This document shows positions 1-64,000 of a stretch of DNA of 64,000 bases, one piece after another. Each line of letters opens with the position of its first letter. Positions within the stretch are counted from its first letter, which is position 1. The notes below the pieces were generated by a model, which saw only the letters and a list, made by a program, of their open reading frames with translations, did not search any database and was not told the DNA's origin. This DNA is from Myxococcota bacterium. GTDB taxonomy: Bacteria; Myxococcota; XYA12-FULL-58-9; JALHOP01. Both the position numbers and the translations under genes were made by a program. Where the stretch lies: assembly GCA_022842935.1 (NCBI GenBank), contig JALHOP010000002.1, positions 496,001-560,000 on the forward strand. Reading direction: 5' to 3'.

Positions 1-2
1 GG

Positions 3-137
3 GGGATGGATGCCTTCACGCATGACACAAACCTCACAGGCGTTACTGAGACGGTGAACCCGTCAGAGATTCGCCCGGTCAACCCGCTTTCCCCGCGACC
101 AAATGGAGGCCGCCGACAAAACGGACCGCGTAACTAG
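3..137 (+). CDS. Possible C-terminal end of a gene cut by the left edge
   Basis: The third plus frame is open from the window edge to a TAG at 135-137, giving 44 residues. The composition is protein-like (for example the stretch FTHDTNLTGVTETVNPSEIR) and it ends in a Gly/Arg/Asn-rich tail. The other two plus frames stop early. It would be convergent with the manA-like gene, with about 57 bases between the stops. No domain is recognised, and the length is too short to exclude a chance open frame. Confidence 0.35.
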   Translation, partial: GMDAFTHDTNLTGVTETVNPSEIRPVNPLSPRPNGGRRQNGPRN

Positions 138-194
138 AGGATCGCCGCGCGAATTGTCAAGTCTGGCCTGGAACAGCCGAACTCGTGGCGATGG

Positions 195-1088
195 TCAGTG
201 TTCCGACAAGAGCACGTACGACCCCGACGCGCGCACCACGCCGTCCCCCGGCTCGGCGACGGCGATGTCGCCCAGACCGAGCTCGTCGACCCCTCTGTCG
301 TGCTCGAGCTTTACGCCGCCACTCGACGCGAATACCCGAAGCGAACCTACCGGGTGGGTGTTCTCGCCGCTTAGCGCCCTCATCGCGAAGCGGGGTCCTA
401 CGAGCCCGGTGCGAGTCGGCGTGACCGTACCGTGGCGCTCGAAGGCGGTGGCCGCGACGGCGTCGTCCACGTGCAGCTCCCGCGGCCGACCGTCGAGACC
501 CATGCGACCCCAGTCGTACACCCGGTATGTCGTCTTCGAGGGCTGCTGCACCTCGAGGACGAGCAGGCCCGGCCCCAACGCGTGCAGGGTGCCCGCCTTC
601 ACCATGAACATGTCACCGACGCGCGGGTGCAACTCGTAGAGCCACTTGGCGAGCGTCCCACCAGTCGCGGCCTGGCGCAGGGTCTTACCGTCGAGGCCTG
701 GGTAGTGGCCGAGCAAGATCGGCGCCTGCGGCTCGGCGTGCGCCACGTACCAGGCCTCGCTTTTGGGATCGCCCTTGCCGCTGCGGGCGACGCCCTGCTC
801 GTCGGGATGGACCTGCACCGAAAGCCACTGCGTGGTGTCGAGCCACTTGAGCAGGAAGGGAAATGGTCCTTGTGCACTGCCGCCGAGTCGCCCGTCCCGC
901 CATAACGACCCCAGAGTAGCCCCGGCGTACGGGCCAGTCGCCACCCTGCTCTCGTGGGACTCGAGCTCGACGAGCTCCCATGACTCGCCGATGGGTCCCT
1001 CGGGGAGCTCGCGTCCAAACTGCGTCGCGAGGCGGCGGCCGCCCCAAGCGACCTTCTGGTACTGGGGAACGAAACGAAGCATGCCCAC
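195..1088 (-). CDS. manA: Mannose-6-phosphate isomerase, class I (cupin type)
   Basis: Interconverts fructose-6-phosphate and mannose-6-phosphate in the cytoplasm, feeding GDP-mannose and polysaccharide synthesis. The start has the family pattern LRFVPQYQKVAWGG. Zinc-site features follow: QVHPDEQ near residue 95, a KSE stretch (PKSEAWYV), and the TLHALGPGLLVLEVQQPS block. At about 297 residues it is of the short bacterial class. Position 1088 is a GTG; an ATG two codons later (1082) is equally possible, and no strong ribosome site separates them. The gene stands alone on the minus strand downstream of a degraded segment. Family assignment is firm; the physiological sugar is inferred. Confidence 0.9.
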   Translation of the reverse strand: MGMLRFVPQYQKVAWGGRRLATQFGRELPEGPIGESWELVELESHESRVATGPYAGATLGSLWRDGRLGGSAQGPFPFLLKWLDTTQWLSVQVHPDEQGVARSGKGDPKSEAWYVAHAEPQAPILLGHYPGLDGKTLRQAATGGTLAKWLYELHPRVGDMFMVKAGTLHALGPGLLVLEVQQPSKTTYRVYDWGRMGLDGRPRELHVDDAVAATAFERHGTVTPTRTGLVGPRFAMRALSGENTHPVGSLRVFASSGGVKLEHDRGVDELGLGDIAVAEPGDGVVRASGSYVLLSEH

Positions 1089-1151
1089 GTCATGTAAGGG
1101 TGTTGCTCGCCTCTAGGCAACGTGTGGGGATGCTCACCTTTCCGAGCTGCT

Positions 1152-1398
1152 TCAAAGCTCCTCGGCCAAGGACAGGTCGTCGTACCCAATCAACGCGTCC
1201 CGATCGAAGTTGACCATCACGCCGTAAGGCTCACAAAATCGACAGAACACCCTCGCGAAAGAGGATCGACCATAGCGTGCCGCCCCAAAAGGTGACCTCG
1301 GGCTCGTCGACTAGTCGCTTGTGACCGGGCCTTAGGGGTGTCCGCCCGCGAGAACACGCCCTGAAGGAATCGATCGCCCACGCCCGAGTCGTTGCAGG
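1152..1398 (-). pseudogene. Frameshifted gene relic of unknown family
   Basis: This fills most of the 356-base gap between manA and the next gene. Minus-strand reading from about 1398 gives protein-like sequence (GHKRLVDEPEVTFWGG, then TLWSILFREGVLSI). It runs into a TGA just after a run of four A/T at 1235-1238. Removing one base of that run restores a frame that continues CEPYGVMVNFDRD and LIGYDDLSLAEEL to a natural stop at 1152-1154. No start codon is visible: the open stretch begins after a TAA. It is best read as the 3' part of a decayed gene, or as a sequencing indel. The family was not recognised. A different frame holds a 72-codon ORF (1217-1435) that looks non-coding. Confidence 0.4.
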
Positions 1399-1444
1399 TT
1401 AGGGGTCCAAGCGGGCTCGGTAGGAGGTGGGACATACGAAGGCG

Positions 1445-2173
1445 CTACAAATGCGCCACCAGGAACTCGGCGATCCGACGCATCGCCGGCCTGAGCATCT
1501 GCTGACTGTGAAACTGATGGTCGCCACCATCGACAAGGTCGAGCGTCGCGTTGCGCGCGGCGCTCGCGATGTCGAGCGCGTCGTTCTGCGGCACCACGGC
1601 GTCTTCGGTGCCGTGCATGACGAGAATCGGCGCACGAACGATCGCGACCGCACTGACGACATCGTGCGCAAGTGCGTCGTCCATGAAGCCACGCCCAATA
1701 CGTCCAGCAGGACTATCGACGAAGCCCTGCTCTTCGAAAGCACGCGCCTGCTCGGGGTAACGGTCCGCGATGGCGGCCGGATAGCCAACTGCAGCCAGAG
1801 TCGCGACGGCGACGACCCGCTCGTCGCGAGCAGCCGTGAGCAAAGCGACGGCGCCGCCCATGCTGGAGCCGAACAGTCCCACCCGCGTGACACCTAACTT
1901 CTGCAGCCAATCGATGGCGGCGTCGACGTCTTCGATGGCATTCGAGTAGCTCAGGTCGAAGACGCTGCCTTCGGACTCGCCACGACCCGCGAAATCGAAG
2001 CGCAGCATCGACACGCCATGGCGTGCCAGCTCGTCAGCCAAGCGAGTGTGCTTCACCCCGTCTTTGCCCGAAAGCATGCCGTGGCAACTAACCACGGCGC
2101 GTCCATTCGGCTCGCCATGGAGGACCCCGACCAGCTTTTCGCCGCGACGGTTGGTGAACTCGACTCGCCTCAT
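1445..2173 (-). CDS. Alpha/beta hydrolase (serine esterase/peptidase-like)
   Basis: A cytoplasmic alpha/beta-hydrolase of about 242 residues. The nucleophile elbow GSSMGG places Ser near residue 104. The family aspartate lies in HGTEDAVVP and the histidine in GGDHQFHS. An early CHGMLSGK block resembles the oxyanion region of the UPF0227/BAAT-like hydrolases. The ATG at 2173 (MRRVEFTNRRGEK) is chosen because the open frame upstream of it runs into the divergent lipoprotein gene and looks like its antisense shadow. Substrate unknown. Divergent from the thioredoxin-domain gene with 52 bases between starts. Confidence 0.8.
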   Translation of the reverse strand: MRRVEFTNRRGEKLVGVLHGEPNGRAVVSCHGMLSGKDGVKHTRLADELARHGVSMLRFDFAGRGESEGSVFDLSYSNAIEDVDAAIDWLQKLGVTRVGLFGSSMGGAVALLTAARDERVVAVATLAAVGYPAAIADRYPEQARAFEEQGFVDSPAGRIGRGFMDDALAHDVVSAVAIVRAPILVMHGTEDAVVPQNDALDIASAARNATLDLVDGGDHQFHSQQMLRPAMRRIAEFLVAHL

Positions 2174-2225
2174 GTGCAGCCAGGCTAGCAGAAACCCGTC
2201 TCGATCTGGCAAATGTCGCAGCGCC

Positions 2226-3935
2226 ATGCGCCTAACCGTCGTCACACTCCTGCTCCTCGCCGCAGCCTGCGGCTCCGCCGAGACCCCCGCTCCCCAGGCC
2301 GGCGCTGCGCCGACGACGAAGGAGGCGTATTGGAAGAAGGCGTTTCCGAGCGCCGCGAAGTTCGAGCGCAGAGGCATCGCCAAAGACGCGCTGATCGAAG
2401 CAGACTACGGCAACAACATCTTCGTCGAGGTGAGCGACGCGCAGGGCAACCGCCTTGGATACCTACGCGACTTCGTCGGACCGGTGGCGACCGAAGGCAC
2501 TTGCGCATGCGACCCCCTCAACGTGACCCTGGTGTTCGACGCGGCGGGCAAGTTCACGACGCTGATTTCGCCGCAGCCGCTCACCAAATACGAACACGTC
2601 GCGATGACGCCGGAAGAGACCGAGCGCCTCATCGGGATCTTGCGTGATCCACCAAACGAGCTGCTCGAAGTGCGCAGCCAGGACGATCTGGTCGACGCGA
2701 CCACTGGCGCAACCAAGGCTGCCTACAAGCCGTTCGTCATCGACAAGGCCGCGCTCGAGACGAAGCGCCTCGTGCAGCTCGTCATCGATACGAGTCTCAT
2801 CATCGCGGCGGCCCCCATCGCCGACGACCAGAAGCACCTCAACGCGGCGCTACAGAAGCCAGAGGGGATCGAGCGCGCTCGGGCCCTCGCCGACCTCATC
2901 GGCAAGCTGACCGCCGACATGATGGCGCAACGTGCCTATGTGGTGATGAGCCACGACTACTTGGCCTCGGTTGTGAAATCCCAGACGACCGATGCGGCGA
3001 TCGACGCGAAGATTCTGGACGCCGCTTTAGCGGAACGCGTCGGTCCCGGCATGCAGGCGGAGATATGCTATCGCCTCGCCGAGCAAAAGGCGGCGCTTTC
3101 GGTCGGCGAGCGCTGCGCCAAGGCGTTGTCGCGCTACCAGGACGCCGGGCCGATCGTCGCGTTGATCGATGGTACCGTTGCCTACTTCCGCGGCGACTAC
3201 GAGCTCGCGGCAAAGGCGCTCGAGAGCGCATCGTGGCGCTTCGACATCCAGGCCGACCCGCGGGCGCACACGCGACTCGCAGCGGCGCTCCTCGCGACCG
3301 GGAAAAACGAAGCTGGTTGCGCCAAAGCACTTCTCGTGCGCCGCGCTCACCCGCTGCTACCCGACAACAAGGCGACCCTCGACACCTGCGCCAAGACCGA
3401 CAAGGGCTTTGCCGCGAAGCTCGCGGCGTCCGACACGGAAGACCGCGATCTGTTTTTGGGCCTGAAGCAGACCGGCCCCCAGATCCCAACCATCGAGGTC
3501 GACGACGCCAAGCTCCAGCCCGTCAAGCTCGCCGCAGGCGAGCCCGGCAAGGTGACCGTCATGATGTTCTTCGCCACCTGGTGCCCACACTGCCAGGCGG
3601 AGCTGCCCAAAGTGTCTTCTTTTGCGGAGCGGATGGCGAAGGACAAAGCTCTGCAGGGCAAGGTGCGCGTCGTCGGCGTACGAACAGCCGTCGAGCGCGA
3701 GACCGAAACCTACGACGCGTTTGCGCAGCGCTTCAAGGTCAGCTTCCCGGTCTACACCGACACCGCGATGGCGACGTCGTACACCAAGGTCGTAAACGAC
3801 GCGGGGTTGAAGGGTGGCTTTCCGACGCTGATCGTCACCGACGAAACAGGAAAGCTCCGCTACGAAATGCCAGCAGGCGAATGGCGTGACACCGACAAAG
3901 AGCTCGAGTGGGCGGTGAAGTCTCTCGCCAAGTAG
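2226..3935 (+). CDS. Lipoprotein with C-terminal TlpA/ResA-like thioredoxin domain
   Basis: The 569-residue product begins with a lipoprotein signal ending LLLAAAC (Cys near residue 15), so it should be lipid-anchored in the periplasm or outer membrane. The first 400 residues are helical-repeat-like (tetratricopeptide-type composition around ALSRYQDAG) and of no recognised family. The last 140 residues form a TlpA/AhpC-TSA thioredoxin fold with active site WCPHC (Cys453 and Cys456), suggesting thiol-disulphide exchange with cell-envelope substrates. The start at 2226 is set by the signal peptide; the frame is open further upstream but antisense to the divergent hydrolase. It ends 22 bases from the convergent mltG. 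Confidence 0.82.
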   Translation: MRLTVVTLLLLAAACGSAETPAPQAGAAPTTKEAYWKKAFPSAAKFERRGIAKDALIEADYGNNIFVEVSDAQGNRLGYLRDFVGPVATEGTCACDPLNVTLVFDAAGKFTTLISPQPLTKYEHVAMTPEETERLIGILRDPPNELLEVRSQDDLVDATTGATKAAYKPFVIDKAALETKRLVQLVIDTSLIIAAAPIADDQKHLNAALQKPEGIERARALADLIGKLTADMMAQRAYVVMSHDYLASVVKSQTTDAAIDAKILDAALAERVGPGMQAEICYRLAEQKAALSVGERCAKALSRYQDAGPIVALIDGTVAYFRGDYELAAKALESASWRFDIQADPRAHTRLAAALLATGKNEAGCAKALLVRRAHPLLPDNKATLDTCAKTDKGFAAKLAASDTEDRDLFLGLKQTGPQIPTIEVDDAKLQPVKLAAGEPGKVTVMMFFATWCPHCQAELPKVSSFAERMAKDKALQGKVRVVGVRTAVERETETYDAFAQRFKVSFPVYTDTAMATSYTKVVNDAGLKGGFPTLIVTDETGKLRYEMPAGEWRDTDKELEWAVKSLAK

Positions 3936-3957
3936 GTCGTGTCCGCCGAGCTGGGGA

Positions 3958-5001
3958 CTATTTTCCCTTCGCCTTGCCCTTCCTGAAATAGTTCACCTGC
4001 CACTTCTGGACCGCGGCTTCGTGACACTCGTAGGTCGGGCAGAATACCGTCTGTCCGTTGTTCATCGACACGAAGAAGAAGTCGTTGCACTGCATGGGGC
4101 TCACGACGGCGTCCATCGCCGCACGCCCAGGGCTCGAAATCGGGCCCGGTGGCAGGCCGCGCACACGGTAGGTGTTGTACGGTGACTCCATTTCGTGGAG
4201 GTGCCAGCTCTTGATGTTGCCGTCGAACTTCGGGTCGAGAAGCGTCGCCGCGTAGATGACCGTCGGGTCGGTGGCGAGCGGCCAGGGCGGCTTGGCGGCA
4301 AGTCGATTGTAGAAGACACACGCGACGTGCGCGCGGTCCCCCGAGACCCCTGTTTCCTTCTCGACGATCGACGCCAATGTCATGAGCTCGCGTGGATTGA
4401 AGTTGCGGGGTCCGCGACCGGCCTTGGTTGCTTCGGTGTAGTTCTTCTTCCAGCTTTCGAAGATGGTTTGCATCACGGTCTCTGGTGTTACGCCACGCGC
4501 GAACTTGTAGGTCTCGGGATAGAGATATCCGTCGCAGTTCGGGCCAGGAATGTCGAAGCGCGCGAGGAACTGCTGGTCGTCACACAACCGATCGAAGTCC
4601 GCCTTCGCGATCCAGCTCGAACCGGCGAGCAAGTCGCGCGTCTGCCAGCGGTTGAGTCCCGGAATGATCGTGAACGCTTCGGTCTTGACGCGTCCCTCCG
4701 CGAACATCGCAAGGATCTCGAGCGGCGACTGCTTCGCCTCGATGCCATAGGGCCCGGCCTTGAGCGGCGGCATCTTGTTGGCGCGGGCCCAGTAGTAGAC
4801 CCATCGTGGCTTCGCGATGACCCCGGCGACGCGCAGCTCCTCGAGCACGGCGCCTAATGAGGCACCACGCTTCACTTCGAAGGTCTCGAGCGGTACGCCC
4901 ACTGGCGCGTTCACGTACGCGGCCACCTGACGATACGCGAAAGCGGCCACGCCGCCAGCAAGGACTAGAAGCACGAGAAGGAAAACTGCAATCTTTTTCA
5001 T
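3958..5001 (-). CDS. mltG: Endolytic murein transglycosylase MltG (YceG family)
   Basis: Inner-membrane lytic transglycosylase that cleaves nascent peptidoglycan strands. The N-terminal helix (about residues 4-24, KIAVFLLVLLVLAGG) anchors it, followed by a LysM-like region and the YceG catalytic domain. The catalytic Glu lies in SIVEKET (residues 212-218). FYNRL and the DPTVIYA segment are also present. At 347 residues it is a normal length. Its ATG overlaps the ruvX stop by four bases, so mltG, ruvX and the PhaR-like gene form one operon (6037 to 3958). The mltG-ruvX neighbourhood is common in bacteria. Confidence 0.93.
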   Translation of the reverse strand: MKKIAVFLLVLLVLAGGVAAFAYRQVAAYVNAPVGVPLETFEVKRGASLGAVLEELRVAGVIAKPRWVYYWARANKMPPLKAGPYGIEAKQSPLEILAMFAEGRVKTEAFTIIPGLNRWQTRDLLAGSSWIAKADFDRLCDDQQFLARFDIPGPNCDGYLYPETYKFARGVTPETVMQTIFESWKKNYTEATKAGRGPRNFNPRELMTLASIVEKETGVSGDRAHVACVFYNRLAAKPPWPLATDPTVIYAATLLDPKFDGNIKSWHLHEMESPYNTYRVRGLPPGPISSPGRAAMDAVVSPMQCNDFFFVSMNNGQTVFCPTYECHEAAVQKWQVNYFRKGKAKGK

Positions 5002-5405
5002 CTGCTTTTTGCGTCCAAATATGACTGGAGGATCAACGCGGCTGCCACCTTGTCGACGTTGTTCTTGCGACCTTTACGGCTCACATCGGCGCCGATCAGC
5101 ATGCGTTGCGCTTGCGCCGTCGTGAGCCTTTCGTCCCACAGCTCGACTGGGAGCTTCACCGCCGCCTCGATCTCTTTCGCGGCGACTTTCACGGCTTGCG
5201 CCGCCTGCCCCTTCGAACCGTCGAGCCGCAATGGCAGGCCGACGACGATACGTTGCACGTCGTATTCGCTGACCAGCTCGGGCAACCGCTCGAGCAGGCG
5301 GTAGCGCGGGACGACCTCGAGCGGCTGCGCCGTCATCCCCAGTGGGTCGGACAAGGCGACGCCCACGCGCGCCTCGCCGAGATCGAGCGCAAGAATGCGA
5401 ATCAA
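4998..5405 (-). CDS. ruvX: YqgF/RuvX-type RNase H-fold nuclease
   Basis: A 135-residue YqgF-family protein with an RNase H-like fold, linked in other bacteria to Holliday-junction resolution and pre-16S rRNA 5'-end processing. The N-terminal LALDLGEARVGVALSDP block carries the first catalytic Asp. The middle IVVGLPLRLDGSKG motif and WDERLTT are diagnostic. It overlaps both the upstream regulator and downstream mltG by four bases, implying translational coupling. Which of the two proposed roles applies here cannot be read from the sequence. Confidence 0.93.
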   Translation of the reverse strand: MIRILALDLGEARVGVALSDPLGMTAQPLEVVPRYRLLERLPELVSEYDVQRIVVGLPLRLDGSKGQAAQAVKVAAKEIEAAVKLPVELWDERLTTAQAQRMLIGADVSRKGRKNNVDKVAAALILQSYLDAKSR

Positions 5406-6037
5406 GGATTGGGGAGCTTCTCGAGCCGGCTCTCGAGCTCGGCCAGGCGATTGCGAATCTCGTCCATCTCGCGGCCCACCGAGGTGTAGCGCGACATGTT
5501 CAGAGCGCTGCCTTTGAACTTGTCTTCGAGACCCTTTTGAAGCTCGTCGAACGTCTTCTGTGTCGCGTCGATGGCCCGCTGCGACGACGCGACCAGCTCG
5601 GCGATGATGGTGGGCCCGCCCGGCTGGGCACCATTGACTTCAGTGCCGTCGGCTTTGCGTGTGACGACACTGCGCACGCGATCGACACGATCTTCGAGCT
5701 CGGTGCGGAGCTTCTCGGCGCGGTCACGAATAACCTGCGTCTGCGACTGCACCTTCTCGACCTGCTCGCGCGCGAACTCACCGATGACATCGCCGCCATC
5801 ACGGATAAGTGTGCGAAGGAGCGAGAGAGGCATCGCACTCTTCTTCTTCTCGGCCTCGAAGATGATCTGCGCGAGCGTCACACTCGTAAGGTCTTCGCCC
5901 GACTTGTTGTCGACGACCTGGACCTCTTCGCCGGCCTTGATCATCACAGCGATGTCCTCGAGCGTCACGTAGCTGCTGCGCTCGGTGTCGTAGAGCTTGC
6001 GATTGGCGTAACGCTTGATGATTTTTGGCGAGGTCAT
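5402..6037 (-). CDS. phaR: Polyhydroxyalkanoate synthesis regulator, PhaR-like DNA-binding protein
   Basis: The first 65 residues match the PHB/PHA-accumulation regulator N-terminal DNA-binding domain (KRYANRKLYDTERSSYVTLE, then VVDNKSGEDLT and LAQIIFEAEKK). The remaining 145 residues are long amphipathic helix with coiled-coil character and end LAELESRLEKLPNP, resembling phasin-type granule-binding segments. In known systems such proteins bind polyester granules and DNA and regulate phasins. No PHA synthase or depolymerase is in the window, so the target is unknown. First gene of the operon with ruvX and mltG. Confidence 0.85.
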   Translation of the reverse strand: MTSPKIIKRYANRKLYDTERSSYVTLEDIAVMIKAGEEVQVVDNKSGEDLTSVTLAQIIFEAEKKKSAMPLSLLRTLIRDGGDVIGEFAREQVEKVQSQTQVIRDRAEKLRTELEDRVDRVRSVVTRKADGTEVNGAQPGGPTIIAELVASSQRAIDATQKTFDELQKGLEDKFKGSALNMSRYTSVGREMDEIRNRLAELESRLEKLPNP

Positions 6038-6213
6038 CCCACTAGCCGGCTATCAGGCCCCAAAAAGACGGTCAAGGCGACCCCCGGTAAACCGCGTAAA
6101 CGAGCCGAAACGAGCGTCTTCTCCGGCGTGGATCGAACGATTGCGCGGTGCGTCTAAACATCTGTCCAGGCTTTGGGCAACGCCCCCGGGTACCGGCCGA
6201 TAAACCTTGGGCT

Positions 6214-8346
6214 GTGAGGTTTCCGTACGTCGCCCTCATCGTTGCTCTTTTGGGCAACGCGCGCTCCGCGTCTGCCGAGTGCGCCCGCGACCTCGTGCGG
6301 CAGGCAGTCGTCGCGCGCATCACGCAAGACAGCATCGACGCCATCTTGAAGCCGGTTGGCGCCTTGGTCCCCGAGAATCTTCCTTTCCCAAGGACCACGA
6401 CCGAGATCTTCAGTTGTGGGGGATGGTTTGACTCAACGACCATCACCACCGAACGCGGCACCATTCGCCTCGCCTTGTCACAGGTTCAGATCGATCTGGA
6501 TGGAGGCGACGTGGTCATCGATGTCGCGGGCGACATCGACGCCAATGCCGACCTCGCAATGGAAGTTTGCCTACTCCCGAACGCCAACTGCAGCGCCGGC
6601 GTCACAGCACGCGGCGTCGCCGTGCACGCACGCGTGTCCATTGCGGTCACAGAGTGCATACCCAGCATCGTCATCAGCGAGTTCGCCATCACCATCAACA
6701 ACAACGACATCGAGGCGCGGCTCGACGACTGCGGCGCCTACACCTACGTCGTCGAGTGGCTCGAAGATTGGCTCCGTGGTGGTTTGCTCGACTACGCGAC
6801 GCAAGAGCTCGCCGCGTATCTGCCCGAGCTCATCCAAACTCAGATCGCCGCTGTCACCACCGAGCTTTTGTCATCGAACCTGCAGGTGCGTGACGTCTCT
6901 TTCCGCGCGCAACCCGAGTGGATCTCTGTCGACGACAGCGGCGTCATGGTGAGCTTCGCCGCCGCTGCAAGCCCCAACACGATTGCCGACTGTGCGCGCG
7001 GCGTCGCTATTGCCCCCAACAAGCTCGAGCCCGACGAGGGCGTGCGCTTACCCGAGGGGACCAGCATCGCGGTATCGGGCCGGCTCGGCCAGAACATCGT
7101 CACATCGGCATGGCAGGCCGGATGGGCCTGCCTCGATCTGTCGAGTATCGCTCCGGGTGTCACGAGCGTTCTCGACTCGGTGCTCCCGGGCGCACACACC
7201 GAGGTCACGCTCGAGGTGAAGAAGGCACCGGTCTTCACCCTGGCGCCTAGCTCGGTCGGCTCCGCCAATCTCGAGCTTGCCGACGTACGCGGCGCGGTGC
7301 GCATCGACGTCCCAGGGGATGGCGACTACCGCGCCGACTTCCGTACCTCGCTCTCCATCGGCGCCGATATCGCGGTCCTGCCGGTGACCAGGCAGATCGC
7401 CCTGACGCCGCGCGACTTTCGCATGGGCAGCGTCGAGGTCACGCTCGGAAACTCGGGGCTTGGCTTTTCGGAAGAGAGCATCGACCGCTTCGTGCGTAAC
7501 GAAGTAGCGCCGCTGTTCACATCGACGCTCGCGGAGCTCCCCCTCGTTAGCAACCTCTTCAGTGCGACGCTGGTCGGCGTCAGCATCGACGCGCTAGCGA
7601 CGAGCCAGAACGGCGCAACCGCCGAGATCGACGTGACCGGTGTCTACCAGACAGACGATGTCCCGCCGAAGACCACCTTCGCAAAGGAGCCACAGTGCCC
7701 TTGCCCGGCCGACCTCGTATTCAACATGACCTCGACCGACGATACGACCCCCGAAGAGATGGTCCGCCATCGCGTTGAGATTGATGGTGAGATCTTGCCA
7801 CAGCTCTACGGCGGGGCCCTCATCAAGCTGAAGGTGCCGCGCGCCACGAACGACGGTGGGGAGCACCAAGTGCGTGTCGCCGCGGTCGACCTCGCAGGCA
7901 ACATCGACCCGCAAGCGCGCGTCATGAACTTGGCCATCGACTACGTGCCACCCGTGGTACGACTCGTAGACCCGCCGCAAGGAATCGTCTCGACGGACGG
8001 CGTCAGCGTCGCCGTCGAAGTTCAAGACGAAACCGCTGTAGCAGACACGATCGACTACAGCGTGTCGGTGGTTAGCCGCGAGGCGGTCGTCGACGAGGTC
8101 ATCCTTTCGCGCACGCAGTCGCGTGACGAGCCCATCGTGCTCTACGGCTTACCGGACGCTTCAACGGTGCGTCTGCGGGTTGTCGGGCGTGACCGTGCCG
8201 GCAACGCCACTGAGGCCCGCACGTCGTTCTCCGTGCTAGCCTATCCGACCATGGGCTGCGCGGGATCGCGACCGACCAACCTCGCCGGCGCGCTGGTGCT
8301 CGCGGGTTGGCTCGTCGCCCGGATCAGGCGTCGCAGACGGTGCTGA
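6214..8346 (+). CDS. Exported protein with BPI-like N-terminal region, Ig-like repeats and MYXO-CTERM-like tail
   Basis: A 710-residue envelope protein. The GTG at 6214 is preferred because it gives a compact signal peptide ending ARSASA; an in-frame GTG at 6148 would bury it. Residues 25-480 are beta-rich with amphipathic helices (WLEDWLRGGLLDYATQELA) and recall the tubular lipid-binding BPI/TULIP fold; this is an inference from pattern only. Residues 480-675 contain two Ig-like modules, each with RDRAGNAT or VDLAGNID type strands. The C terminus has GC, a hydrophobic helix and RIRRRRRC, which is MYXO-CTERM-like sorting architecture. The next gene starts inside its last 40 bases. Confidence 0.7.
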   Translation: MRFPYVALIVALLGNARSASAECARDLVRQAVVARITQDSIDAILKPVGALVPENLPFPRTTTEIFSCGGWFDSTTITTERGTIRLALSQVQIDLDGGDVVIDVAGDIDANADLAMEVCLLPNANCSAGVTARGVAVHARVSIAVTECIPSIVISEFAITINNNDIEARLDDCGAYTYVVEWLEDWLRGGLLDYATQELAAYLPELIQTQIAAVTTELLSSNLQVRDVSFRAQPEWISVDDSGVMVSFAAAASPNTIADCARGVAIAPNKLEPDEGVRLPEGTSIAVSGRLGQNIVTSAWQAGWACLDLSSIAPGVTSVLDSVLPGAHTEVTLEVKKAPVFTLAPSSVGSANLELADVRGAVRIDVPGDGDYRADFRTSLSIGADIAVLPVTRQIALTPRDFRMGSVEVTLGNSGLGFSEESIDRFVRNEVAPLFTSTLAELPLVSNLFSATLVGVSIDALATSQNGATAEIDVTGVYQTDDVPPKTTFAKEPQCPCPADLVFNMTSTDDTTPEEMVRHRVEIDGEILPQLYGGALIKLKVPRATNDGGEHQVRVAAVDLAGNIDPQARVMNLAIDYVPPVVRLVDPPQGIVSTDGVSVAVEVQDETAVADTIDYSVSVVSREAVVDEVILSRTQSRDEPIVLYGLPDASTVRLRVVGRDRAGNATEARTSFSVLAYPTMGCAGSRPTNLAGALVLAGWLVARIRRRRRC

Positions 8347-9650
8347 GCTTCTACGTTGCCATGCTGGTGATGGGCTCGCCGACCGGTGGTGTGTTCGCCG
8401 GACCGACGCACGCCAACGGCTCGACCGTCTACTGGGCACCTGCCGTGCTCGGTCGCTTGCCGCGACAAACGTTGGTGATGGGCGAGTTCATTGGCTACTT
8501 CGTCAACGCCAGTTATCAGCGCGTCGCGGAGAACCCAGCCGCGGAGCCTGACTACCCTGAGGTGTCCTTCGCCTCGTTCACGCCCGACTTCAGCAGCACG
8601 TTCCTCTTCGATATCGACGCGCTCGAATCGAAGGGCATCCGTCTTTACGCGGGCACCTACAGCCCGAGCGGCGGCGGCTTCAAATGGCCGAAGGACGGGC
8701 CGCAGCGTTACCAAGGCACCGACGGGCACATCATCACGTACGGCGCGGTGGGCGGCTTCATCTGGTCGCCAACGCCGCGCATGTCTTTTTCGCTCGGCGG
8801 TGGCCCCCTCTACTTCGACGTCAAGCTCGAGAATGCCTACGACTTCGGAGGCTTCATCAACTCGAAGCTTACACCCGGCGCTGACTTGTTCGCTTTGGAA
8901 GACCCAGCGCTCGAGGGCTACCTGGCACTGAACATGACCGCGTGGTCGGTGATGGGCCAGCTCTCGGCGGACATCCAGATCCTCGACAATCTCGAGCTCG
9001 CCGCTGGCTTCTTCATGGCGAAGACGCCGACGCTCGCCGGGACGGTGAATGTACGTGGTCCTGCGGCGCTGCGCGACGCACTGCCAAATCTCGTCGTGAA
9101 CCCGAGTGGCCGCATCGAAATGGTGTTCCCGCTCGCGTGGTACCTCCACGTCGAAGCAAAGCTCACCTTGGGCAAGTGGCAGCTCGCGCCGCTGGTGCAG
9201 TTCCAGCGCCGAAGCCGGCAGCGCGTGCTCGTGGCACGCGTCGTCGAGTCAGAGAGCGAGTTCATCGAAGGTGATCAGGTCTCGCTCCGCGAAGTCCGCG
9301 ACGAGTGGATGGTCGGCATGCGCATCGTTCGCCAGCTCAGCGAAACGCTCTCGATCGCGGTGCGTGGTGATGTCACACCGCGCAGCACGCCCAAGGAGGC
9401 CTTTACCCCCGCAAGCCTCGATTTCACCCTCATCGAAGGTAACATCGGCGCACGTATTCGTACGAGCGAGCGCACTGCCCTCGAGCTCACTGCATCGGGG
9501 ATCTACGCGGTACCGGTCGACGTCGAACGCTCGATCTTCAACCCGCGTGCCGACCCGAACTCGGGTCTCGCGCAGAGCTCGCCGATTGGCCGCTATAGCG
9601 CATTCGGTGGCAAATTGATGGTGGCTCTCTCGATGAGCTTTGGCGATTGA
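8307..9650 (+). CDS. Outer-membrane beta-barrel transporter, FadL/OmpP1-like
   Basis: A 447-residue predicted outer-membrane barrel. A signal-like N terminus leads into FAGPTHANGSTVYWAPAVLG, resembling the N-terminal region of FadL/TodX hydrophobic-compound transporters. Alternating polar/aromatic strands follow to a C-terminal strand KLMVALSMSFGD. The TTG at 8307 overlaps the preceding gene by 40 bases and supplies a basic n-region; an ATG at 8361 would remove it. The overlap suggests co-translation with the exported lipid-binding-like protein, so both may handle a hydrophobic ligand. Exact substrate unknown. Confidence 0.68.
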   Translation: MARRPDQASQTVLSFYVAMLVMGSPTGGVFAGPTHANGSTVYWAPAVLGRLPRQTLVMGEFIGYFVNASYQRVAENPAAEPDYPEVSFASFTPDFSSTFLFDIDALESKGIRLYAGTYSPSGGGFKWPKDGPQRYQGTDGHIITYGAVGGFIWSPTPRMSFSLGGGPLYFDVKLENAYDFGGFINSKLTPGADLFALEDPALEGYLALNMTAWSVMGQLSADIQILDNLELAAGFFMAKTPTLAGTVNVRGPAALRDALPNLVVNPSGRIEMVFPLAWYLHVEAKLTLGKWQLAPLVQFQRRSRQRVLVARVVESESEFIEGDQVSLREVRDEWMVGMRIVRQLSETLSIAVRGDVTPRSTPKEAFTPASLDFTLIEGNIGARIRTSERTALELTASGIYAVPVDVERSIFNPRADPNSGLAQSSPIGRYSAFGGKLMVALSMSFGD

Positions 9651-9939
9651 GGCAAAATTCCCCCAGGGCGTACGAAAGAAATACCGATACTTTTGTTGCG
9701 ACCCGCAGTTGAGCGGCTAACCTCGGAAAACCAAGGCGCCGAGACACCCCTCTCCTAGCGTCCCGGGCGCGCTAGCCCCTCAATCGTTGCACTCCGTTGC
9801 AGCGTTAGCGCGTCGATAGAAAAGACACCAACGCGTGAGCGAGCATCGCCTGACGTCCCGACGGGCGCGTGCGGTGGTCGCTTGCACCTCTATGGACCCT
9901 CGCCGCGCCCCCGCGCGGTGCATTCGAAGGAGTCTCACG
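9651..9939. other. 289-base intergenic region with an imperfect stem
   Basis: No credible gene is seen. An inverted repeat pairs CGCGCTA (9768-9774) with TAGCGCG (9806-9812) around a 31-base loop that contains the direct repeat CGTTGCA. A weaker stem CCTCGG/CCAAGG lies at about 9721-9736, after the outer-membrane gene. The 3' end has a good ribosome site GAAGGAG at 9925-9931, eight bases before the GH44 start. No known riboswitch class (including c-di-GMP types) could be matched by eye. Confidence 0.4.
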
Positions 9940-12105
9940 ATGCGACGTACCCTCGCCGCAGTGGCTTTGTGTATCGTTTTTCTGATTCATGGCTGTGGCG
10001 GTAGCGTCGAGGCAGGTGACGACCGAACCACCCGAGAGCTAGGCTCCGCCGAAGATGGTGTCGGCGAGCCGGTGCCAATCGAGGTGAACGGTCTCGCCTC
10101 TGGGCTCGTCATTTACGACGACTCCCTGCGCAACGGTTTCGAGGACTGGAGCTGGGGCGGGCACGCGCTCAACGCAACTAGCCCCGCGCGCTCGGGGCGC
10201 TCGATGTACTTCGAACCCGATTGGTGGGCCGGCCTCTTCTTTCACCACACCCCGATCACACGCAGTCAGTATGCCGCTATAGAGTTCTACATCCACGGCG
10301 GCACTGGAAACGGCCAAGCAATGGACGTCGTCCTCTATAACGGCACGACGGTCGCCGCGCGCGTAAGCCTCTCCCGTTATGCGCAGGTCAAAGCCAACGC
10401 CTGGGTTCGCGTGAATATCCCGCTGAGCGCATTCGGGGGCGTGGCAAGCTTCGACGGCGTGGTCCTTCAAGACGTGAGCGGGCGCGACCAACCTCGCGTC
10501 TACATCGATGACGTCGTGGTCACGGCCGCTGGGGCATCTCCGCTCCCGCCACCGCCAACCTCGTCGTCCGACGTCACCGTGACCGTGGACCGCACCGCCG
10601 AGCGCAAGCCGGTGAACCCCGAGATCTACGGGGTCAACTTCGGTAGCAACGCCGCCATGCAGACCATGAAGTACCCTGTTCGCCGCTGGGGCGGTAACCA
10701 CACCAGCCGCTACAACTGGGAGACCGATACGGCCAACCGAGGAAGCGACTGGTTCTATCTCAACATCCCCGAGTCGAACGCGAACCCATCCACCCTCCCG
10801 CACGGTAGCGCGGCGGACGTCTTCGTCGACGAGGCGCGCGCGGCGAGCTCGCAAGCGCTCGTCACCGTGCCGCTCATGGGCGTCACGCCGACCGACCGCA
10901 CAAAGCGTTGGGGCTTCTCGGTCGCACGATACGGTGCGCAACAGCAGACAGAGTGCACGGCGCTAGGCAACGCTTCATGGTGTGAAGGCGACGCGGGCAA
11001 CGGCCTGCGTCCGGACGGCTCCAAGATCGCCGGCGACCCGAGCGCCACCTCGAAGGCCATCGACACGGGGTTCGTGACCCGCTGGATCCAGCACCTGCAG
11101 AGCCGGGTCGGCACGGCTCAGAATGGGGGTGTCCGCTATTACTCACTGGATAACGAGCCAACCTTGTGGAACCAGGCGCATCGCGACGTCCACCCGAACG
11201 GACTCACCTACGACGAGCTCTGGCAGAAGACCGTGACATACGGGAGAGCGGTGAAGTCCGCAGACCCGCAGGCGAAGACCTTCGGACCGGCCGAGTGGGG
11301 TTGGTGCGGTTACGTCGACTCCGCCGGTGGTTGTGGCGCATCGCAGGACCGCAAGAACCACGGTGATGTACCGATGCTTGCGTGGTACCTGAAAAACGTC
11401 TGCGACGAACAGGCTCGCACTGGCGTGCGTGTGGTCGACTACCTCGACGTGCACTTCTATCCGCAGCAGGCCAACGTTTCGCTCTCGAGCGACGAGTCAG
11501 CCGCCACCCAGGCCTTGCGCCTACGCAGTGTCAAGGCGCTCTACGACGCGAGCTACGTCGACGAATCATGGATCGCTCAGCCCGTGCGTCTGATTCCGCG
11601 CATGAAGGAATGGATCGCAAGCTATTGCCCCGGCACCAAGCTCGCGATCACCGAGTACCACTTCGGCAACGACAACGGCATCACCGCGGCGCTCGCGCAA
11701 GCTGAGGCTCTCGCGGTCTTCGCGCGCGAAGGCGTGGACCTTGCGACACGCTGGGTAGCGCCCGAAGCGGGTACGCTCGTCGAAGACGCATTCAAGCTCT
11801 TCTTGAGTTACGACGGTGCCGGCTCACGCGTCGTTGGCACCAGCGTACGCGCCGTGACCACCAACGTCGACCTCGTGTCGGGCTACGCTATCGAAGCGGC
11901 GAACGGCGTCATGCAAGTGGTACTCGTCAATAAAGACACTGCGCCGCACAGCGTGCGCGTGAATCTCGCGGGTGCAACGGCGGCGACCCTATACGGCTTC
12001 GAGAGCGGCAAGCGGATGGGTGAGCGCGGCAACGTGAATGGTGATGGCAATGGCGTCACCCTCGCGCTTGCTGCTCGCTCGGCTACGCTTGCGCGGCTCC
12101 ATTGA
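9940..12105 (+). CDS. Secreted lipoprotein glycoside hydrolase, family 44
   Basis: A 721-residue lipoprotein: signal peptide with lipobox IHGC, then a short acidic linker. Residues 50-200 look like a carbohydrate-binding beta-sandwich (begins LVIYDDSLRNGFEDWSWGG). A Pro/Ser linker follows, then a GH44 catalytic domain with the family hallmark RRWGGNHTSRYNWETD. The probable acid/base is Glu406 in LDNEPTLW and the probable nucleophile Glu572 in ITEYHFG. GH44 enzymes cleave beta-1,4-glucans and xyloglucan, so plant-polymer degradation at the cell surface is inferred. The start is fixed by the ribosome site GAAGGAG; an upstream in-frame extension to 9835 lacks signal-peptide character. Confidence 0.88.
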   Translation: MRRTLAAVALCIVFLIHGCGGSVEAGDDRTTRELGSAEDGVGEPVPIEVNGLASGLVIYDDSLRNGFEDWSWGGHALNATSPARSGRSMYFEPDWWAGLFFHHTPITRSQYAAIEFYIHGGTGNGQAMDVVLYNGTTVAARVSLSRYAQVKANAWVRVNIPLSAFGGVASFDGVVLQDVSGRDQPRVYIDDVVVTAAGASPLPPPPTSSSDVTVTVDRTAERKPVNPEIYGVNFGSNAAMQTMKYPVRRWGGNHTSRYNWETDTANRGSDWFYLNIPESNANPSTLPHGSAADVFVDEARAASSQALVTVPLMGVTPTDRTKRWGFSVARYGAQQQTECTALGNASWCEGDAGNGLRPDGSKIAGDPSATSKAIDTGFVTRWIQHLQSRVGTAQNGGVRYYSLDNEPTLWNQAHRDVHPNGLTYDELWQKTVTYGRAVKSADPQAKTFGPAEWGWCGYVDSAGGCGASQDRKNHGDVPMLAWYLKNVCDEQARTGVRVVDYLDVHFYPQQANVSLSSDESAATQALRLRSVKALYDASYVDESWIAQPVRLIPRMKEWIASYCPGTKLAITEYHFGNDNGITAALAQAEALAVFAREGVDLATRWVAPEAGTLVEDAFKLFLSYDGAGSRVVGTSVRAVTTNVDLVSGYAIEAANGVMQVVLVNKDTAPHSVRVNLAGATAATLYGFESGKRMGERGNVNGDGNGVTLALAARSATLARLH

Positions 12106-12126
12106 AGAATGGAGTGCGATAGGATG

Positions 12127-12161
12127 CGCCGCGTGCTGGGGCTTGCACCTGGCACGCGGCG
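12127..12161. terminator. Inverted repeat between convergent genes, probable bidirectional terminator
   Basis: Perfect 10-base arms CGCCGCGTGC (12127-12136) and GCACGCGGCG (12152-12161) with a 15-base loop lie between the GH44 stop (12105) and the RND pump stop (12177). There is no long T-run on either side, so it may be a transcript-end stem rather than a classical intrinsic terminator. Confidence 0.5.
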
Positions 12162-12176
12162 GTCCAGCGGTCGCGC

Positions 12177-15100
12177 TCAGCTACTCTTCTGGTTGCGCAG
12201 CTTCTTGTTGGCGAGCTTCTCCACGACGACGAAGAGCGTTGGCACCACGAAGATACCGAGCACGGTCGCGAGCAACATGCCGGTGATGACCGCGGTCCCC
12301 ATGACTTTGCGGGCCGCGGCTCCGGCGCCGCTCGCCACCCAAAGCGGGATACATCCGAAGATGAAGGCGAGCGACGTCATGAGGATCGGACGCAGGCGGA
12401 GCTTTGCGCCCTCGAGTGCTGCTTCAACGAGAGGCTTACCTCTTTCAAGATCCGCTTTGGCGAACTCGACGATGAGGATGGCGTTCTTCGCGGCGAGGCC
12501 AACGAGCACGATGAGACCAATCTGCACGTAGACGTTGTTGTCGTAGCCGCGCAACCACACACCCAAGTAGGCGCCCAGGATCGCAAACGGCGTCGACAAG
12601 AGGACGCTGAAGGGTAACGACCAGCTCTCGTAAAGAGCCGCGAGGATCAAGAACACGAAGACGAGTGAGAGAACGAGAATCTTGCCAGTGCCACCTTGCG
12701 CTTGCTTCTCCTGATACGACAGCGCGTTGTAGGCGAGGCCGATCTCCTGCGGCATGTTTTGCGCCGCGACCTCCTCCAGGGCAGCGAGTGCCTGGCCCGA
12801 GCTATAGCCCTGCGCTGCGTTCCCTTGAATCTCGACCGCGCGATAGAGGTTGAAGCGCACCGTGTATTCGGGGCCGGCGATGTCACGCGTCGTCACCAGC
12901 GTCGATAGCGGCACCATCTCGCCTCGAGCGTTGCGCACGTAGAAGTCGCGCAGCCGATCGACGGACTGACGGTACTCGGGCTCAGCCTGCATGAACACGC
13001 GCCACTGCCGACCAAAACGCGTGAAGTCGTTCACGTAGCTGCCGCCGAGAAAGGTCTGCAGCGCGCCGTAGACGTCGGCGATGGGAACGCCTTGCTTGAG
13101 CGCCTTTTCGCGGTCGACCTCGGCAAAGATCTGCGGCACGGCAGGCGACATGATGGCGCGCACACCCGTGAGCTCGGGTCGCTTGCCGCACTCGGCGATG
13201 AACTTCTGTACGTTCTGGGTGAGGAATTCGACGCTACCGCCGCTGCGATCTTGCAGAAAGATGCTGAAGCCACCCGCGATGCCGATACCGGGAATCGCGG
13301 GTGGACCGACGATCACCACGCGTGCTTCGGGGATATCCTGCATCTTCTTGTTGAGCTCGGCGATCACATCGTCCGCCGTGATGCCGGGTCGCTCATCCCA
13401 TCGCTTGAGCTGAACGAAACCAGTCCCGGTGTACGGGGCGGCGGTGCGCGTGAAGAGGCTAAAGCCGGACGTCGTGTTGTAAGTCTGGATCCCCTGGGTG
13501 CTCTCGATGGCGGTACCGATCTTCTTCATGACTTCGTTGGTCCGCTGTAGCGACGCCGCATCTGGGAGCTGCACGTTGAGGATGGCGTAACCTTGGTCCT
13601 CGACGGGAACGAAGCCCGTTGGCAGGCGGTTGCCGACGACCACCGAGAGCAAACCAACTCCAGCGAGTAGGCCCAGCGGCAGAAGCGCCTTGCGAATCAG
13701 GAAACGGTTCATGCCAACGTAGCCGCGCGTCGCCTTGTCGAAGCCCCGATTGAAGCCCCCAAAGAAGTTGGCGAGCCGCCCCTTCTTCACGTGTTTCTCT
13801 TTCAGGATGAGCGCCGCGAGCGCCGGCGACAAAGTGAGCGCATTGAAGGCCGAGATGAGGACCGAGACGGCGATGGTAATGGCGAACTGCTGGTACAGGC
13901 GCCCAGTGATGCCACCAGTAAAGGCGACCGGAATGAATACAGCGGAGAGGATGAGCGCGATGCCGATGACCGGGCCGGAGACCTCTTCCATGGCTCGGAG
14001 GGTGGCTTCACGCGGCTTCATGCCATCCTCGATGTGCTTCTCGACCGCCTCGACGACGACGATGGCGTCATCGACGACCAGGCCGATGGCGAGGACCAAG
14101 CCAAACAGCGACAAGGTGTTGATCGAGAAGCCGAGTAACGGAAACAACGCGAAGGCGCCGATGAGCGACACCGGAATGGTAAGCAGCGGGATGAGCGTCG
14201 CGCGCCAGCTCTGCAAGAAGAGGTAGGTGACGAGGACCACGAGCACGACGGCTTCGAGCAGTGTCTCGACGATCTCCTTGATGCCGGCGCTGACCGATCG
14301 CGTCGTGTCGAGCGAGATGTCGTACTCTACGTCTGCGGGGAAACGCTCCCTGAGCTCGGTCAACGTCTTGCGAACGTTGGCAACAACGTCGAGAGAGTTC
14401 GAACCTGGCGCCTGAAACATGACGATGAGCGCGGCGGGCTTTCCGTTGAACGCACCCTGTTGTTGATAGTTGAGCGAGCCGAGCTCGATACGCGCGACGT
14501 CCGACAGACGCACGACCGAGCCGTCGGGGCTCGCGCGCAGGATGACGTTGCCAAACTCCTCGGCCGTGACGAGACGCCCCTGGGAACGAATCGTGTACGC
14601 GAACTGCTGACCTTGCGGGGCTGGCTCGTCCCCGACCTTGCCGGCGGGGTTGACGACGTTCTGCGCACGCAGGGCGTTTTGTAGATCGGCGACCGTGAGG
14701 TTCAAGCGCGCGAGCTGATCGGGTTTGACCCAGATGCGCATGGAGTAGTCGGACGAACCGAGAATGCGCAGATCACCGACGCCGCGAATGCGCAGCAACG
14801 CATCGATGACATTGATGGTCGCGTAGTTGGCGAGAAACCGTGCATCGTAGCTGCCATTCGGTGAATAGATGGCGGCGACCACGAGCGGGAAAGCGAGCGA
14901 CTTCTTGATGGTGACGCCGAAGTTGCGCACGTCTTGCGGCAGCTGCGGCTGCGCCTGCGCATAGCGGTTTTGCGCAAGCACATTGTCGATATCGATGTTG
15001 GTGCCGACATCGAAGGTCACCGTCTGGTTCATGCTGCCGTCGTTGGCGTTGACCGACTGGATGTAGAGCATCCCATCGACGCCGTTCATCTGCTGCTCGA

Positions 15101-15293
15101 TGGGCGTCGCCGTCGATTGCTCGATGGTAAGCGCGTCCGCTCCAGTGTACGTGGTGTTCAGCAAAATCTGAGGAGGGACGACCTGTGGATACTGTGCGAC
15201 GGGCAAGCCTGCGATAGCAACGCCGCCCAGCAACACGGTCACAACCGAGATGACGATGGCGACGATCGGCCGTCGGATGAAGAACTTGGACAT
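12177..15293 (-). CDS. RND multidrug efflux pump, inner-membrane subunit (HAE1/AcrB type)
   Basis: A 1038-residue proton-driven exporter of hydrophobic/amphiphilic compounds that works as a trimer with an adaptor and a TolC-like channel. The N terminus FFIRRPIVAIVISVV is typical. Twelve membrane helices are split by two large periplasmic loops. The proton-relay Asp pair is in LAIGLVVDDAIVVVEAVE (around residue 408). Length equals AcrB/MexB. It lies 48 bases downstream of its adaptor gene in the same operon. No outer-membrane channel gene follows, so the pump presumably borrows one encoded elsewhere. Substrate not predictable. Confidence 0.95.
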   Translation of the reverse strand: MSKFFIRRPIVAIVISVVTVLLGGVAIAGLPVAQYPQVVPPQILLNTTYTGADALTIEQSTATPIEQQMNGVDGMLYIQSVNANDGSMNQTVTFDVGTNIDIDNVLAQNRYAQAQPQLPQDVRNFGVTIKKSLAFPLVVAAIYSPNGSYDARFLANYATINVIDALLRIRGVGDLRILGSSDYSMRIWVKPDQLARLNLTVADLQNALRAQNVVNPAGKVGDEPAPQGQQFAYTIRSQGRLVTAEEFGNVILRASPDGSVVRLSDVARIELGSLNYQQQGAFNGKPAALIVMFQAPGSNSLDVVANVRKTLTELRERFPADVEYDISLDTTRSVSAGIKEIVETLLEAVVLVVLVTYLFLQSWRATLIPLLTIPVSLIGAFALFPLLGFSINTLSLFGLVLAIGLVVDDAIVVVEAVEKHIEDGMKPREATLRAMEEVSGPVIGIALILSAVFIPVAFTGGITGRLYQQFAITIAVSVLISAFNALTLSPALAALILKEKHVKKGRLANFFGGFNRGFDKATRGYVGMNRFLIRKALLPLGLLAGVGLLSVVVGNRLPTGFVPVEDQGYAILNVQLPDAASLQRTNEVMKKIGTAIESTQGIQTYNTTSGFSLFTRTAAPYTGTGFVQLKRWDERPGITADDVIAELNKKMQDIPEARVVIVGPPAIPGIGIAGGFSIFLQDRSGGSVEFLTQNVQKFIAECGKRPELTGVRAIMSPAVPQIFAEVDREKALKQGVPIADVYGALQTFLGGSYVNDFTRFGRQWRVFMQAEPEYRQSVDRLRDFYVRNARGEMVPLSTLVTTRDIAGPEYTVRFNLYRAVEIQGNAAQGYSSGQALAALEEVAAQNMPQEIGLAYNALSYQEKQAQGGTGKILVLSLVFVFLILAALYESWSLPFSVLLSTPFAILGAYLGVWLRGYDNNVYVQIGLIVLVGLAAKNAILIVEFAKADLERGKPLVEAALEGAKLRLRPILMTSLAFIFGCIPLWVASGAGAAARKVMGTAVITGMLLATVLGIFVVPTLFVVVEKLANKKLRNQKSS

Positions 15294-15341
15294 GACGAGC
15301 GCTCCCGGCGCCGGCTCACGGTTGGGCGAGTATACGAAAGA

Positions 15342-16538
15342 CTAGCGTTGGGTTGTGTTGGTGGGCGCCGCCGCCTGACCGAAGGGCTCCTTCAACGAGA
15401 CGACAACGCCATCGCGGACGCGCTGCAAACCCGAGACAACGACCTTCTCACCCTCTTCGAGACCGGAAAGCACGATACGCTTGTCGCCAGCCGCCGCGCC
15501 GACTTCGATTCGACGCATGCTGATCCTATTGCCCTCACCGAGGACCGCCGCGTTGAAGCTACCCTGAACCTCGCTAAGGGCGCGTTGTGGCACGACGAGT
15601 ACGTCGGTGCCGGCGTCGATGCGTCGGATACGAACACGGCCAAATTGGCCGGGCTTCAAGAAGGCTTCGGGATTGGGAAAGAGAGCTTCGATTTGAAGGG
15701 TGCCAGTGCCGGTATCGACGTTGCGATCGACGGACATGAGCACGCCGCGACGGGGATAGACGCTTCCGTCGATGAGCACGAGCTGGGGTGCGCTCGCGTC
15801 GTCGTCGTGTCCCGGCTTGTTGATCTCCGCCATGGCCCACTTGAGGTCGCGACCCGCCAGGCCCTTGAGCGCCTGATACTGCTTCAGGTAGTCCGCTTCA
15901 GCGAGCGGAAAGCGCACCCGCATCGGCTCGACCTGCGAAACGGTGGCGAGGAGTGTCGGCTCGCTCTGCCCGACGAGGTTGCCAATGCGCACCTGCGCAA
16001 GGCCCGCGACACCCGTCACGGGTGAGCGGATCTGCGTATACGACAGCGAGAGCTGCGCTTGATCGAGCGCAGCCTCGGCGGAGCTCACCTGTCCCTGCGT
16101 ATCGGCGGCTTGAGCTGTCGCGGTGTCGAGCTGCTGCTGCGGAACGGCGTTCATCTCACGGAGCTGCTTGACCCGCGTAAGCTCTAGATCGGCGAGATCC
16201 TTAGCGGCCTTGGCACGAGCAAGCGCCGCTTTCGCGGACGCGACCTGCGCCTGGAACTCGGTCGCCTCGATGGTGAACAAAAGGTCACCCTCCTTGACGA
16301 AGGCCCCGTCGCGATAGCTCTGCGAGCGCAGATAGCCACGAACGCGCGCCCGGATCTCGGCGTTCACGTAGCCATCGATGGATGCCACCGCTTCCATGTA
16401 GAGCGGTACGTCGTCGCGACGGACAGATTCGACCTCGACCTCTGGGGGCGCTGGAGGTGAGCTTTTCGCGTCATCTTTCGAAGAACATGCGCCTACCGCG
16501 ACTAAGGCAACAGCGGTAAGACGGGGGGACAATCGCAT
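15342..16538 (-). CDS. RND efflux periplasmic adaptor lipoprotein (AcrA/MexA type)
   Basis: A 398-residue membrane-fusion protein. Signal peptide with lipobox VGAC (Cys near residue 18), a short disordered linker, then barrel-sandwich halves (INAEIRARVRGYL-type strand seen as VNAEIRARVRGYLR). A coiled hairpin rich in Ala/Lys/Gln lies at about residues 100-170, followed by beta-barrel and membrane-proximal domains. It links the inner-membrane pump to an outer-membrane channel. First gene of the two-gene efflux operon. No local transcriptional regulator of the TetR or MarR type is present, although an inverted repeat lies just upstream. Confidence 0.93.
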   Translation of the reverse strand: MRLSPRLTAVALVAVGACSSKDDAKSSPPAPPEVEVESVRRDDVPLYMEAVASIDGYVNAEIRARVRGYLRSQSYRDGAFVKEGDLLFTIEATEFQAQVASAKAALARAKAAKDLADLELTRVKQLREMNAVPQQQLDTATAQAADTQGQVSSAEAALDQAQLSLSYTQIRSPVTGVAGLAQVRIGNLVGQSEPTLLATVSQVEPMRVRFPLAEADYLKQYQALKGLAGRDLKWAMAEINKPGHDDDASAPQLVLIDGSVYPRRGVLMSVDRNVDTGTGTLQIEALFPNPEAFLKPGQFGRVRIRRIDAGTDVLVVPQRALSEVQGSFNAAVLGEGNRISMRRIEVGAAAGDKRIVLSGLEEGEKVVVSGLQRVRDGVVVSLKEPFGQAAAPTNTTQR

Positions 16539-16539
16539 C

Positions 16540-16576
16540 GACTACTCTCGGGCGGCGAGATGGCCGTGGAGTAGTC
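16540..16576. promoter_or_regulatory. Inverted repeat upstream of the RND operon
   Basis: Perfect 8-base arms GACTACTC (16540-16547) and GAGTAGTC (16569-16576) are separated by 21 bases, immediately upstream of the adaptor start at 16538. It could be an operator or a leader stem. No promoter boxes are clear. The rest of the interval to fliS (16577-16674) holds no visible gene. Confidence 0.3.
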
Positions 16577-16674
16577 ATGCCTCGAGTCAGCGTCAATCAC
16601 AAACGAGCCGCTTCACAGGTCTCAAAGGCAACGCGTCACAGGCTGTCGCTGCATGCGACCAGATCGCATATCCG

Positions 16675-17061
16675 CTATCGCGCCGTGCCCGGCTTGAGCG
16701 AATGAAACGCCTGTGCCCAGGTCCCGCGTAGCTCGCGGATGTGCTGCGACACCTCGTCGATTATGGTGACGTCCAGCTTGCAGCTCGCCTGCTGCAGGCG
16801 GCGCCCCAGATAGTCGTACAGCGCGTCGAGGTTTGCGCAGAGCTGCGGAGCACGCGCATGGTCGAGTGCGACGCGCAGCTCGCCGATGGCGACGAACACA
16901 GGCGATAGCTGGCGCCCCTTCTCCGCCGGATCGCGGTCGAGCATCGCCTGCCGCGCGCGGGCGATACGCTGGAGCATCCCGTCGTATGTGCCGAGCAGCA
17001 CCTCTTGTGGTGTCGCCTCGGCGACCTGGGTCTCGCGGTAGCGTGCATGAGCCGACATCAT
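16675..17061 (-). CDS. fliS: Flagellar export chaperone FliS
   Basis: A 128-residue helical cytoplasmic chaperone that binds flagellin before export and prevents its polymerisation. The N-terminal pattern RYRETQVAEATPQEVLLGTYDGML is the FliS signature (usually ..Y....V..A.P..L...LYDG). The rest is a four-helix bundle. A strong ribosome site AGGAG lies eight bases before the ATG at 17061; the next codon is also ATG. It follows fliD by 15 bases, the usual fliD-fliS order. No fliT is seen. Confidence 0.88.
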   Translation of the reverse strand: MMSAHARYRETQVAEATPQEVLLGTYDGMLQRIARARQAMLDRDPAEKGRQLSPVFVAIGELRVALDHARAPQLCANLDALYDYLGRRLQQASCKLDVTIIDEVSQHIRELRGTWAQAFHSLKPGTAR

Positions 17062-17076
17062 GATGCGCTCTCCTGT

Positions 17077-18420
17077 TTACTTCGAGTTGTTCGAGTTGGT
17101 GGCGATGGAGAGCGACGAGGACGTCGCCTTCCATACGTTGACTTGGGATTCCATCGCGGCGAACCGGGCGTTGAGCTGCTGCTCGTAAGCGTCGAGGCGC
17201 GCTTGCATTTGTCTCATCTGGGTATTCATGTCGCGGATGCGCGTATCCATGGCCGTGGTTCGCGACCTCAGGATGCCCGTCACGCCACCGTAGTCCTTTG
17301 CGAGGACCGACAGCGACTCGGCGAGCCCGACGTACGAGGTCGTCGAGTTGCTCGCGACAAGGCTTGTGACCGCGTCACGATTCGTCGTGAGAGCCTGTTC
17401 GAGCTTCGCGCTGTCGAGCGTGAGCGTTCCGTCGCGCTGAGTCGCGACTCCGAGCTCAGCAAAGCTCTGGAAGACCCCCGCGCCAACTTGCTTCGACATC
17501 ATACCCGACAGACCGCGTTGAAGTGACGCCAAGGTGCTGTCGCCGCTGAGCTTGCCCGCGTTGTTGGCACCGACGACCGCGGTCTGACTGCGGATGGTGC
17601 GCACGACCGTGTTGTAGGCCTCGACGAGCTCCTTCATCTTGGTCTGCATACCCGTCGAGTCGGAGGTGATGTTGATGGTGACCGGAGTCGCTGAAGCTTT
17701 GGTTAGCGACAGCGAGACCCCGGCGAAGGCGTCGTCGACGAGGTTTGTGGAGCGCGTCATGTCGATCCCGTCGATACTGAACTCCGAGTTCTGCGCTGCC
17801 TGACGGAGATTTGCTGGGTCTGCGAGACCAAGCGTCGTTCCGCTCTCGCTGAGCGTGACCGCGTTGGCGGCCCCGGTCTGCGTCCCGCTCACCTGCAATC
17901 GATATTGCGAGCCATCGTAGATCACGCTGGCGTCGAGCCCGGCGATGTTGTCGAGCGAGGCAGCGAGGTCGTCGAGCGTCGTCGTGGCGGTGACGTCGAC
18001 GACGACCGCGGCGCCACTCCCAACTTGCACCGAGATGCTACCGGCGCCGAAGAGACCGCCCTGGTCGCGCGCGGTGACGACATTCGAATACGAACGATGA
18101 CTCATGGCGAGCTGGTCGACGACGACGTCGAAGGCACCAGCCCTTGCCGAGCCGCTGACCGCAACCGAGACCGCCGATGTATCGGTGCTGGTCGCGACAT
18201 TCGAGCGTAGGTTGACCGCGCTCTTCATCGCGTCGGCTTTGCTTGCGAGGGTAGTGAGGTGCGTCGCGAGCGTTGACAGCGTGTTCTTCTGCGCGTTGAC
18301 GACGCTCACCTGGCTGCTCAGCCGGTCGATGGGCGCGCCCTGCGCTTTGACGAGAGCGTCGACGATGCTCGCGGTGTCCATGCCGCTGCCGAGCCCAGTG
18401 ATCGAGATGTTGTTCGTCAT
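17077..18420 (-). CDS. fliD: Flagellar filament cap protein FliD (HAP2)
   Basis: Caps the growing filament and folds incoming flagellin at the distal end. At 447 residues it starts SITGLGSGMDTASIVDALV, the typical FliD N-terminal motif. Middle beta-rich domains follow, then a C-terminal helical coiled coil (MRQMQARLDAYEQQLNARFA) with a short tail, matching FliD_N and FliD_C domains. It lies downstream of fliC behind a hairpin. No promoter of its own could be identified, so it may depend on read-through from fliC. Confidence 0.95.
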   Translation of the reverse strand: MTNNISITGLGSGMDTASIVDALVKAQGAPIDRLSSQVSVVNAQKNTLSTLATHLTTLASKADAMKSAVNLRSNVATSTDTSAVSVAVSGSARAGAFDVVVDQLAMSHRSYSNVVTARDQGGLFGAGSISVQVGSGAAVVVDVTATTTLDDLAASLDNIAGLDASVIYDGSQYRLQVSGTQTGAANAVTLSESGTTLGLADPANLRQAAQNSEFSIDGIDMTRSTNLVDDAFAGVSLSLTKASATPVTINITSDSTGMQTKMKELVEAYNTVVRTIRSQTAVVGANNAGKLSGDSTLASLQRGLSGMMSKQVGAGVFQSFAELGVATQRDGTLTLDSAKLEQALTTNRDAVTSLVASNSTTSYVGLAESLSVLAKDYGGVTGILRSRTTAMDTRIRDMNTQMRQMQARLDAYEQQLNARFAAMESQVNVWKATSSSLSIATNSNNSK

Positions 18421-18456
18421 GACGCACCTGTCCGAGAGTGGAGAAACTAGAGAGGA

Positions 18457-18486
18457 GGCCCCGCGAGCGCGAAGCTACGCGGGGCC
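18457..18486 (-). terminator. Intrinsic-type terminator after fliC
   Basis: Perfect 9-base GC-rich arms, GGCCCCGCG (18457-18465) and CGCGGGGCC (18478-18486), with a 12-base loop, begin 21 bases after the fliC stop on the minus strand. The transcript then enters a pyrimidine-rich stretch (TCCTCTCTAGTTTCTCC). It would make fliC largely monocistronic, with partial read-through into fliD. Confidence 0.65.
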
Positions 18487-18506
18487 CCCGGGTGAACCTT
18501 GGTCAA

Positions 18507-19343
18507 TTAGCCTCGGAGCAGCGACAGGGCGTAAGACGGCATCTGGTTCGCTTGTGCGAGCACCGCGACACCGGCCTGAACGAGCACCTGGTTACGTGAC
18601 AGCGCCGAGGTCTCAGCCGCGACGTCGACGTCGACGATACGCGAGTTGGCCGCCGAGAAGCTCTCCTTCATGCTGCCGAGGTTGTTCACCGCGCTGGTCA
18701 AGCGGTTCTCCGCCGCACCGATGGAGCCACGCGCCGTCGACACCGTGGTGATGGCCAAGTCGAGGGCATCGATGGCCGTCTGAGCGTTGGCGGTCGACGT
18801 GAGATCAAGAGAGGACACGCCGAGGGTGCTCGAACGGACGTCGTCGATGTTGACCGTGATACGGTCGTTTGCGGTGTTGAAGATGCCGACCTGGAGGTCG
18901 GCGCCCGTGGTCGCGAGCGAGCCGTCGAGCAGCGACTGACCGTTGTATTCGGTGACCTCGGCGATGCGCGTGATCTCGTCGTCGAGCGCCTGGAACTCGT
19001 TATCGAGGTAGCCGCGCTCGGTCGAGCCAAGGGTACCGCCGTTGGCCGCTTGCACCGCGAGCTCGCGCATACGCGAGAGGATGTTGCCGATCTCGCCCAT
19101 GCCACCTTCAGCGGTCTGCAACATACTGACGCCGTCGTTCGCGTTACGCTCGGCCTGGCTGATGCCTCGGATCTGCGATGACAAGCGCGCGCTCACACCG
19201 AGGCCTGCGGCGTCGTCGCCAGCGCGGTTGATGCGCAAACCGCTCGACAAGCGTCCGATGTTGTCCGAGAGGCTCATATTGGTCTTGTTCAAGTTACGCT
19301 GCGCAGAGAGCGAGGTAACGTTCGTCATCAGCGAGATAGCCAT
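18507..19343 (-). CDS. fliC: Flagellin
   Basis: Filament subunit exported through the flagellar type III apparatus. At 278 residues it is a short flagellin: conserved N-terminal D0/D1 helices (NVTSLSAQRNLNKTNMSLSD, then GLRINRAGDDAAGL) and C-terminal helix (VLVQAGVAVLAQANQMPSYALSLLRG region), with almost no variable D2/D3 domain. A ribosome site GGAGAAG precedes the ATG. It has its own sigma-28-type promoter upstream and a terminator hairpin downstream, and sits between flgL and fliD. A single flagellin gene is present in the window. Confidence 0.97.
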   Translation of the reverse strand: MAISLMTNVTSLSAQRNLNKTNMSLSDNIGRLSSGLRINRAGDDAAGLGVSARLSSQIRGISQAERNANDGVSMLQTAEGGMGEIGNILSRMRELAVQAANGGTLGSTERGYLDNEFQALDDEITRIAEVTEYNGQSLLDGSLATTGADLQVGIFNTANDRITVNIDDVRSSTLGVSSLDLTSTANAQTAIDALDLAITTVSTARGSIGAAENRLTSAVNNLGSMKESFSAANSRIVDVDVAAETSALSRNQVLVQAGVAVLAQANQMPSYALSLLRG

Positions 19344-19427
19344 GGGGGATCTTCTCCAGTTCGCCCGGGCTGCATCGCGCAGGGCCCGGCTTGGTTTGTT
19401 CGCGTCGCCCTTTGCGACTCGAGTTAG

Positions 19428-19454
19428 TCATCGCCTGAGCAAGGCAAACCTTTA
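19428..19454 (-). promoter_or_regulatory. Sigma-28 (FliA)-type promoter of fliC
   Basis: On the minus strand TAAA (19451-19454) is followed by exactly 15 bases and GGCGATGA (19428-19435). The enterobacterial consensus is TAAA-N15-GCCGATAA, so the match is four of four and six of eight with canonical spacing. Predicted start of transcription near 19421 gives a leader of about 78 bases. The fliA gene for this sigma factor is at 27442-28167 and its antagonist flgM at 22168-22446. Confidence 0.72.
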
Positions 19455-19489
19455 GCGGTACTCCAGCTTGATTCGGGCAACACACGGCA

Positions 19490-19533
19490 GGCCAAAAGCA
19501 AAACGAGCGGTGAGCGCGTCGCGCCACCGCTCG
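19490..19533 (-). terminator. Rho-independent terminator ending the fliL-flgL polycistron
   Basis: Minus-strand hairpin with perfect 9-base arms, CGAGCGGTG (19504-19512) pairing CACCGCTCG (19525-19533), and a 12-base loop. It is followed by the T-rich TTTTGCTTTTGG (19492-19503). It begins 22 bases after the flgL stop and separates the long operon from fliC. Confidence 0.8.
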
Positions 19534-19554
19534 AAGAGCAGCCGAAGCACCAGT

Positions 19555-20436
19555 CTAGCGACCGAGACCAGACTGCATCGTCTGCATCATGCGCTGCGCT
19601 GCCGCTATAGCGGACTCAAGCGCCTGCTGAGCCTGAATCAAGCTCGTGTAAGAGCTAGCCGTATCGGCGTCGACGGCGGCACCACGAGCGCTCTCGAGCT
19701 GGAGGCGAACGCTGTCACGCGACGACGACGCGAGCTGAGCACGCTCGAGCTGCAAGCCGACGTCGGTCCGGCCAACCGTGACCTGGGAGTGAACCGTGTC
19801 GAGCTCGTCGAGCTGCGCGGTGATGGCAGGCACGTCGCTCGCGCGGAGGTTAGCCTCGAGACGCTCGAGTACGTCGAAGACGGAGAGCCCGCTCGCCGGG
19901 GTGAAGATGGCGCTGCCTGGGACATTGCTGTTGACCATGTCTCCAGGGGCCGCTTCGACGACACGTACGTTGGTGTCGCCGGCATAGACACCAGCGTTGC
20001 TATACGCAGGAGCGGACGTGCGGCCTCCAGCGAAAACATAGGTATCGCCCGAGCGGACGTTTGCTTGCTGAAGAAGCGTGGCCCGCAAGCCAGCAACCTC
20101 GGAGGCGTAACCCGCACGGTCGCTCGGGGAGAGTGTGGTGTTTCCGGCCGCGAGCGCGATCTCCCTGGCGCGCGTCACTGCGGCCTCACTTGCCGCCAGC
20201 GCGTCGTCCGCGACGGTGAGATGGTCGACCGCGATGGTGCCGCTGCGCTCCATGCCCTCGAGACGCGCGAGCCCCTGCTTCATGACCATGCCACGCGCGT
20301 AAGACGTCGGGTCATCCGAGCTCTTGGCGACGCGTGTGCCCGAGCTCGCGACCTCGGTCGCGGCGAACGCTCGTGACTGAGCGGTTCCGATGTTGGAACG
20401 CATCTGCGAGAACGTCAAACCTTCTGTAACGCGCAT
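19555..20436 (-). CDS. flgL: Flagellar hook-associated protein 3 (hook-filament junction)
   Basis: Forms, with FlgK, the adaptor rings between hook and filament. At 293 residues it has flagellin-like terminal helices: N-terminal RVTEGLTFSQMRSNIGTAQSR and SSGTRVAKSSDDPTSYARGM, C-terminal LQLESARGAAVDADTASSYT with an LIQAQQALESAIAA helix. The length matches FlgL rather than flagellin. It is the last gene of the long polycistron, 13 bases after flgK and just before a strong terminator. Confidence 0.93.
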   Translation of the reverse strand: MRVTEGLTFSQMRSNIGTAQSRAFAATEVASSGTRVAKSSDDPTSYARGMVMKQGLARLEGMERSGTIAVDHLTVADDALAASEAAVTRAREIALAAGNTTLSPSDRAGYASEVAGLRATLLQQANVRSGDTYVFAGGRTSAPAYSNAGVYAGDTNVRVVEAAPGDMVNSNVPGSAIFTPASGLSVFDVLERLEANLRASDVPAITAQLDELDTVHSQVTVGRTDVGLQLERAQLASSSRDSVRLQLESARGAAVDADTASSYTSLIQAQQALESAIAAAQRMMQTMQSGLGR

Positions 20437-20449
20437 GGCCTACTTCCTT

Positions 20450-21814
20450 TCACATACGCATCAGCGTCTCGAGCATCTCGTCGACGGTCGTGATCACGCG
20501 CGCCGCCGCTTGATAGGCTCGTTGGTAGCGATCGAGCGAAAGCATCTCGTCCTGAATGGACACGCCGCTTACCTGCTCGCGGGCGGCGTCGAGTTGCGTC
20601 TTGCGACGCTGCTCGACGGCGTCGTCGCCGAGGGCGCGCGCGGCTTCATTGCCGGCGGCGGTGATGGAGGACTGCGCTGCTTGTTGCAGCGTCATGGTGC
20701 CACCACTCGCGACGTTGGCGGTCTCGAGCCCCAAGAACGCCTGCACGCCGCCGGTATCGCCAACGCTCGTAGCGCTGCTGGACGTCGCGAGCCTCTGGGG
20801 CTGACCGGCGATCGCCGGGTCCAGCGCGAGCGTCAAGGCGCCATTGGCGGCGCCGGTGGTGAGGAGATTGATGCCGGTTGAGCCATCGATGCCTACGTGT
20901 GTGCTTTGAATGGCGTTGGCGGCGGTGGCGAAGTCGCGTGCGAAGCTGTCGAGCTCTGCCAGTCGCGCGGGGATCGTAACATCACGGGCGTCGATCGCAC
21001 TGCGTGCCACGCTCGGGCCGAGCTTGTCGTTGACGACGATTGGGGTCGGCGCATCGACCACGATGTCGCGCAGTCCCGTTGCGTCCGCGGTTGGCTTGAG
21101 CACGCGCTGCGTGTCACCGATGACGATGCCGATACCGCCGATGCTAACCGTCGCGACGTTGCGCTCATCGATGTGCGCCTCGGCGCCGACGAGCTCGGAG
21201 AGACGGGTAAGGGCGACGTCACGCTCGTCGATGAGCTGAGCCAGCTCCTGGCTAGGCGCTTGCCCCATGACACCAATAGCACCGTTCAGGCGCGCGACGT
21301 TTGCAGCTACGGCGTTCGCTTCGTTTACAGCCGCAACGACGCTGGTATCGGCGTCGCGTTGGAGCGCCACGAGGTTCGTCGCTGTGTTACGGACCGTACT
21401 CGCAACGTCGGCGACCGAGCCCAGAGCGGCAGAACGCGTGGCCGGATCGGTTGGAGTCGCGGACAACCGCCGATAGGCCGAGAACATCGCGTCGAGCTTT
21501 GCGGCAATCCCGCCGTCTCCGGCGACGTCGAGGGAATTCTCGACTCGACGAGCGTATTGCGACCGCGTGCTCGACCCCGCCGCAGCTCCCGTCTGGGCAC
21601 GCTGTTGACCCGCGATCGACTGGTCGATGAGGCGAGCCACGCCATCGACTTTGACTCCGAGTAGAGGCGACGGTGCCGTCGATTGCAGCAGTGACTGCCG
21701 GGAGTATCCAGGCGTGCTCACGTTCGCGATGTTGTTGGCAGCAACGCGCGACCCATAGGTCGACGCCCGCATCGCGCCCGCGCCGAGAGACAACGACTGG
21801 AGCAGGTTCGCCAT
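20450..21814 (-). CDS. flgK: Flagellar hook-associated protein 1
   Basis: First junction ring protein on the hook. At 454 residues, the N-terminal rod/hook signature is SRVAANNIANVSTPGYSRQS, and the C-terminal helix ends with LSLDRYQRAYQAAARVITTV and DEMLETLMRM, both diagnostic for FlgK. It lies three bases after the flgN-like gene, whose product would be its export chaperone in other bacteria. Confidence 0.95.
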   Translation of the reverse strand: MANLLQSLSLGAGAMRASTYGSRVAANNIANVSTPGYSRQSLLQSTAPSPLLGVKVDGVARLIDQSIAGQQRAQTGAAAGSSTRSQYARRVENSLDVAGDGGIAAKLDAMFSAYRRLSATPTDPATRSAALGSVADVASTVRNTATNLVALQRDADTSVVAAVNEANAVAANVARLNGAIGVMGQAPSQELAQLIDERDVALTRLSELVGAEAHIDERNVATVSIGGIGIVIGDTQRVLKPTADATGLRDIVVDAPTPIVVNDKLGPSVARSAIDARDVTIPARLAELDSFARDFATAANAIQSTHVGIDGSTGINLLTTGAANGALTLALDPAIAGQPQRLATSSSATSVGDTGGVQAFLGLETANVASGGTMTLQQAAQSSITAAGNEAARALGDDAVEQRRKTQLDAAREQVSGVSIQDEMLSLDRYQRAYQAAARVITTVDEMLETLMRM

Positions 21815-21817
21815 GCG

Positions 21818-22171
21818 TTAACCGTACCGCCGCGTCAAAACCGGGTTTGTGCTCGCGGGAACACTAGCCGTACTCTTGCGACCGTAACGCTCCGCCGGCT
21901 CGACCGCTGCGGCGGCCGAGAGCCCATCCCGAATCGCGACCGCTAAAACAGAGCAAAGGTCGCGAACCTCTTTGAGCGCGTTCATGGACGCCACGCGCAG
22001 CTTTGCATCGCGAGCGATGGCTGAGTGCTGCTCGGAGAACCAGCTATCGAGCGAGCGCATGCAGTTGTCGAGACTCGGTCCATCGAGGTGTGTCGCGGCC
22101 GCACGTGCACCCGTCACGAGGATGGTGAGCTCGTCGATGGGCGACGGACGTGAACTGCGGGCTGTGCTCAT
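21818..22171 (-). CDS. flgN: FlgN-like export chaperone candidate
   Basis: A 117-residue, helix-rich, cytoplasmic protein of low recognisability. Position is the main argument: it lies between flgM and flgK, where flgN normally sits, with its ATG overlapping the flgM stop by four bases and flgK three bases after its end. A middle helix (about residues 25-90, CMRSLDSWFSEQHSAIARDA) and a disordered Ser/Thr/Arg-rich C-terminal tail fit a FlgK/FlgL-binding chaperone. Sequence identity to FlgN is not evident by eye, so the symbol is provisional. Confidence 0.55.
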   Translation of the reverse strand: MSTARSSRPSPIDELTILVTGARAAATHLDGPSLDNCMRSLDSWFSEQHSAIARDAKLRVASMNALKEVRDLCSVLAVAIRDGLSAAAAVEPAERYGRKSTASVPASTNPVLTRRYG

Positions 22172-22446
22172 CCTTCGAGCTCCGCCATCATCTTGTCGGC
22201 GATGGCACCTGGATCGGCGCGGAAACTGCCGCGCTTGATGGCGTCCTTGAGCTCGGCAACGCGGGCGAACGTCGCCCCCTTGAGCTCGGGGGCAGCGGCG
22301 AAGGCGACATCCCGAAGGTCACTCGCGGCTTTCGAGATGGACGCCTGGTCGGTGACCCGTGCCTGGCCCTCGTCGGCCTTTACCCGAGTGCCGGCCACAC
22401 GCGGAGCGTCGACGGGGCCAACTTTTGGGGTCGTATCGATCTTCAT
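22168..22446 (-). CDS. flgM: Anti-sigma-28 factor FlgM
   Basis: A 92-residue protein that holds FliA inactive until the hook is complete and is then exported through the flagellum. The disordered N-terminal half is followed by the conserved C-terminal FliA-binding pattern VAELKDAIKRGSFRADPGAI and ADKMMAEL. Start and stop both overlap neighbours by four bases (small ORF upstream, flgN-like gene downstream). Encoding flgM and fliA in the same transcript, about 5 kb apart, gives a self-contained checkpoint. Confidence 0.88.
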   Translation of the reverse strand: MKIDTTPKVGPVDAPRVAGTRVKADEGQARVTDQASISKAASDLRDVAFAAAPELKGATFARVAELKDAIKRGSFRADPGAIADKMMAELEG

Positions 22447-22571
22447 ACCGAATCTCCAGGCTCGCGCGTCCGCTTGGCGGCGCTGCGTTCGAGAAGTTCA
22501 TCGACGGTTGCCGCAAAAACTTGAGTGTCTTTCGTTGTGGGTCGATGTCGTCTCCGCGAGAGCAGGGTCAT
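22443..22571 (-). CDS. 42-residue basic protein coupled between the FlgJ-like gene and flgM
   Basis: Its ATG (22569-22571) overlaps the upstream TGA (22568-22570), and its own TGA (22443-22445) overlaps the flgM ATG. Both joints are therefore ATGA overlaps, like most in this operon. The product begins MTLLSRRRHRPTTKDTQVFA and continues with an amphipathic helix VDELLERSAAKR. There is no membrane segment or signal. It resembles no family known to me. Possible roles are an RNA- or chaperone-binding peptide, or a device to keep translation continuous into flgM. Without it, 121 bases would separate the FlgJ-like stop from flgM in an otherwise gapless operon. Confidence 0.6.
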   Translation of the reverse strand: MTLLSRRRHRPTTKDTQVFAATVDELLERSAAKRTREPGDSV

Positions 22572-23314
22572 GGTTTTTCCTTCCAGCGCTGCAGGTAGCG
22601 CTGTGGGTCGACGTGGGTCCCGTTTGACTCGACCTCGAAGTGCAAGTGGGCGCCATGTGAGCTCGTCCCGGTATTGCCAACCGTGCCGATCGTCGTGCCG
22701 GCCTCGAGGCGCGTGCCGGGCGTGAGACTTGGGTCGATGCTGTCGAGATGCATGTAGCGTGTACGAATAGCCCCGTTGTCGTGCGCAATGGTGACCTGCA
22801 GACCGCCGTGTGTCGAAGGGTCGCGACATACACCCACGACGGTGCCGGCGCGCGCGGCATAGACAGGCGTGCCGACTGGCTGCGCGATGTCGAGACCCTG
22901 GTGGCCGCCCGGGTGCGCGCGGGCGGCGCCGAAGCGCTGACCGACACCGTAGTGAGCGGGGAGCTCGTCGACGGGTTGGACCCAGCCCGCGTCCACGAGG
23001 GGCGGAGTCGATGGCAGTTGCTGCTCGCCGAGCTCGCCCCCCGTCATGCCGGCGCGCACCATCTTGCCAACGCCGAAGGCGCCAGTCTCTGCGATGCATT
23101 TGGCGATCTGCTCGTCGAACATCCCGACGACGACGTCGCGATCGAAACCGCCACCCGACATGCCCTTCGGCAGCGTCGCGCGCATGCTCTTCAAGAGCTC
23201 GCCGACGATGAGCGATTCAAAGTCCTTCGCGGCCTTGTCGAGCTTGTCGGAGGCCGCGGGCTTGTCGGCCACAACCGCTTCGGCGGACGCCGGCATGCTA
23301 GGGACCTTGATCAT
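22568..23314 (-). CDS. FlgJ-like rod-binding domain fused to an M23 (LytM) metallopeptidase
   Basis: Residues 22-90 match the rod-binding (FlgJ N-terminal) domain: AAKDFESLIVGELLKSMRAT, then FDRDVVVGMFDEQIAK. After a short linker, residues 118-245 form a complete M23 peptidase. It has zinc ligands His138 and Asp142 (HQGLD) and His225 in HLHF, plus the GTPVYAARAGTVVGV core and NTGTSSHGAHLHF. The presumed job is to cap the rod and open peptidoglycan by cutting cross-link peptides, instead of cutting glycan as enterobacterial FlgJ does. No signal peptide, consistent with export through the flagellar channel. Four-base overlaps with flgI and the 42-residue ORF. Confidence 0.88.
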   Translation of the reverse strand: MIKVPSMPASAEAVVADKPAASDKLDKAAKDFESLIVGELLKSMRATLPKGMSGGGFDRDVVVGMFDEQIAKCIAETGAFGVGKMVRAGMTGGELGEQQLPSTPPLVDAGWVQPVDELPAHYGVGQRFGAARAHPGGHQGLDIAQPVGTPVYAARAGTVVGVCRDPSTHGGLQVTIAHDNGAIRTRYMHLDSIDPSLTPGTRLEAGTTIGTVGNTGTSSHGAHLHFEVESNGTHVDPQRYLQRWKEKP

Positions 23315-24486
23315 TGCAGCACAACCTCGGCGCGCAGCGCGCCGGCCGCTTTGAGGGCCTGGATGATGGCGACCAGGTCACGGGGAGTGACGCCAAGCGC
23401 GTTTAGGGCGGAGACGACCTGTCCCAAGGAGGTGCTCTCTTGCACCGCGTGGAGCTCCCCGCCGACGTCAGTGGCTCTGACGTCAGTGCGTGGCACGACC
23501 ACTGTCTCGCCGTTGGCGAAGGGTCCGGGCTGCGAGACCTGCGGCGCTTCGTTGATTTGAACCGTGAGGCCACCGTGCGCGATAGCGACAGGCAGGAGAC
23601 GCACGCCATCGCCCAGCACCACAGTACCAGTTCGCTCGTTGATGATGACGCGCGTCGGGACGTCGGCTTGGACGTCGAGTGTTTCGATGGTCGAGATGAG
23701 CTCGGGCAGCCGTTCGCGGTCTGCTGGCGGCAGCAACACAATCACCGTACCTGCGTCGCGCGCCCAAGCCATGCGGGGCGCGGCTGGTGCCGCTTCTCCT
23801 CCCTCGGCTTCCGCAGGAGGTAGGCGCTGCTGCATCATCCCATCGATGGTGGACGCCATGCGCACAGCGGTCGTGAAATCGGGCGCTCGCAACGCTAGCT
23901 CGATATGGTCATCGTCGCGCTGAATGAGGACCTCGCGCTCGATGCGAGCGCCGTTTGGAATGCGACCGACAGTCGTGTGGTTCTTGGTGACCCGCGATCC
24001 CGAGCCACCCTGCACGAGGAAGCCACCGACCGACATCGGCCCCTGCGCTAGTGCATACACCTTGAGGTCAGCACCCTTGAGCGGCGTCGCGAGCAGCGTT
24101 CCGCCCTCGAGCGATCTGGCACTGCCGATCGAGGAAACGGTGACGTCGATGGCACTGCCAGCGCCGGCGTTCGGTGGGAGGTCTGCGGTCACCATGACAG
24201 CCGCGACGTTGCGCAAGCGAAGCTGCGTTTGGTCGATGCGCACACCCAGTCGCTGCAGCATGACCACAATCGAGGGGCCCGAAAGACCGGTCGAAGCGTC
24301 GTCGCCCGTACCCGCAAGGCCAGCGACGATGCCGTACCCGACGAGCTGATTGACGCGAGCACCCTTCACGTCGGCAAGCGCCTTGACGCGCTCGGCACGC
24401 GCCACCGTCGTGCTCATCAACACGCAGATTGTTGCTGCCAAGCGATACATCGTGAACCCCGACCGGCGCGCGGCGGTTGCGTGCAT
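23311..24486 (-). CDS. flgI: Flagellar P-ring protein FlgI
   Basis: Periplasmic ring around the rod. At 391 residues, a Sec signal peptide (cleavage after TTVARA) is followed by the conserved mature start ERVKALADVKGARVNQLVGY and GIVAGLAGTGDD. It also shows ASAIDVTVSSIGSA-type core and the C-terminal LNALGVTPRDLVAIIQALKA AGAL pattern. ATG at 24486 shares one base with the flgH stop (TAATG); an internal ATG twelve codons in would also leave a signal peptide. FlgA is its assembly chaperone. Confidence 0.96.
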   Translation of the reverse strand: MHATAARRSGFTMYRLAATICVLMSTTVARAERVKALADVKGARVNQLVGYGIVAGLAGTGDDASTGLSGPSIVVMLQRLGVRIDQTQLRLRNVAAVMVTADLPPNAGAGSAIDVTVSSIGSARSLEGGTLLATPLKGADLKVYALAQGPMSVGGFLVQGGSGSRVTKNHTTVGRIPNGARIEREVLIQRDDDHIELALRAPDFTTAVRMASTIDGMMQQRLPPAEAEGGEAAPAAPRMAWARDAGTVIVLLPPADRERLPELISTIETLDVQADVPTRVIINERTGTVVLGDGVRLLPVAIAHGGLTVQINEAPQVSQPGPFANGETVVVPRTDVRATDVGGELHAVQESTSLGQVVSALNALGVTPRDLVAIIQALKAAGALRAEVVLQ

Positions 24487-25172
24487 TAGAACGGCCAGAT
24501 GAAGTCGAGCATCCGACTAAACCACCCCGGGCTTCCGCGCTCGCTGATGACGCCGCGGCCGGTGTACTCGAGCTCGACATCGGCGATGCGCGAGGACGAG
24601 ATCGTGTTGCCCTGAAGAATGTCGACGGGTCGCACCACGCCCGATAGGTAGAGGTGGCTCTCCTCCTCGTTGAGGAGCAACACCTTCGTGCCCTCGATGT
24701 AGAGGTCGCCGTTCGGCAGCTCGCGCTTCACGTGGACTGGGAGTGACGCGGTGAGGGTGCCGCTCCGCGACGTCGTGCCTCCACCAGAGAACTTGCTACT
24801 CGAGGCCGCGGAGATGAGCGCGGCCGGGTCGAGCCCGGGGTTGTTGGCGGCCAGTGTCTGCATGGCCTGGAAGAAGCTCGTGACGCCGAGATTGGTGGTG
24901 CTGTCGCGCGAGGTCTCGGTCATGGCGTCGCGCGTCGCGTCGGCTCGCTCCTCGATGCGGACCGTCAAAATGTCGCCGACCCGTGAAGCGCGACCCTCTT
25001 CGAAGAGACCGGCGCTCCCTTCGCTCCACAGCGAGCCGACCGTGCGGCCTTCGTCGCGCGGCGCGTATTCGGCCTGCTCGTAGTCGCGCACCTTCGGCGA
25101 ATAGGGATAGGTATGGCGAACACAACCGGAGGCGGCGAGTGTCACGAGCGCTATGACGAACAACCACTTCAT
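24486..25172 (-). CDS. flgH: Flagellar L-ring lipoprotein FlgH
   Basis: Outer-membrane ring. At 228 residues, lipoprotein signal MKWLFVIALVTLAASGC, then the conserved GSLWSEGSAGLFEEGRASRV and VGDILTVRIEERADA. A beta-rich C-terminal half includes GEVRPVDIL-type strand (seen as SGVVRPVDILQGNTISSSRI) and ends WFSRMLDFIWPF. Presence of both FlgH and FlgI confirms a Gram-negative envelope. Overlaps flgA upstream by four bases. Confidence 0.96.
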   Translation of the reverse strand: MKWLFVIALVTLAASGCVRHTYPYSPKVRDYEQAEYAPRDEGRTVGSLWSEGSAGLFEEGRASRVGDILTVRIEERADATRDAMTETSRDSTTNLGVTSFFQAMQTLAANNPGLDPAALISAASSSKFSGGGTTSRSGTLTASLPVHVKRELPNGDLYIEGTKVLLLNEEESHLYLSGVVRPVDILQGNTISSSRIADVELEYTGRGVISERGSPGWFSRMLDFIWPF

Positions 25173-25942
25173 AACAGGACCTCTACCGTCGAGGCGTCAC
25201 GCACCTTTGCTCGTACAACCTTCGTGCCATCCATGGGGATGACCGGAATGCTCTCGCCAATTCGGCCATCTTGCTGAGCCACCGCGTACATCTGAACGAC
25301 CAACCCGCCTTTGACCGCCAAAACAATGACGCGGTCACCGCGTTTGACGACCGGCATGAGCACGCTCGCGTCGCCCGCGACGTTCAAGCTCACCGTGACA
25401 CTGCGCGGAGGGCTGGTACCGGCTCTTAGCTCGAGCATGACCGACTGGTAGCCGGGCCGCAGGGTCGTGCGGTTGGTGATCCGTGCGACCACATCCCCCT
25501 CCGCGAGGGTCACGCCGCGATGCACATCGAGGCGGTCGATGGACATGCCGTACCCGAGTAGGGGCGCGAGCTCCCGACGGGCCAGCGCCTCGATGGTCGC
25601 GACGTCGAGCTGCTGGCCCCGGCGGGCGACCTTGATGGTCTTTGGGATGCGAAGTCCGTCCGCCGATGCGGACGCGCGCTTGAGCGAGGCGCGGATTGCG
25701 GCTTCGCTTATGCTGCGTCGCTCGCCCGGCGGTGGCGCGGCGCCAACGTCGACCTCGGCAAGGGCAAGCGGCGCGTTGGGGACGACGTCGCGCAAGTGGA
25801 CGCGCTCGTTGTCCACCACCACGAGCTGGGCCGACGCCACGGCCGCCATCTTCTCGACTTCGCTTGGTACTGGCCGCGTCTGTCGCGGCGCCGGTCTTCC
25901 GCCCGCGACGGCGGCAAGCAAAGCTACGAGGATCGCTTTCAT
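25169..25942 (-). CDS. flgA: Flagellar P-ring assembly chaperone FlgA
   Basis: A 257-residue periplasmic protein that binds FlgI during P-ring assembly. It has a short signal peptide (MKAILVALLAAVAGG). The N-terminal domain contains the LLGYGMSIDRLDVHRGVTLA segment. A SAF/C-terminal chaperone domain shows GDVVARITNRTTLRPGYQS and ends in VIPMDGTKVVRAKVRDASTV, the typical FlgA C terminus (..N..S.K...A.V). Four-base overlaps on both sides (flgG and flgH). Confidence 0.88.
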   Translation of the reverse strand: MKAILVALLAAVAGGRPAPRQTRPVPSEVEKMAAVASAQLVVVDNERVHLRDVVPNAPLALAEVDVGAAPPPGERRSISEAAIRASLKRASASADGLRIPKTIKVARRGQQLDVATIEALARRELAPLLGYGMSIDRLDVHRGVTLAEGDVVARITNRTTLRPGYQSVMLELRAGTSPPRSVTVSLNVAGDASVLMPVVKRGDRVIVLAVKGGLVVQMYAVAQQDGRIGESIPVIPMDGTKVVRAKVRDASTVEVLL

Positions 25943-26724
25943 CGGAGGTTCGCCGTGACCTGCAACATCTCGTCGGCGGCTTGGATGACCTTCGAGTTCG
26001 TCTCGTACGCGCGCTGCGTCGCGATGAGATTGACCATCTCGTCGACGACCTCGACGTTGGACATCTCGAGCATGCCTTGGGTCAGAGTGCCGGCCGCCTC
26101 GGTACCAGGAGTCACGATAAGCGGGTCACCCGACGCCGCGGTCTGCGTGAACAGATTGCGCCCGATCGCGTTCAAGCCGGCTGGATTGATGAAGTTCGCG
26201 AGGGTCACACGGCCGATCTCGGTGGGCTGCTGCTGCCCGGCCGTGATGACGGACACGTTGCCATCGTTCGATACCGTGATGCTCGTCGTATTCTGCGGCA
26301 CGCTGAGCGGCGGCTCCATCAGGTATCCGTCGCTGTTGACGACGCGTCCTTGGCTGTCGAGCTTGAAGGAGCCGTCTCGGGTGTAGGCGAGCTCACCGGA
26401 GGGTAGCCGAATCTGGAAGAAGCCCTGGCCCTCGACCGCCATGTCGAGAGAGTTGTCGGTCCGCTGGAGTGGTCCGTCCGAGAACTCACGCAGCGTCGCC
26501 ACCGTTCGCACGCCTTGACCGACCTGAATGCCGACCGGTTGCTGATTGCCTTGCGCGCCGACGGTGCCCGGCGTCTTCAGATTTTCGTAGAGTAGATCTT
26601 GAAACTCGGCGCGCTCGCGCTTGAAGCCGCTCGTGCTGACGTTCGCGAGGTTGTGCGCGATGACCTCGGTCCGAAGCTCCTGCGCTTGCATGCCGCTCGC
26701 GGCGGCGTCCATTGCTCTGAGCAT
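25939..26724 (-). CDS. flgG: Flagellar distal rod protein FlgG
   Basis: At 261 residues, the length of FlgG. N-terminal MLRAMDAAASGMQAQELRTE and VIAHNLANVSTSGFKRERAE carry the flagella_basal_rod motif. The central GVQVGQGVRT-like strand is seen as GIQVGQGVRTVATLREFSDG. The C-terminal NVEVVDEMVNLIATQRAYET and NSKVIQAADEMLQ are diagnostic. Builds the distal rod through the P and L rings. Exported by the flagellar apparatus, no signal peptide. Confidence 0.96.
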   Translation of the reverse strand: MLRAMDAAASGMQAQELRTEVIAHNLANVSTSGFKRERAEFQDLLYENLKTPGTVGAQGNQQPVGIQVGQGVRTVATLREFSDGPLQRTDNSLDMAVEGQGFFQIRLPSGELAYTRDGSFKLDSQGRVVNSDGYLMEPPLSVPQNTTSITVSNDGNVSVITAGQQQPTEIGRVTLANFINPAGLNAIGRNLFTQTAASGDPLIVTPGTEAAGTLTQGMLEMSNVEVVDEMVNLIATQRAYETNSKVIQAADEMLQVTANLR

Positions 26725-26735
26725 GATGCTGGCTC

Positions 26736-27449
26736 CTAACGACCGAGGTCGTTCGTGGTTTTCTGATCGACTTCGCGGAAGAGCTCGATGGCGCGGTGCA
26801 TGAGCTCATGACTGCGGCTGATGCTGATGAGGTCGGTCATTCCTCTCACGGGACTGACATTCGACTGCTCGACGAACCCAGCGTGAACCGCGGCTTCGAG
26901 TGTCTGCGGTGTCTGCGTACCTTCGCTGAAGGTCGTCCCGCCCTCGCGCTGGAGCCCCGTGGGATCATCGAAGCGCACCATTTTCAAGCGATCGATCGTT
27001 ACGCTGTCGCGGACGACGCTACCGTCGTCGAGAATACGGACGCTGCCGGTAACACCGATATCGATGGGACCGCCCTCTCCCATGACGGCGTTGCCGTCCG
27101 GCGTCATCAGGCGACCACTCTGGTCGAGCACGAAGTGACCGGCGCGTGTGTAGCGGTCACCTTCGGGCGTCTTGACCACGAAGAAGCCTTCGTTCGCCGC
27201 CGCGACGTCGAGCGGATTGCCCGTTTCGTGTAAGCCGCCTTGGCGCATGTCGATGCGAACCACGTCGATGGCGACTTGCTGGTCGACTGGACTCTGGCGC
27301 TCGAGCTCCTGTGCGAACTGGCTCCGCGCGGCGATGCGGTCACCCTTGAAACCGGTTGTACTGACATTGGCGAGGTTGTTGGCGGTCACCTCGAGGGCGC
27401 GCTCGTTGGCGATGGCGCCGGAAAGCGCCGCATAAATCCCGTCAGGCAT
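26736..27449 (-). CDS. flgF: Flagellar proximal rod protein FlgF
   Basis: At 237 residues, with the rod-family N terminus GIYAALSGAIANERALEVTA NNLANVSTTGFKGD and C terminus NVSPVRGMTDLISISRSHEL. It is shorter and less canonical than FlgG, and lies directly upstream of it as in many flgF-flgG pairs. The start overlaps fliA by eight bases. The alternative designation is a generic rod/hook basal-body protein, but order supports FlgF. Confidence 0.9.
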   Translation of the reverse strand: MPDGIYAALSGAIANERALEVTANNLANVSTTGFKGDRIAARSQFAQELERQSPVDQQVAIDVVRIDMRQGGLHETGNPLDVAAANEGFFVVKTPEGDRYTRAGHFVLDQSGRLMTPDGNAVMGEGGPIDIGVTGSVRILDDGSVVRDSVTIDRLKMVRFDDPTGLQREGGTTFSEGTQTPQTLEAAVHAGFVEQSNVSPVRGMTDLISISRSHELMHRAIELFREVDQKTTNDLGR

Positions 27450-28167
27450 TGCTGGCTCCTTTGCGCTTCTTGCCAGGCGCTTCGACCCCCATGAGTGCGC
27501 GCAGCTTCACGGTGATCTCTCCGATGAGCTGGCAGGCGCGGGACTCGGTGACCTCGAGGACATCGCCGATCTGTTTCAGCGTGAGCTCTTCCACGTAGTA
27601 GAGCTGCAACACCTGTTGGTGGCGCTCAGGTAGCTTCTTGATGTTCTTGACCAACAACTCACGCGTTTGCTTCTTGTCCGTCGACTCGAAAGGCGATGGG
27701 CCGCGCTCCACATCCCACGTGGTGGATTCATCGGTGCTCACCACCTGCACTGGGGCGAGCTTGCCGTAGGCCGTGTGAAGCTCGTCCAAAGTCTTGCCGG
27801 TAGCGCGCGCCACTTCTTCATCGGATGGCTGGCGACCAAACTGCTGCGCGAGCTCTTGGACCGTGCGTTCGAGCTTTTTCGCATCGATACGCGCGTCGCG
27901 CGACATGAGATCGCGCCGGCGTAGCTCGTCGTAGATGGCGCCTTTGATGCGGAACTCAGCGAACGCTTCGAAGGACTTCGTCATGCGCGTCGCATCGAAG
28001 CGCTGTGTCGCCTGCATGAGACCAACGAGACCCGCTCCTACTAAGTCCTCGAAGCGCACGTGCGACGGCAGACGACGGGCAAGGCGCGCCGCGACGCGCC
28101 TCACCAGCGGCACGTACTGCTCGATCGGCCCGATGGCCGGATGGACCTGGGCAACGGCCGAGCTCAT
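27442..28167 (-). CDS. fliA: RNA polymerase sigma-28 factor FliA
   Basis: Flagellar late-gene sigma factor. At 241 residues, region 2 (VGAGLVGLMQATQRFD, FAEFRIKGAIYDELRRRD), region 3 and region 4 (LPERHQQVLQLYYVEELTLK followed by QIGDVLEVTESRACQL) are all present. A charged C-terminal tail extends about 15 residues beyond the usual end. A matching promoter lies ahead of fliC. Four-base overlap with flhG upstream and eight-base overlap with flgF downstream. Confidence 0.96.
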   Translation of the reverse strand: MSSAVAQVHPAIGPIEQYVPLVRRVAARLARRLPSHVRFEDLVGAGLVGLMQATQRFDATRMTKSFEAFAEFRIKGAIYDELRRRDLMSRDARIDAKKLERTVQELAQQFGRQPSDEEVARATGKTLDELHTAYGKLAPVQVVSTDESTTWDVERGPSPFESTDKKQTRELLVKNIKKLPERHQQVLQLYYVEELTLKQIGDVLEVTESRACQLIGEITVKLRALMGVEAPGKKRKGASNA

Positions 28168-29057
28168 TGAGTGATGCTCCCGCCCGCGAGACGACGCCAG
28201 AACAAGCGCACGCCGCCGGTCGCCGAGCCGACATCGGCCGGCGTCTTAGCGAGCTTACGCGCGATAGCGAGATAACACTGGCCAGCACCGCTCTTTGGCT
28301 CGCCGACGATCACCGGCACGCCTGCGTGCACGGCTCGTGGCACTGCGCTATCGCGGGCAATGTAACCCAGGTAGTCGATACCTACGTTCAGAAAGCGCGC
28401 CGTCAGCAACGAGAGTCGGCGATAGACTTCTTCGCCCTCGGCCGCGTTACGCACCATGTTGGCAACGACTCGGACGTGTTTGACGCCGCGTTTGGTAGCA
28501 AGCGTCTTGATGAGCGCGTAAGCGTCGGCCAGCGAAGTCGGCTCGAGGTTCGCGACGACCACCACATCCTGTGCCGCTGCCGCGAAGGAGACAGCGTTAC
28601 CTCCGATACCCGCGCCGACATCGATGACGACGGTGTCAAAGCGGTTCTCCAGGGTGTCGATCGCTTCGAAGAGGCCGGCCCGCTCGCGGTCACTGATGTT
28701 CGCTAGCTCGTAGCGGCCCGACCCTGCCGGCAGAAGTGTGACGCCTTCGCGCGCGACAACCAGGACCTTGTCGATGGTCGTCGTCCCATCCATCAGGTCC
28801 GCGATCGTGGCTGACGGGGTGACGCCGAGCGCCATGTCCAGGTTCGCCATGCCCATGTCACCATCGAGGGCAAGAACGCGACGCCCCTGACGTGCAAACG
28901 CGACCGCTAGGTTGGCGACGAGTTGCGTCTTTCCGACGCCGCCCTTGCCACTCGCCACCGCGATGATGCGCACATCGTCGGTAGCCACCCGCTCGCCGGT
29001 GGGCAGACGACGCAGGCTTCGCAGGGTCTCTGCTTGATCGGATCCCATTAGCTCCAC
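28164..29057 (-). CDS. flhG: Flagellar number regulator FlhG (FleN/YlxH), MinD-like ATPase
   Basis: A 297-residue ParA/MinD-family ATPase that limits flagellar number and stimulates the FlhF GTPase. The N-terminal activator helix motif DQAETLRSLRR starts at residue 7. Deviant Walker A GKGGVGKT is at residues 37-44, and switch motifs DGDMGMANLDMAL and VIDVGAGIG follow. The C-terminal end FWRRLAGGSITQ may serve as a membrane contact. Encoded immediately after flhF with a 10-base overlap, the usual pairing. Confidence 0.95.
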   Translation of the reverse strand: MELMGSDQAETLRSLRRLPTGERVATDDVRIIAVASGKGGVGKTQLVANLAVAFARQGRRVLALDGDMGMANLDMALGVTPSATIADLMDGTTTIDKVLVVAREGVTLLPAGSGRYELANISDRERAGLFEAIDTLENRFDTVVIDVGAGIGGNAVSFAAAAQDVVVVANLEPTSLADAYALIKTLATKRGVKHVRVVANMVRNAAEGEEVYRRLSLLTARFLNVGIDYLGYIARDSAVPRAVHAGVPVIVGEPKSGAGQCYLAIARKLAKTPADVGSATGGVRLFWRRLAGGSITQ

Positions 29058-30145
29058 GATTGAACCTCCGAGCCCAGCTCGAGGCTGGGAGCGCCTTCGT
29101 CACCCGCGTTCGCGGCTGTAACCAGGGCCGTCGCGAGTGCCGAAGGAGACGGGCGGACGACGTCTTCGGGAACGCGCTGCCCATGTGTGACGTACGCGAG
29201 CGGCAGGCGCGTGTGAAAACAAGCGTTGAGCAGAGCGCCGAGCTGCGCGGCTTCGTCGAGCTTCGTCATGATGAGGGCCTTGGTGGGGAGTTGTCCGTAG
29301 GCCCGGGCGAGCGCGCGCAGCTCACTCTGACGCGTCGTCGCCGAAAGGGTAAGCCAGATCTGGGTCGGCGTACCGCTGAACAGCTCCGTGAGTCCGGTGA
29401 TGTGTTCGCTATCACGAACGCCGCGGCCGGCTGTGTCGACGAGTACGAGGTCGGCGTTGCGATGCTCGCGGAGCGCGTCACTCAAGGCTTTGCGATCCGG
29501 CGCCATCGCGTAGGGAACACCGATGAGGTTTGCGTAGGCAGCGAGCTGCTCACCGGCGCCAATGCGGTAGTTGTCGGTGCTGATGAGGGCGACCTGACGG
29601 CCACGCACCAAGGAAGCGACCGCCGCGAGCTTGGCGATCGACGTGGTCTTGCCGACGCCGGTTGGACCAACGAGTGCGATGATGCCGCGCGCCTCGAGGC
29701 TTTCACGCGTGAGGCTACCGAGCTCGCGGGCGACGTGGGTCGTGAGGTCGGTTTCGCCGTCGAGCTTGTCGGCGAGCTCCGTGGCGAGCTCCGTTTCGAC
29801 GTCGGCGTTCTCAAGCGTACGACGGGCCTCGTCGGCGTCGAACGAGGCGCCATAAGCCGGGCGTGCCGGGTCGCGCAGCTCGGCGCGTAGGCTCGCGAGG
29901 TCGCGCGTCAGGCCGTTGCGCATATCGGCCGTCGCGTACTTGTTCAGCTCTTTGACACCCGTGGTGCGGAGCGTCGGTTTTTCGTCGATCTCGAGCGCCG
30001 CCGTCACTTCCACGACGCCGCCCCGCATCAGCCCCGGTTTCTGCACCTGACGGGTGGCGACGACGATGGCGTCGGGGCCGAGCGCCTTCTTCACCGCCGC
30101 CAGAGCGGCCGCCATATCAGGCCCGGTGAACGTTCTGAGCTGCAT
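29048..30145 (-). CDS. flhF: Flagellar placement GTPase FlhF (SRP family)
   Basis: A 365-residue SRP-type GTPase that sets the site of flagellar assembly. The N-terminal B domain begins MQLRTFTGPDMAAALAAVKK and contains GPDAIVVATRQV. The GTPase domain has P-loop GPTGVGKTT (160-168), then DTAGRG and TKLDEAAQLG. The start lies 29 bases inside the flhA 3' end and is supported by AAGGA about ten bases upstream. With FlhG this suggests few, positioned (probably polar) flagella. Confidence 0.95.
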   Translation of the reverse strand: MQLRTFTGPDMAAALAAVKKALGPDAIVVATRQVQKPGLMRGGVVEVTAALEIDEKPTLRTTGVKELNKYATADMRNGLTRDLASLRAELRDPARPAYGASFDADEARRTLENADVETELATELADKLDGETDLTTHVARELGSLTRESLEARGIIALVGPTGVGKTTSIAKLAAVASLVRGRQVALISTDNYRIGAGEQLAAYANLIGVPYAMAPDRKALSDALREHRNADLVLVDTAGRGVRDSEHITGLTELFSGTPTQIWLTLSATTRQSELRALARAYGQLPTKALIMTKLDEAAQLGALLNACFHTRLPLAYVTHGQRVPEDVVRPSPSALATALVTAANAGDEGAPSLELGSEVQSWS

Positions 30146-32237
30146 GTTTTGGGGTTCCTTTGAGCTCCGCGGCGCGATTCGCGCCTACGATCGCTAGAGT
30201 TCGAATGGCCGCTTGGGGGTCGATCTCGCGGTAGCTGACCACCGAGAGACCCGGCGTGTGGCGCGCAGCGAAGGTCGCAACCGATCGGCGGATGTCGCCT
30301 GCCACCAGGATGACTGGCAGCTCTTCTGACCGTTTGACGTTCTTCGTTGCATGCTCGAATGCCGCTCCGATGGCACTAAGCTCTGCAGGATCGAAGCCAC
30401 CTTGCGGCTGCTGCATGCGGCGGAAAGATCCCTCGACATCTGGCGCAAGTAGGATGGCGTAGACGCTTCCGTCGCGGCCGCGATGCCTGCCGGTAATTTG
30501 ACGCGACAGCCGCACACGCACGTGCTCGACGAGCTGGTCGACGTCTTTGGTTTCATGGATGTGCTCAGCGATGCCCTCGAGCACTCCGCGCAGGTCGCGG
30601 ATCGACAGCCGTTCACGCAGTAGACCGCGTAGGATCTTGAGTAGGCCAACGTGGGTAATCTGCTGGGGAACGAGCTCTTCGATGAGCTTGCCGTTATCGC
30701 GGCCTGCAAGCTCGAGCAGCTCTTGCAGCTCGCGGCGGCCAAGAATCTCGTGGGCATGCGAGGCAAGAAGCTCACCCAAGTGGGTCGCCACGACAGTCGC
30801 CGGCTCGACCACGGTGTAGCCGGCGAACTCGGCCCGATCGCGGTCCGTTTCGGCGATCCACTTGGCGGGAAGCCCGAACGCTGGCTCGAGGACGTTTTCA
30901 CCAGGCAACGTGACACCAGCGGGGTCGTTGGTCATCGCCATGACGTGACCCAGGCGCAGCTCGCCCTTGCCGATTTCGTTGCCCGAAAGGAGAACCCGGT
31001 AGGCTCCCGGCGCCAGCCGTAAATTGTCGCGCATGTGGATTGGCGGAACGATGATGCCGAGCTCGCTCGCCAGCTGCTTGCGAATGCCGGCGATGCGCCG
31101 CATGAGTCCGCCATCGCGCATTTCGTCGACGAGGGGAACGAGCTCGAGACCAACCTCGATCTCCAATAGGTCGACGGAGAGCTTCTGTTCCAGCTCCTGA
31201 CGCTCCTCGAGCGCCTTGTCACGCACCGGCGCGGCTTCGGCGGGAACCGCCTCTGGTACCTGGTTGCGGGACACCATGAAGAGCGCCACGGCGATGACCG
31301 CAAAAGCGACATGCGGCATGCCTGGGACGAGCGCCAGGCCGGCAAGTACGGCAGCCGCCATCCGCAACGCCTTGTCTGAACCGAAGAGCTGCTTCTTGAC
31401 TGCGGCGCCGAGCGCGCCACCTGCGGCTGCCCGCGTCGTCACGAGACCAGCGGCTATCGAGGTGAGGAGCGCCGGCAACTGGGTGACGAGACCGTCACCG
31501 ATGGTCAGCTGCGAGTACGCAGATGCCGCAGAGGAAAGCGACATGTTCCGCTGCGCGACACCGATGATGAGACCTCCGAATAGGTTGACCGCGGTGATGA
31601 GCAAGCCAGCGACGGCGTCACCACGTACGAACTTGGAAGCGCCGTCCATGGAGCCGAAGAAGTCCGCTTCCTGCTCGACAGCCTTCCGGCGACGGCGTGC
31701 TTCGTCTTCCTTGATGAGGCCGGCAGCAAGGTCTGCGTCGATCGCCATCTGTTTGCCGGGCATCGCGTCGAGTGTGAAGCGTGCGCCGACTTCCGCGATA
31801 CGACCCGCGCCCTTGGTGATGACGACGAAATTGATGACGACGAGAATCAAGAAGATGACGACGCCGACCACGAGGTTGCCGCCAACCACGAACTGCGCGA
31901 AGGCCTCGAGTACATGGCCAGCGGCGCCTTTGCCCTCGTGACCGTGCAGCAAGATGAGGCGGGTGGTCGCGAGGTTGAGCGCGAGGCGAAAGAGCGTCGT
32001 GAGCAGGAGCAGCGACGGGAAGGCACTAAACTCGAGTGGCTTCTCGATGTGCAATGAGAACAAGAAGACAACGAGCGACACGGTGATGCTGATGGCGAGC
32101 AACGCGTCGAGCAAGAGGGCCGGGAGCGGCAAGATCATCACTGCGATGATGCCGATCATGCCTAAAGCAAGGCCGGTCTCCGCCGATATCTTGGATGAGG
32201 TTCTGGCGGTTGACGGCAGTGACGTCATGCTGGTCAC
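30117..32237 (-). CDS. flhA: Flagellar export gate protein FlhA
   Basis: A 706-residue export-gate subunit. Eight membrane helices fill the first 330 residues, with family motifs LLDALLAISITVSLVVFLFS and ARFTLDAMPGKQMAIDADL plus GVAQRNMSLSSAASAY. The large cytoplasmic domain that docks chaperone-substrate complexes ends VVSYREIDPQAAIRTLAIVG. The GTG at 32237 overlaps the flhB stop by four bases (GTGA); an ATG three codons later is possible. The C-terminal end continues 29 bases into flhF. Confidence 0.97.
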   Translation of the reverse strand: MTSMTSLPSTARTSSKISAETGLALGMIGIIAVMILPLPALLLDALLAISITVSLVVFLFSLHIEKPLEFSAFPSLLLLTTLFRLALNLATTRLILLHGHEGKGAAGHVLEAFAQFVVGGNLVVGVVIFLILVVINFVVITKGAGRIAEVGARFTLDAMPGKQMAIDADLAAGLIKEDEARRRRKAVEQEADFFGSMDGASKFVRGDAVAGLLITAVNLFGGLIIGVAQRNMSLSSAASAYSQLTIGDGLVTQLPALLTSIAAGLVTTRAAAGGALGAAVKKQLFGSDKALRMAAAVLAGLALVPGMPHVAFAVIAVALFMVSRNQVPEAVPAEAAPVRDKALEERQELEQKLSVDLLEIEVGLELVPLVDEMRDGGLMRRIAGIRKQLASELGIIVPPIHMRDNLRLAPGAYRVLLSGNEIGKGELRLGHVMAMTNDPAGVTLPGENVLEPAFGLPAKWIAETDRDRAEFAGYTVVEPATVVATHLGELLASHAHEILGRRELQELLELAGRDNGKLIEELVPQQITHVGLLKILRGLLRERLSIRDLRGVLEGIAEHIHETKDVDQLVEHVRVRLSRQITGRHRGRDGSVYAILLAPDVEGSFRRMQQPQGGFDPAELSAIGAAFEHATKNVKRSEELPVILVAGDIRRSVATFAARHTPGLSVVSYREIDPQAAIRTLAIVGANRAAELKGTPKHAAQNVHRA

Positions 32238-33280
32238 GCGATTCTCCGTTTCTGGCGGTAGACGAAGGCAAGGACGACGGCGACGGCCTTGTAGAGGTCG
32301 GCCGGCACCTCGTGGCCCACTTTGACGAGTTTGTGCAGCGCGCGTGCGAGGGGCGGCTCGCTGACGATCGGTACGTTATGGCGTTGTGCCATTTCGCGAA
32401 TCTTCGCTGCGACGTGATCGACGCCCTTGGCGACCACCTTCGGGGCTCGCATGCCTTTCTTGTATTGAAGGGCTACTGCGTAGTGCGTTGGGTTCACGAT
32501 GACGACGTCGGCCGTCTTCACTTTCGCGATCGAGCGGCTCTTCAAAAGCTCGCGCGCGCGACGCTTACGCTGGCCCTTCACGTGCGGGTCGCCGTTTTCT
32601 TCCTTGTATTCTTCGCGCGCTTCCTCGTTGCTCATCTTCATGGCCTGCTCGAGCTTGAAGCGATTCCACGCATAGTCGGCGACGCCGATGCAGAGCAGGG
32701 CTGGCGTCGCGCGCCGTAAGATGTCGACCAGCACGATGCGCGCTAGCGTGAGGGCTTCGGCGAGAGACGCTGGGCTCGCGTTCACCAGCGTCTTCATGCC
32801 GGAGACAATCCCCGTGTAGGCGACGCCAACGACCACGGCAACCTTGAGGATGGTCGAGAAGAGTCCAGCGACGGCCTCTTTCGAGGCAAACATCTGGGAG
32901 AACCGCGGTAGCGGATTGAGCTTCTCGAGGTCGAGCTTCGCCCAAGCTTTGGTAGGTAGGAAACCTACCTGCGCAAAGCCCGTGGCGAGGGCGGTGAAGG
33001 CGCACGCAAGGCCGACGAAGCCGGCGCTCTGCAGAATGGTTTTGACCACCATGCCGCTGCTGAGCTCGACACCTCCGCGGGCGAGGGCTCCGAAGCTTGC
33101 GCGCGTCAAAAGGGTGACAGCCTCGGCTGCTTGCCGACCAGTCGCCAAGATGGTGACGCCACCGACGATGAGCACGGCGCCCGTCGAGAGGTCGCGACTC
33201 TTGGCGACTTGCCCGCGCTCGCGAAACTCGCGCCTGCGTTTTTCGCTCGCTGGTTGATTCTTCTCTGCGTCTTCAGACAC
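32234..33280 (-). CDS. flhB: Flagellar export gate switch protein FlhB
   Basis: A 348-residue substrate-specificity switch. Four membrane helices lie in residues 35-210, then a cytoplasmic domain with the autocleavage motif NPTH at residues 263-266 (VIVNPTHYAVAL). The N-terminal EKRRREFRERGQVAKSRDL is typical. GTG start. It reads into flhA with a four-base overlap and starts three bases after fliR. Together with FliK it should switch export from hook to filament substrates. Confidence 0.97.
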   Translation of the reverse strand: MSEDAEKNQPASEKRRREFRERGQVAKSRDLSTGAVLIVGGVTILATGRQAAEAVTLLTRASFGALARGGVELSSGMVVKTILQSAGFVGLACAFTALATGFAQVGFLPTKAWAKLDLEKLNPLPRFSQMFASKEAVAGLFSTILKVAVVVGVAYTGIVSGMKTLVNASPASLAEALTLARIVLVDILRRATPALLCIGVADYAWNRFKLEQAMKMSNEEAREEYKEENGDPHVKGQRKRRARELLKSRSIAKVKTADVVIVNPTHYAVALQYKKGMRAPKVVAKGVDHVAAKIREMAQRHNVPIVSEPPLARALHKLVKVGHEVPADLYKAVAVVLAFVYRQKRRIA

Positions 33281-33283
33281 CAG

Positions 33284-34039
33284 CTACTCTCCGGCTAACC
33301 CCGCTATGTCTGCGGCGCTCTCGTGCATGAGGCCGCTGACCGCGTGCACGAGAGACGGAGCTGCAAGGCTCGCGCCGAAGAGAGCGATGGCACCGGTGAG
33401 CACGAAACCGAACGACCAGGCGTTGAGCTGCGGCGCGATGCGCGCCACGAACCCAAGCACGAGCTGGCCAGTGAGCACGGCGATGGAGAGCGGCGCAGCC
33501 ACCGCGAGCCCACGTAGGATGATGTGGGTCAACGCCCGCACGATGTGATGCGGTGAGAGGAGCGCGGCGACGTCGCTCCCCGGCGGCAGGTGGTGCACAC
33601 TGGCCGCTAAAGCGCGCACCATCTCGAGGTGGCCGCCGACGGCGAAGAAGGTCAGGCCGGCGATGGTGCCAAAGAGCTGCGTGTAGGTGCCGCCCTGCTC
33701 TTCCGAGAGGGCGTTGTAGGTCCCTTCGAGGCCAAAGCCGAGCTGGTGAGCGATGAGCTCGCCGGCGAGCTCCGCGGCTGCGAAAGCGACGCGAATGGTG
33801 ACCCCCAACAGGAGACCGATGCCAAGCTCCACACCCAGGGCGAGGAGGAAATCGTCGCTCGCGCGCACGTGGGGCACCGCGACGCCCATGAGGACGCTCA
33901 GCACGACGACGAGCACCGCGCGGATGCGCAGGGGTACGACTTCACCACCTAGCGCCGGAACACTCAGCACCATCGCCCCAGCGCGCCCCGAGATGAGACC
34001 CACGTCGATGATGGCGTCCCAGGGCAGCTCGAGCGTCAC
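33284..34039 (-). CDS. fliR: Flagellar export gate protein FliR
   Basis: A 251-residue membrane protein of the FliP-FliQ-FliR export core. It has several long hydrophobic helices with the family features SGRAGAMVLSVPALGGEVVP near the N terminus and AAAELAGELIAHQLGFGLEG in the middle. GTG start overlaps the fliQ stop (GTGA). Export-gate order fliP-Q-R-flhB-flhA is kept intact. Confidence 0.93.
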   Translation of the reverse strand: MTLELPWDAIIDVGLISGRAGAMVLSVPALGGEVVPLRIRAVLVVVLSVLMGVAVPHVRASDDFLLALGVELGIGLLLGVTIRVAFAAAELAGELIAHQLGFGLEGTYNALSEEQGGTYTQLFGTIAGLTFFAVGGHLEMVRALAASVHHLPPGSDVAALLSPHHIVRALTHIILRGLAVAAPLSIAVLTGQLVLGFVARIAPQLNAWSFGFVLTGAIALFGASLAAPSLVHAVSGLMHESAADIAGLAGE

Positions 34040-34320
34040 GGGTCATCACCCTCGTGCGCCATGGTCGAGAGGCTCGCGATCGTCTCACGCGTGAAGGCGA
34101 CCATGCGGTCGAGTGTCCAAGGACCGGCAAGCACAACCAAAAGCCCGACGATGGCGAGCTTCGGGATGAAGGCGAGCGCGGCCTCTTGCACCTGCGTCGC
34201 GGCTTGCAGAACGCCGACAAGGAGCCCCACGACCAGGGTGGCAACGAGGAAGGGCGCGGAGATCTCGCTCGCGAGCAGCAGGGCGCGCTGCATCAGCTCA
34301 CGGACGGCGTCGACGCTCAC
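34036..34320 (-). CDS. fliQ: Flagellar export gate protein FliQ
   Basis: A 94-residue, two-helix membrane protein. The GTG at 34318-34320 is chosen because it overlaps the fliP TGA (GTGA), like its neighbours, and gives the standard length; an upstream extension to 34359 would lie inside fliP. Family pattern: VSVDAVRELMQRALLLASEI, then VGLLVGVLQAATQVQEAALA FIPKLA and LAGPWTLDRMVAF. Confidence 0.93.
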   Translation of the reverse strand: MSVDAVRELMQRALLLASEISAPFLVATLVVGLLVGVLQAATQVQEAALAFIPKLAIVGLLVVLAGPWTLDRMVAFTRETIASLSTMAHEGDDP

Positions 34321-35060
34321 TGAAAGCTCCGTACGAGCGAGCTCGCAAGAAGGCTCCACCCGTCCGCCGCAACGAACAACAAGAGCTTCACGGGTAGGGA
34401 GACCAGTGACGGCGGCACCATGACCATGCCCAGGGCCATGAGGATGGACGCGACGGCGAGGTCGACGACGACGAAGGGAACGAAGATGACGAAGCCCATC
34501 TCGAAGGCCGTGTGCAGCTCGGAGAGCACGAAAGCGGGCACGAGTAGGTGTAGCGGTACGTCGTCGGGTGATGCGGGACGATCCGCTTTGGCGATGTCAT
34601 AGAAGGTCGCGAGGTCGGACTCGCGCGTTTGTTTCATCATGAAGGCGCGCACCGGTTCGCTGCCGCGCTCGAAGGCCTCGGCGGCCGCGATCTTTCCGTC
34701 GAGATAGGGCCCCAAGCCCTGGGTGTAGAGCTGCTTGCCCACCGGAGCCATGACCGCGACGGTGAGCAGCAACGCAAGGCTGGTGATGACCTGCGTAGGC
34801 GGCGCGGTCTGCGTGCCGATGGCGTTGCGGACGAACGAGAGGACCACGATGATGCGTACGAAGCTCGTGGTGGCGAGCATGATGGCCGGAGCCAGAGCCA
34901 GCACGGTGAGGACCGCCAGCATCTTGACCGCTGCGCCGACCTGCGTCGGACCTTCGGCGCCAGAGTCGAGGCTCACCGACAAGGTCGGGGCCGCCGCGAA
35001 CGCCACGCTGGGCACGCTTATCGTCGCAACGGCGATGGCGGATGTGATGAGGCGGTTCAT
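34317..35060 (-). CDS. fliP: Flagellar export gate protein FliP
   Basis: A 247-residue polytopic membrane protein with an N-terminal signal sequence (MNRLITSAIAVATISVPSVA), as in FliP. Core motifs are MLATTSFVRIIVVLSFVRNA, IGTQTAPPTQVI, LVPAFVLSELHTAFEMGFVI and FVPFVVVDLAVASILMALGM. Starts 37 bases after fliO, one of the few real gaps in the operon. Forms the export pore with FliQ and FliR. Confidence 0.97.
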   Translation of the reverse strand: MNRLITSAIAVATISVPSVAFAAAPTLSVSLDSGAEGPTQVGAAVKMLAVLTVLALAPAIMLATTSFVRIIVVLSFVRNAIGTQTAPPTQVITSLALLLTVAVMAPVGKQLYTQGLGPYLDGKIAAAEAFERGSEPVRAFMMKQTRESDLATFYDIAKADRPASPDDVPLHLLVPAFVLSELHTAFEMGFVIFVPFVVVDLAVASILMALGMVMVPPSLVSLPVKLLLFVAADGWSLLASSLVRSFQ

Positions 35061-35097
35061 TGACGGTTCCCCCTGGTGCAGCCTGAATGAGCAAGGC

Positions 35098-36063
35098 TCA
35101 GGCCAAGGGCTCGACCGACGTCCAGGTTGCGCGACGCGCGCGTAGCTGCACGAGACCCGCGAGGTCTTTCGAGGTGTTTACCGGCGTGACGTGTGTCGTC
35201 GGCACGGGGCTCGCGCTCTCGGCTTGTGCGAGGCTCGCCAAGAAATCGGTGGGGATCTTGTGAACGCCGGTTCCGCCCTCGAGCTTCGAAAGGAGCTGCA
35301 CCCCCTGTTCACTCGTGGCGATGAGCAGGCGATCCCCACACGCGTCGACAACTGCCAGGCGCTGTTTGGCGCCTAACGCCTTCACGGCGACGAGGTCGAT
35401 GCCTTCGGTCGTGCCCGTTGCGCCCTTCTTCTTGTTGACCTTCTTTCCGTACACCACGACCGCCGCACCGACCGCGAGCAGCCCAGCGAGCAAGCCAAAG
35501 TTGCGCATGGGCGAGCTACCACGGTCATCGATAGGCTGCGCGGCAAGGCGGGGCGGGCGACCCTCGCTGTTTGCCAACCGAGCCTCCGCGGCCTGCGATC
35601 GGCGCTCGGCGTTCTCACGTCGGTCAGCAGGAGACGGGTCGGCGCTTTCGGTCGTCAATGTATTCGGCTGGGCCACCGACGCGTCGACGCGCTTGATGTC
35701 GCTCGCCGCTTTCGGCGCCACGGATGTGGCCCTGCTGGTCGCGATGATTGCTCCACTCTGTAGTACGACGGTCGTCTCCACTCGTGGCGTCAGTACGATT
35801 GCGTAGCCACGCGGCAACTCTCGGGTGCGAAGGTGGGCGATGGGCCCGTTCGCGAAATCGAGGTCACTGTCCTGGCCGGTCGCGTTGCTGATGAAATAGA
35901 GCACGTCGCCGTTGGGCTGCTTGACCGTTTTGGCGTGTTGCACCGCGAGGGTTCCCCGGGAAATGGCGACCTCGAAGGTCGTCGCTGTGGTCACCGGCTC
36001 GGCGAGCACGACCTCGACGTGGAAGGCGGCGGACAAGACGAGCGACATAGTCAGGGAGATCAT
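35098..36063 (-). CDS. fliO: FliO-like protein with large periplasmic N-terminal domain
   Basis: A 321-residue protein between fliN and fliP, the standard fliO position. Residues 1-20 look like a signal peptide. Residues 22-110 are beta-rich (FEVAISRGTLAVQHAKTVKQ, GYAIVLTPRVETTVVLQSGA) and recall AMIN-type domains. A disordered Ala/Asp/Arg-rich linker follows. One membrane helix lies near residues 188-205 (NFGLLAGLLAVGAAVVVYG), then a FliO-like cytoplasmic domain (VKALGAKQRLAVVDACGDRL). Ordinary FliO is about 100-150 residues, so the periplasmic extension is unusual. The ATG overlaps the fliN stop by four bases. Confidence 0.7.
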   Translation of the reverse strand: MISLTMSLVLSAAFHVEVVLAEPVTTATTFEVAISRGTLAVQHAKTVKQPNGDVLYFISNATGQDSDLDFANGPIAHLRTRELPRGYAIVLTPRVETTVVLQSGAIIATSRATSVAPKAASDIKRVDASVAQPNTLTTESADPSPADRRENAERRSQAAEARLANSEGRPPRLAAQPIDDRGSSPMRNFGLLAGLLAVGAAVVVYGKKVNKKKGATGTTEGIDLVAVKALGAKQRLAVVDACGDRLLIATSEQGVQLLSKLEGGTGVHKIPTDFLASLAQAESASPVPTTHVTPVNTSKDLAGLVQLRARRATWTSVEPLA

Positions 36064-36380
36064 TGATTTTCCTCGTTGGCGGTCGGTTCGAAAGCGAGTC
36101 GGTCCGCAGGCGAAACGACATCGACGATACGTACGCCATAGCGTTCGCCGATCACGACGGCTTCGCCTCGCGCGACCAGGCGGCCACCCACGAAGATGTC
36201 CAGGGGCTCGTCGGCGGCCTTCTGAAAGTCGATGACCGTGCCCGGCCCGAGGTTCAAGACCTCCGAGATACGCATCGGGCGGCGTCCCAGCTCGACCCGC
36301 ATCTCGACCTTGAGGTCGAGCACGCGCGAGAGGGTCTCGCGGCTTGGTGATTCGGCTGGAGTGACTGCTTCCTCGTTCAT
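36060..36380 (-). CDS. fliN: Flagellar C-ring switch protein FliN
   Basis: A 106-residue SpoA-domain protein. The SpoA core is seen as VEMRVELGRRPMRISEVLNL, GPGTVIDFQKAADEPLDIFV and GGRLVARGEAVVIGERYGVR. The ATG at 36380 overlaps the fliM TGA; a longer reading to 36734 is antisense noise inside fliM. A short disordered N-terminal tail of 25 residues replaces the longer extensions seen elsewhere. Forms the base of the C ring and docks FliH. Confidence 0.96.
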   Translation of the reverse strand: MNEEAVTPAESPSRETLSRVLDLKVEMRVELGRRPMRISEVLNLGPGTVIDFQKAADEPLDIFVGGRLVARGEAVVIGERYGVRIVDVVSPADRLAFEPTANEENQ

Positions 36381-37309
36381 TTGAGTACTCTCTCCACTGT
36401 GACGGCAAGGGCGCCGGCGCGTTGCAATGGTTGGGCTTCGAACTTCGCGTGGCCTTGAACCGAGACGACCACAGGGTCGGTCACTGCGCCGTCGAGGCGG
36501 ATGAGATCGCCGGGGCGAAGGGCGAGGAGCTCTGCGACGCTCACGCTCGCGGTGCCCAGGGTCCCCGCGACGGTCACATCCGCTGCAAGAAGATGCTGAG
36601 CGATGCGACCCTCTTGGCTCACCGGCGCGGCCTGCTGTGGCTTCGCCGATAGCGTCGCGATCTCGACGAGCGGCGGCAACAACATGAGAACGACTTGGCC
36701 CTTGAGCGGCTCGGCCACGACGTCGCACCGCCAAACCCCGATGCTCGCGATACCGTTCGGCAGCTCGGGCTCGGTCGAGGTCGGCAGCCGCTCGTGCCCG
36801 AAACGCTGATGGTCTTCGAGCGAGAGCGCCTTCGACAGGTTGCCTACCAACTCCGCGACGAACGGCATGACCGTCTCGAGCTCGAGACGGGTGAGACGCT
36901 TGCGAGTGGGTGCAGCGCCCTCACCCTTGCCAGCACCGAAAGCACGCTCGACCAGGCTGAACGCCATGACGGAGTCAATGGCGAGATAGCCGACGATACC
37001 AACGTCGGCGGCACGTACAGCGAGCACCGCAGCGAGCTCGGTGAAGAGCGCGTTGCCGGCCTCAGGACCAACGACTTCGATGGGCTCGGCGTTTGCCGTC
37101 GCGGGCTTCTTCACCATCGCGCGCAGGTAGGTTTGGATGCGCGTGGCAAAGAGTCCGAGAGCGCGCGACAGGCCTTTTTCGCCCTTGCGCATCCCGCGAT
37201 CGTTGCTCGTCAGGTCCAGAGTCTGGGCAGCCTGTTTTTCACCCAGATCCTGCGCATGCTGGCGCAGTGCCTGCATCTCTTCTGGTGTGAGAACGGCCGC
37301 CGAGCTCAT
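36377..37309 (-). CDS. fliM: Flagellar motor switch protein FliM
   Basis: A 310-residue C-ring protein. The N-terminal LTPEEMQALRQHA corresponds to the CheY-P-binding helix (usually LSQEEIDALL). The middle CheC-like domain is divergent: the GGxG loop that contacts FliG appears as FGAGKGEG before RLTRLELETVMPFVAELVG. The C-terminal SpoA domain (VSVAELLALRPGDLIRLDGA) is clear. Overlaps both fliL and fliN by four bases. Identification rests on domain order plus the fliL-M-N context. Confidence 0.9.
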   Translation of the reverse strand: MSSAAVLTPEEMQALRQHAQDLGEKQAAQTLDLTSNDRGMRKGEKGLSRALGLFATRIQTYLRAMVKKPATANAEPIEVVGPEAGNALFTELAAVLAVRAADVGIVGYLAIDSVMAFSLVERAFGAGKGEGAAPTRKRLTRLELETVMPFVAELVGNLSKALSLEDHQRFGHERLPTSTEPELPNGIASIGVWRCDVVAEPLKGQVVLMLLPPLVEIATLSAKPQQAAPVSQEGRIAQHLLAADVTVAGTLGTASVSVAELLALRPGDLIRLDGAVTDPVVVSVQGHAKFEAQPLQRAGALAVTVERVLK

Positions 37310-37857
37310 TGAATGACCAACTCGACGACGTAGGTGTTCTTGATGAGAGCCTTGCCGGCCGCGGCCTTGACGGTGGCGTCGAGTCCCTCACGGATCTTGC
37401 GCTTGTTCTCGCCACCTTCGGTCTGCGCCATGCTCAAGCTCGCGAGGTACAAGAGGATGTCCTGGCGGATACGAGGGAGCTTCTTTTCGAGCTTGGGGGC
37501 CTCGCTCTCGCCGCGAAGCTCCACGATGACGCTGCACTTGATGTAATGCATCTCGCCGTCTTCGCTCGTGAGGTTGGCGATGAACGGATCGAGCTTCTGA
37601 TTGAACGCGCCTTTCGCGCCGCCATGCGCGTCGGCGGGTTCCTCCTCTTCCTCTTCTGCGTGCTCTTCTTCGCCGGCGGCTTCACCGTGCTCGCCCTTGG
37701 GGGCCTTCTTCTCCGCTTTGGCCGAGGAGTGGCCGAGGAAGACGGTGGCGCCAGCGCCGAGGAGGCTGACGACACCAACTCCCATGACGATGATCGGCAT
37801 CTTCGACTTCTTGGCGGGTGGTGCGGCTGCGGCTTCTTCGTTGGGTTTGTCGCTCAT
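37306..37857 (-). CDS. fliL: Flagellar basal-body-associated protein FliL
   Basis: A 183-residue single-pass protein that surrounds the stator. Membrane helix at about residues 20-42 (MPIIVMGVGVVSLLGAGATV). A very acidic His/Glu linker follows, then the periplasmic FliL domain (DPFIANLTSEDGEMHYIKCS, LPRIRQDILLYLASLS, ending IKNTYVVELVIQ). The ATG at 37857 is preferred over a TTG seven codons upstream. First gene of the long polycistron; a sigma-54-like site lies very close upstream. Confidence 0.92.
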   Translation of the reverse strand: MSDKPNEEAAAAPPAKKSKMPIIVMGVGVVSLLGAGATVFLGHSSAKAEKKAPKGEHGEAAGEEEHAEEEEEEPADAHGGAKGAFNQKLDPFIANLTSEDGEMHYIKCSVIVELRGESEAPKLEKKLPRIRQDILLYLASLSMAQTEGGENKRKIREGLDATVKAAAGKALIKNTYVVELVIQ

Positions 37858-37874
37858 GACGAACAACACCCTCA

Positions 37875-37889
37875 GCAAGCGGTGTGCCG
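37875..37889 (-). promoter_or_regulatory. Sigma-54-type (-24/-12) promoter candidate upstream of fliL
   Basis: On the minus strand CGGCAC (37884-37889), five bases, then TTGC (37875-37878) gives the invariant GG and GC at the correct ten-base spacing (consensus TGGCAC-N5-TTGC). An enhancer-binding activator is encoded in the island. The caveat is that the predicted transcript start (about 37863) leaves only a few bases before the fliL ATG and lies downstream of the apparent ribosome site. The site may be fortuitous or the true start may differ. Confidence 0.45.
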
Positions 37890-38057
37890 CCCCTGGATCG
37901 CGCAGGATCGACGCTTCTCGCCCCTTGCGCTCGTCATGCCGGAGCGCCGCGTCGGCTTTTCGACGACGGCCGGAGGACGACCGTCAGACGCGCACGTCAA
38001 AGCGTTGACGCGCGCCAATGCGTCTCGAAACGGCTCAAGTTAATGCCAGGCGAGACG

Positions 38058-38321
38058 ATGAAAATGATGAGGTTCGAGATGCTCTGCCTTACCCGGCTGA
38101 ACGGTACCCAGGTGTACGTCAGCCCCATCCACATCGTCACCGTCGAGGCGACACCGGACACCCTGGTTTGCCTACACAACGGTGACCGGATGCTGGTGCG
38201 TGAGCGAGCCGCGGAAGTCGCCGGACTTCTCGGGCTCGAGCTCCGCGGTGAGCAAGGTCGCGCATTGCGTCTCGTGCCCCCCGTGATCGACGCGATCGAC
38301 ACCAACGAGGAAGAGGGCTGA
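38058..38321 (+). CDS. flbD: FlbD/SwrD-family flagellar protein
   Basis: A small 87-residue cytoplasmic protein of the FlbD (SwrD) family, which in Gram-positive relatives raises motor torque by supporting stators. Core: MLCLTRLNGTQVYVSPIHIV followed by VEATPDTLVCLHNGDRMLVR. It sits one base before motA, the usual flbD-motA-motB arrangement. The start is uncertain: ATGs occur at 38043, 38058, 38064, 38067 and 38076. 38058 is favoured by an AGGCGAG ribosome-like site. The C-terminal 30 residues extend beyond the usual family end. Confidence 0.82.
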   Translation: MKMMRFEMLCLTRLNGTQVYVSPIHIVTVEATPDTLVCLHNGDRMLVRERAAEVAGLLGLELRGEQGRALRLVPPVIDAIDTNEEEG

Positions 38322-38322
38322 C

Positions 38323-39117
38323 ATGGATCTCGCGGCAATCGGCGGCCTCGTCATCGCACTACTCGCGATCTTTGGCGGCTTCATGCTGGAAGGTGGTCAC
38401 CTCGCGGCGATTCTCCAACCAACCGCTGCATTCATCGTCTTTGGCGGGACCATCGGCGCCACAGCGATGCAGTTCCCGGGGTCGCAGCTCAAGGCCGCAC
38501 TGGGAGGATTGAAGAACGTCTTCATGCCCAAACACGAGGACATGGCCGAACTGGTCAAGCAACTCGTAGGATTCGCCAACAAGGCCCGGCGCGAGGGCCT
38601 GGTGTCGCTCGAAGCGGACGCCGAGAAGATCACCGACCCGTTCTTCAAGAAGGCGCTTGGCCTCGCCATCGACGGATGCGAAAGCGGACTACTACGCGAC
38701 ACCATGGACGTCGAAATTGGTCGGCGCGACGAAGAGGGCGAAGGAATCAGCAAGGTCTTCGAGGCCGCAGGTGGCTATTCGCCGGCGGTTGGAATTTTGG
38801 GCGCCGTTCTCGGCCTCATTCACGTCATGGGTAACCTCGCCGATCCATCGAAGCTCGGCGCTGGTATCGCGGTCGCCTTCGTCGCGACGGTCTACGGCGT
38901 CGCCATCGCGAACTTGTTCTTGTTGCCCTCGGCAACGAAGCTCAAGATTCGCCACACCCACGCCATGGCTCGCCTCGAGCTCATCGTCGTCGCGGTCACC
39001 AGCATCGTCGATGGCGAAAATCCGCGCGTCATCGAGCAGAAGCTCATGGGCTTCCTCGACGAGCACTCGGCAGCCGCCGCTGGTGGCGGTGAAGCTGGGA
39101 TGAAGAAAGCGGCCTAA
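38323..39117 (+). CDS. motA: Flagellar stator protein MotA
   Basis: Proton or sodium channel stator subunit in the inner membrane, 264 residues. Four helices: two near the N terminus (IGGLVIALLAIFGGFMLEGG) and two after the cytoplasmic loop. The signature GGYSPAVGILGAVLGLIHVM is followed by LGAGIAVAFVATVYGVAIAN. The cytoplasmic loop carries charged residues (KARREGLVSLEADAEKI) for contact with FliG. Coupled ion cannot be decided by eye. Confidence 0.97.
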   Translation: MDLAAIGGLVIALLAIFGGFMLEGGHLAAILQPTAAFIVFGGTIGATAMQFPGSQLKAALGGLKNVFMPKHEDMAELVKQLVGFANKARREGLVSLEADAEKITDPFFKKALGLAIDGCESGLLRDTMDVEIGRRDEEGEGISKVFEAAGGYSPAVGILGAVLGLIHVMGNLADPSKLGAGIAVAFVATVYGVAIANLFLLPSATKLKIRHTHAMARLELIVVAVTSIVDGENPRVIEQKLMGFLDEHSAAAAGGGEAGMKKAA

Positions 39118-39142
39118 CGGGCATTCCGAGGGAGAGTCCGCA

Positions 39143-40096
39143 ATGGCGCGCAAGAAGAAACACCCGGAGCACGTCAACCACGAACGATGGCTCATTTCGT
39201 ACGCTGACTTCATCACCCTGCTCTTCGCGTTCTTCACGTCGATGTACGCCATCTCGACCGTCGATGCGAAAAAGGCGGGTCAGCTCGTCTTCTCGACGCG
39301 CGCGGCGTTCAACATCGACTTCTTCCCGAGCGACAAGCCAACCCTGGGTGGGCGGGGTGGCACCGACTTCAGCGGTGCCGCCCGCACCAACGTCATCGGC
39401 GATGACATCGAGACCCGCGGTGGCAAAGGCCCTGGTAAAGGACCGGGAAAAGGCGGCGGTGGCAACACACGTGGCCAGCGGCTCGAGGGCATGGCGCGCA
39501 AGATCGACGCGGTCCTCGCGACCTTGGCCTCACCCGGCGGGGTCAAGGTCCGCCGAGAAGACGATCGTCTCATCGTCAGCCTCGCCGAACAGCTCTTCTT
39601 CGACGGCGGTAGGTCGACGTTGCGACCGAAGAACCTCGACACCTTCCATCGCATTATGACCGCGTTGGCGGACGGAAATACCGACATACGCGTCGAGGGT
39701 CATACCGATGACGAGCCCCTAACGCGTGGTCCCTACCGCAGTAACCTCGAGCTGTCGGTCGCGCGCGCCGTCAGTGTCGTCCGCTACTTGAACCACGAGT
39801 TTGCCTACCCGGCCGAGCTCACCAGCGTCGCCGGCTACTCCGACGCACACCCGCTCGCCGACAACGAAACCTCCGAAGGCCGAGCAAGGAACCGCCGCGT
39901 CGACATCGTCGTGTTCGCCGAGCCTCTACCGCGAGGCGCCGATGCGAACCCGACACCCGCCCCGATCGAGCCACCAGCGCCCTCGGAGATCACCGTCTCG
40001 CCGGCCGCGCGAGAGGCCTCACCAGGGACGCCTACGCCACCTCAGGAGACGATTGCTCCATCGATCGCTCCGAAGCTCGCACCGGGCGAGCACTAG
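39143..40096 (+). CDS. motB: Flagellar stator protein MotB
   Basis: A 317-residue peptidoglycan-anchored stator subunit. The single membrane helix contains the ion-binding Asp22 in SYADFITLLFAFFTSMYAIS. A Gly/Lys-rich repeat linker (GKGPGKGPGKGGGG) is followed by an OmpA-like domain (about residues 145-265: VEGHTDDEPLTRG, SNLELSVARAVSVVRYL, RARNRRVDIVVF). A Pro-rich C-terminal tail of 50 residues is extra. Ribosome site GAGGGAG precedes the ATG. Confidence 0.97.
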   Translation: MARKKKHPEHVNHERWLISYADFITLLFAFFTSMYAISTVDAKKAGQLVFSTRAAFNIDFFPSDKPTLGGRGGTDFSGAARTNVIGDDIETRGGKGPGKGPGKGGGGNTRGQRLEGMARKIDAVLATLASPGGVKVRREDDRLIVSLAEQLFFDGGRSTLRPKNLDTFHRIMTALADGNTDIRVEGHTDDEPLTRGPYRSNLELSVARAVSVVRYLNHEFAYPAELTSVAGYSDAHPLADNETSEGRARNRRVDIVVFAEPLPRGADANPTPAPIEPPAPSEITVSPAAREASPGTPTPPQETIAPSIAPKLAPGEH

Positions 40097-40156
40097 CGGC
40101 CCAGAGGCGTTGGTGAGTTGGTCGGACCGCACCTTTGCCTGCTACAACCTTCGCTC

Positions 40157-41272
40157 ATGAAGACCTGGGACGTGGCGCTAGCGCTGCGCGAATGGGCCTC
40201 CGAGCACAAGCTGCTGCAGACGGCGTTGCCCGAAGCATACGGAGACCCCGAGACCATCAAAGCGCCCTTAGCCGTCGTGCAGCAATCGCTCGCACGGCAC
40301 GTCGAGCTCTTCGAGCGCAACCCTATCACCGCGTTGGTGGTGAACGAGGCGCGCAAGACGGTCTTCGTTTACACCGCGAAGGCTGTCCCGAAGCGCAAGG
40401 CGCAAGCACTTCCAACGTCGGTCGTCGCGACCGCCAAGGACTTGGCGGTGACCATCGCGTACCGCCACGCCAAGCCATTGACCATCGGCAACGAGCAGCC
40501 CGACGCGCCACCTGCGTTGCCAGGTAGCGCCTTTGCCGACGGCCGCTATACATGCGGATCGTCAATCAGTATCGCCAACGACCGACAGGCAGGGACGTTG
40601 GGATGCCTGGTTCGCGACGCCAAAGGGAAACTGTACGGTCTCACCAACAATCACGTGACCGGCGGCTGCAACAACGCGCTGCCAGGGACGCCCATCCTGG
40701 CTCCCGGCGTCATGGACGTAGCCCCCGGCAACTACGACCCGTTCACCATAGGACATCACCACTCGGTCTTGCCTCTACATCAGGGCGAGCCCAACGTCGT
40801 CAACGCAAAGCTCAACACCGACGTTGCTCTGTTTACGATAGCGGACGAGGACCGCGTGTCGTCGATGCAGTCGAGCGCCTACGACACCCCTGTCGAGGTG
40901 GGTTCCTTCGCGGACGACATGCTGGTCGAGAAGGTCGGACGCACCACTGGCCTTACACGCGGAGTCGTCCAGGGGCTGGTTGTGGGTCCCGTCGGCGTCA
41001 TCTACAACGTGACCACGTACCACTCCGCTGCGGCGGGCACACCGTTCGTAGGCCGCGCATTCTTCGAGCCCGTGTATTTGGTGCACGGCGTCGGGGCGCC
41101 CTTCTCGTCGCCTGGCGACTCCGGCGCCTTGGTGACCGCCTTGAAGCGCGACGGCAAGCGCGTCGCCATCGGCCTGGTGTTCGCTGGACTCGTTCCCGCC
41201 GAGTCGTACGTGTTGCCTATCGCGCCCATCTTGAAGCGTCTCAAGGTGACGCTGGTCGCTGGGCACGGCTGA
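40157..41272 (+). CDS. Trypsin-like serine protease with N-terminal extension
   Basis: A 371-residue protein without a signal peptide. The chymotrypsin-fold triad is readable: His166 in LTNNHV, Asp222 in NTDVALF and Ser322 in SPGDSGA. Residues 1-125 form an additional domain, starting with a helix MKTWDVALALREWASEHK. The protease core has a GRTTGLTRGVVQGL block typical of intracellular trypsin-like enzymes. The start at 40157 is the first ATG after motB. Its TGA shares a base with the following ATG, coupling it to a 74-residue protein. Target unknown. It is not a flagellar component and lies in a short insertion between motB and the convergent flgE. Confidence 0.78.
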   Translation: MKTWDVALALREWASEHKLLQTALPEAYGDPETIKAPLAVVQQSLARHVELFERNPITALVVNEARKTVFVYTAKAVPKRKAQALPTSVVATAKDLAVTIAYRHAKPLTIGNEQPDAPPALPGSAFADGRYTCGSSISIANDRQAGTLGCLVRDAKGKLYGLTNNHVTGGCNNALPGTPILAPGVMDVAPGNYDPFTIGHHHSVLPLHQGEPNVVNAKLNTDVALFTIADEDRVSSMQSSAYDTPVEVGSFADDMLVEKVGRTTGLTRGVVQGLVVGPVGVIYNVTTYHSAAAGTPFVGRAFFEPVYLVHGVGAPFSSPGDSGALVTALKRDGKRVAIGLVFAGLVPAESYVLPIAPILKRLKVTLVAGHG

Positions 41273-41496
41273 TGGCGACACTGGCGGCGCGCAAGAAGGC
41301 AAAGCGCCTGCTCGCGGCCCTCAGTCTGCCGAGAGGCCGCGCCAACGTCGTGGTGCGTGAGGTCGGCGGTAAGCTCACCTTCACCGTGCGCCTGATGCGC
41401 GGGGCAAAGCTCAAGGTTCGTCCGACACGTTTCGAGGGCGTGGAAATTGCCTATGAAATACGCGACCTTCCGATCGTTTCGGGAAACAAGGCGTAA
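41272..41496 (+). CDS. 74-residue protein translationally coupled to the protease
   Basis: The ATG at 41272 overlaps the protease TGA (TGATG). The N terminus is a basic helix (ATLAARKKAKRLLAALSLPR), followed by a small beta-rich stretch (GKLTFTVRLMRGAKLKVRPT, FEGVEIAYEIRDLPIV). Codon use matches its neighbours. No family recognised. Coupling suggests it is a partner, substrate or inhibitor of the protease; this is inference. Confidence 0.65.
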   Translation: MATLAARKKAKRLLAALSLPRGRANVVVREVGGKLTFTVRLMRGAKLKVRPTRFEGVEIAYEIRDLPIVSGNKA

Positions 41497-41591
41497 CGCG
41501 CAACGGCTCGAGCAGCGGCGCCGATACTTCACGTGAACGACGCTTGGTGGGTGTTTGTCCTGCAAGTGTCTAAGACCAGCCGAGGACGACC

Positions 41592-41927
41592 GTGGCTCTT
41601 CCCAATGCGAGCGCAATACGTGGGTTCGATGGCGCGACAACGACGACGAACCGCGACACGGATCCCCACGGCTACGCGGAGAGCATGCGCCAGGTCCTCG
41701 AAGCACTCCCGGCAGCGCGGGAGAGCCTGGGAATCGATGCCGACCGCATGGGCCGCATCCGCTTCGATGCGGAGTGGGGCATCGACGACGAGGGCGAACC
41801 GGTGAGCAAAGTGATCGTCCCCATCGGACGCCGCAACGATGACGCCGCGCGAGAGATCCTCCGCTACATTCGCGACAACACCACCGACCTCGAATTCGAT
41901 GGTGTCCTCTTCGTTTACGAGCGCTGA
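41592..41927 (+). CDS. Hypothetical 111-residue acidic protein
   Basis: GTG start with a GAGGA ribosome site seven bases upstream. The N-terminal third is Thr/Ala/Asp-rich and probably disordered. The remainder alternates helix and strand (ESMRQVLEALPAARESLGID, VSKVIVPIGRRNDDAAREIL, RYIRDNTTDLEFDGVLFVY). No signal, membrane helix or known motif. It lies 95 bases after the 74-residue gene on the same strand and ends 15 bases from the convergent flgE, so it may form a small operon with the protease module. Confidence 0.6.
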   Translation: MALPNASAIRGFDGATTTTNRDTDPHGYAESMRQVLEALPAARESLGIDADRMGRIRFDAEWGIDDEGEPVSKVIVPIGRRNDDAAREILRYIRDNTTDLEFDGVLFVYER

Positions 41928-41942
41928 TCGCCCCGACTCACG

Positions 41943-43238
41943 CTAGCGCTTCAAATTCATGAGATCCTGAAGCATCTCGTCCGCGGTCGAGATGGTGCGC
42001 GAGTTCGCCTGGAAGCCACGCTGGTACTGGATCAAGTTCACGAACTCCTGCGCCATGTCGACATTCGACTGCTCGAGCGACCCACTCGCAATCGACCCGT
42101 GACCGCCGCTGCCAGGGGTGCCGATGAGCGGCTGACCGCTGTCGACGGTTGCGGCGAACATGCTGCTACCAGTGCGGGCGAGACCGTTGTTGTTGCGGAA
42201 GCGAGCGACCGCCACTTGGCCGAGGACGCGTTGATCACCGTTCGAGAACGCGCCCATGATGCGACCGTCGCTGGTCACGTTGATGCCCGCAAGTGACCCG
42301 GCGGTGAAACCGTCTTGCTGGATGTTCGACATGGCGGACGGCGCAGCGTACGCCGTACTCCCGGCGCGGCCTGTGCCACCACTGGCCGTGTCGTCGCCGA
42401 AGCTCCAGGCAATGGCCTGGCCAGGGGCGGCGCCAACGAAGTCGACCGTCGACGCCGTCGTGGTCTGTGCCGTCAGCGCGCCGCTGGTGTCGAAGGTCAA
42501 GGTACCATTGGCGATCTCGCTGGCTCCGCCAGGAGGACCGCCGACGACTTCGTCACCGTCCGCCAAAGCGTGCCACTCCCAGTTGCCGGGTGAAGACTGA
42601 CGAAAATACACGTCGATGGTGTGCTCGCCGCCAAGCGAGTCGTAGACCCGCATCGACGTGGAGAAGTTCGACGTCGTACCGGGGTTTGTGGGATCCCAGG
42701 CAGCGACCGCCGGCGACGCGGCGTTGAGGTTAGCGGCGATGGTCGCCTGCGTCGTGACGCGTGGCTCCGAGGTAGCGTTCGAGGCGATGATGACGTCGCC
42801 GAGTGTGCCGCTGATGTTGCCCGCGCCGTCGGCCTGATAGCCTTGCACGACCAGCCCTTGGGCGTTCACCAGGCGACCCTGGTTGTCGAGGTTGAACTGG
42901 CCGTTGCGCGTGTAATAGCTGCCAGCGTTGCCCTGCAGGTTGCCACGCGTGATGAAGAATCCGTCACCCGTGATTGCAAGGTCGGTTGCAACGCCCGAAC
43001 CCAGCAGCGCGCCCTGGGTGTAAACTTGGTCGACACCCGCGAGACGCGAGCCGTGCCCAGTCTGGGACTCGGTGACCTGCTGCGAGACGCTCTGACCCAA
43101 CACGTCTTCGAACCGACCGCGACCCGCCTTGAAGCCGATCGTGTTGACGTTGGCGAGATTGTCGCTGACCACGTCCATGGCTTTTCCGTGGGCGCCGAGG
43201 CCAGCCACAGACGAATAGAGTGAGCTCAAGATCGACAT
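41943..43238 (-). CDS. flgE: Flagellar hook protein FlgE
   Basis: A 431-residue hook subunit. N terminus SILSSLYSSVAGLGAHGKAM, then VVSDNLANVNTIGFKAGRGR; C terminus QSNVDMAQEFVNLIQYQRGF and QANSRTISTADEMLQDLMNL. The central D1/D2 beta domains are Gly/Ser/Thr-rich (about residues 120-330). Last gene of the second flagellar polycistron, 13 bases after flgD. Exported without a signal peptide. Confidence 0.97.
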   Translation of the reverse strand: MSILSSLYSSVAGLGAHGKAMDVVSDNLANVNTIGFKAGRGRFEDVLGQSVSQQVTESQTGHGSRLAGVDQVYTQGALLGSGVATDLAITGDGFFITRGNLQGNAGSYYTRNGQFNLDNQGRLVNAQGLVVQGYQADGAGNISGTLGDVIIASNATSEPRVTTQATIAANLNAASPAVAAWDPTNPGTTSNFSTSMRVYDSLGGEHTIDVYFRQSSPGNWEWHALADGDEVVGGPPGGASEIANGTLTFDTSGALTAQTTTASTVDFVGAAPGQAIAWSFGDDTASGGTGRAGSTAYAAPSAMSNIQQDGFTAGSLAGINVTSDGRIMGAFSNGDQRVLGQVAVARFRNNNGLARTGSSMFAATVDSGQPLIGTPGSGGHGSIASGSLEQSNVDMAQEFVNLIQYQRGFQANSRTISTADEMLQDLMNLKR

Positions 43239-43251
43239 TGGAGTTCTCCGT

Positions 43252-43926
43252 TCAAGGTTGCGAGACGCTGATCACGTCGGCGGGGGTTATGCGTTGGCCG
43301 CTGGCTCCGATGATCAGCTCCGCCGAGCCGTTCTCGAAGGTCACTTCCGTGACGACACCACGAACACGCGTCGAGGTCGTGACCACGCCGCCGCTCGCGT
43401 TCTTTCCACTGACTTCGACCGTGTACGTGCCGCTGGGGAGGGCGTTGCCCCCGTCATCCATCCCGTCCCAGAAGACGTCATGCGAGCCCGACTTGCCCCC
43501 ACCGAGCGGCATCGTTCGCACCACTTTGCCGTCGCTATCGCGTACCGTTAGCGTGGTCTCCGCGGTCTCGCCGCCGAGCGAGTAGCCGATCGCCATGGGG
43601 CGACTGTCACCGAGCGCCACCTTGTTGCCCGTGGCCTCGACCGTCGAGCCGATGAGGCCCGCCACCTGCGCGTTGTTCAAGGCCGTGCTGGTGTTCTGCA
43701 ACAGACCGAGGCGCTCGTTGGTCTGCATGGCCTGCTCGAGCGAGCTGAACTGCGCGAGCTGCGCCACGAACTCTTTGTCGTCGACCGGGTTCAACGGGTC
43801 CTGATTCTGGAGCTGCGCGACCAAGAGGTTGAGAAACTCTTGTTTGCCGAGCTGGGCGCCGCCGCCAAGAGCCTGGTCGATGGCCTGGGACGCGCTTGCG
43901 GTGGTGGTCGATCCGACTGTGGTCAT
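43252..43926 (-). CDS. flgD: Flagellar hook-capping protein FlgD
   Basis: A 224-residue scaffold at the tip of the growing hook. The N-terminal segment LGKQEFLNLLVAQLQNQDPL followed by NPVDDKEFVAQLAQFSSLEQ is the FlgD signature. The C-terminal half has FlgD Ig-like and tudor-like strands (VRTMPLGGGKSGSHDVFWDG, GNALPSGTYTVEVSGKNASG). Fourteen bases separate it from fliK. Confidence 0.95.
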   Translation of the reverse strand: MTTVGSTTTASASQAIDQALGGGAQLGKQEFLNLLVAQLQNQDPLNPVDDKEFVAQLAQFSSLEQAMQTNERLGLLQNTSTALNNAQVAGLIGSTVEATGNKVALGDSRPMAIGYSLGGETAETTLTVRDSDGKVVRTMPLGGGKSGSHDVFWDGMDDGGNALPSGTYTVEVSGKNASGGVVTTSTRVRGVVTEVTFENGSAELIIGASGQRITPADVISVSQP

Positions 43927-43940
43927 GGGAAGCTCCTCGC

Positions 43941-44822
43941 TCAGACGAGAACGTCGAGATCTTTCGTGTTTCGCTTCGTACGCTTTGGCGTACGCAGGGT
44001 TTCTTCGCTACCGTTCGTTTCCTCGCGTTCAGCGTGCTGATGGTGCGTCTGCGACTCGCCGCCAGCTCCGCGCTGGCTCATGCCATCGCTGGCTTGCAGG
44101 CTGACGTCGATGGAGCGAACGCTGACGCCCTGCTGCTGCAAAGCGGCTTGCAGCTCGGGCACGCGTTCACGCAGGAGCGCGGTAGCCTCAGGACGTTCGG
44201 TCTCGAGGGTGACCGTGACCTGCTCGTCGCGAAGACGCTGGACACGCACCTTCACTTCACCAAGCGATGCCGGCTTGAGCACCATGGTGATCTGGTGGTC
44301 ACCGCCCACGACATGGCGAGTCACGACCTCGACGACCTCGTGCGACGCCGTGATGACGCGCGTGGGCGCCGCTTGAGGCGCGACGGTCGCAGAGTCGAGG
44401 GTGGAGGTGAGCTGCTGGAGGGCGGCTTCCAGGGGCAGGGCGACCGGTTGATCGGTGGTCGTGAGGTCGAAGGAGGAGAGGTCGATGCCGTTCGGGCTAG
44501 GACGCGGACCGATCTCTTCGATACCCCATGGCGCATCCGTGTTCTCGGCCACCGTAGCGGACTTCGCGGCGGGCGTAGGAGGAGGCACAATGGGCGCGAG
44601 CTGCAAGGTGGCGACCGGCGTCGCTTCGACCATGGGTGTGCCGTCGCCGCGACGATCGTTCTCTTCGGGCGGAGCCTTGGCTGGTCCGCTGGTGCTGACC
44701 AGACCCAAGGTCGCGGCGAACACCGAGCTGGCCTCGGCCGTCACGGTCTCATGCTCGCGCGTGGCTGGATCCTGCGGAGGCGCGAGAAACATCGCGGCAC
44801 TATCTGTGGGGGCGCGCATCAC
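43941..44822 (-). CDS. fliK: Flagellar hook-length control protein FliK
   Basis: A 293-residue molecular ruler. The N-terminal 180 residues are low complexity (Pro/Ala/Thr/Ser), as expected for the disordered ruler part. Residues 185-260 contain the Flg_hook domain (ITMVLKPASLGEVKVRVQRL, LRERVPELQAALQQQGVSVR), which triggers the FlhB export switch. The charged tail ends RTPKRTKRNTKDLDVLV. Located between the motE-like gene and flgD, with a four-base overlap upstream. Confidence 0.87.
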   Translation of the reverse strand: MMRAPTDSAAMFLAPPQDPATREHETVTAEASSVFAATLGLVSTSGPAKAPPEENDRRGDGTPMVEATPVATLQLAPIVPPPTPAAKSATVAENTDAPWGIEEIGPRPSPNGIDLSSFDLTTTDQPVALPLEAALQQLTSTLDSATVAPQAAPTRVITASHEVVEVVTRHVVGGDHQITMVLKPASLGEVKVRVQRLRDEQVTVTLETERPEATALLRERVPELQAALQQQGVSVRSIDVSLQASDGMSQRGAGGESQTHHQHAEREETNGSEETLRTPKRTKRNTKDLDVLV

Positions 44823-45388
44823 TTGTCGTCCTTCTGGGCTTTCGCTTTGGCTAAGGGATCGGCACGGCCACCCAGTTGCGTGAGCCTGCCAAGTAGGGTC
44901 GCGGCCGTGGCGGGGTCGATCTGACTGAGCAGTGCCATCGCGTTGTCGGGCGCGACACGCGACAACACTTGCACCGCAAGCTCGGGCTCAGCGCGCTCGA
45001 GAATGGGCGCCGCCTTACGCGGCGACAGTCGAGACAACGCGCTCACGAGCTCTTCGGTTCGTTTCTTCTGAGCGGCGTTTGCTTGCTCACCGATGCCGAC
45101 GCGGTCTTCGAGGCTCGCGAGCTCGCGCTCGAGCTTCTGTGCTCGTGCGGCAATCTCGCTCTCGAGTTGTTTCAGCGCGGCCTCACGCTCATCGAGCTTG
45201 CGAGTGCGCTCGTCGAGCGCCATACGACGCTCGCGCAGGCTCTGCGCCATGGTCTCGTCACAGGTAGCGAGCGCCGGCGTCGCGCTACTGGTGTTGCCCG
45301 TGGTTTGCGGCACACCGTCGACATTGCCCGCGGCCACGGATACGCCCGCGGCCGAGACGATGAGTATGGAGAGCACGAGGCGTTTCAT
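44819..45388 (-). CDS. motE: MotE-like flagellar coiled-coil protein (MgtE-N-type domain)
   Basis: A 189-residue protein with an N-terminal signal or anchor helix (LVLSILIVSAAGVSVAAG). A long coiled coil covers about residues 45-110 (RMALDERTRKLDEREAALKQ and following). The C-terminal helical domain of the MgtE N-domain/FliG-like type (ALSRLSPRKAAPILERAEPE, AMALLSQIDPATAATLLGRL) follows. In rhizobia MotE stabilises MotC and the motor in the periplasm; here the fliJ-fliK position supports a motor or export role. Symbol by analogy. Confidence 0.72.
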   Translation of the reverse strand: MKRLVLSILIVSAAGVSVAAGNVDGVPQTTGNTSSATPALATCDETMAQSLRERRMALDERTRKLDEREAALKQLESEIAARAQKLERELASLEDRVGIGEQANAAQKKRTEELVSALSRLSPRKAAPILERAEPELAVQVLSRVAPDNAMALLSQIDPATAATLLGRLTQLGGRADPLAKAKAQKDDK

Positions 45389-45774
45389 CCACGATTCCAG
45401 GCGATCGCTGCGAGCTCATCCATGAGTCGCCCTTCACGCGTTTCGCTCTCGGCGATTGCGGCGGCACGCTGGCGCTCGACCATGAGCTCAGCCTGCTTGT
45501 TTGCTAGCGCGGATGCGCGAGTGACGCTGGCGGCTTGTTCGCGCGACTGCGCGAGACTCGCGATTCGGCGTGTTAGACCCGCTCGCTGGGCATCCGCTTC
45601 GACCAGCTGGGCAGCGGTCACAGGCGCGCGCTGTACCTCGGCCATCATGGCCCGCTCTTGTGCGGACAATGCCGCGCGTGAACGCGCGATCTCGCCCTCG
45701 ACGGTGGCCAGGTTGCGCATGGCACGTTGATGTTCGATTGCGCGAATCTTCTGTACGCGATGCATTCCACTCAC
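45385..45774 (-). CDS. fliJ: Flagellar export protein FliJ
   Basis: A 129-residue protein that is almost entirely antiparallel coiled coil (HRVQKIRAIEHQRAMRNLAT, LMVERQRAAAIAESETREGR). Acts as the stalk linking the FliI ATPase ring to FlhA. Sequence conservation of FliJ is low; length, coiled-coil form and the fliH-fliI-fliJ order carry the call. GTG start overlaps the fliI stop (GTGA). Confidence 0.85.
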   Translation of the reverse strand: MSGMHRVQKIRAIEHQRAMRNLATVEGEIARSRAALSAQERAMMAEVQRAPVTAAQLVEADAQRAGLTRRIASLAQSREQAASVTRASALANKQAELMVERQRAAAIAESETREGRLMDELAAIAWNRG

Positions 45775-47123
45775 GGGTTAGCTCCTAGCTTTGCGTCTGC
45801 GTCGACTTCGGCACCGGCAAGGGCAATGAGGCCGCGCTGCGTCGCGTCGGCGGTCATGGGCTCGTGAACCTGCTGCTTGAGAAACGCTTCGATCTGCGGC
45901 CGCTTGGCCAGTGCGACGTCGAGCTCCTGATCGCTGCCTGGGCGATAGGCGCCGATCGCCAACAAGTCCTTGGCGTCTTCGAGCCGGGCCATCCAACCAC
46001 GCACCTTCTGCGTCATCCTTCGCTCGCGCGCGTCAGTGAGGTCGCCCTCGAGACGCGAAATCGACTGAAGGACGTCGATGGCTGGGAAGTGGCCGCGCTC
46101 GGCCAGACGGCGGGACAACATCACATGTCCATCGAGCAAGCCTCGTGCCGCGTCGGAAACGGGTTCGCGAAAGTCGTCGCCCTCCACCAGCACCGTGTAG
46201 AGACCCGTAATACTTCCGCCGGCTTTGGCGGGGGCGGCCCGCTCGAGCAGGGTGGGCAAGAGGGCGAAAGAGCTCGGCGGGTAGCCCTTGGTCGCCGGCG
46301 GTTCTCCGACGGCCAAGCCAATTTCCCGTTGGGCCATGCACAGACGCGTCAAAGAATCGACGAACAAGAGAACGGACCGACCCTGCGAGCGGAAGTGCTC
46401 CGCGATGGTGGTCGCAGTGAAGGCGGCGCGGACACGCTCGGGCGCGGGCCGGTCCGAGGTCGCGACGACGACCACGGCGTTCTTCATGCCGTCACCCAAA
46501 ACCTTGTCGACGAAGTGACCGACTTCGCGGCCGCGCTCACCAACCAATGCCATGACCACGACGTCCGCTGTAGCGGCTTCGGCAATCATACCAAGCAATA
46601 CGCTCTTGCCGACGCCGGGACCTGCGAAGATGCCGAGGCGTTGGCCGCGACCACAAGGGATGAAGGCGTCTAGGGCGCGCACGCCCAGGGGCATACGCTC
46701 CTCGACTGGAGCCCTCTCGGTCGTCGGCAGGGGTGTACCAAACAGGGGCAAGCGGTCGCTGCAAACCGGTAGCGGCTTGTCGTCGAGGGGCCGACCGAAG
46801 GCGTCGATGACACGACCGCGTAAACCGTCGCCGACCGGCACAGCCCAAGCTTCCTCGTCGCGCGTGAGGGCGGCGCCGACACGCAAGCCCGAGAGGTTAC
46901 CGAAGGGCATCAAAACGACTTCGCGCTGCTTGAGGGCGACGACCTCCGCGAGGACGTCACCACGCGGACCAGCGATGCGATACAGGTCGCCAACGGCGGC
47001 GTTGGGGACGCGGGCCTCGATGAGCATGCCGAGCACCTGGGTCACATGTCCCTGGAGCTGCAGGGTCGGTTTCTTCACGCGGTCGCGATAGCGTGCAAGA
47101 ACGGAGGCAGGAGCCGCACTCAC
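45771..47123 (-). CDS. fliI: Flagellum-specific ATPase FliI
   Basis: A 450-residue cytoplasmic hexameric ATPase of the export apparatus, homologous to F1-beta. Walker A AGPGVGKS at residues 167-174, Walker B region RSVLLFVDSLTRLCMAQREI, and the ParA-like AQREIGLAVGEPPATKGYPP block of FliI/YscN. GTG start overlaps fliH. The C-terminal chaperone-binding part ends VDADAKLGANP. Confidence 0.97.
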   Translation of the reverse strand: MSAAPASVLARYRDRVKKPTLQLQGHVTQVLGMLIEARVPNAAVGDLYRIAGPRGDVLAEVVALKQREVVLMPFGNLSGLRVGAALTRDEEAWAVPVGDGLRGRVIDAFGRPLDDKPLPVCSDRLPLFGTPLPTTERAPVEERMPLGVRALDAFIPCGRGQRLGIFAGPGVGKSVLLGMIAEAATADVVVMALVGERGREVGHFVDKVLGDGMKNAVVVVATSDRPAPERVRAAFTATTIAEHFRSQGRSVLLFVDSLTRLCMAQREIGLAVGEPPATKGYPPSSFALLPTLLERAAPAKAGGSITGLYTVLVEGDDFREPVSDAARGLLDGHVMLSRRLAERGHFPAIDVLQSISRLEGDLTDARERRMTQKVRGWMARLEDAKDLLAIGAYRPGSDQELDVALAKRPQIEAFLKQQVHEPMTADATQRGLIALAGAEVDADAKLGANP

Positions 47124-47788
47124 GGTTCAGCTCCCGCTAAGCGTAGACTGCTTGCACCGGGTTTCAAGCCCCGCGCCACGTTACGAAGGGCCTCGGCGAA
47201 GGTCGCGTCGACGCGGCCGAGCTCGCATTCGGCGAGCACGCCACCGGCTCCTACACTGATGTCGTCGATGACGGTCACGCGTCGCGCGACATCGGCGCCG
47301 GCGCTCTGCACGGCGGCATCGACACCCGCGCGCTCGCTTGGGTGAACGCGAAGACGAATGACTTCGGCTTTGTCGAGCAACTGCAGGGCCTGACTCGCCA
47401 TGGCCCGCGTGAAGCGCTGGCGGGCGTCAGGGTCTCCGCTGACGAGGACCTCCGCGATGAGCAAAGCGAGCTCGACGAGATCTTCTTCGCTTCGTGCAAT
47501 AATGCTATCGCGGACAGCACCAAGCTGCGCGATGCTGTTTTCGAGTCGCTCGCGCAGTTGCGCGGTCTCGGCGAGCGCAGCCGCGCGTCCTTCCTCGACA
47601 CCCTCGTGGTGAGCCGCGAGAATCGCGGCGTCGCGAGCCACCGCGGCCCCATCGACCTCGACCTCCGCGTCGGCGCCAACCGCCCACTCGGGACGGCGAG
47701 GCGTGACCGGCTCCACTCGCGCGAAAGGTACGGTCGAGACATTCCTCGGGCTACCTTCACCGAACAAGCTGGAGACGTTGCGGCTCAC
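47120..47788 (-). CDS. fliH: Flagellar export regulator FliH
   Basis: A 222-residue stator-like regulator of FliI. The disordered Arg/Val/Pro-rich N terminus is followed by a long helix with small-residue spacing (AAHHEGVEEGRAAALAETAQ) and then a V-ATPase-E-like domain (IARSEEDLVELALLIAEVLV, PSERAGVDAAVQSAGADVAR, GAGGVLAECELGRVDATFAE). GTG start overlaps the fliG stop. Confidence 0.92.
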   Translation of the reverse strand: MSRNVSSLFGEGSPRNVSTVPFARVEPVTPRRPEWAVGADAEVEVDGAAVARDAAILAAHHEGVEEGRAAALAETAQLRERLENSIAQLGAVRDSIIARSEEDLVELALLIAEVLVSGDPDARQRFTRAMASQALQLLDKAEVIRLRVHPSERAGVDAAVQSAGADVARRVTVIDDISVGAGGVLAECELGRVDATFAEALRNVARGLKPGASSLRLAGAEP

Positions 47789-48810
47789 GCCATGCCCTCC
47801 CCGTCACCCATATCGACGTTGAGCTTGCCCTCTTGGCGCAGCTTCATGGCGACGGCGACGATGGCCTGTTGTGCCTCCTCGACGACGGTGACGCGTTGCG
47901 GACCGAGCATCTCGAGGTCGTCTTTCATCATCTCGGCGGCGCGCTTCGAGAGACCATCGAAGATCTTGTTGCGCATCTCCTCGCTCGCGGTCTTGAGCGC
48001 GATGAGCAGCTGCTGGTTGTCGACGCCCTTGAGCAACGTTTGGATGCCCTTCTTGTCGAGGCGAGCAAGATCGTCGAACGTGAACATGGCGCGACGCACG
48101 CTGCCGGCGACGTCGGGCGTCTCCTCGGAGATGCTGGCCAAGATGGCCTCGGCTTCCTCACCATCGAGCTGATTCAAGAGCAGCGCCGCAACGCGCGTCC
48201 CATCGACCTCGGCGTCACGGGTCTCGCGCGTCGGCAACTCGGCGGCGAGCAAGCGTTCGGCCTCTTCGAGCGCCGGAGCAGCGATGGTCTTGATGCGGGC
48301 GAGCCTCGAGACGATGCCCTTCAGCGACTCCTCTGGCATCGCTTTCAGAACGGCTGCGGCGCGCTTCGGGTCGAGACGGGCGACCACCGCGGCGACCACC
48401 TGCGGGTGTTCCTGAGCGAGCAGAGTGGCGAGCGCTTCCGGGTCGGCTTCGGCGATGGTGGGGTTAGCCGTTGGACGCGGAGGCTCATTGGTGCCGAAGA
48501 CAGCGCTGATCACGTTGCGCGGAACACTGCGCTCAGCCAGCTGCCGCAAGTAAGGGGCCTTGCCGTTGAGGCGCAGGCCTGGACGCTCCACTGCGTTCGA
48601 TAGCTCGGCGTGAATCGCGGCGAGCTCCTCCGACGTCGCGCGTTCGACCCGCTGCGCCGCAGCGTAGAGAATCTTGAGCTCCTCTTCGTCGAGAGCCGCC
48701 AAAACTTCGGCGGCCGTCGAATCGTCGACACTGAGGATCCACATCGCGGCTTTGACGGGACCGTCCATCTGGCCACCGAAATCGCTCTGCATGCTCAACG
48801 CGCTGCTCAT
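47785..48810 (-). CDS. fliG: Flagellar motor switch protein FliG
   Basis: A 341-residue C-ring rotor protein. Armadillo domains and the EHPQ motif (LLAQEHPQVVAAVVARLDP) are present. The torque domain carries the charged helix (DDLARLDKKGIQTLLKGVDN and LIALKTASEEMRNKIFDGLS KRA). The ATG at 48810 is chosen because it overlaps the fliF TGA by four bases; five codons further upstream also stay open. Binds FliF through its N terminus and MotA through its C terminus. Confidence 0.97.
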   Translation of the reverse strand: MSSALSMQSDFGGQMDGPVKAAMWILSVDDSTAAEVLAALDEEELKILYAAAQRVERATSEELAAIHAELSNAVERPGLRLNGKAPYLRQLAERSVPRNVISAVFGTNEPPRPTANPTIAEADPEALATLLAQEHPQVVAAVVARLDPKRAAAVLKAMPEESLKGIVSRLARIKTIAAPALEEAERLLAAELPTRETRDAEVDGTRVAALLLNQLDGEEAEAILASISEETPDVAGSVRRAMFTFDDLARLDKKGIQTLLKGVDNQQLLIALKTASEEMRNKIFDGLSKRAAEMMKDDLEMLGPQRVTVVEEAQQAIVAVAMKLRQEGKLNVDMGDGEGMA

Positions 48811-50414
48811 GACTCGTTCAACCAACCTTTGATGACAGTGCTCGCCTGGCTACCGCGGGCGCTACCTGCCAGCGGCATCTGCCCAGCGGCCAAGGCTGCA
48901 ACGTTCACGCCATTGTTCTGGATAGCGGATACGTTGACGGAACCGTTCGGAGCGGCGAGCTGCGCCTCGAGCTCGCGCACGCTGATAGGGGCGCGAATGA
49001 TCTCCGCGCGCCCGGCGTCGAGCGCTCGGCTCTTCTTCGAGAGGAGCGACAGCGCAACCAACGAGAGCGCGGCGACGACGATGGCCGCGCTTGGGCGAGC
49101 GAAGCGGGTCGCAACCTCGAGCACCTTCGGGCCTTCGGTCATCGGCTCGTCGAGCGCCTCCACGAAGGGGGCGCTCTGCACCTCGATGCGGTCGCCACGG
49201 CGGCCGTCGAAGCCAACCGCCGACTTCACGAGCTCGGAGAAGCGGTCGAGCTCTTCGCGACTGCGCGGGGTGACGTTGACGGCACCGCCTTCGCCCTTTT
49301 CGCGTTTGGCATCGACGAGCACCGCCACGGACAAGCGAACGAGCTTGCCAGAGGCGGAGACTTCGTGGCTCACCGTCTTCGACACCTCGTAGTTGCGCGT
49401 CTGGGCGTGGCGACCACCAGCATTGCCCACGGCGCCAGCCGCAGGGGTCTGGTCACTACCGCTCGTGGTGCCCGCAAGGTTCGAACGTGATCCGGCGACG
49501 CCGATCGCGCCCGCGGTCGCGGAGCCCCGCGTCTCGTCCGTCGTTTGCTCGCTGCGCAAGACAACGCCGTCGGGGTCGTAGGTTTCGCTCGTGGTTTCGG
49601 CGGTCGAGTAGTCGAGCTCGGCGGACACGTGCACCGACGCCCCCCCGGGCCCCACCGTCCGTTCGAGCATCGTCGTCGCACGGCGCTCGAGCTCTGACTC
49701 GATGCCCCGTTGGTGCTCGAGCTGCCGGCCGCTCTGTGCGTGGGTGCCGTCAGCGCTCGCGAGGACTGCGCCGGTCGTGTCGACGACGGTTACCGCGTCG
49801 GCAGCCAGCCCCTCGACGCTCGACGCAGTGAGGTGAACGATTGCTTGAACGTTCTCATCGGTAAGCCGTCGCCCCGGCGCGAGCGAGAGGGTCACCGAAG
49901 CGCGTGGTTTGTCGTCGCGCTCACGAAAGAGTGAACGCTCTGGCAGGCCCAGATGCACACGGGCGTCGCGCACGCCGTTGATCTGCCGAATCGTGCGGCG
50001 CAGCTCGCCTTCGAGCGCTCGCTGGTAGCTCAGTCGCTCTTCGAAGCGCGTACGGCCGAGCTTGCTCTCGTCGAAGAGCTCGAACCCAACTCCACCGCCG
50101 CGGGGCAGGCCATCACCCGCAAGCGCCAGGCGCTGCTCCATGACGCGCTCGTCGGGCACCAGGATCGCGGTGCCACCGTCCGCTAGGCTGTACGGTACTT
50201 GCGACGCGGACAAGCGCGCTGTGATCGCGGAGATATCTTCCGGTGAAAGGTTCGTCATCAGCGGCGCCATATGGGGTGTGCCGCCCAGAACCGCGATCGC
50301 GCCGACCGCGATCAAAGCGATAACGACGAAGCCGATGCCGAGGAGGCGCTTTCCGGGGGCAATGCCACGCCACAAGGCGCCGACTTCACTGAAGGACTGC
50401 TGAAGCTTGCCCAC
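48807..50414 (-). CDS. fliF: Flagellar MS-ring protein FliF
   Basis: A 535-residue inner-membrane ring protein. First helix at about residues 24-45 (LLGIGFVVIALIAVGAIAVL), then ring-building motifs (LSPEDISAITARLSASQVPY, LPRGGGVGFELFDESKLGRT, ERLSYQRALEGELRRTIRQI). The second helix is near residue 445 (AAIVVAALSLVALSLLS), and a cytoplasmic tail binds FliG. GTG start three bases after fliE. Confidence 0.97.
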   Translation of the reverse strand: MGKLQQSFSEVGALWRGIAPGKRLLGIGFVVIALIAVGAIAVLGGTPHMAPLMTNLSPEDISAITARLSASQVPYSLADGGTAILVPDERVMEQRLALAGDGLPRGGGVGFELFDESKLGRTRFEERLSYQRALEGELRRTIRQINGVRDARVHLGLPERSLFRERDDKPRASVTLSLAPGRRLTDENVQAIVHLTASSVEGLAADAVTVVDTTGAVLASADGTHAQSGRQLEHQRGIESELERRATTMLERTVGPGGASVHVSAELDYSTAETTSETYDPDGVVLRSEQTTDETRGSATAGAIGVAGSRSNLAGTTSGSDQTPAAGAVGNAGGRHAQTRNYEVSKTVSHEVSASGKLVRLSVAVLVDAKREKGEGGAVNVTPRSREELDRFSELVKSAVGFDGRRGDRIEVQSAPFVEALDEPMTEGPKVLEVATRFARPSAAIVVAALSLVALSLLSKKSRALDAGRAEIIRAPISVRELEAQLAAPNGSVNVSAIQNNGVNVAALAAGQMPLAGSARGSQASTVIKGWLNES

Positions 50415-50417
50415 GGC

Positions 50418-50726
50418 TTAGCCTCCCATCCGCATGATTTCTCGATAGGCGTCGAGCACCTTGTTGCGGACGCTCACCATGAACTTGAGTGAGACGTCGC
50501 CTTTCTCCATGGCCAGCAAAGTGTCGTGCAGGTCGAGCTCGCCGCCCTTTGCCAACTTGTCGGCGGCCTGGTTCGCCTCGACGTTGCGCTGCACGGTGGA
50601 CTCTACGGCGCCCTGCAGCGCGTCGACGAAGTTGCCGCCGCTGTCCGCTTTCGCGGGCGACTGTATCTTGGTGAGGGCCTCGCGCAGCGGCGCGATGGTG
50701 TTGCGAGGGTCAATGGGCATGGCCAT
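50418..50726 (-). CDS. fliE: Flagellar hook-basal body protein FliE
   Basis: A 102-residue junction protein between MS ring and rod. Family pattern: FVDALQGAVESTVQRNVEAN, then HDTLLAMEKGDVSLKFMVSV and RNKVLDAYREIMRMGG at the C terminus. Three-base gaps to flgC and fliF. The flgB-flgC-fliE-fliF order is ancestral. Confidence 0.95.
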   Translation of the reverse strand: MAMPIDPRNTIAPLREALTKIQSPAKADSGGNFVDALQGAVESTVQRNVEANQAADKLAKGGELDLHDTLLAMEKGDVSLKFMVSVRNKVLDAYREIMRMGG

Positions 50727-50729
50727 GTC

Positions 50730-51161
50730 TTATTTCCCGATCTGGAGCGCGCGCTCCGCCATGGCGACGACCGAGTTCATCGCTTGCGAGCTTGCCTCGT
50801 AGGCGCGCGTCGCTGTCAGCATATTGACCATCTCTTCCACCGGATTGACGTTTGGCATGGCGACGTAACCGTCGCCGTTGGCGTCAGGATGCGAGGGGTC
50901 GTAGGTGAGGCGCGGCGGCGAGTCGTCGACGGCGACATCCGCCACTTCGACCGTCGACATGGCGGCGGCGAGCGACGCGTCGAAGGCAGCGTTCGGGTTC
51001 TCTTGCGCCGCAAACACCGGGTCGCGACGCTTGTAAGGTCCGCCCTCGGCGGTGCGCGTGGTCTGTGCGTTCGCGAGGTTCGAGGCACTGGCGTTCATGC
51101 GAACACGCTCGGCGCGCAAGCCAGAAGCCAAGATGTCCATGGTATTGAAGAGATCCATCAT
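50730..51161 (-). CDS. flgC: Flagellar proximal rod protein FlgC
   Basis: A 143-residue rod subunit with N-terminal TMDILASGLRAERVRMNASA and SNLANAQTT, the FlgC-specific segment GYVAMPNVNPVEEMVNMLTA, and C-terminal RAYEASSQAMNSVVAMAERA. Two tandem ATGs; the first overlaps the flgB stop. Confidence 0.96.
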   Translation of the reverse strand: MMDLFNTMDILASGLRAERVRMNASASNLANAQTTRTAEGGPYKRRDPVFAAQENPNAAFDASLAAAMSTVEVADVAVDDSPPRLTYDPSHPDANGDGYVAMPNVNPVEEMVNMLTATRAYEASSQAMNSVVAMAERALQIGK

Positions 51162-51532
51162 GAGCCTCCGTCGGTAGCGGCGTAGCGAAGCAGAGCGACT
51201 TGGCGGCGCGCGACTTCGATACCGGCCTCGTAGCGCAGACGATTCGCCGTCACGGCAGCCATGGCCTGCTCGAGCTGCACGCCGTTGCCGTCAACGCGGG
51301 GCGTCTCGAGCTCGATGACCGGGGTAGAGGAGCCGTCACCGGAGGCCGCGATGTGCCCGGCGCTCGTCGTCTCGAGAGTCGCGCTACCGGGCTCGGCTTT
51401 CACGAGGTCGTGCGAGACGTAGCCAGGTGTCTCGGCGTTCGCGAGATTCGCGGCGAGCACCGATTGCCGCTTCGCGTGGAAGTCCAGCATGCTCTGGGTG
51501 GGTGCCAACTCTCTGAACATGTCCAACTTCAT
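51158..51532 (-). CDS. flgB: Flagellar proximal rod protein FlgB
   Basis: A 124-residue rod subunit. LDFHAKRQSVLAANLANAET PGY is the rod motif; the C-terminal NGVQLEQAMAAVTANRLRYE and AGIEVARRQVALLRYAATDG complete the FlgB pattern. Its ATG overlaps the stop of the unknown exported protein, placing that gene at the head of the same operon. Confidence 0.95.
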   Translation of the reverse strand: MKLDMFRELAPTQSMLDFHAKRQSVLAANLANAETPGYVSHDLVKAEPGSATLETTSAGHIAASGDGSSTPVIELETPRVDGNGVQLEQAMAAVTANRLRYEAGIEVARRQVALLRYAATDGGS

Positions 51533-52788
51533 GGGGCCTCTTTTCCGAGGTGACGACGCAAGCGTTGCAAGCGTCGCTCCAAACCCGCGAAGACGTCGTC
51601 GAGATCCTGAACCGGCGCCGAAGGTGGCGGAGAAACGCTCTCAGGGACCTCGAGACGGTCGCGCGTTGCGAGAGCGAACGCCCCGCTCAAGGCCGTCAAA
51701 GCGTTGACGTCGCCGGTCGCCACGTAGGCGTCGATGAGCACGGCCCACGCCCCAAGGGGCGCATCGGGTCGCGGCACCGCGCCAGCCATCATCGGCGAAA
51801 GAACGGCGATGGCACGCTCGTTCAGGTCGATCTGCGTTAAGGCGCGCGCCGTCTCGAGACGCATCATCGCCGCGTCGGGGTGCTTGATGACACGCTCGCC
51901 GTTGTCCGTGACCCAGGTCGCAAGCTCGACGGCACTGGCGCGGCGCGTTGCCACCGCTCGCGCGGTGAGCGTCTCGCGGATCGTTTGCGCGCTCGGTCGC
52001 AGCGCACCACCGGTCACGCGGCCAGCGGCATTCATGGCCGCATCGACCGCCTTGCTCGTGGCCAACATCTGCATGACGAGCACGGCTTCGCGCCCCGCCC
52101 AGATTCCGAGCGCACCATCGAGGCCCTTGATGGCGTGCAGCAATCCAGGCCAGTCGATCTCTTGTCCTGCGACACAAGCAAAGCCGACGGCACGCAGGCG
52201 CGCGATGAGACTGACGCTGCGCTCGCGATAGCGCTCAACGACCTGCGTGTAGCCGCGACAACCGGCGTCACGCTCGCCGGTGAGAATGCCGATGTCCGCG
52301 GCGCGCAAGAGGGCCCACGCGTGGACCGGCGTTCCGTCGCCGATCTTGGCAAGGAGCCGCTCGGCATCTCGGAAGCGCTCTGCCGCTATAGCGCTATCAG
52401 CGGCGCGTAGACCCTGGCCGATACCGACCACACCGCTGAGCTCGGGGGTCCTCTCCAGGAGGTGACGGCGCAGGGCGTCTTCCCGACCCGCAAGCGTCAC
52501 AACCAACGTCGCCTTCGCCCCCGGACGCACCGTTGCACCCGTGAAGGCGAGAGTCGTGTTGAAGGTGAGCCAAAGGTGGCGCTTGCCGACCTGCACGACG
52601 TTCCCCGTCACTGCCGGCGGAACGACGAGCTCAGGCAAGCGCACCGACTCACCCGCCGTCACGACCTCGACGTCGAGATGACTGCCATCGATGCTGATGG
52701 AGGTGCGTGCATTCGCGTCCCGGCCGAGCTCGACCTCGAAGGTCACTGGGCTCGCGAGAAGAACAGAAAGAAAGCACGCGATCGCCAT
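51529..52788 (-). CDS. Exported protein of unknown function at the head of the flgB operon
   Basis: A 419-residue protein with a short N-terminal hydrophobic segment (AIACFLSVLLASPV). A beta-rich domain lies at residues 20-115 (VEVVTAGESVRLPELVVPPA, GKRHLWLTFNTTLAFTGATV). About 250 residues of Ala/Arg-rich helices resembling tetratricopeptide-type repeats follow, and the tail is charged (LERRLQRLRRHLGKEAP). The frame remains open upstream of the chosen ATG, so the signal could be longer. Translation is coupled to flgB by a four-base overlap. Not a recognised flagellar part; a periplasmic assembly factor is a reasonable guess only. Confidence 0.7.
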   Translation of the reverse strand: MAIACFLSVLLASPVTFEVELGRDANARTSISIDGSHLDVEVVTAGESVRLPELVVPPAVTGNVVQVGKRHLWLTFNTTLAFTGATVRPGAKATLVVTLAGREDALRRHLLERTPELSGVVGIGQGLRAADSAIAAERFRDAERLLAKIGDGTPVHAWALLRAADIGILTGERDAGCRGYTQVVERYRERSVSLIARLRAVGFACVAGQEIDWPGLLHAIKGLDGALGIWAGREAVLVMQMLATSKAVDAAMNAAGRVTGGALRPSAQTIRETLTARAVATRRASAVELATWVTDNGERVIKHPDAAMMRLETARALTQIDLNERAIAVLSPMMAGAVPRPDAPLGAWAVLIDAYVATGDVNALTALSGAFALATRDRLEVPESVSPPPSAPVQDLDDVFAGLERRLQRLRRHLGKEAP

Positions 52789-53052
52789 AGCGAGCGTAGA
52801 CAGAGCACCCGGCGTGCCAGCGCCGAACGATACGAAAAGACGGGAGCGACGACGATCTCGTCAACCGTTTGACGGAAGCCTGACCGCCATAACGGGTTCC
52901 GTTGGCCGTTCCGCCGGTTTGTCGACGGGTCACGGCAACGCGTGTCCTACATGATCCCCCGGGGTTCGGAGGCACCATGGAGTCGGGTAGACTCGACCGG
53001 CACGCTAGGGCGCCAGCGCTCACCTCGGTCATCGACGACGCGCGTGGGAACT
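52789..53052. promoter_or_regulatory. 264-base leader region of the second flagellar operon
   Basis: This interval separates the operon head (52788) from the stop of the sigma-54 activator (53053). No gene is credible in it. The best promoter-like element is a sigma-28-type match at 53029-53055. A GG/GC pair suggestive of sigma-54 (52935-52949) has nine instead of ten bases between the invariant doublets and is not accepted. Confidence 0.35.
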
Positions 53053-53055
53053 TTA
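53029..53055 (-). promoter_or_regulatory. Sigma-28-like promoter candidate for the flgB operon
   Basis: On the minus strand TAAA (53052-53055) is followed by 15 bases and GTCGATGA (53029-53036). This nearly duplicates the fliC element (TAAA-N15-GGCGATGA). It overlaps the stop codon of the activator gene and would leave a leader of about 234 bases. In most bacteria this operon is an earlier class, so a sigma-28 promoter would be an additional late input. Confidence 0.35.
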
Positions 53056-54450
53056 GGCCGGGTCGACGATCGCGAGCTTCTTCAAGCGCTCGACCAGCGT
53101 CGTTCGCTTCAGGCCAAGGATCTCAGCGGCCTTTGCCTTGTTGCCACCACTTCGCTGCAGCGCGTCGAGGGTCAGTTTGCGCTCGAGGGCTTCGAGCGCC
53201 TTGTCGAGGGGAACTCCACCGGCAAGCGCGGGTGCATCGTTCGTCGCGGGTAATGCGACGAGGGGGGCTTGCGCCGGGGACGGTGTCGCTGGGCGCATCT
53301 GCGGCGGCAAGTCCGCGACGGTGATGCGTGTGCCCTTCGCGAGGATGACCAGACGCTCGATGAGGTTTTGCAGCTCGCGGACGTTACCCTTCCACGGATA
53401 GGCCGCGAAAGCAGTCGCGACTTCGGGCTCGACGCCGGTGATGTTGGTGCCGTGGCGCGCGTTCGCCCACCGAATGAAATGTGCAGTGAGCAGAGGCAGG
53501 TCGGACAGGCGCTCCTGCAGCGTCGGTAGCGAGAGCGGCATCACGTTCAAGCGATAGTAGAGGTCTTCGCGGAAGGAGCCGCTCGCGATGCGGTCCGTGA
53601 GGTCACGATTGGTCGCCGCAACGATGCGCACATCGACTTTGCGGGCTTTCGCGTCGCCCACGGCAGTGACTTCTTTGTCCTGAATGACACGAAGCAGCTT
53701 CGCCTGAAGGTCGAGGTGCATCTCGCCGATTTCGTCGAGAAACAGGGTACCGCCGTCGGCGGCTAGGAACTTCCCCTCGCGCCGCTCGTTTGCACCGCTG
53801 AATGCGCCCTTTGCGTGGCCGAAGAGCTCGCTCTCGATGAGATCCTTGGGGATCGCGGCGCAGTTCACAGCGACGAAGGGCTTACTACGACGCGACCCGC
53901 CATGATGGAGGGCGCGCGCACACAACTCCTTACCTGTGCCCGAAGCCCCTGTAATCAGCACGGTGCAATCCAACGACGAGACGCGCTCGATAATCGTCAG
54001 CGTGTCGAGAAGCTTCGGATCTTCGCCAATGAGATCGGGCGCATGCGCGTGGCGCCACTCGCGGCTCGCTTCTTCGGCCGTCTTGTTGGTGTCGAGGAGA
54101 CGCTCGAGGGTCGCGTGCAGGACGTTCCTGTCCAGCGGCTTGGTGAGGAAATCAGCCGCGCCCAGACGCATCGCCTCGACCGCAAGAGGCACCGACGCGG
54201 CCGCCGTCACGAGAACGACCCCTTTGACACCACCGCGTGCAAGCGCCGCCTTGAGAACGTCGATGCCATCGTATTCTGGCATCATGAGGTCGGTCAGCAC
54301 GACGTCGTAGGGACGCTGTTCGAGCTTCTCGATCGCTTCGCGCCCACTGCAGACGACATCGACCTCGACTTCGAGAGGTTGGATGAGCCGTGCCAAAATC
54401 GTGGCCATTGCACGGTCGTCGTCCACCAACAGGATGGTTCTAGCCGCCAT
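53053..54450 (-). CDS. Sigma-54-dependent response regulator of the FleR/FlrC (NtrC) type
   Basis: A 465-residue transcription activator. The receiver (residues 4-115) has phospho-acceptor Asp54 in LTDLMMP and Lys in FLTKP. The AAA+ domain has Walker A GASGTGKE (168-175), Walker [12 protein letters not shown], and the sigma-54-contact loop GAFSGA (215-220; consensus GAFTGA). The C-terminal Fis-type helix-turn-helix is seen as [20 protein letters not shown]. Location beside the flgB operon and absence of other targets suggest control of flagellar genes. Divergent from the hybrid kinase. Confidence 0.92.
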
Positions 54451-54507
54451 TGCGCTCCTTGTAGCGTCACTTCATCGCCGGGACTTAAGATCGATCGTGA
54501 ACCGTCG

Positions 54508-55701
54508 ATGTGCCTGGTCATGCAGGGTCCAGCTTTTTCACCCACACCCTCGCCGACCACCCGAAGGCCCCGGGTCCTCGTGGTGGACGATGCTACACCG
54601 AGTCGGGCTTTTTTAACGGATTCTTTGGCGCACGAGGGCTACGACGTCATCGACGCGGTGGATGGATCGGCGGCGATTGCTCTGATCGCAGCGGACAGCG
54701 CTGACCTCGTGATCACCAACACCCTTCTACCAGGCATCGACGGCATCGAGGTGTGCCGTCGGATCCGCCAAGACCTGGGGAAAAATGATCTCCCCGTGAT
54801 CGTGATGACCGCCCGCGACGAACGCTTGGCGCACATCAAGGACCTGAGGGTCGACGACTTCGTCACCAAACCCATCGACTTATCCGAGCTCTGCGTGCGC
54901 GTTCGGCGTCTGTTGCAGGTGAAGGCTCAGGCCGAACAGCGTGAGTCGCAGACCCGCGCCCTCACCACCCAGCTCGAAGGAGCGACGCACGCCTTGCTCG
55001 ATGCTGAGCGTCTCGCCTTCTTGGGCGTGACTGCCGGCAGCATTGGCCATGAGCTGGGAAACGTGCTCGCGGTCCTCATGAGCGCTGGCACAGGTATCGA
55101 GACCGCTGTAGCGGCGGGCGAACCGGTGGATATCGAAGAGGTTCGCGATCTCATGGCGGCAATCGAGCACGTGCGCGAGCACACGCGGAGTCTCGTGATG
55201 ATCGGCAGGCCAGCGCGGGCTCGCGAGGACACCTATGATCTCGCGGAGCTCCTGCGCGAAACCGTTCGCATGCTCGAGCGCGCTGGGCGCCTGCGCGACG
55301 TGGCACTCGAGATGCGCTTGCCCGAGACTGAAACGCTCCTGGTGCACACCAACCGCGTGCGCATCGAACAGGTCGTCTTGAACCTCGTCAGTAACGCAGC
55401 CGATGCCCTCGCCATGTCGGGCAAGAGCAAGTCGCTGCGCAAGCTTCAGGTCCAGCTCGCGAAAGTCGACGATCGGGCACGGGTCAGCGTGATCGACAAC
55501 GGACACGGTATTGCGGCGGCCAACATCAAGCAGATCTTCGAGCCCTATTTCACCACCAAGCCCATTGGCAAAGGAACCGGGTTGGGCCTGCCGGTCTGCC
55601 GCAAGATCCTGAACGTCTACGATAGCGACCTGCTCGTCAGCTCGGTCGAGGGCCAAGGCGCGCGATTCTGGTTCGACCTGCCCCTGGTCCCTATTCTCTA
55701 G
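54508..55701 (+). CDS. Sensor histidine kinase with N-terminal degenerate receiver
   Basis: About 397 residues. The N-terminal receiver domain (22-135) keeps the acidic pair Asp27/Asp28 and Lys121 but has Asn71 where the phospho-acceptor Asp is expected (VITNTLLPG). A coiled linker leads to HisKA with His181 in GSIGHELGN. The ATPase domain has N box VLNLVSNAADAL, G1 VIDNGHGIA, F box FEPYFTTKP and G2 GKGTGLGLPV. No membrane helix, so it is cytoplasmic. Probable phosphodonor for the divergent activator (57 bases between starts). ATG at 54520 is an alternative start. Confidence 0.88.
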   Translation: MCLVMQGPAFSPTPSPTTRRPRVLVVDDATPSRAFLTDSLAHEGYDVIDAVDGSAAIALIAADSADLVITNTLLPGIDGIEVCRRIRQDLGKNDLPVIVMTARDERLAHIKDLRVDDFVTKPIDLSELCVRVRRLLQVKAQAEQRESQTRALTTQLEGATHALLDAERLAFLGVTAGSIGHELGNVLAVLMSAGTGIETAVAAGEPVDIEEVRDLMAAIEHVREHTRSLVMIGRPARAREDTYDLAELLRETVRMLERAGRLRDVALEMRLPETETLLVHTNRVRIEQVVLNLVSNAADALAMSGKSKSLRKLQVQLAKVDDRARVSVIDNGHGIAAANIKQIFEPYFTTKPIGKGTGLGLPVCRKILNVYDSDLLVSSVEGQGARFWFDLPLVPIL

Positions 55702-55745
55702 ACCGCTTTTCGGCTCGCCTTGATGTGCTCCGGCGGCGCTTCGTT
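55698..55745 (+). repeat. 3' flanking segment resembling that at 61111 (copy 1)
   Basis: Begins at the TAG of the kinase gene: CTAGACC, a CTT-rich stretch, GCTC, CCT, then TGTGCTCCGGCGGCG. About three quarters of positions agree with a segment at 61111-61155, which also begins at a stop codon. May be a transcript-end element of a dispersed family or coincidence. Confidence 0.3.
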
Positions 55746-55747
55746 CG

Positions 55748-56440
55748 TCACGCCCTACCGTAGACGGGGATCATGGCACCGCTTACGTCGCGCGCGGAGT
55801 CCGACAACAAGAAGCCGATGACATCGGCGATCGATGCGGGCGTCACCCAGGTGTCGTGTTTGGCGCCCGGCATCGCTTTGCGGTTCGGCGGTGTGTCGAT
55901 GATGCTGGGCAACACAGCGTTGATGCGTACTCCCGCAGTCAGCGCCTCGGCTGCCGCTGCCCGCGCGAGGGCGACGACAGCGGCCTTCGACGCCGCGTAT
56001 TCAGCGGCCATCCCGGCGCTCGCTGGGCTCTCCACTGGCCGGGCTCCGACGACTACGATACTGCCTCGACCGCGCGCCTTCATGAGCGGCAAGATCGCCT
56101 CGAGCGATGCGTATGCCGTATCCGCGTTCGCGGACATCATTTTGCGCCACGCATCTCCACCTGCACCGACCGGTTGGCCTCCTGCCCAGCCACCTGCGAT
56201 GAGCGCCGCTCCGGTAACGTCGCGCCCCTGTAGACGCTGTACGGTTTGCGTCCAAGCGGCGCGATCACCGACGTCGATAGTCAGCGTCTCGACCTTGCCC
56301 GGAAAGCGCGAGGCAAGCTCGGCGAGCCCAGAGTGTGCGCCATCGCGGTCAACGGCAATGACATGTCCTCCACGCTCGCAGAGGTGCGCAACAACGGCGA
56401 CGCCCAAGTTTCCTGCCGCACCGGTGACAATACTGGTCAT
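55748..56440 (-). CDS. Short-chain dehydrogenase/reductase (SDR)
   Basis: A 230-residue NAD(P)-dependent oxidoreductase. Nucleotide-binding TGAAGNLG is at residues 6-13, and Asp31 at the end of strand 2 (VIAVDRDG) suggests NAD preference. The active-site pair is Tyr148/Lys152 (YAASK). The ATG at 56440 overlaps the MFS stop; a longer reading is an artefact inside the MFS gene. Substrate unknown. Cotranscribed with the efflux-type transporter, so the pair may handle the same small molecule. Confidence 0.87.
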   Translation of the reverse strand: MTSIVTGAAGNLGVAVVAHLCERGGHVIAVDRDGAHSGLAELASRFPGKVETLTIDVGDRAAWTQTVQRLQGRDVTGAALIAGGWAGGQPVGAGGDAWRKMMSANADTAYASLEAILPLMKARGRGSIVVVGARPVESPASAGMAAEYAASKAAVVALARAAAAEALTAGVRINAVLPSIIDTPPNRKAMPGAKHDTWVTPASIADVIGFLLSDSARDVSGAMIPVYGRA

Positions 56441-57672
56441 GAATGCTCCCTCGTGACGAACGACGCCAAAAAAGCGGCGAGCAGCAGCAACGCCGCGGCG
56501 AGAATGAACGGCGCGCCGGGGAGAGTGGTCATCCACGACGCGAACGTGAAGGTAAAGATCGCGGGGCCGAAGAGCTCCGCGAGTCCCATGAGACTGCTCG
56601 AAGCGCCCTGCAAGCGGCCCTGCTCGTCGGACCCGACCTCGCGTGTCATCAAGCCCTGAGCGGCAGGCCCCGCGACGCCCCAGATGGACATCATGGGAAT
56701 GCCGAGCAAGAACCACAGACCGGTTGGCGCGAGCCCGTAGATGAGGAAGCCCAAGGCCCCGCACACGAGACCAATCATCATCGCGCCCCGCTCGCCGACG
56801 CGTGTCACGATGGGCTGAACCAGACCCGCCTGGACGATCATGGCAAAGACACCAACGCCGGCAAGCGTAAGACCCACCTCACGCTCTCCCCAGCCGTAGC
56901 GGAAGCCCGCGTACAACACGAAGACTGCGGGCAACACGACGTGCGCAAGGCTAGCGACGAAGTTCACCACTGCGAGGCTCGTGAGTCGCTTGCTACGCCG
57001 CAGCAGCGACAACGATGCAACGGGATTGGCCTTGGCCCAGGTGAAGGGCGAGCGCAGGTTCACCGGCAACGACTCGGGAAGGACGAACAGTCCGTAGCAG
57101 GCATTCGCGAGCGACAGTCCCGCCGCGACCCAAAATGGCAGGCGCGGATCGACCCCACCGAGGACGCCTCCCATCGCCGGACCCAGGACGAAGCCCACTC
57201 CGAAGGCAGCGCCGAGCATGCCAAACGCTTGGGCTCGCTTCTCAGGCGCCGTGACGTCGGCGATGTACGCTCCTGCGGTCGTGAAGCTCGCGGCGGTTAT
57301 CCCAGAAATGACACGTCCCACGAAGAGCCACGTCAGGGTCGGCGCGAGCGCCATCAAGACGTAGTCGAGGCCAAGGCCAAAGTTCGAGAGTAAGATGACG
57401 GGGCGTCGACCGAAGCGATCCGACAGCGCGCCGAGAACAGGCGCGAAGACGAACTGCATCACGGCCCAGATCGTCATGAAGACGCCGTAGGTCTCCGTCG
57501 CGCGCCCGACATCGCCCTCGAGAAACGACTTCAAGAGGTTCGGGAAGACCGGGATGATGACGCCGAGGGCGACGATGTCGAGGAGAACCGTGAAGAATAC
57601 GAAGACGGTCGCGGCACGCCGGCCGCGCGGCACGTCAGCGAGCACCGCAACGCCATCGGAAAGCTCGCTCAT
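56437..57672 (-). CDS. MFS efflux transporter, TetA-like (DHA1 family)
   Basis: A 411-residue, 12-helix major facilitator. Motif A is [11 protein letters not shown] after helix 2. The motif C-like stretch [20 protein letters not shown] in helix 5 marks drug:proton antiporters. The second half has [23 protein letters not shown] at 57672 is used; a GTG/TTG extension adds six residues. First gene of the two-gene operon with the SDR. It need not confer tetracycline resistance; many TetA-like proteins export other compounds. Confidence 0.87.
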
Positions 57673-57716
57673 CGCCCTTGCTTGCCACACATTGCGGTCC
57701 CTGGGGAATGCGACCG

Positions 57717-57770
57717 CAAAAAAGCGCGGACGGGGCCCACGCGCCGCTGCTGGCCGCGTGGACCCCGTCG
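57717..57770 (-). terminator. Rho-independent terminator of the M4 metallopeptidase gene
   Basis: A minus-strand hairpin pairs 57730-57744 with 57756-57770 over 15 bases with one mismatch. The 11-base loop is followed at once by a run of seven T (57718-57724 as A on the plus strand). A second stem, CCAGGAT/ATCCTGG, lies between it and the stop codon (about 57791-57820). It also insulates the MFS promoter region. Confidence 0.88.
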
Positions 57771-57826
57771 TATGAACGCGGTGCGGCCGGCCCAGGATGG
57801 GTGGCCGCGGGATCCTGGCCGCGCGA

Positions 57827-60058
57827 CTAGGCGCGGCGGCGCAAGCTGGTCGGGGCTGGTGCGGGTGCAGGCTCCGCCGGAGGTGCGGGAGGAGTCGGTT
57901 CAGCTGGGGGCGCCGGAGCCGGAGGGGCCGGAGGCGCAGGCGGGGCCGCAGGTGGCGGTGGAGGCGGTGGCTCGACGCCCACGGCGCTCCAGGCGGCAGC
58001 TACCGTGCGGGCCTCGACAGAGTCGGCGCCATAGAGGTCGGTTGCCGCCCGGATGGTGCCCTCGCGCGCCTGCACGAAGTTCGTGAAGGGCGTGAAGTAC
58101 GTGGCGTTTGCGCGATAGAAGATACGCGCTGCTTTCTCCATGCCGATGCCCTGGGCGATGGTCTGCTGCGACGTACGGTTCGTGCCGCCGGCGGCCAACA
58201 AATAGAACCAATTGTTGGCGATACCAGAGTTGATGTGGACGCCCCCGTTGTCACCCCAGCCGCGGTAACGCGTACTGTAGTTGTCACGCGAGTAGAATTC
58301 GCTGGTGCCCTGACGGTCGCGCGGTGGGTCGTTCATGTAGCGAAGCGCGTCACCCTGCGTTCCTGGCGTCCAGCAATCTTCACCGACCAACCAGTCGCTC
58401 GCGATTCCCTGATCGCGCTGCTCAGGCGGCAGGTGATTGTTGCGCAAGTACCAGCTGAAGACGGCCGAGCCGAGGATGTCGGCGACGGCCTCGTTCATGG
58501 CACCTGACTCGCCGCGGTAGACGAGACCGCTGGTGTTGGAGATGAGGCCGTGTGTGGGCTCGTGACCCGCGACGTCTTTGTCGACGAGAGGGCCAGCATT
58601 GCGTCCGTCGCCGTCACCGAACCACATCACGCTGTTGTAGTAGAACGCGTTCACCATGTTGCGGCCGACATGCACGACGCTGCGGCCCATGAGGCCCGAC
58701 CCATCGATGCCGTTGCGTCCGAACATATCGCGCAGGAAGTCGTCATAGCGGACACCATAGTAGTGCGCGTTCACCGCGGTGCGGTTGCGCACATCATCGC
58801 CCGGGGTTCCCCAAGCGTTGTCGGTGTCGGTGATAGGGCGCGCCGAGACGGGGAAGCCGTCGGGCCCGAACGCACCGTTGTTGCCGGCGCCGTTCGCGTC
58901 GCGCGTCTCGGTATCCCGACGTGTCGGATCACGCAGCACGAAGAGTCCGTCGGCGGTCCGACGCGAGGTCGCGAGGGGTACGTTGCCCGAATAGACCGAG
59001 GTCCCGAGTCCGTGCGCGGGAGTAAACGGCGGCGGCGGTGGGGGCGGCTCGGCGGGGGTCGGGGCGGGCTCGGCCGGCGCGGGAGCCGGAGGAGTGGTCT
59101 CACTGGCGGTTGGCGATGGGACTGGGGCCGGAGCTGGCTCGCTTGGCACGGGAGCTGGAGCCGGCTCGGCGTTGGCGCGCGGGATGGCGCCGCGCGGATT
59201 GGCGAGGGGCAAGCGACGCTCGGGTGTGGCGTTGGGGGTCGCGGCGTTGATGCGCTCGCGAATGAAGTCTGGGATGAACCCGTGGATCTCGTTGAAGTCG
59301 TAGATGAGCTGGTTGCTCTTCGCGTCGATGAAGTAGTGCATCCGCCGCGGCTCGTCGCCGTCGCCGGGGAGGCTCGACAGGATGACGTGCCATGCAAGGC
59401 GGTATTGCCCATTGTCATCGCGCGTCACGACGAGTCGCGGGTTTGTCTGCGTCTGCGGCGGCGTCGCTCCGAAGGCCTGCAACGCCACGGCATTCGCCTG
59501 CTCGGCGGCGACACTCGGAGTGATGTCGATGTTGAGGTTCGGCGGCGTCTCGGCGTTGGTGACATGCCGAATGTTGCCGGTGCGGTCCATGTGCGTGATG
59601 ACCTGCTCACCAAAAACGGGAAGCCCGCGATAGTGGCGCTGCAGACGCACGTGGGTCTCGCCAAGCTGATCACGGAAGACCAACGACGGCTCGAAGGTGT
59701 GCTGAGGACGTCCGAAGGTGACGCCGCTCCGCTGGAGCAGAACGCGCTGAGACTCGGCGACGGCGCGATCGGCTTCCGCGCGCGTAATGTCGTTGGTCCG
59801 GTACGAGGCCGCCGGGGGAGTGGCCTCTGCCTGGGGAGCCCCGGTGCGCACCGTACGCCGAGGCGCGCTATTCGGGGCCGGCAAGACGTCGCGCCCGGAC
59901 GGCGCTTGCGTCACGCGCGGGCGAGGAGTCTCGGGAAGGTCCGCGACGACGATGGGTGAGCTGGCTGGGCCTTCGGGCGCAACAGTGGCCGCGGGCATTC
60001 CGAGCCCGACGCGCAGGTCGACGGACACTGGTGCATTCAGGCTTAGCGGGTCAGCCAT
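57827..60058 (-). CDS. M4 (thermolysin-like) zinc metallopeptidase with Pro-rich linker and tail
   Basis: A 743-residue protease. Residues 1-70 are disordered (Pro/Ala/Val/Thr) with no clear signal peptide. The propeptide has FTP and PepSY-like parts (LVFRDQLGETHVRLQRHYRG LPVFGEQ; FIDAKSNQLIYDF). A 75-residue Pro/Ala/Glu linker follows. The catalytic domain has HEPTH (His499, Glu500, His503), the third ligand Glu in GAMNEAVADILG, and catalytic His in DNGGVHINSG. A second Pro/Ala-rich tail ends the protein. AGGA ribosome site eight bases before the ATG. Divergent from the hydrolase lipoprotein. Confidence 0.9.
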   Translation of the reverse strand: MADPLSLNAPVSVDLRVGLGMPAATVAPEGPASSPIVVADLPETPRPRVTQAPSGRDVLPAPNSAPRRTVRTGAPQAEATPPAASYRTNDITRAEADRAVAESQRVLLQRSGVTFGRPQHTFEPSLVFRDQLGETHVRLQRHYRGLPVFGEQVITHMDRTGNIRHVTNAETPPNLNIDITPSVAAEQANAVALQAFGATPPQTQTNPRLVVTRDDNGQYRLAWHVILSSLPGDGDEPRRMHYFIDAKSNQLIYDFNEIHGFIPDFIRERINAATPNATPERRLPLANPRGAIPRANAEPAPAPVPSEPAPAPVPSPTASETTPPAPAPAEPAPTPAEPPPPPPPFTPAHGLGTSVYSGNVPLATSRRTADGLFVLRDPTRRDTETRDANGAGNNGAFGPDGFPVSARPITDTDNAWGTPGDDVRNRTAVNAHYYGVRYDDFLRDMFGRNGIDGSGLMGRSVVHVGRNMVNAFYYNSVMWFGDGDGRNAGPLVDKDVAGHEPTHGLISNTSGLVYRGESGAMNEAVADILGSAVFSWYLRNNHLPPEQRDQGIASDWLVGEDCWTPGTQGDALRYMNDPPRDRQGTSEFYSRDNYSTRYRGWGDNGGVHINSGIANNWFYLLAAGGTNRTSQQTIAQGIGMEKAARIFYRANATYFTPFTNFVQAREGTIRAATDLYGADSVEARTVAAAWSAVGVEPPPPPPPAAPPAPPAPPAPAPPAEPTPPAPPAEPAPAPAPTSLRRRA

Positions 60059-60157
60059 CGGAGGGGTCCTAATCGTTTGATTTTGTGCTACAGCGACGCT
60101 GGGGCGCGCCGGAGTCAGACGACTCGCAGTCGCCCATTATCGTGAGAGCAGTACGAG

Positions 60158-61114
60158 ATGTTTCGCTGTATTCGCCTGGCTGTGGTCGTCCTGGGGGTCC
60201 TGCCGGCCTGTGGTCCACGCTACGATTGCTCGCAGCTCGCAACCCCAGGTACGCGCCCGGTCGCCACTCGGCAGCTCGACGTTCCAGATGCGGCGCGTGC
60301 ACTTAGCGTATCGGTGCGTCTGACGGCGCCGGAGCGGCCAGACACCCAAACGCGTCTCATCCTGTTCAGCACAGGTCTCGGCCCCGAGACGCACGACTTC
60401 GACGACATCGCCCATATGCTCGCCGCCAGTAACTACGCGGTTGCGGTCATCGCGCACCCCGCGTCGGACGCCCGCCGGGTTTGCGGCCACCTCCGGGGCA
60501 ACGACTGCTGGCACGCGCTCGAAGAGACCGAGACCCACCCCGAGGTATGGGACGACCGCTTTAGCGACATGAGCCTACTCATGGATCGCCTGCCGGGTCT
60601 CCTTGGCGTCGACGGCACGCACATCGGCCTCGTGGGTCACTCATTCGGCGCCTTCACCGTCATGGTGATGTCAGGCACCACGTATGTGGATCCACGCACC
60701 AACGAGCGTCGCGACCGACGCGACCCACGCGTCGTCTCAGCCGTCGCGATGTCGCCGCAAGGACCACGCTGGTTCGGCCTCGATGCGCAGTCGTGGGATC
60801 ACATCGATCGCCCGCTCTTCGTGCTCACCGGCGACAAAGACGGCAGTGACTATCGTCCGGACGACTCACCTGAGTGGCGCCGAGAACCATTCACGCACAT
60901 GACCGGCGGCGACAAGCTGCAGCTACGCATCGTCGAAGGCGAGCACATGTCGTTCACCAGCCGAGAGAAGCGCCACGCGATGTCCGAGCTCATCCAGCGC
61001 TCGACGTTGGCATTTCTCGACGACACGATGCGCCACCCCAGCAAGGGAATTTCGCTGACCGCTGAAGCGGTCAAGAGCTGCAGTCACGGACACGCAAGCC
61101 TCGAAGCCCGCTAG
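60158..61114 (+). CDS. Alpha/beta-hydrolase lipoprotein (PAF-acetylhydrolase/dienelactone-hydrolase-like)
   Basis: A 318-residue envelope enzyme. Signal peptide with lipobox LPAC (Cys near residue 18). Nucleophile elbow VGHSFGAFTVMVMSG, candidate Asp in GDKDGSD and His in EGEHMSF. The pattern FSTGLGPETHDFDDIAHMLA before the elbow resembles the oxyanion part of bacterial PAF-acetylhydrolase-like esterases. Substrate unknown. Four cysteines in the mature part (for example CGHLRGNDC) suggest disulphides and export. Confidence 0.8.
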   Translation: MFRCIRLAVVVLGVLPACGPRYDCSQLATPGTRPVATRQLDVPDAARALSVSVRLTAPERPDTQTRLILFSTGLGPETHDFDDIAHMLAASNYAVAVIAHPASDARRVCGHLRGNDCWHALEETETHPEVWDDRFSDMSLLMDRLPGLLGVDGTHIGLVGHSFGAFTVMVMSGTTYVDPRTNERRDRRDPRVVSAVAMSPQGPRWFGLDAQSWDHIDRPLFVLTGDKDGSDYRPDDSPEWRREPFTHMTGGDKLQLRIVEGEHMSFTSREKRHAMSELIQRSTLAFLDDTMRHPSKGISLTAEAVKSCSHGHASLEAR

Positions 61115-61155
61115 ACCCTCTTCAAGCTCACCTAGCTGCGCTCCGGCGGCGGTTT
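61111..61155 (+). repeat. 3' flanking segment resembling that at 55698 (copy 2)
   Basis: Starts at the TAG of the hydrolase gene: CTAGACC, CTCTTCAAGCTCACCT, then TGCGCTCCGGCGGCG. It fills most of the 39-base space to the convergent serpin gene. See copy 1 at 55698; similarity is by eye only. Confidence 0.3.
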
Positions 61156-63340
61156 ACGAGATCTCGATGCTTGTCGTGTACATGCTGGATGGGACCTTGC
61201 GGTCGTCGGCGTCGCTGACCGCCGCGACATCGGCGGCTCCGCCGTGAATGCCAACGATGGCTAGCCCTTCGAGCTTCACGAGGGGGTCGACGCGCCGGAA
61301 TGACGCGACGCTACAGTCGCGATTGAGAATACCGATACCGGCGCCCAGCACGGCGCCATCACCGACGACATCGGCGGTGTCTTCGGCCGCCGCGGTGAAC
61401 AGCATGCGCCCGTCCGGCAGCGCCGCAAGATCGGTGATCGTCCACGGCACGCCGCGCTCCTTGCCGAGGTCGATGACCTTGACGCCCCGCAGCGCGGACA
61501 CCGGGATGGGTTGTTGCGCGATGACGGCCCCGACGACCTCTTTCAAGTCGAGGTCGACGATGGCGCTGACGTTCTTCTTGCCGTTGCCGCGTTGTCCGAG
61601 GCGGATACGGTCGCCCACGATGCAAGCACCCTCGAGGTTGAGCTTCGGGAAACGTTTGCCGAGCTCGCCGTTCAAGAGCGACCAATCGACCTGTTGCACC
61701 GCGCCTTGAGCTTCACCCTCTGGAGTCAACGCCACGGCGACTCCGCGATTGCGGTTCGGCTTGGATCCTGAACCGATAGCCAGCAGCATGTCGTGCGGGG
61801 CGTCGCTCAACGCGCGCGGTACGTGCAGGAGCGCCTCGAGATCGGGCTTCGCGGATTTTCGCTCTTTCGGGTCCTGCGGCAACTCACCGGGGAAGACGGG
61901 CAGGGCCTTGCCCGGACCGCCGGACACAGGGAACGACGCGATGAAGTTTTCGTCATCGGCGACGACCCAGTAACGCTCACCCGCGCGCACGAGGCCACTC
62001 GCCGCCGTCACATAACCAAGCTCGCCGCCAAGATCGAGCGAACGAGCGAGCGAGAGCGCAAGCGGCGGATCAGCGGGCCCCTCGTACACACCCGCGCCAA
62101 TGATGAGGCCCGTGGCGTCGTCGCGCACGAGGTAGAGGAACGGGCGATTGGCTTCGAGGACCTGGGGCGGCGCGGGCGCGACCGAGGCAGGGAGCTTACC
62201 CGACCAGAACTTCGCGACAGCGCCGCCGCCGATGGTGACGCCGGTCTCGCTGAAACGCATCGTCGCCACTTCGTGACCCGTGCCGGCGAGCTCGACCTTA
62301 CGCGAGCCAATGGCGCTGTACGGACCGCGCGTCGCCTCGTTGATCAAGCCACCGTCATGGGAGCGGGCCTCGATATCGATCTTGGGGATGTAGAGCATGC
62401 CCTGGTTGGGCTGAAGGCTCGAAAGAAAGCGCTCCATGCCGGAGGGGCTCGCGATGTCGCGCACCAGGTTTTCGATGGGTACCTCTTCGGCGGGCACGAT
62501 GCAGATGAACGCCAGATTGTCTTCGAGCTGGAGCCGCGCGGCGCGGTAGTCACCGCTCGCGACCGAGCGGCACGGCAGCTCCCCCGTCATCATGCGAATG
62601 GCAACCGACCGACCGTCCGCTTTGACGAACGGGTACTCCGCGATGGTGTCGCCGATCTTGAAGAAGTTGGTCCACAAAGGGTCGAGCGCGACCAGGCTCG
62701 AGGGCACGACAGCGCCGCTCGCGAGCGGGTTCTGACCAGCGAGGTTGCGGGCACGACCGTGCGTGCCATTAAACAGCCAGCTGTCGATGCGACCCTGGGC
62801 TTGCTCGGGCGCCACGGTCTCGATCTCGGTGCCGAGCTCGGCATGGACGCGCTCGGCAAAGTCCTTGTCGACGACGAACTCGGGGCTCGCCCAGAGCGCG
62901 GTACGCACCTTGGCGCGCGACAGGATGTTCTTCACCGCCGCCAGGAATTCGCGATCCGAGACGTCCGCGAGCCCAAGGTCGCTCTTCACCCGCGCGAGCT
63001 CCGGCTCGGTTGCGCCGTGCATGAAGGGTGCAAGGAGGCCGAGCGCGGCGGGTGCCGACAACATCGTGGAGACAGAGCGGCGAGCCGCGGCGTTGACGCT
63101 GGCGAGACGCCGCCAGGTGAGGTCGTTGAGCGTCGCCACCAAGCGATCAACAACCGTGGGCATGACGCGCGTCGCCTCCACCCTCGCGGGCTTGGCTACG
63201 CGTGGCGCGTTCGGCTCGCGCAGGCTTTCCGATCCCACCACTGGGTTGCCGGACGTGCCGATCTGCGTCGGGACAGCCGGCAATGGCCCACATTGGGGAA
63301 GAGGGGTGCCAATACGCGTCGCGGCCATTCGATCCATCAT
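61154..63340 (-). CDS. Serpin fused to a C-terminal beta-propeller-like domain
   Basis: A 728-residue protein. Residues 60-425 form a serpin: helix LATLNDLTWRRLASV region, core NFFKIGDTIAEYPFVKADGR, hinge SETG with Glu near residue 365 followed by VTIGGGAVAKF, and the C-terminal RPFLYLVRDDATGLIIGAGV. Residues 430-728 are repeated beta strands with LLAIGSGSKPNRNRGVAVAL and NLEGACIVGDRIRLGQRGN, resembling an uncharacterised propeller family (DUF6929, from memory). No signal peptide; residues 1-55 are disordered. ATG at 63340 (also 63337, 63328) is used because further upstream lies the divergent gene. Confidence 0.78.
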   Translation of the reverse strand: MMDRMAATRIGTPLPQCGPLPAVPTQIGTSGNPVVGSESLREPNAPRVAKPARVEATRVMPTVVDRLVATLNDLTWRRLASVNAAARRSVSTMLSAPAALGLLAPFMHGATEPELARVKSDLGLADVSDREFLAAVKNILSRAKVRTALWASPEFVVDKDFAERVHAELGTEIETVAPEQAQGRIDSWLFNGTHGRARNLAGQNPLASGAVVPSSLVALDPLWTNFFKIGDTIAEYPFVKADGRSVAIRMMTGELPCRSVASGDYRAARLQLEDNLAFICIVPAEEVPIENLVRDIASPSGMERFLSSLQPNQGMLYIPKIDIEARSHDGGLINEATRGPYSAIGSRKVELAGTGHEVATMRFSETGVTIGGGAVAKFWSGKLPASVAPAPPQVLEANRPFLYLVRDDATGLIIGAGVYEGPADPPLALSLARSLDLGGELGYVTAASGLVRAGERYWVVADDENFIASFPVSGGPGKALPVFPGELPQDPKERKSAKPDLEALLHVPRALSDAPHDMLLAIGSGSKPNRNRGVAVALTPEGEAQGAVQQVDWSLLNGELGKRFPKLNLEGACIVGDRIRLGQRGNGKKNVSAIVDLDLKEVVGAVIAQQPIPVSALRGVKVIDLGKERGVPWTITDLAALPDGRMLFTAAAEDTADVVGDGAVLGAGIGILNRDCSVASFRRVDPLVKLEGLAIVGIHGGAADVAAVSDADDRKVPSSMYTTSIEIS

Positions 63341-63487
63341 CGGAGCAAGTCCGCTGAAGTTGCGCGGGAAAACGGTTTGCCACGCTGACGCCAGAGCCGC
63401 CGCCGCGTGACGACGTGTATGTACGAAGACCACGACCGATCCCGCGTCCACCAGCGCGCTCGGACCTTGGTGCCAAGGGTGCCCAAA
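63341..63487. promoter_or_regulatory. Divergent intergenic region between the serpin and the edge gene
   Basis: 147 bases that must hold promoters for both genes. An AAGGG ribosome-like site ends six to seven bases before the ATG at 63488. No clear sigma-70, sigma-28 or sigma-54 boxes are seen. Confidence 0.4.
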
Positions 63488-64000
63488 ATGGCCAACAGCA
63501 GCGATCTTCGCCTCATTCAGCCCGTAAGCAACGCCAATCGAGGCATCCGCGGAGACGGTACCGACGCCAACGTCTCGCGTCTCGAGCAAGACGAGCGACA
63601 GCACAACATTCGCCGGGACGTGAGCGGCACCCGCGGCACCGACCTCGCGACGAACAATCAGCGCATCAACACCGGGACAACGGGTGCGAGCGCAGGCGCG
63701 GCGGCGGTCAACGCACCGAGCGACGCTTTCGTCACCGAGAGCGCGAGCGCCTGGACCCAGTTCATGGCCGACATGCTGGGAGCGCTCGACATCGCGCTCG
63801 CCGCCCAAGGTGCAGCCGAAGACGGGGCCATCGACAGTAACGAGTGGAACGACATCTTCGGCAAGGCCAGCAAAGACGGGCAGGTGACGCTGCTCGAAAT
63901 CTCGTCGATGTACGCCGGCCTGCAAGACATGCACGACAAGGGCGCCCTCACCGACGACGAGTACAAAGACGGTGTCGGCGCACTCGAGCGCGAGCTCTCC
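63488..64000 (+). CDS. Gene cut by the right edge; EF-hand-like acidic protein, N-terminal part
   Basis: An open plus-strand frame from ATG 63488 runs 171 codons to the window end without a stop, with strong C/G third-position bias. Residues 1-75 are disordered and rich in Asn, Thr, Arg and Asp. Then come helices with two degenerate EF-hand-like loops (EDGAIDSNEWNDIF and SKDGQVTLLEISSMY), a pattern often used for calcium-binding or dockerin-like proteins, although the first loop Asp positions are missing. No signal peptide. A long antisense reading that extends the serpin upstream is the shadow of this gene. Confidence 0.75.
   Translation, partial: MANSSDLRLIQPVSNANRGIRGDGTDANVSRLEQDERQHNIRRDVSGTRGTDLATNNQRINTGTTGASAGAAAVNAPSDAFVTESASAWTQFMADMLGALDIALAAQGAAEDGAIDSNEWNDIFGKASKDGQVTLLEISSMYAGLQDMHDKGALTDDEYKDGVGALERELS

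Follow-up and report, generated by a model that had tools for sequence, protein, structure and literature searches.

A candidate compact flagellar-motor spoke protein encoded at the head of the flgB-flgE operon of a Myxococcota bacterium

P0001 is the product of the first gene in a flagellar operon of a Myxococcota bacterium, located within a window (the whole stretch of DNA that was analysed) of 64,000 nucleotides. The operon comprises 13 flagellar genes on the minus strand and extends to flgE at 41943. An NtrC-type sigma-54 activator gene lies directly upstream, and the stator genes lie on the opposite strand of the same cluster. The genes considered here are the following:

53053..54450, minus strand: NtrC-type sigma-54 activator, immediately preceding the operon (Pfam/NCBIfam)
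52805..52819, minus strand: sigma-54-type -24/-12 site TGGCACGCCGGGTGC, matching 9/10 consensus positions, 31 nt before the P0001 ATG
51529..52788, minus strand: P0001, candidate spoke protein, 419 aa, opening the operon; a hydrophobic N terminus precedes an AMIN-like beta-sandwich and TPR-type helical repeats
51158..51532, minus strand: flgB (Flg_bb_rod)
50730..51161, minus strand: flgC (Pfam/NCBIfam)
50418..50726, minus strand: fliE (Pfam/NCBIfam)
48807..50414, minus strand: fliF, MS-ring (Pfam/NCBIfam)
47785..48825, minus strand: fliG (Pfam/NCBIfam)
47120..47788, minus strand: fliH (Pfam/NCBIfam)
45771..47123, minus strand: fliI (Pfam/NCBIfam)
45385..45774, minus strand: fliJ (Pfam/NCBIfam, below cut-off)
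44819..45388, minus strand: P0002, E-ring protein candidate of the FlgY/MotE/FlbB type, 189 aa, in which a signal-like N terminus is followed by a coiled coil and an MgtE_N/ARM-like C-terminal part
43941..44822, minus strand: fliK (Pfam/NCBIfam)
43252..43926, minus strand: flgD (Pfam/NCBIfam)
41943..43238, minus strand: flgE (Pfam/NCBIfam)
38323..40096, plus strand: motA and motB, stator genes and candidate partners of P0001 (family search)
25169-25942 of the window: FlgA, ChapFlgA (family search)

The exact limits of the 419-residue reading frame given by an earlier note on this DNA were borne out, with an ATG start codon at 52788 on the minus strand. That note had further described the gene as translationally coupled to flgB and as the first of an otherwise entirely flagellar operon, and both descriptions agree with the sequence: the P0001 stop and the flgB start overlap by 4 nt (ATGA), and Pfam and NCBIfam models name the downstream genes from flgB to flgE. 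From one gene of the operon to the next, the spacing is -4, -4, 3, 3, -19, -4, -4, -4, -4, -4, 14 and 13 nt. The frame is considered a real gene because four relatives, at 21-24% identity to P0001, keep its frame, length, architecture and neighbours.

The intergenic region upstream of P0001 measures 264 nt and contains TGGCACGCCGGGTGC, whose position predicts a leader of about 5 nt. Only six sigma-54-type sites of this quality occur in the whole window, and a second one, at 37889 on the minus strand, is separated by 32 nt from a downstream ATG that shares the reading frame of fliL. Among the genomes of the same order that carry the gene, such a site is present in 4/5, at 26-31 nt before the start, which under the standard -24/-12 spacing would correspond to a near-leaderless transcript with a leader of 0-5 nt; in the fifth (G002), no site of at least 9/10 was found within 400 nt upstream of the homologue. 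Sites of at least 9/10 within 400 nt upstream of the homologue were detected at 7/34 loci versus 8/528 control windows. The two sites preceding flagellar operons in the window (37857-37889 and 52788-52819, both minus strand) share a spacing of 31-32 nt to the start codon, for which near-leaderless transcripts are predicted, and the spacing is also seen at spoke-gene homologues of several families.

An AlphaFold2 model of P0001, built from an alignment of four rows, reached a mean pLDDT of 63 and a pTM of 0.53. It contains a helix at residues 2-12, seven strands at 15-99 and about seven helical hairpins at 124-413, so that the beta domain and helical repeats proposed earlier are both visible at this level of confidence; pLDDT exceeds 80 in the repeats at 130-200 and confidence is low past residue 250. 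The protein features map to the window as follows:

52747..52788, minus strand: hydrophobic signal-like N terminus, residues 1-14 (sequence; helix 2-12 in the AlphaFold2 model)
52492..52746, minus strand: beta-sandwich, residues 15-99, AMIN-like by structure (AlphaFold2 and VIA)
51550..52419, minus strand: TPR-like helical repeats, residues 124-413, about seven hairpins (AlphaFold2, Foldseek and VIA; Pfam TPR sub-threshold)

Modelled alone from the same four-row depth of alignment (pLDDT 62), the sandwich has as its first-ranked VIA match the AMIN domain of AmiC (residues 46-145, Z 7.9, rmsd 2.3, 81 of 99 residues aligned), a score only about 1 above those of small heat-shock folds, and as its second PilQ (Z 6.7), followed by alpha-crystallin and CS folds, none of which scores above 6.7. 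The AMIN fold was itself revealed by the structure of AmiC, according to a reference title in PMC10954123. Foldseek returned no match to the isolated sandwich below E 0.05, with small heat-shock proteins at the top. On the model, the domain appears AMIN-like by VIA, its best matches being the AMIN domains of AmiC and PilQ. The C-terminal part is predicted to form a TPR superhelix: VIA aligned TPR domains over residues 118-258 of the whole model with Z up to 11.7 among the 50 matches listed.

When the whole model was compared with 350,542 PDB chains by Foldseek, the first-ranked and sole match with E <= 0.001 was 9hmf_K, a chain of 773 residues from an entry entitled "Periplasmic scaffold of the Campylobacter jejuni flagellar motor", the structure deposit of PMC12222027. 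The match has E 2.2e-4 and probability 0.99 over 500 columns, but a TMq of only 0.22 and an rmsd of 35.5, and 9hmf does not appear among the 50 VIA matches listed for the whole model. Construct limits given in PMC11870540 are 16-788 for PflA and 113-820 for PflB; 773 residues correspond to the former and not the latter, and the chain is thereby identified as PflA by length only. Further Foldseek matches fall on TPRs of many unrelated PDB chains (E 5e-3 to 7e-2). At the sequence level, searches of Pfam, NCBIfam and PDB sequences with P0001 returned nothing beyond sub-threshold TPR; profile searches of the PDB recovered almost only consensus or designed and eukaryotic TPRs, and neither phmmer nor the profile search of PDB chains gave a sequence match to a PflA-like chain.

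Relatives of P0001 were recovered by genome search in four of the seven other genomes of the order, while a contig scan with P0001 as the sole query found none. All four lie between an NtrC-type gene and flgB, immediately upstream of the latter. The earlier note had proposed co-occurrence with flagellar loci as a check, and the association holds at both levels surveyed. Within the order, the full-length family is present in 5/8 genomes, which are exactly the five with FlgC and FliE, and in 0/3 of those from which FliE and FlgC are absent (G003, G005 and G006). Across the phylum, FlgC exceeds its cut-off in 46/195 genomes (any match in 50), and full-length members occur in 35/46 FlgC-positive genomes versus 0/149 others (Fisher p 2.5e-29). 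This count of 35 combines the five order genomes with 30 full-length hits of a second profile, that of group B, which were compared with FlgC status by eye and all fall in FlgC-positive genomes. Weak profile matches outside the order, mostly short TPR stretches, were not counted, and a few at flgC loci were read as candidates.

Outside the order, 35 flgC loci were read. At 32 of them, a large gene of 382-925 aa with TPR-like sequence fills the slot that separates the regulator from flgB, and its product has a hydrophobic N terminus wherever the start is on the contig; G124 and G062 were placed in this set by their group B profile matches. The exceptions are G171, at a contig edge and with a match on another contig; G192, for which the sole match is partial and lies at another place on the contig; and G008 (L058), where an NtrC-type gene directly precedes flgB and no spoke candidate was seen there. 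The flgB surroundings of two FlgC-positive genomes lacking a full-length match, G161 and G021, were left out; in G021, a partial match is located 1.4 kb upstream of flgC. Group B unites 23 of these slot genes in one alignable family, and hhalign relates it to the order family through the helical part (probability 84, E 7.4e-6) in a comparison that omitted G124 and G062, both of which have full-length group B profile matches. Homology between the two families is supported by position and architecture, and weakly by sequence. An extra regulator gene often intervenes between the slot gene and flgB; within families f13, f17 and f21 (group B loci, L059-L090), many genomes have a receiver- or NtrC-like gene of about 290-370 aa at that point. 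Longer versions of 746-925 aa also occupy the slot upstream of flgB (L085 in G015, L062, L064 and L070), their added length being largely TPR-like, and in the family to which G008 belongs, three genomes carry a version of 746-779 aa. The assignment of the long f7, f8 and f14 versions is based solely on their position and on similarity at the TPR level. These observations qualify the earlier description of the protein as lineage-specific: the order-level sequence family is indeed restricted, but same-slot counterparts extend across the phylum, and the term should be weakened, since a widespread class has this architecture.

The broad range of TPR chains matched by Foldseek, together with the sub-threshold Pfam TPR signal, would also be expected of a general envelope protein of the BamD, LapB or PilF type that sits in the operon by chance. 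Such a reading is hardly plausible, given that no full-length member was found in any of the 149 FlgC-negative genomes and that the position is conserved across families.

The N terminus of P0001, MAIACFLSVLLASPV, is hydrophobic and has no positively charged n-region. The earlier term "signal-like" is consequently a fair one as regards the hydrophobic stretch, although the charges typical of such peptides are missing and a signal peptide proper is unproven. Hydrophobic N termini recur among the relatives. Eight cysteines are invariant in 23/23 group B sequences, which fits an oxidising compartment; in the order family, C177 is found in 5/5 sequences and C205 in 4/5. With so little charge at the N terminus, export is less certain; this, combined with the location of P0001 directly downstream of an NtrC-type gene, could suggest a cytoplasmic or regulatory checkpoint linking that regulator to basal-body assembly. 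The recurrence of hydrophobic N termini, the invariant cysteines and the AMIN-like fold make this extremely improbable.

The same operon encodes P0002, which carries, as judged from its sequence, the features of an E-ring protein: a signal or transmembrane N terminus, a coiled coil and a C-terminal MgtE_N-like ARM domain. Its MgtE_N match (E 1.5e-5) scores 25.9 bits against a cut-off of 25.9. It resembles FlgY, MotE and FlbB in these features and in its place beside fliJ and fliK, and both signature and synteny are those published for FlgY (PMC11870540, PMC13023049), but it differs from FlbB in that its score against NCBIfam collar_FlbB (E 5.7e-10, 39.3 bits) is far under the 110-bit cut-off. 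A P0002-like gene follows fliI(/J) and precedes fliK in 11/12 further genomes, G037 being an ambiguous exception. MgtE_N was detected in 10/10 P0002-like proteins scanned at E <= 2e-4, five of them over the cut-off, and the C-terminal domain was not seen in the P0002-like gene of G050. Use of the spirochaete FlbB model to count E-rings was rejected, since its broad coiled-coil matches extended to 66/195 genomes with none over the cut-off.

In Campylobacter, the spoke PflA connects the torque-generating stators with a ring that surrounds the rotor (PMC12222027, PMC11870540). Like P0001, PflA of Campylobacter jejuni and Helicobacter pylori is described as an N-terminal AMIN-like sandwich followed by a TPR superhelix; it is periplasmic and works with the FlgY E-ring (PMC12222027, PMC11870540). 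The P0001 operon holds an E-ring-type gene, and PflA provides the best PDB match of the P0001 model, with the chain identified from its length. The two differ in size, as PflA, at 788 aa, carries 16-17 TPRs together with a long linker wrapped around PflB (PMC12222027, PMC11870540), whereas P0001 is about half that length. They also differ in control: the E-ring and spoke genes of C. jejuni are described as lying outside RpoN control (PMC12222027, PMC11870540), while P0001 is preceded by a sigma-54 site. A trypsin-like gene located directly after motB (40118-41272, plus strand) was rejected as a possible counterpart of PflC, since its product has no signal-like N terminus and its only match is a sub-threshold one to plant Nal1_C.

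A second parallel is offered by MotK of Cereibacter sphaeroides and CC_2058 of Caulobacter, in which an AMIN-like N terminus likewise precedes a TPR-like remainder (PMC10954123). The best models reported for the MotK N terminus are AmiC and then PilQ (PMC10954123), and the P0001 sandwich likewise has the AMIN domain of AmiC first and that of PilQ second. MotK is larger (about 652 aa, with disordered regions, versus 419 aa), and its gene lies near motE (PMC13023049), usually after motA or motE, whereas P0001 lies upstream of flgB and is not adjacent to the motE-like gene, from which eight genes of the same operon separate it. MotC (Sinorhizobium) and FlcB (Borrelia) are described as further TPR-rich partners of the E-ring protein (PMC13023049) and are likened to P0001 on that description.

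P0001 can accordingly be read, with a probability of roughly 0.7, as a periplasmic flagellar-motor spoke of compact size and a functional equivalent of PflA and Cereibacter MotK. The earlier suggestion of a basal-body or periplasmic factor is thus supported by co-occurrence with FlgC and narrowed to a PflA/MotK-type spoke, on the grounds that an AMIN-like sandwich and TPR-type repeats are encoded in one operon with an E-ring gene. It is the presence of both halves of the spoke/E-ring pair in this operon that leads to the spoke reading, and the term "compact variant" is preferred to a full PflA because of the 419 aa and about seven hairpins, compared with the 16-17 TPRs of PflA. P0001 is most likely a variant of a known spoke class, the architecture of which is widespread.

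Two other roles could be envisaged for a protein of this architecture. In the first, P0001 would be a stator-anchoring factor only, comparable with MotK or MotY; its AMIN-like domain would bind peptidoglycan and its repeats would hold MotB open, with neither E-ring contact nor a spoke. MotK, with its similar architecture and its interaction with MotB2 (PMC10954123), lends this some weight, as does the presence of motAB about 11 kb from P0001 in the same cluster; P0001 nevertheless heads the MS-ring operon with its E-ring-type gene instead of standing beside motAB, and an anchoring role alone is judged unlikely. It also overlaps with the spoke reading, because MotK itself works with MotE (PMC13023049) and both interact with MotB2 (PMC10954123, PMC13023049).

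In the second, P0001 would act in the periplasm in the manner of FlgA, as a chaperone that helps to assemble rod or ring subunits, and its coupling to flgB would ensure their delivery in stoichiometric amounts. TPR proteins often serve as assembly factors, TPRs of the BamD type stand high in the VIA list, and the translational coupling to flgB would suit such a function. The genome nevertheless has its own FlgA, a regulator gene separates the homologue from flgB in many genomes, and the AMIN-like domain and E-ring synteny better suit a scaffold, so that a chaperone is distinctly improbable.

If P0001 is a compact spoke, it would be exported to the periplasm, where P0002 would build an E-ring around the MS-ring. 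The TPR-type arm of P0001 may dock on this ring, P0002 being its presumed partner, while the AMIN-like end, in the presumed orientation, would reach peptidoglycan, the stator (MotB) or both. The spoke could thereby position or stabilise stator units at a set radius, with a presumed effect on torque.

A tentative and rather doubtful extension of the spoke reading is that one slot upstream of flgB holds, across Myxococcota, a spoke varied, in the loci read, from 382 to 925 aa by gain or loss of TPRs, so that spoke length, and hence stator-ring radius and torque, would act as an evolutionary dial for which one gene gives the reading. Spoke and E-ring, both encoded in the MS-ring operon, would be built as an early sigma-54 module with a near-leaderless start, unlike those of Campylobacter. 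Were this the case, gene length would predict spoke length and stator radius.

In the published survey, a candidate from most phyla had to give a PF00515 TPR hit, contain at least three motifs and be encoded close to flagellar genes. No match of P0001 to PF00515 reaches E <= 1, and only 1/9 relatives scanned passed the PF00515 cut-off, so that this compact, repeat-degenerate branch would probably be missed. The string "Myxococc" is absent from the main text of PMC12222027, PMC11870540 and PMC13023049, and the branch would fill a gap for a phylum unnamed in the main text of those E-ring and spoke papers. The legend of Extended Data Figure 12 in PMC11870540 refers to PflAB homologues "for representative species across phyla", which could include one from Myxococcota; in the literature listings and passages covered, no paper describing this Myxococcota gene was seen.

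Two other reading frames of the window were also noted. The frame that holds FliO (35098-36408, minus strand) is long, at 436 aa, with the FliO domain at residues 324-378. A 926-aa frame at 61154-63934 on the minus strand combines a serpin domain with DUF6929/DUF6910 in what looks like an uncommon fusion.
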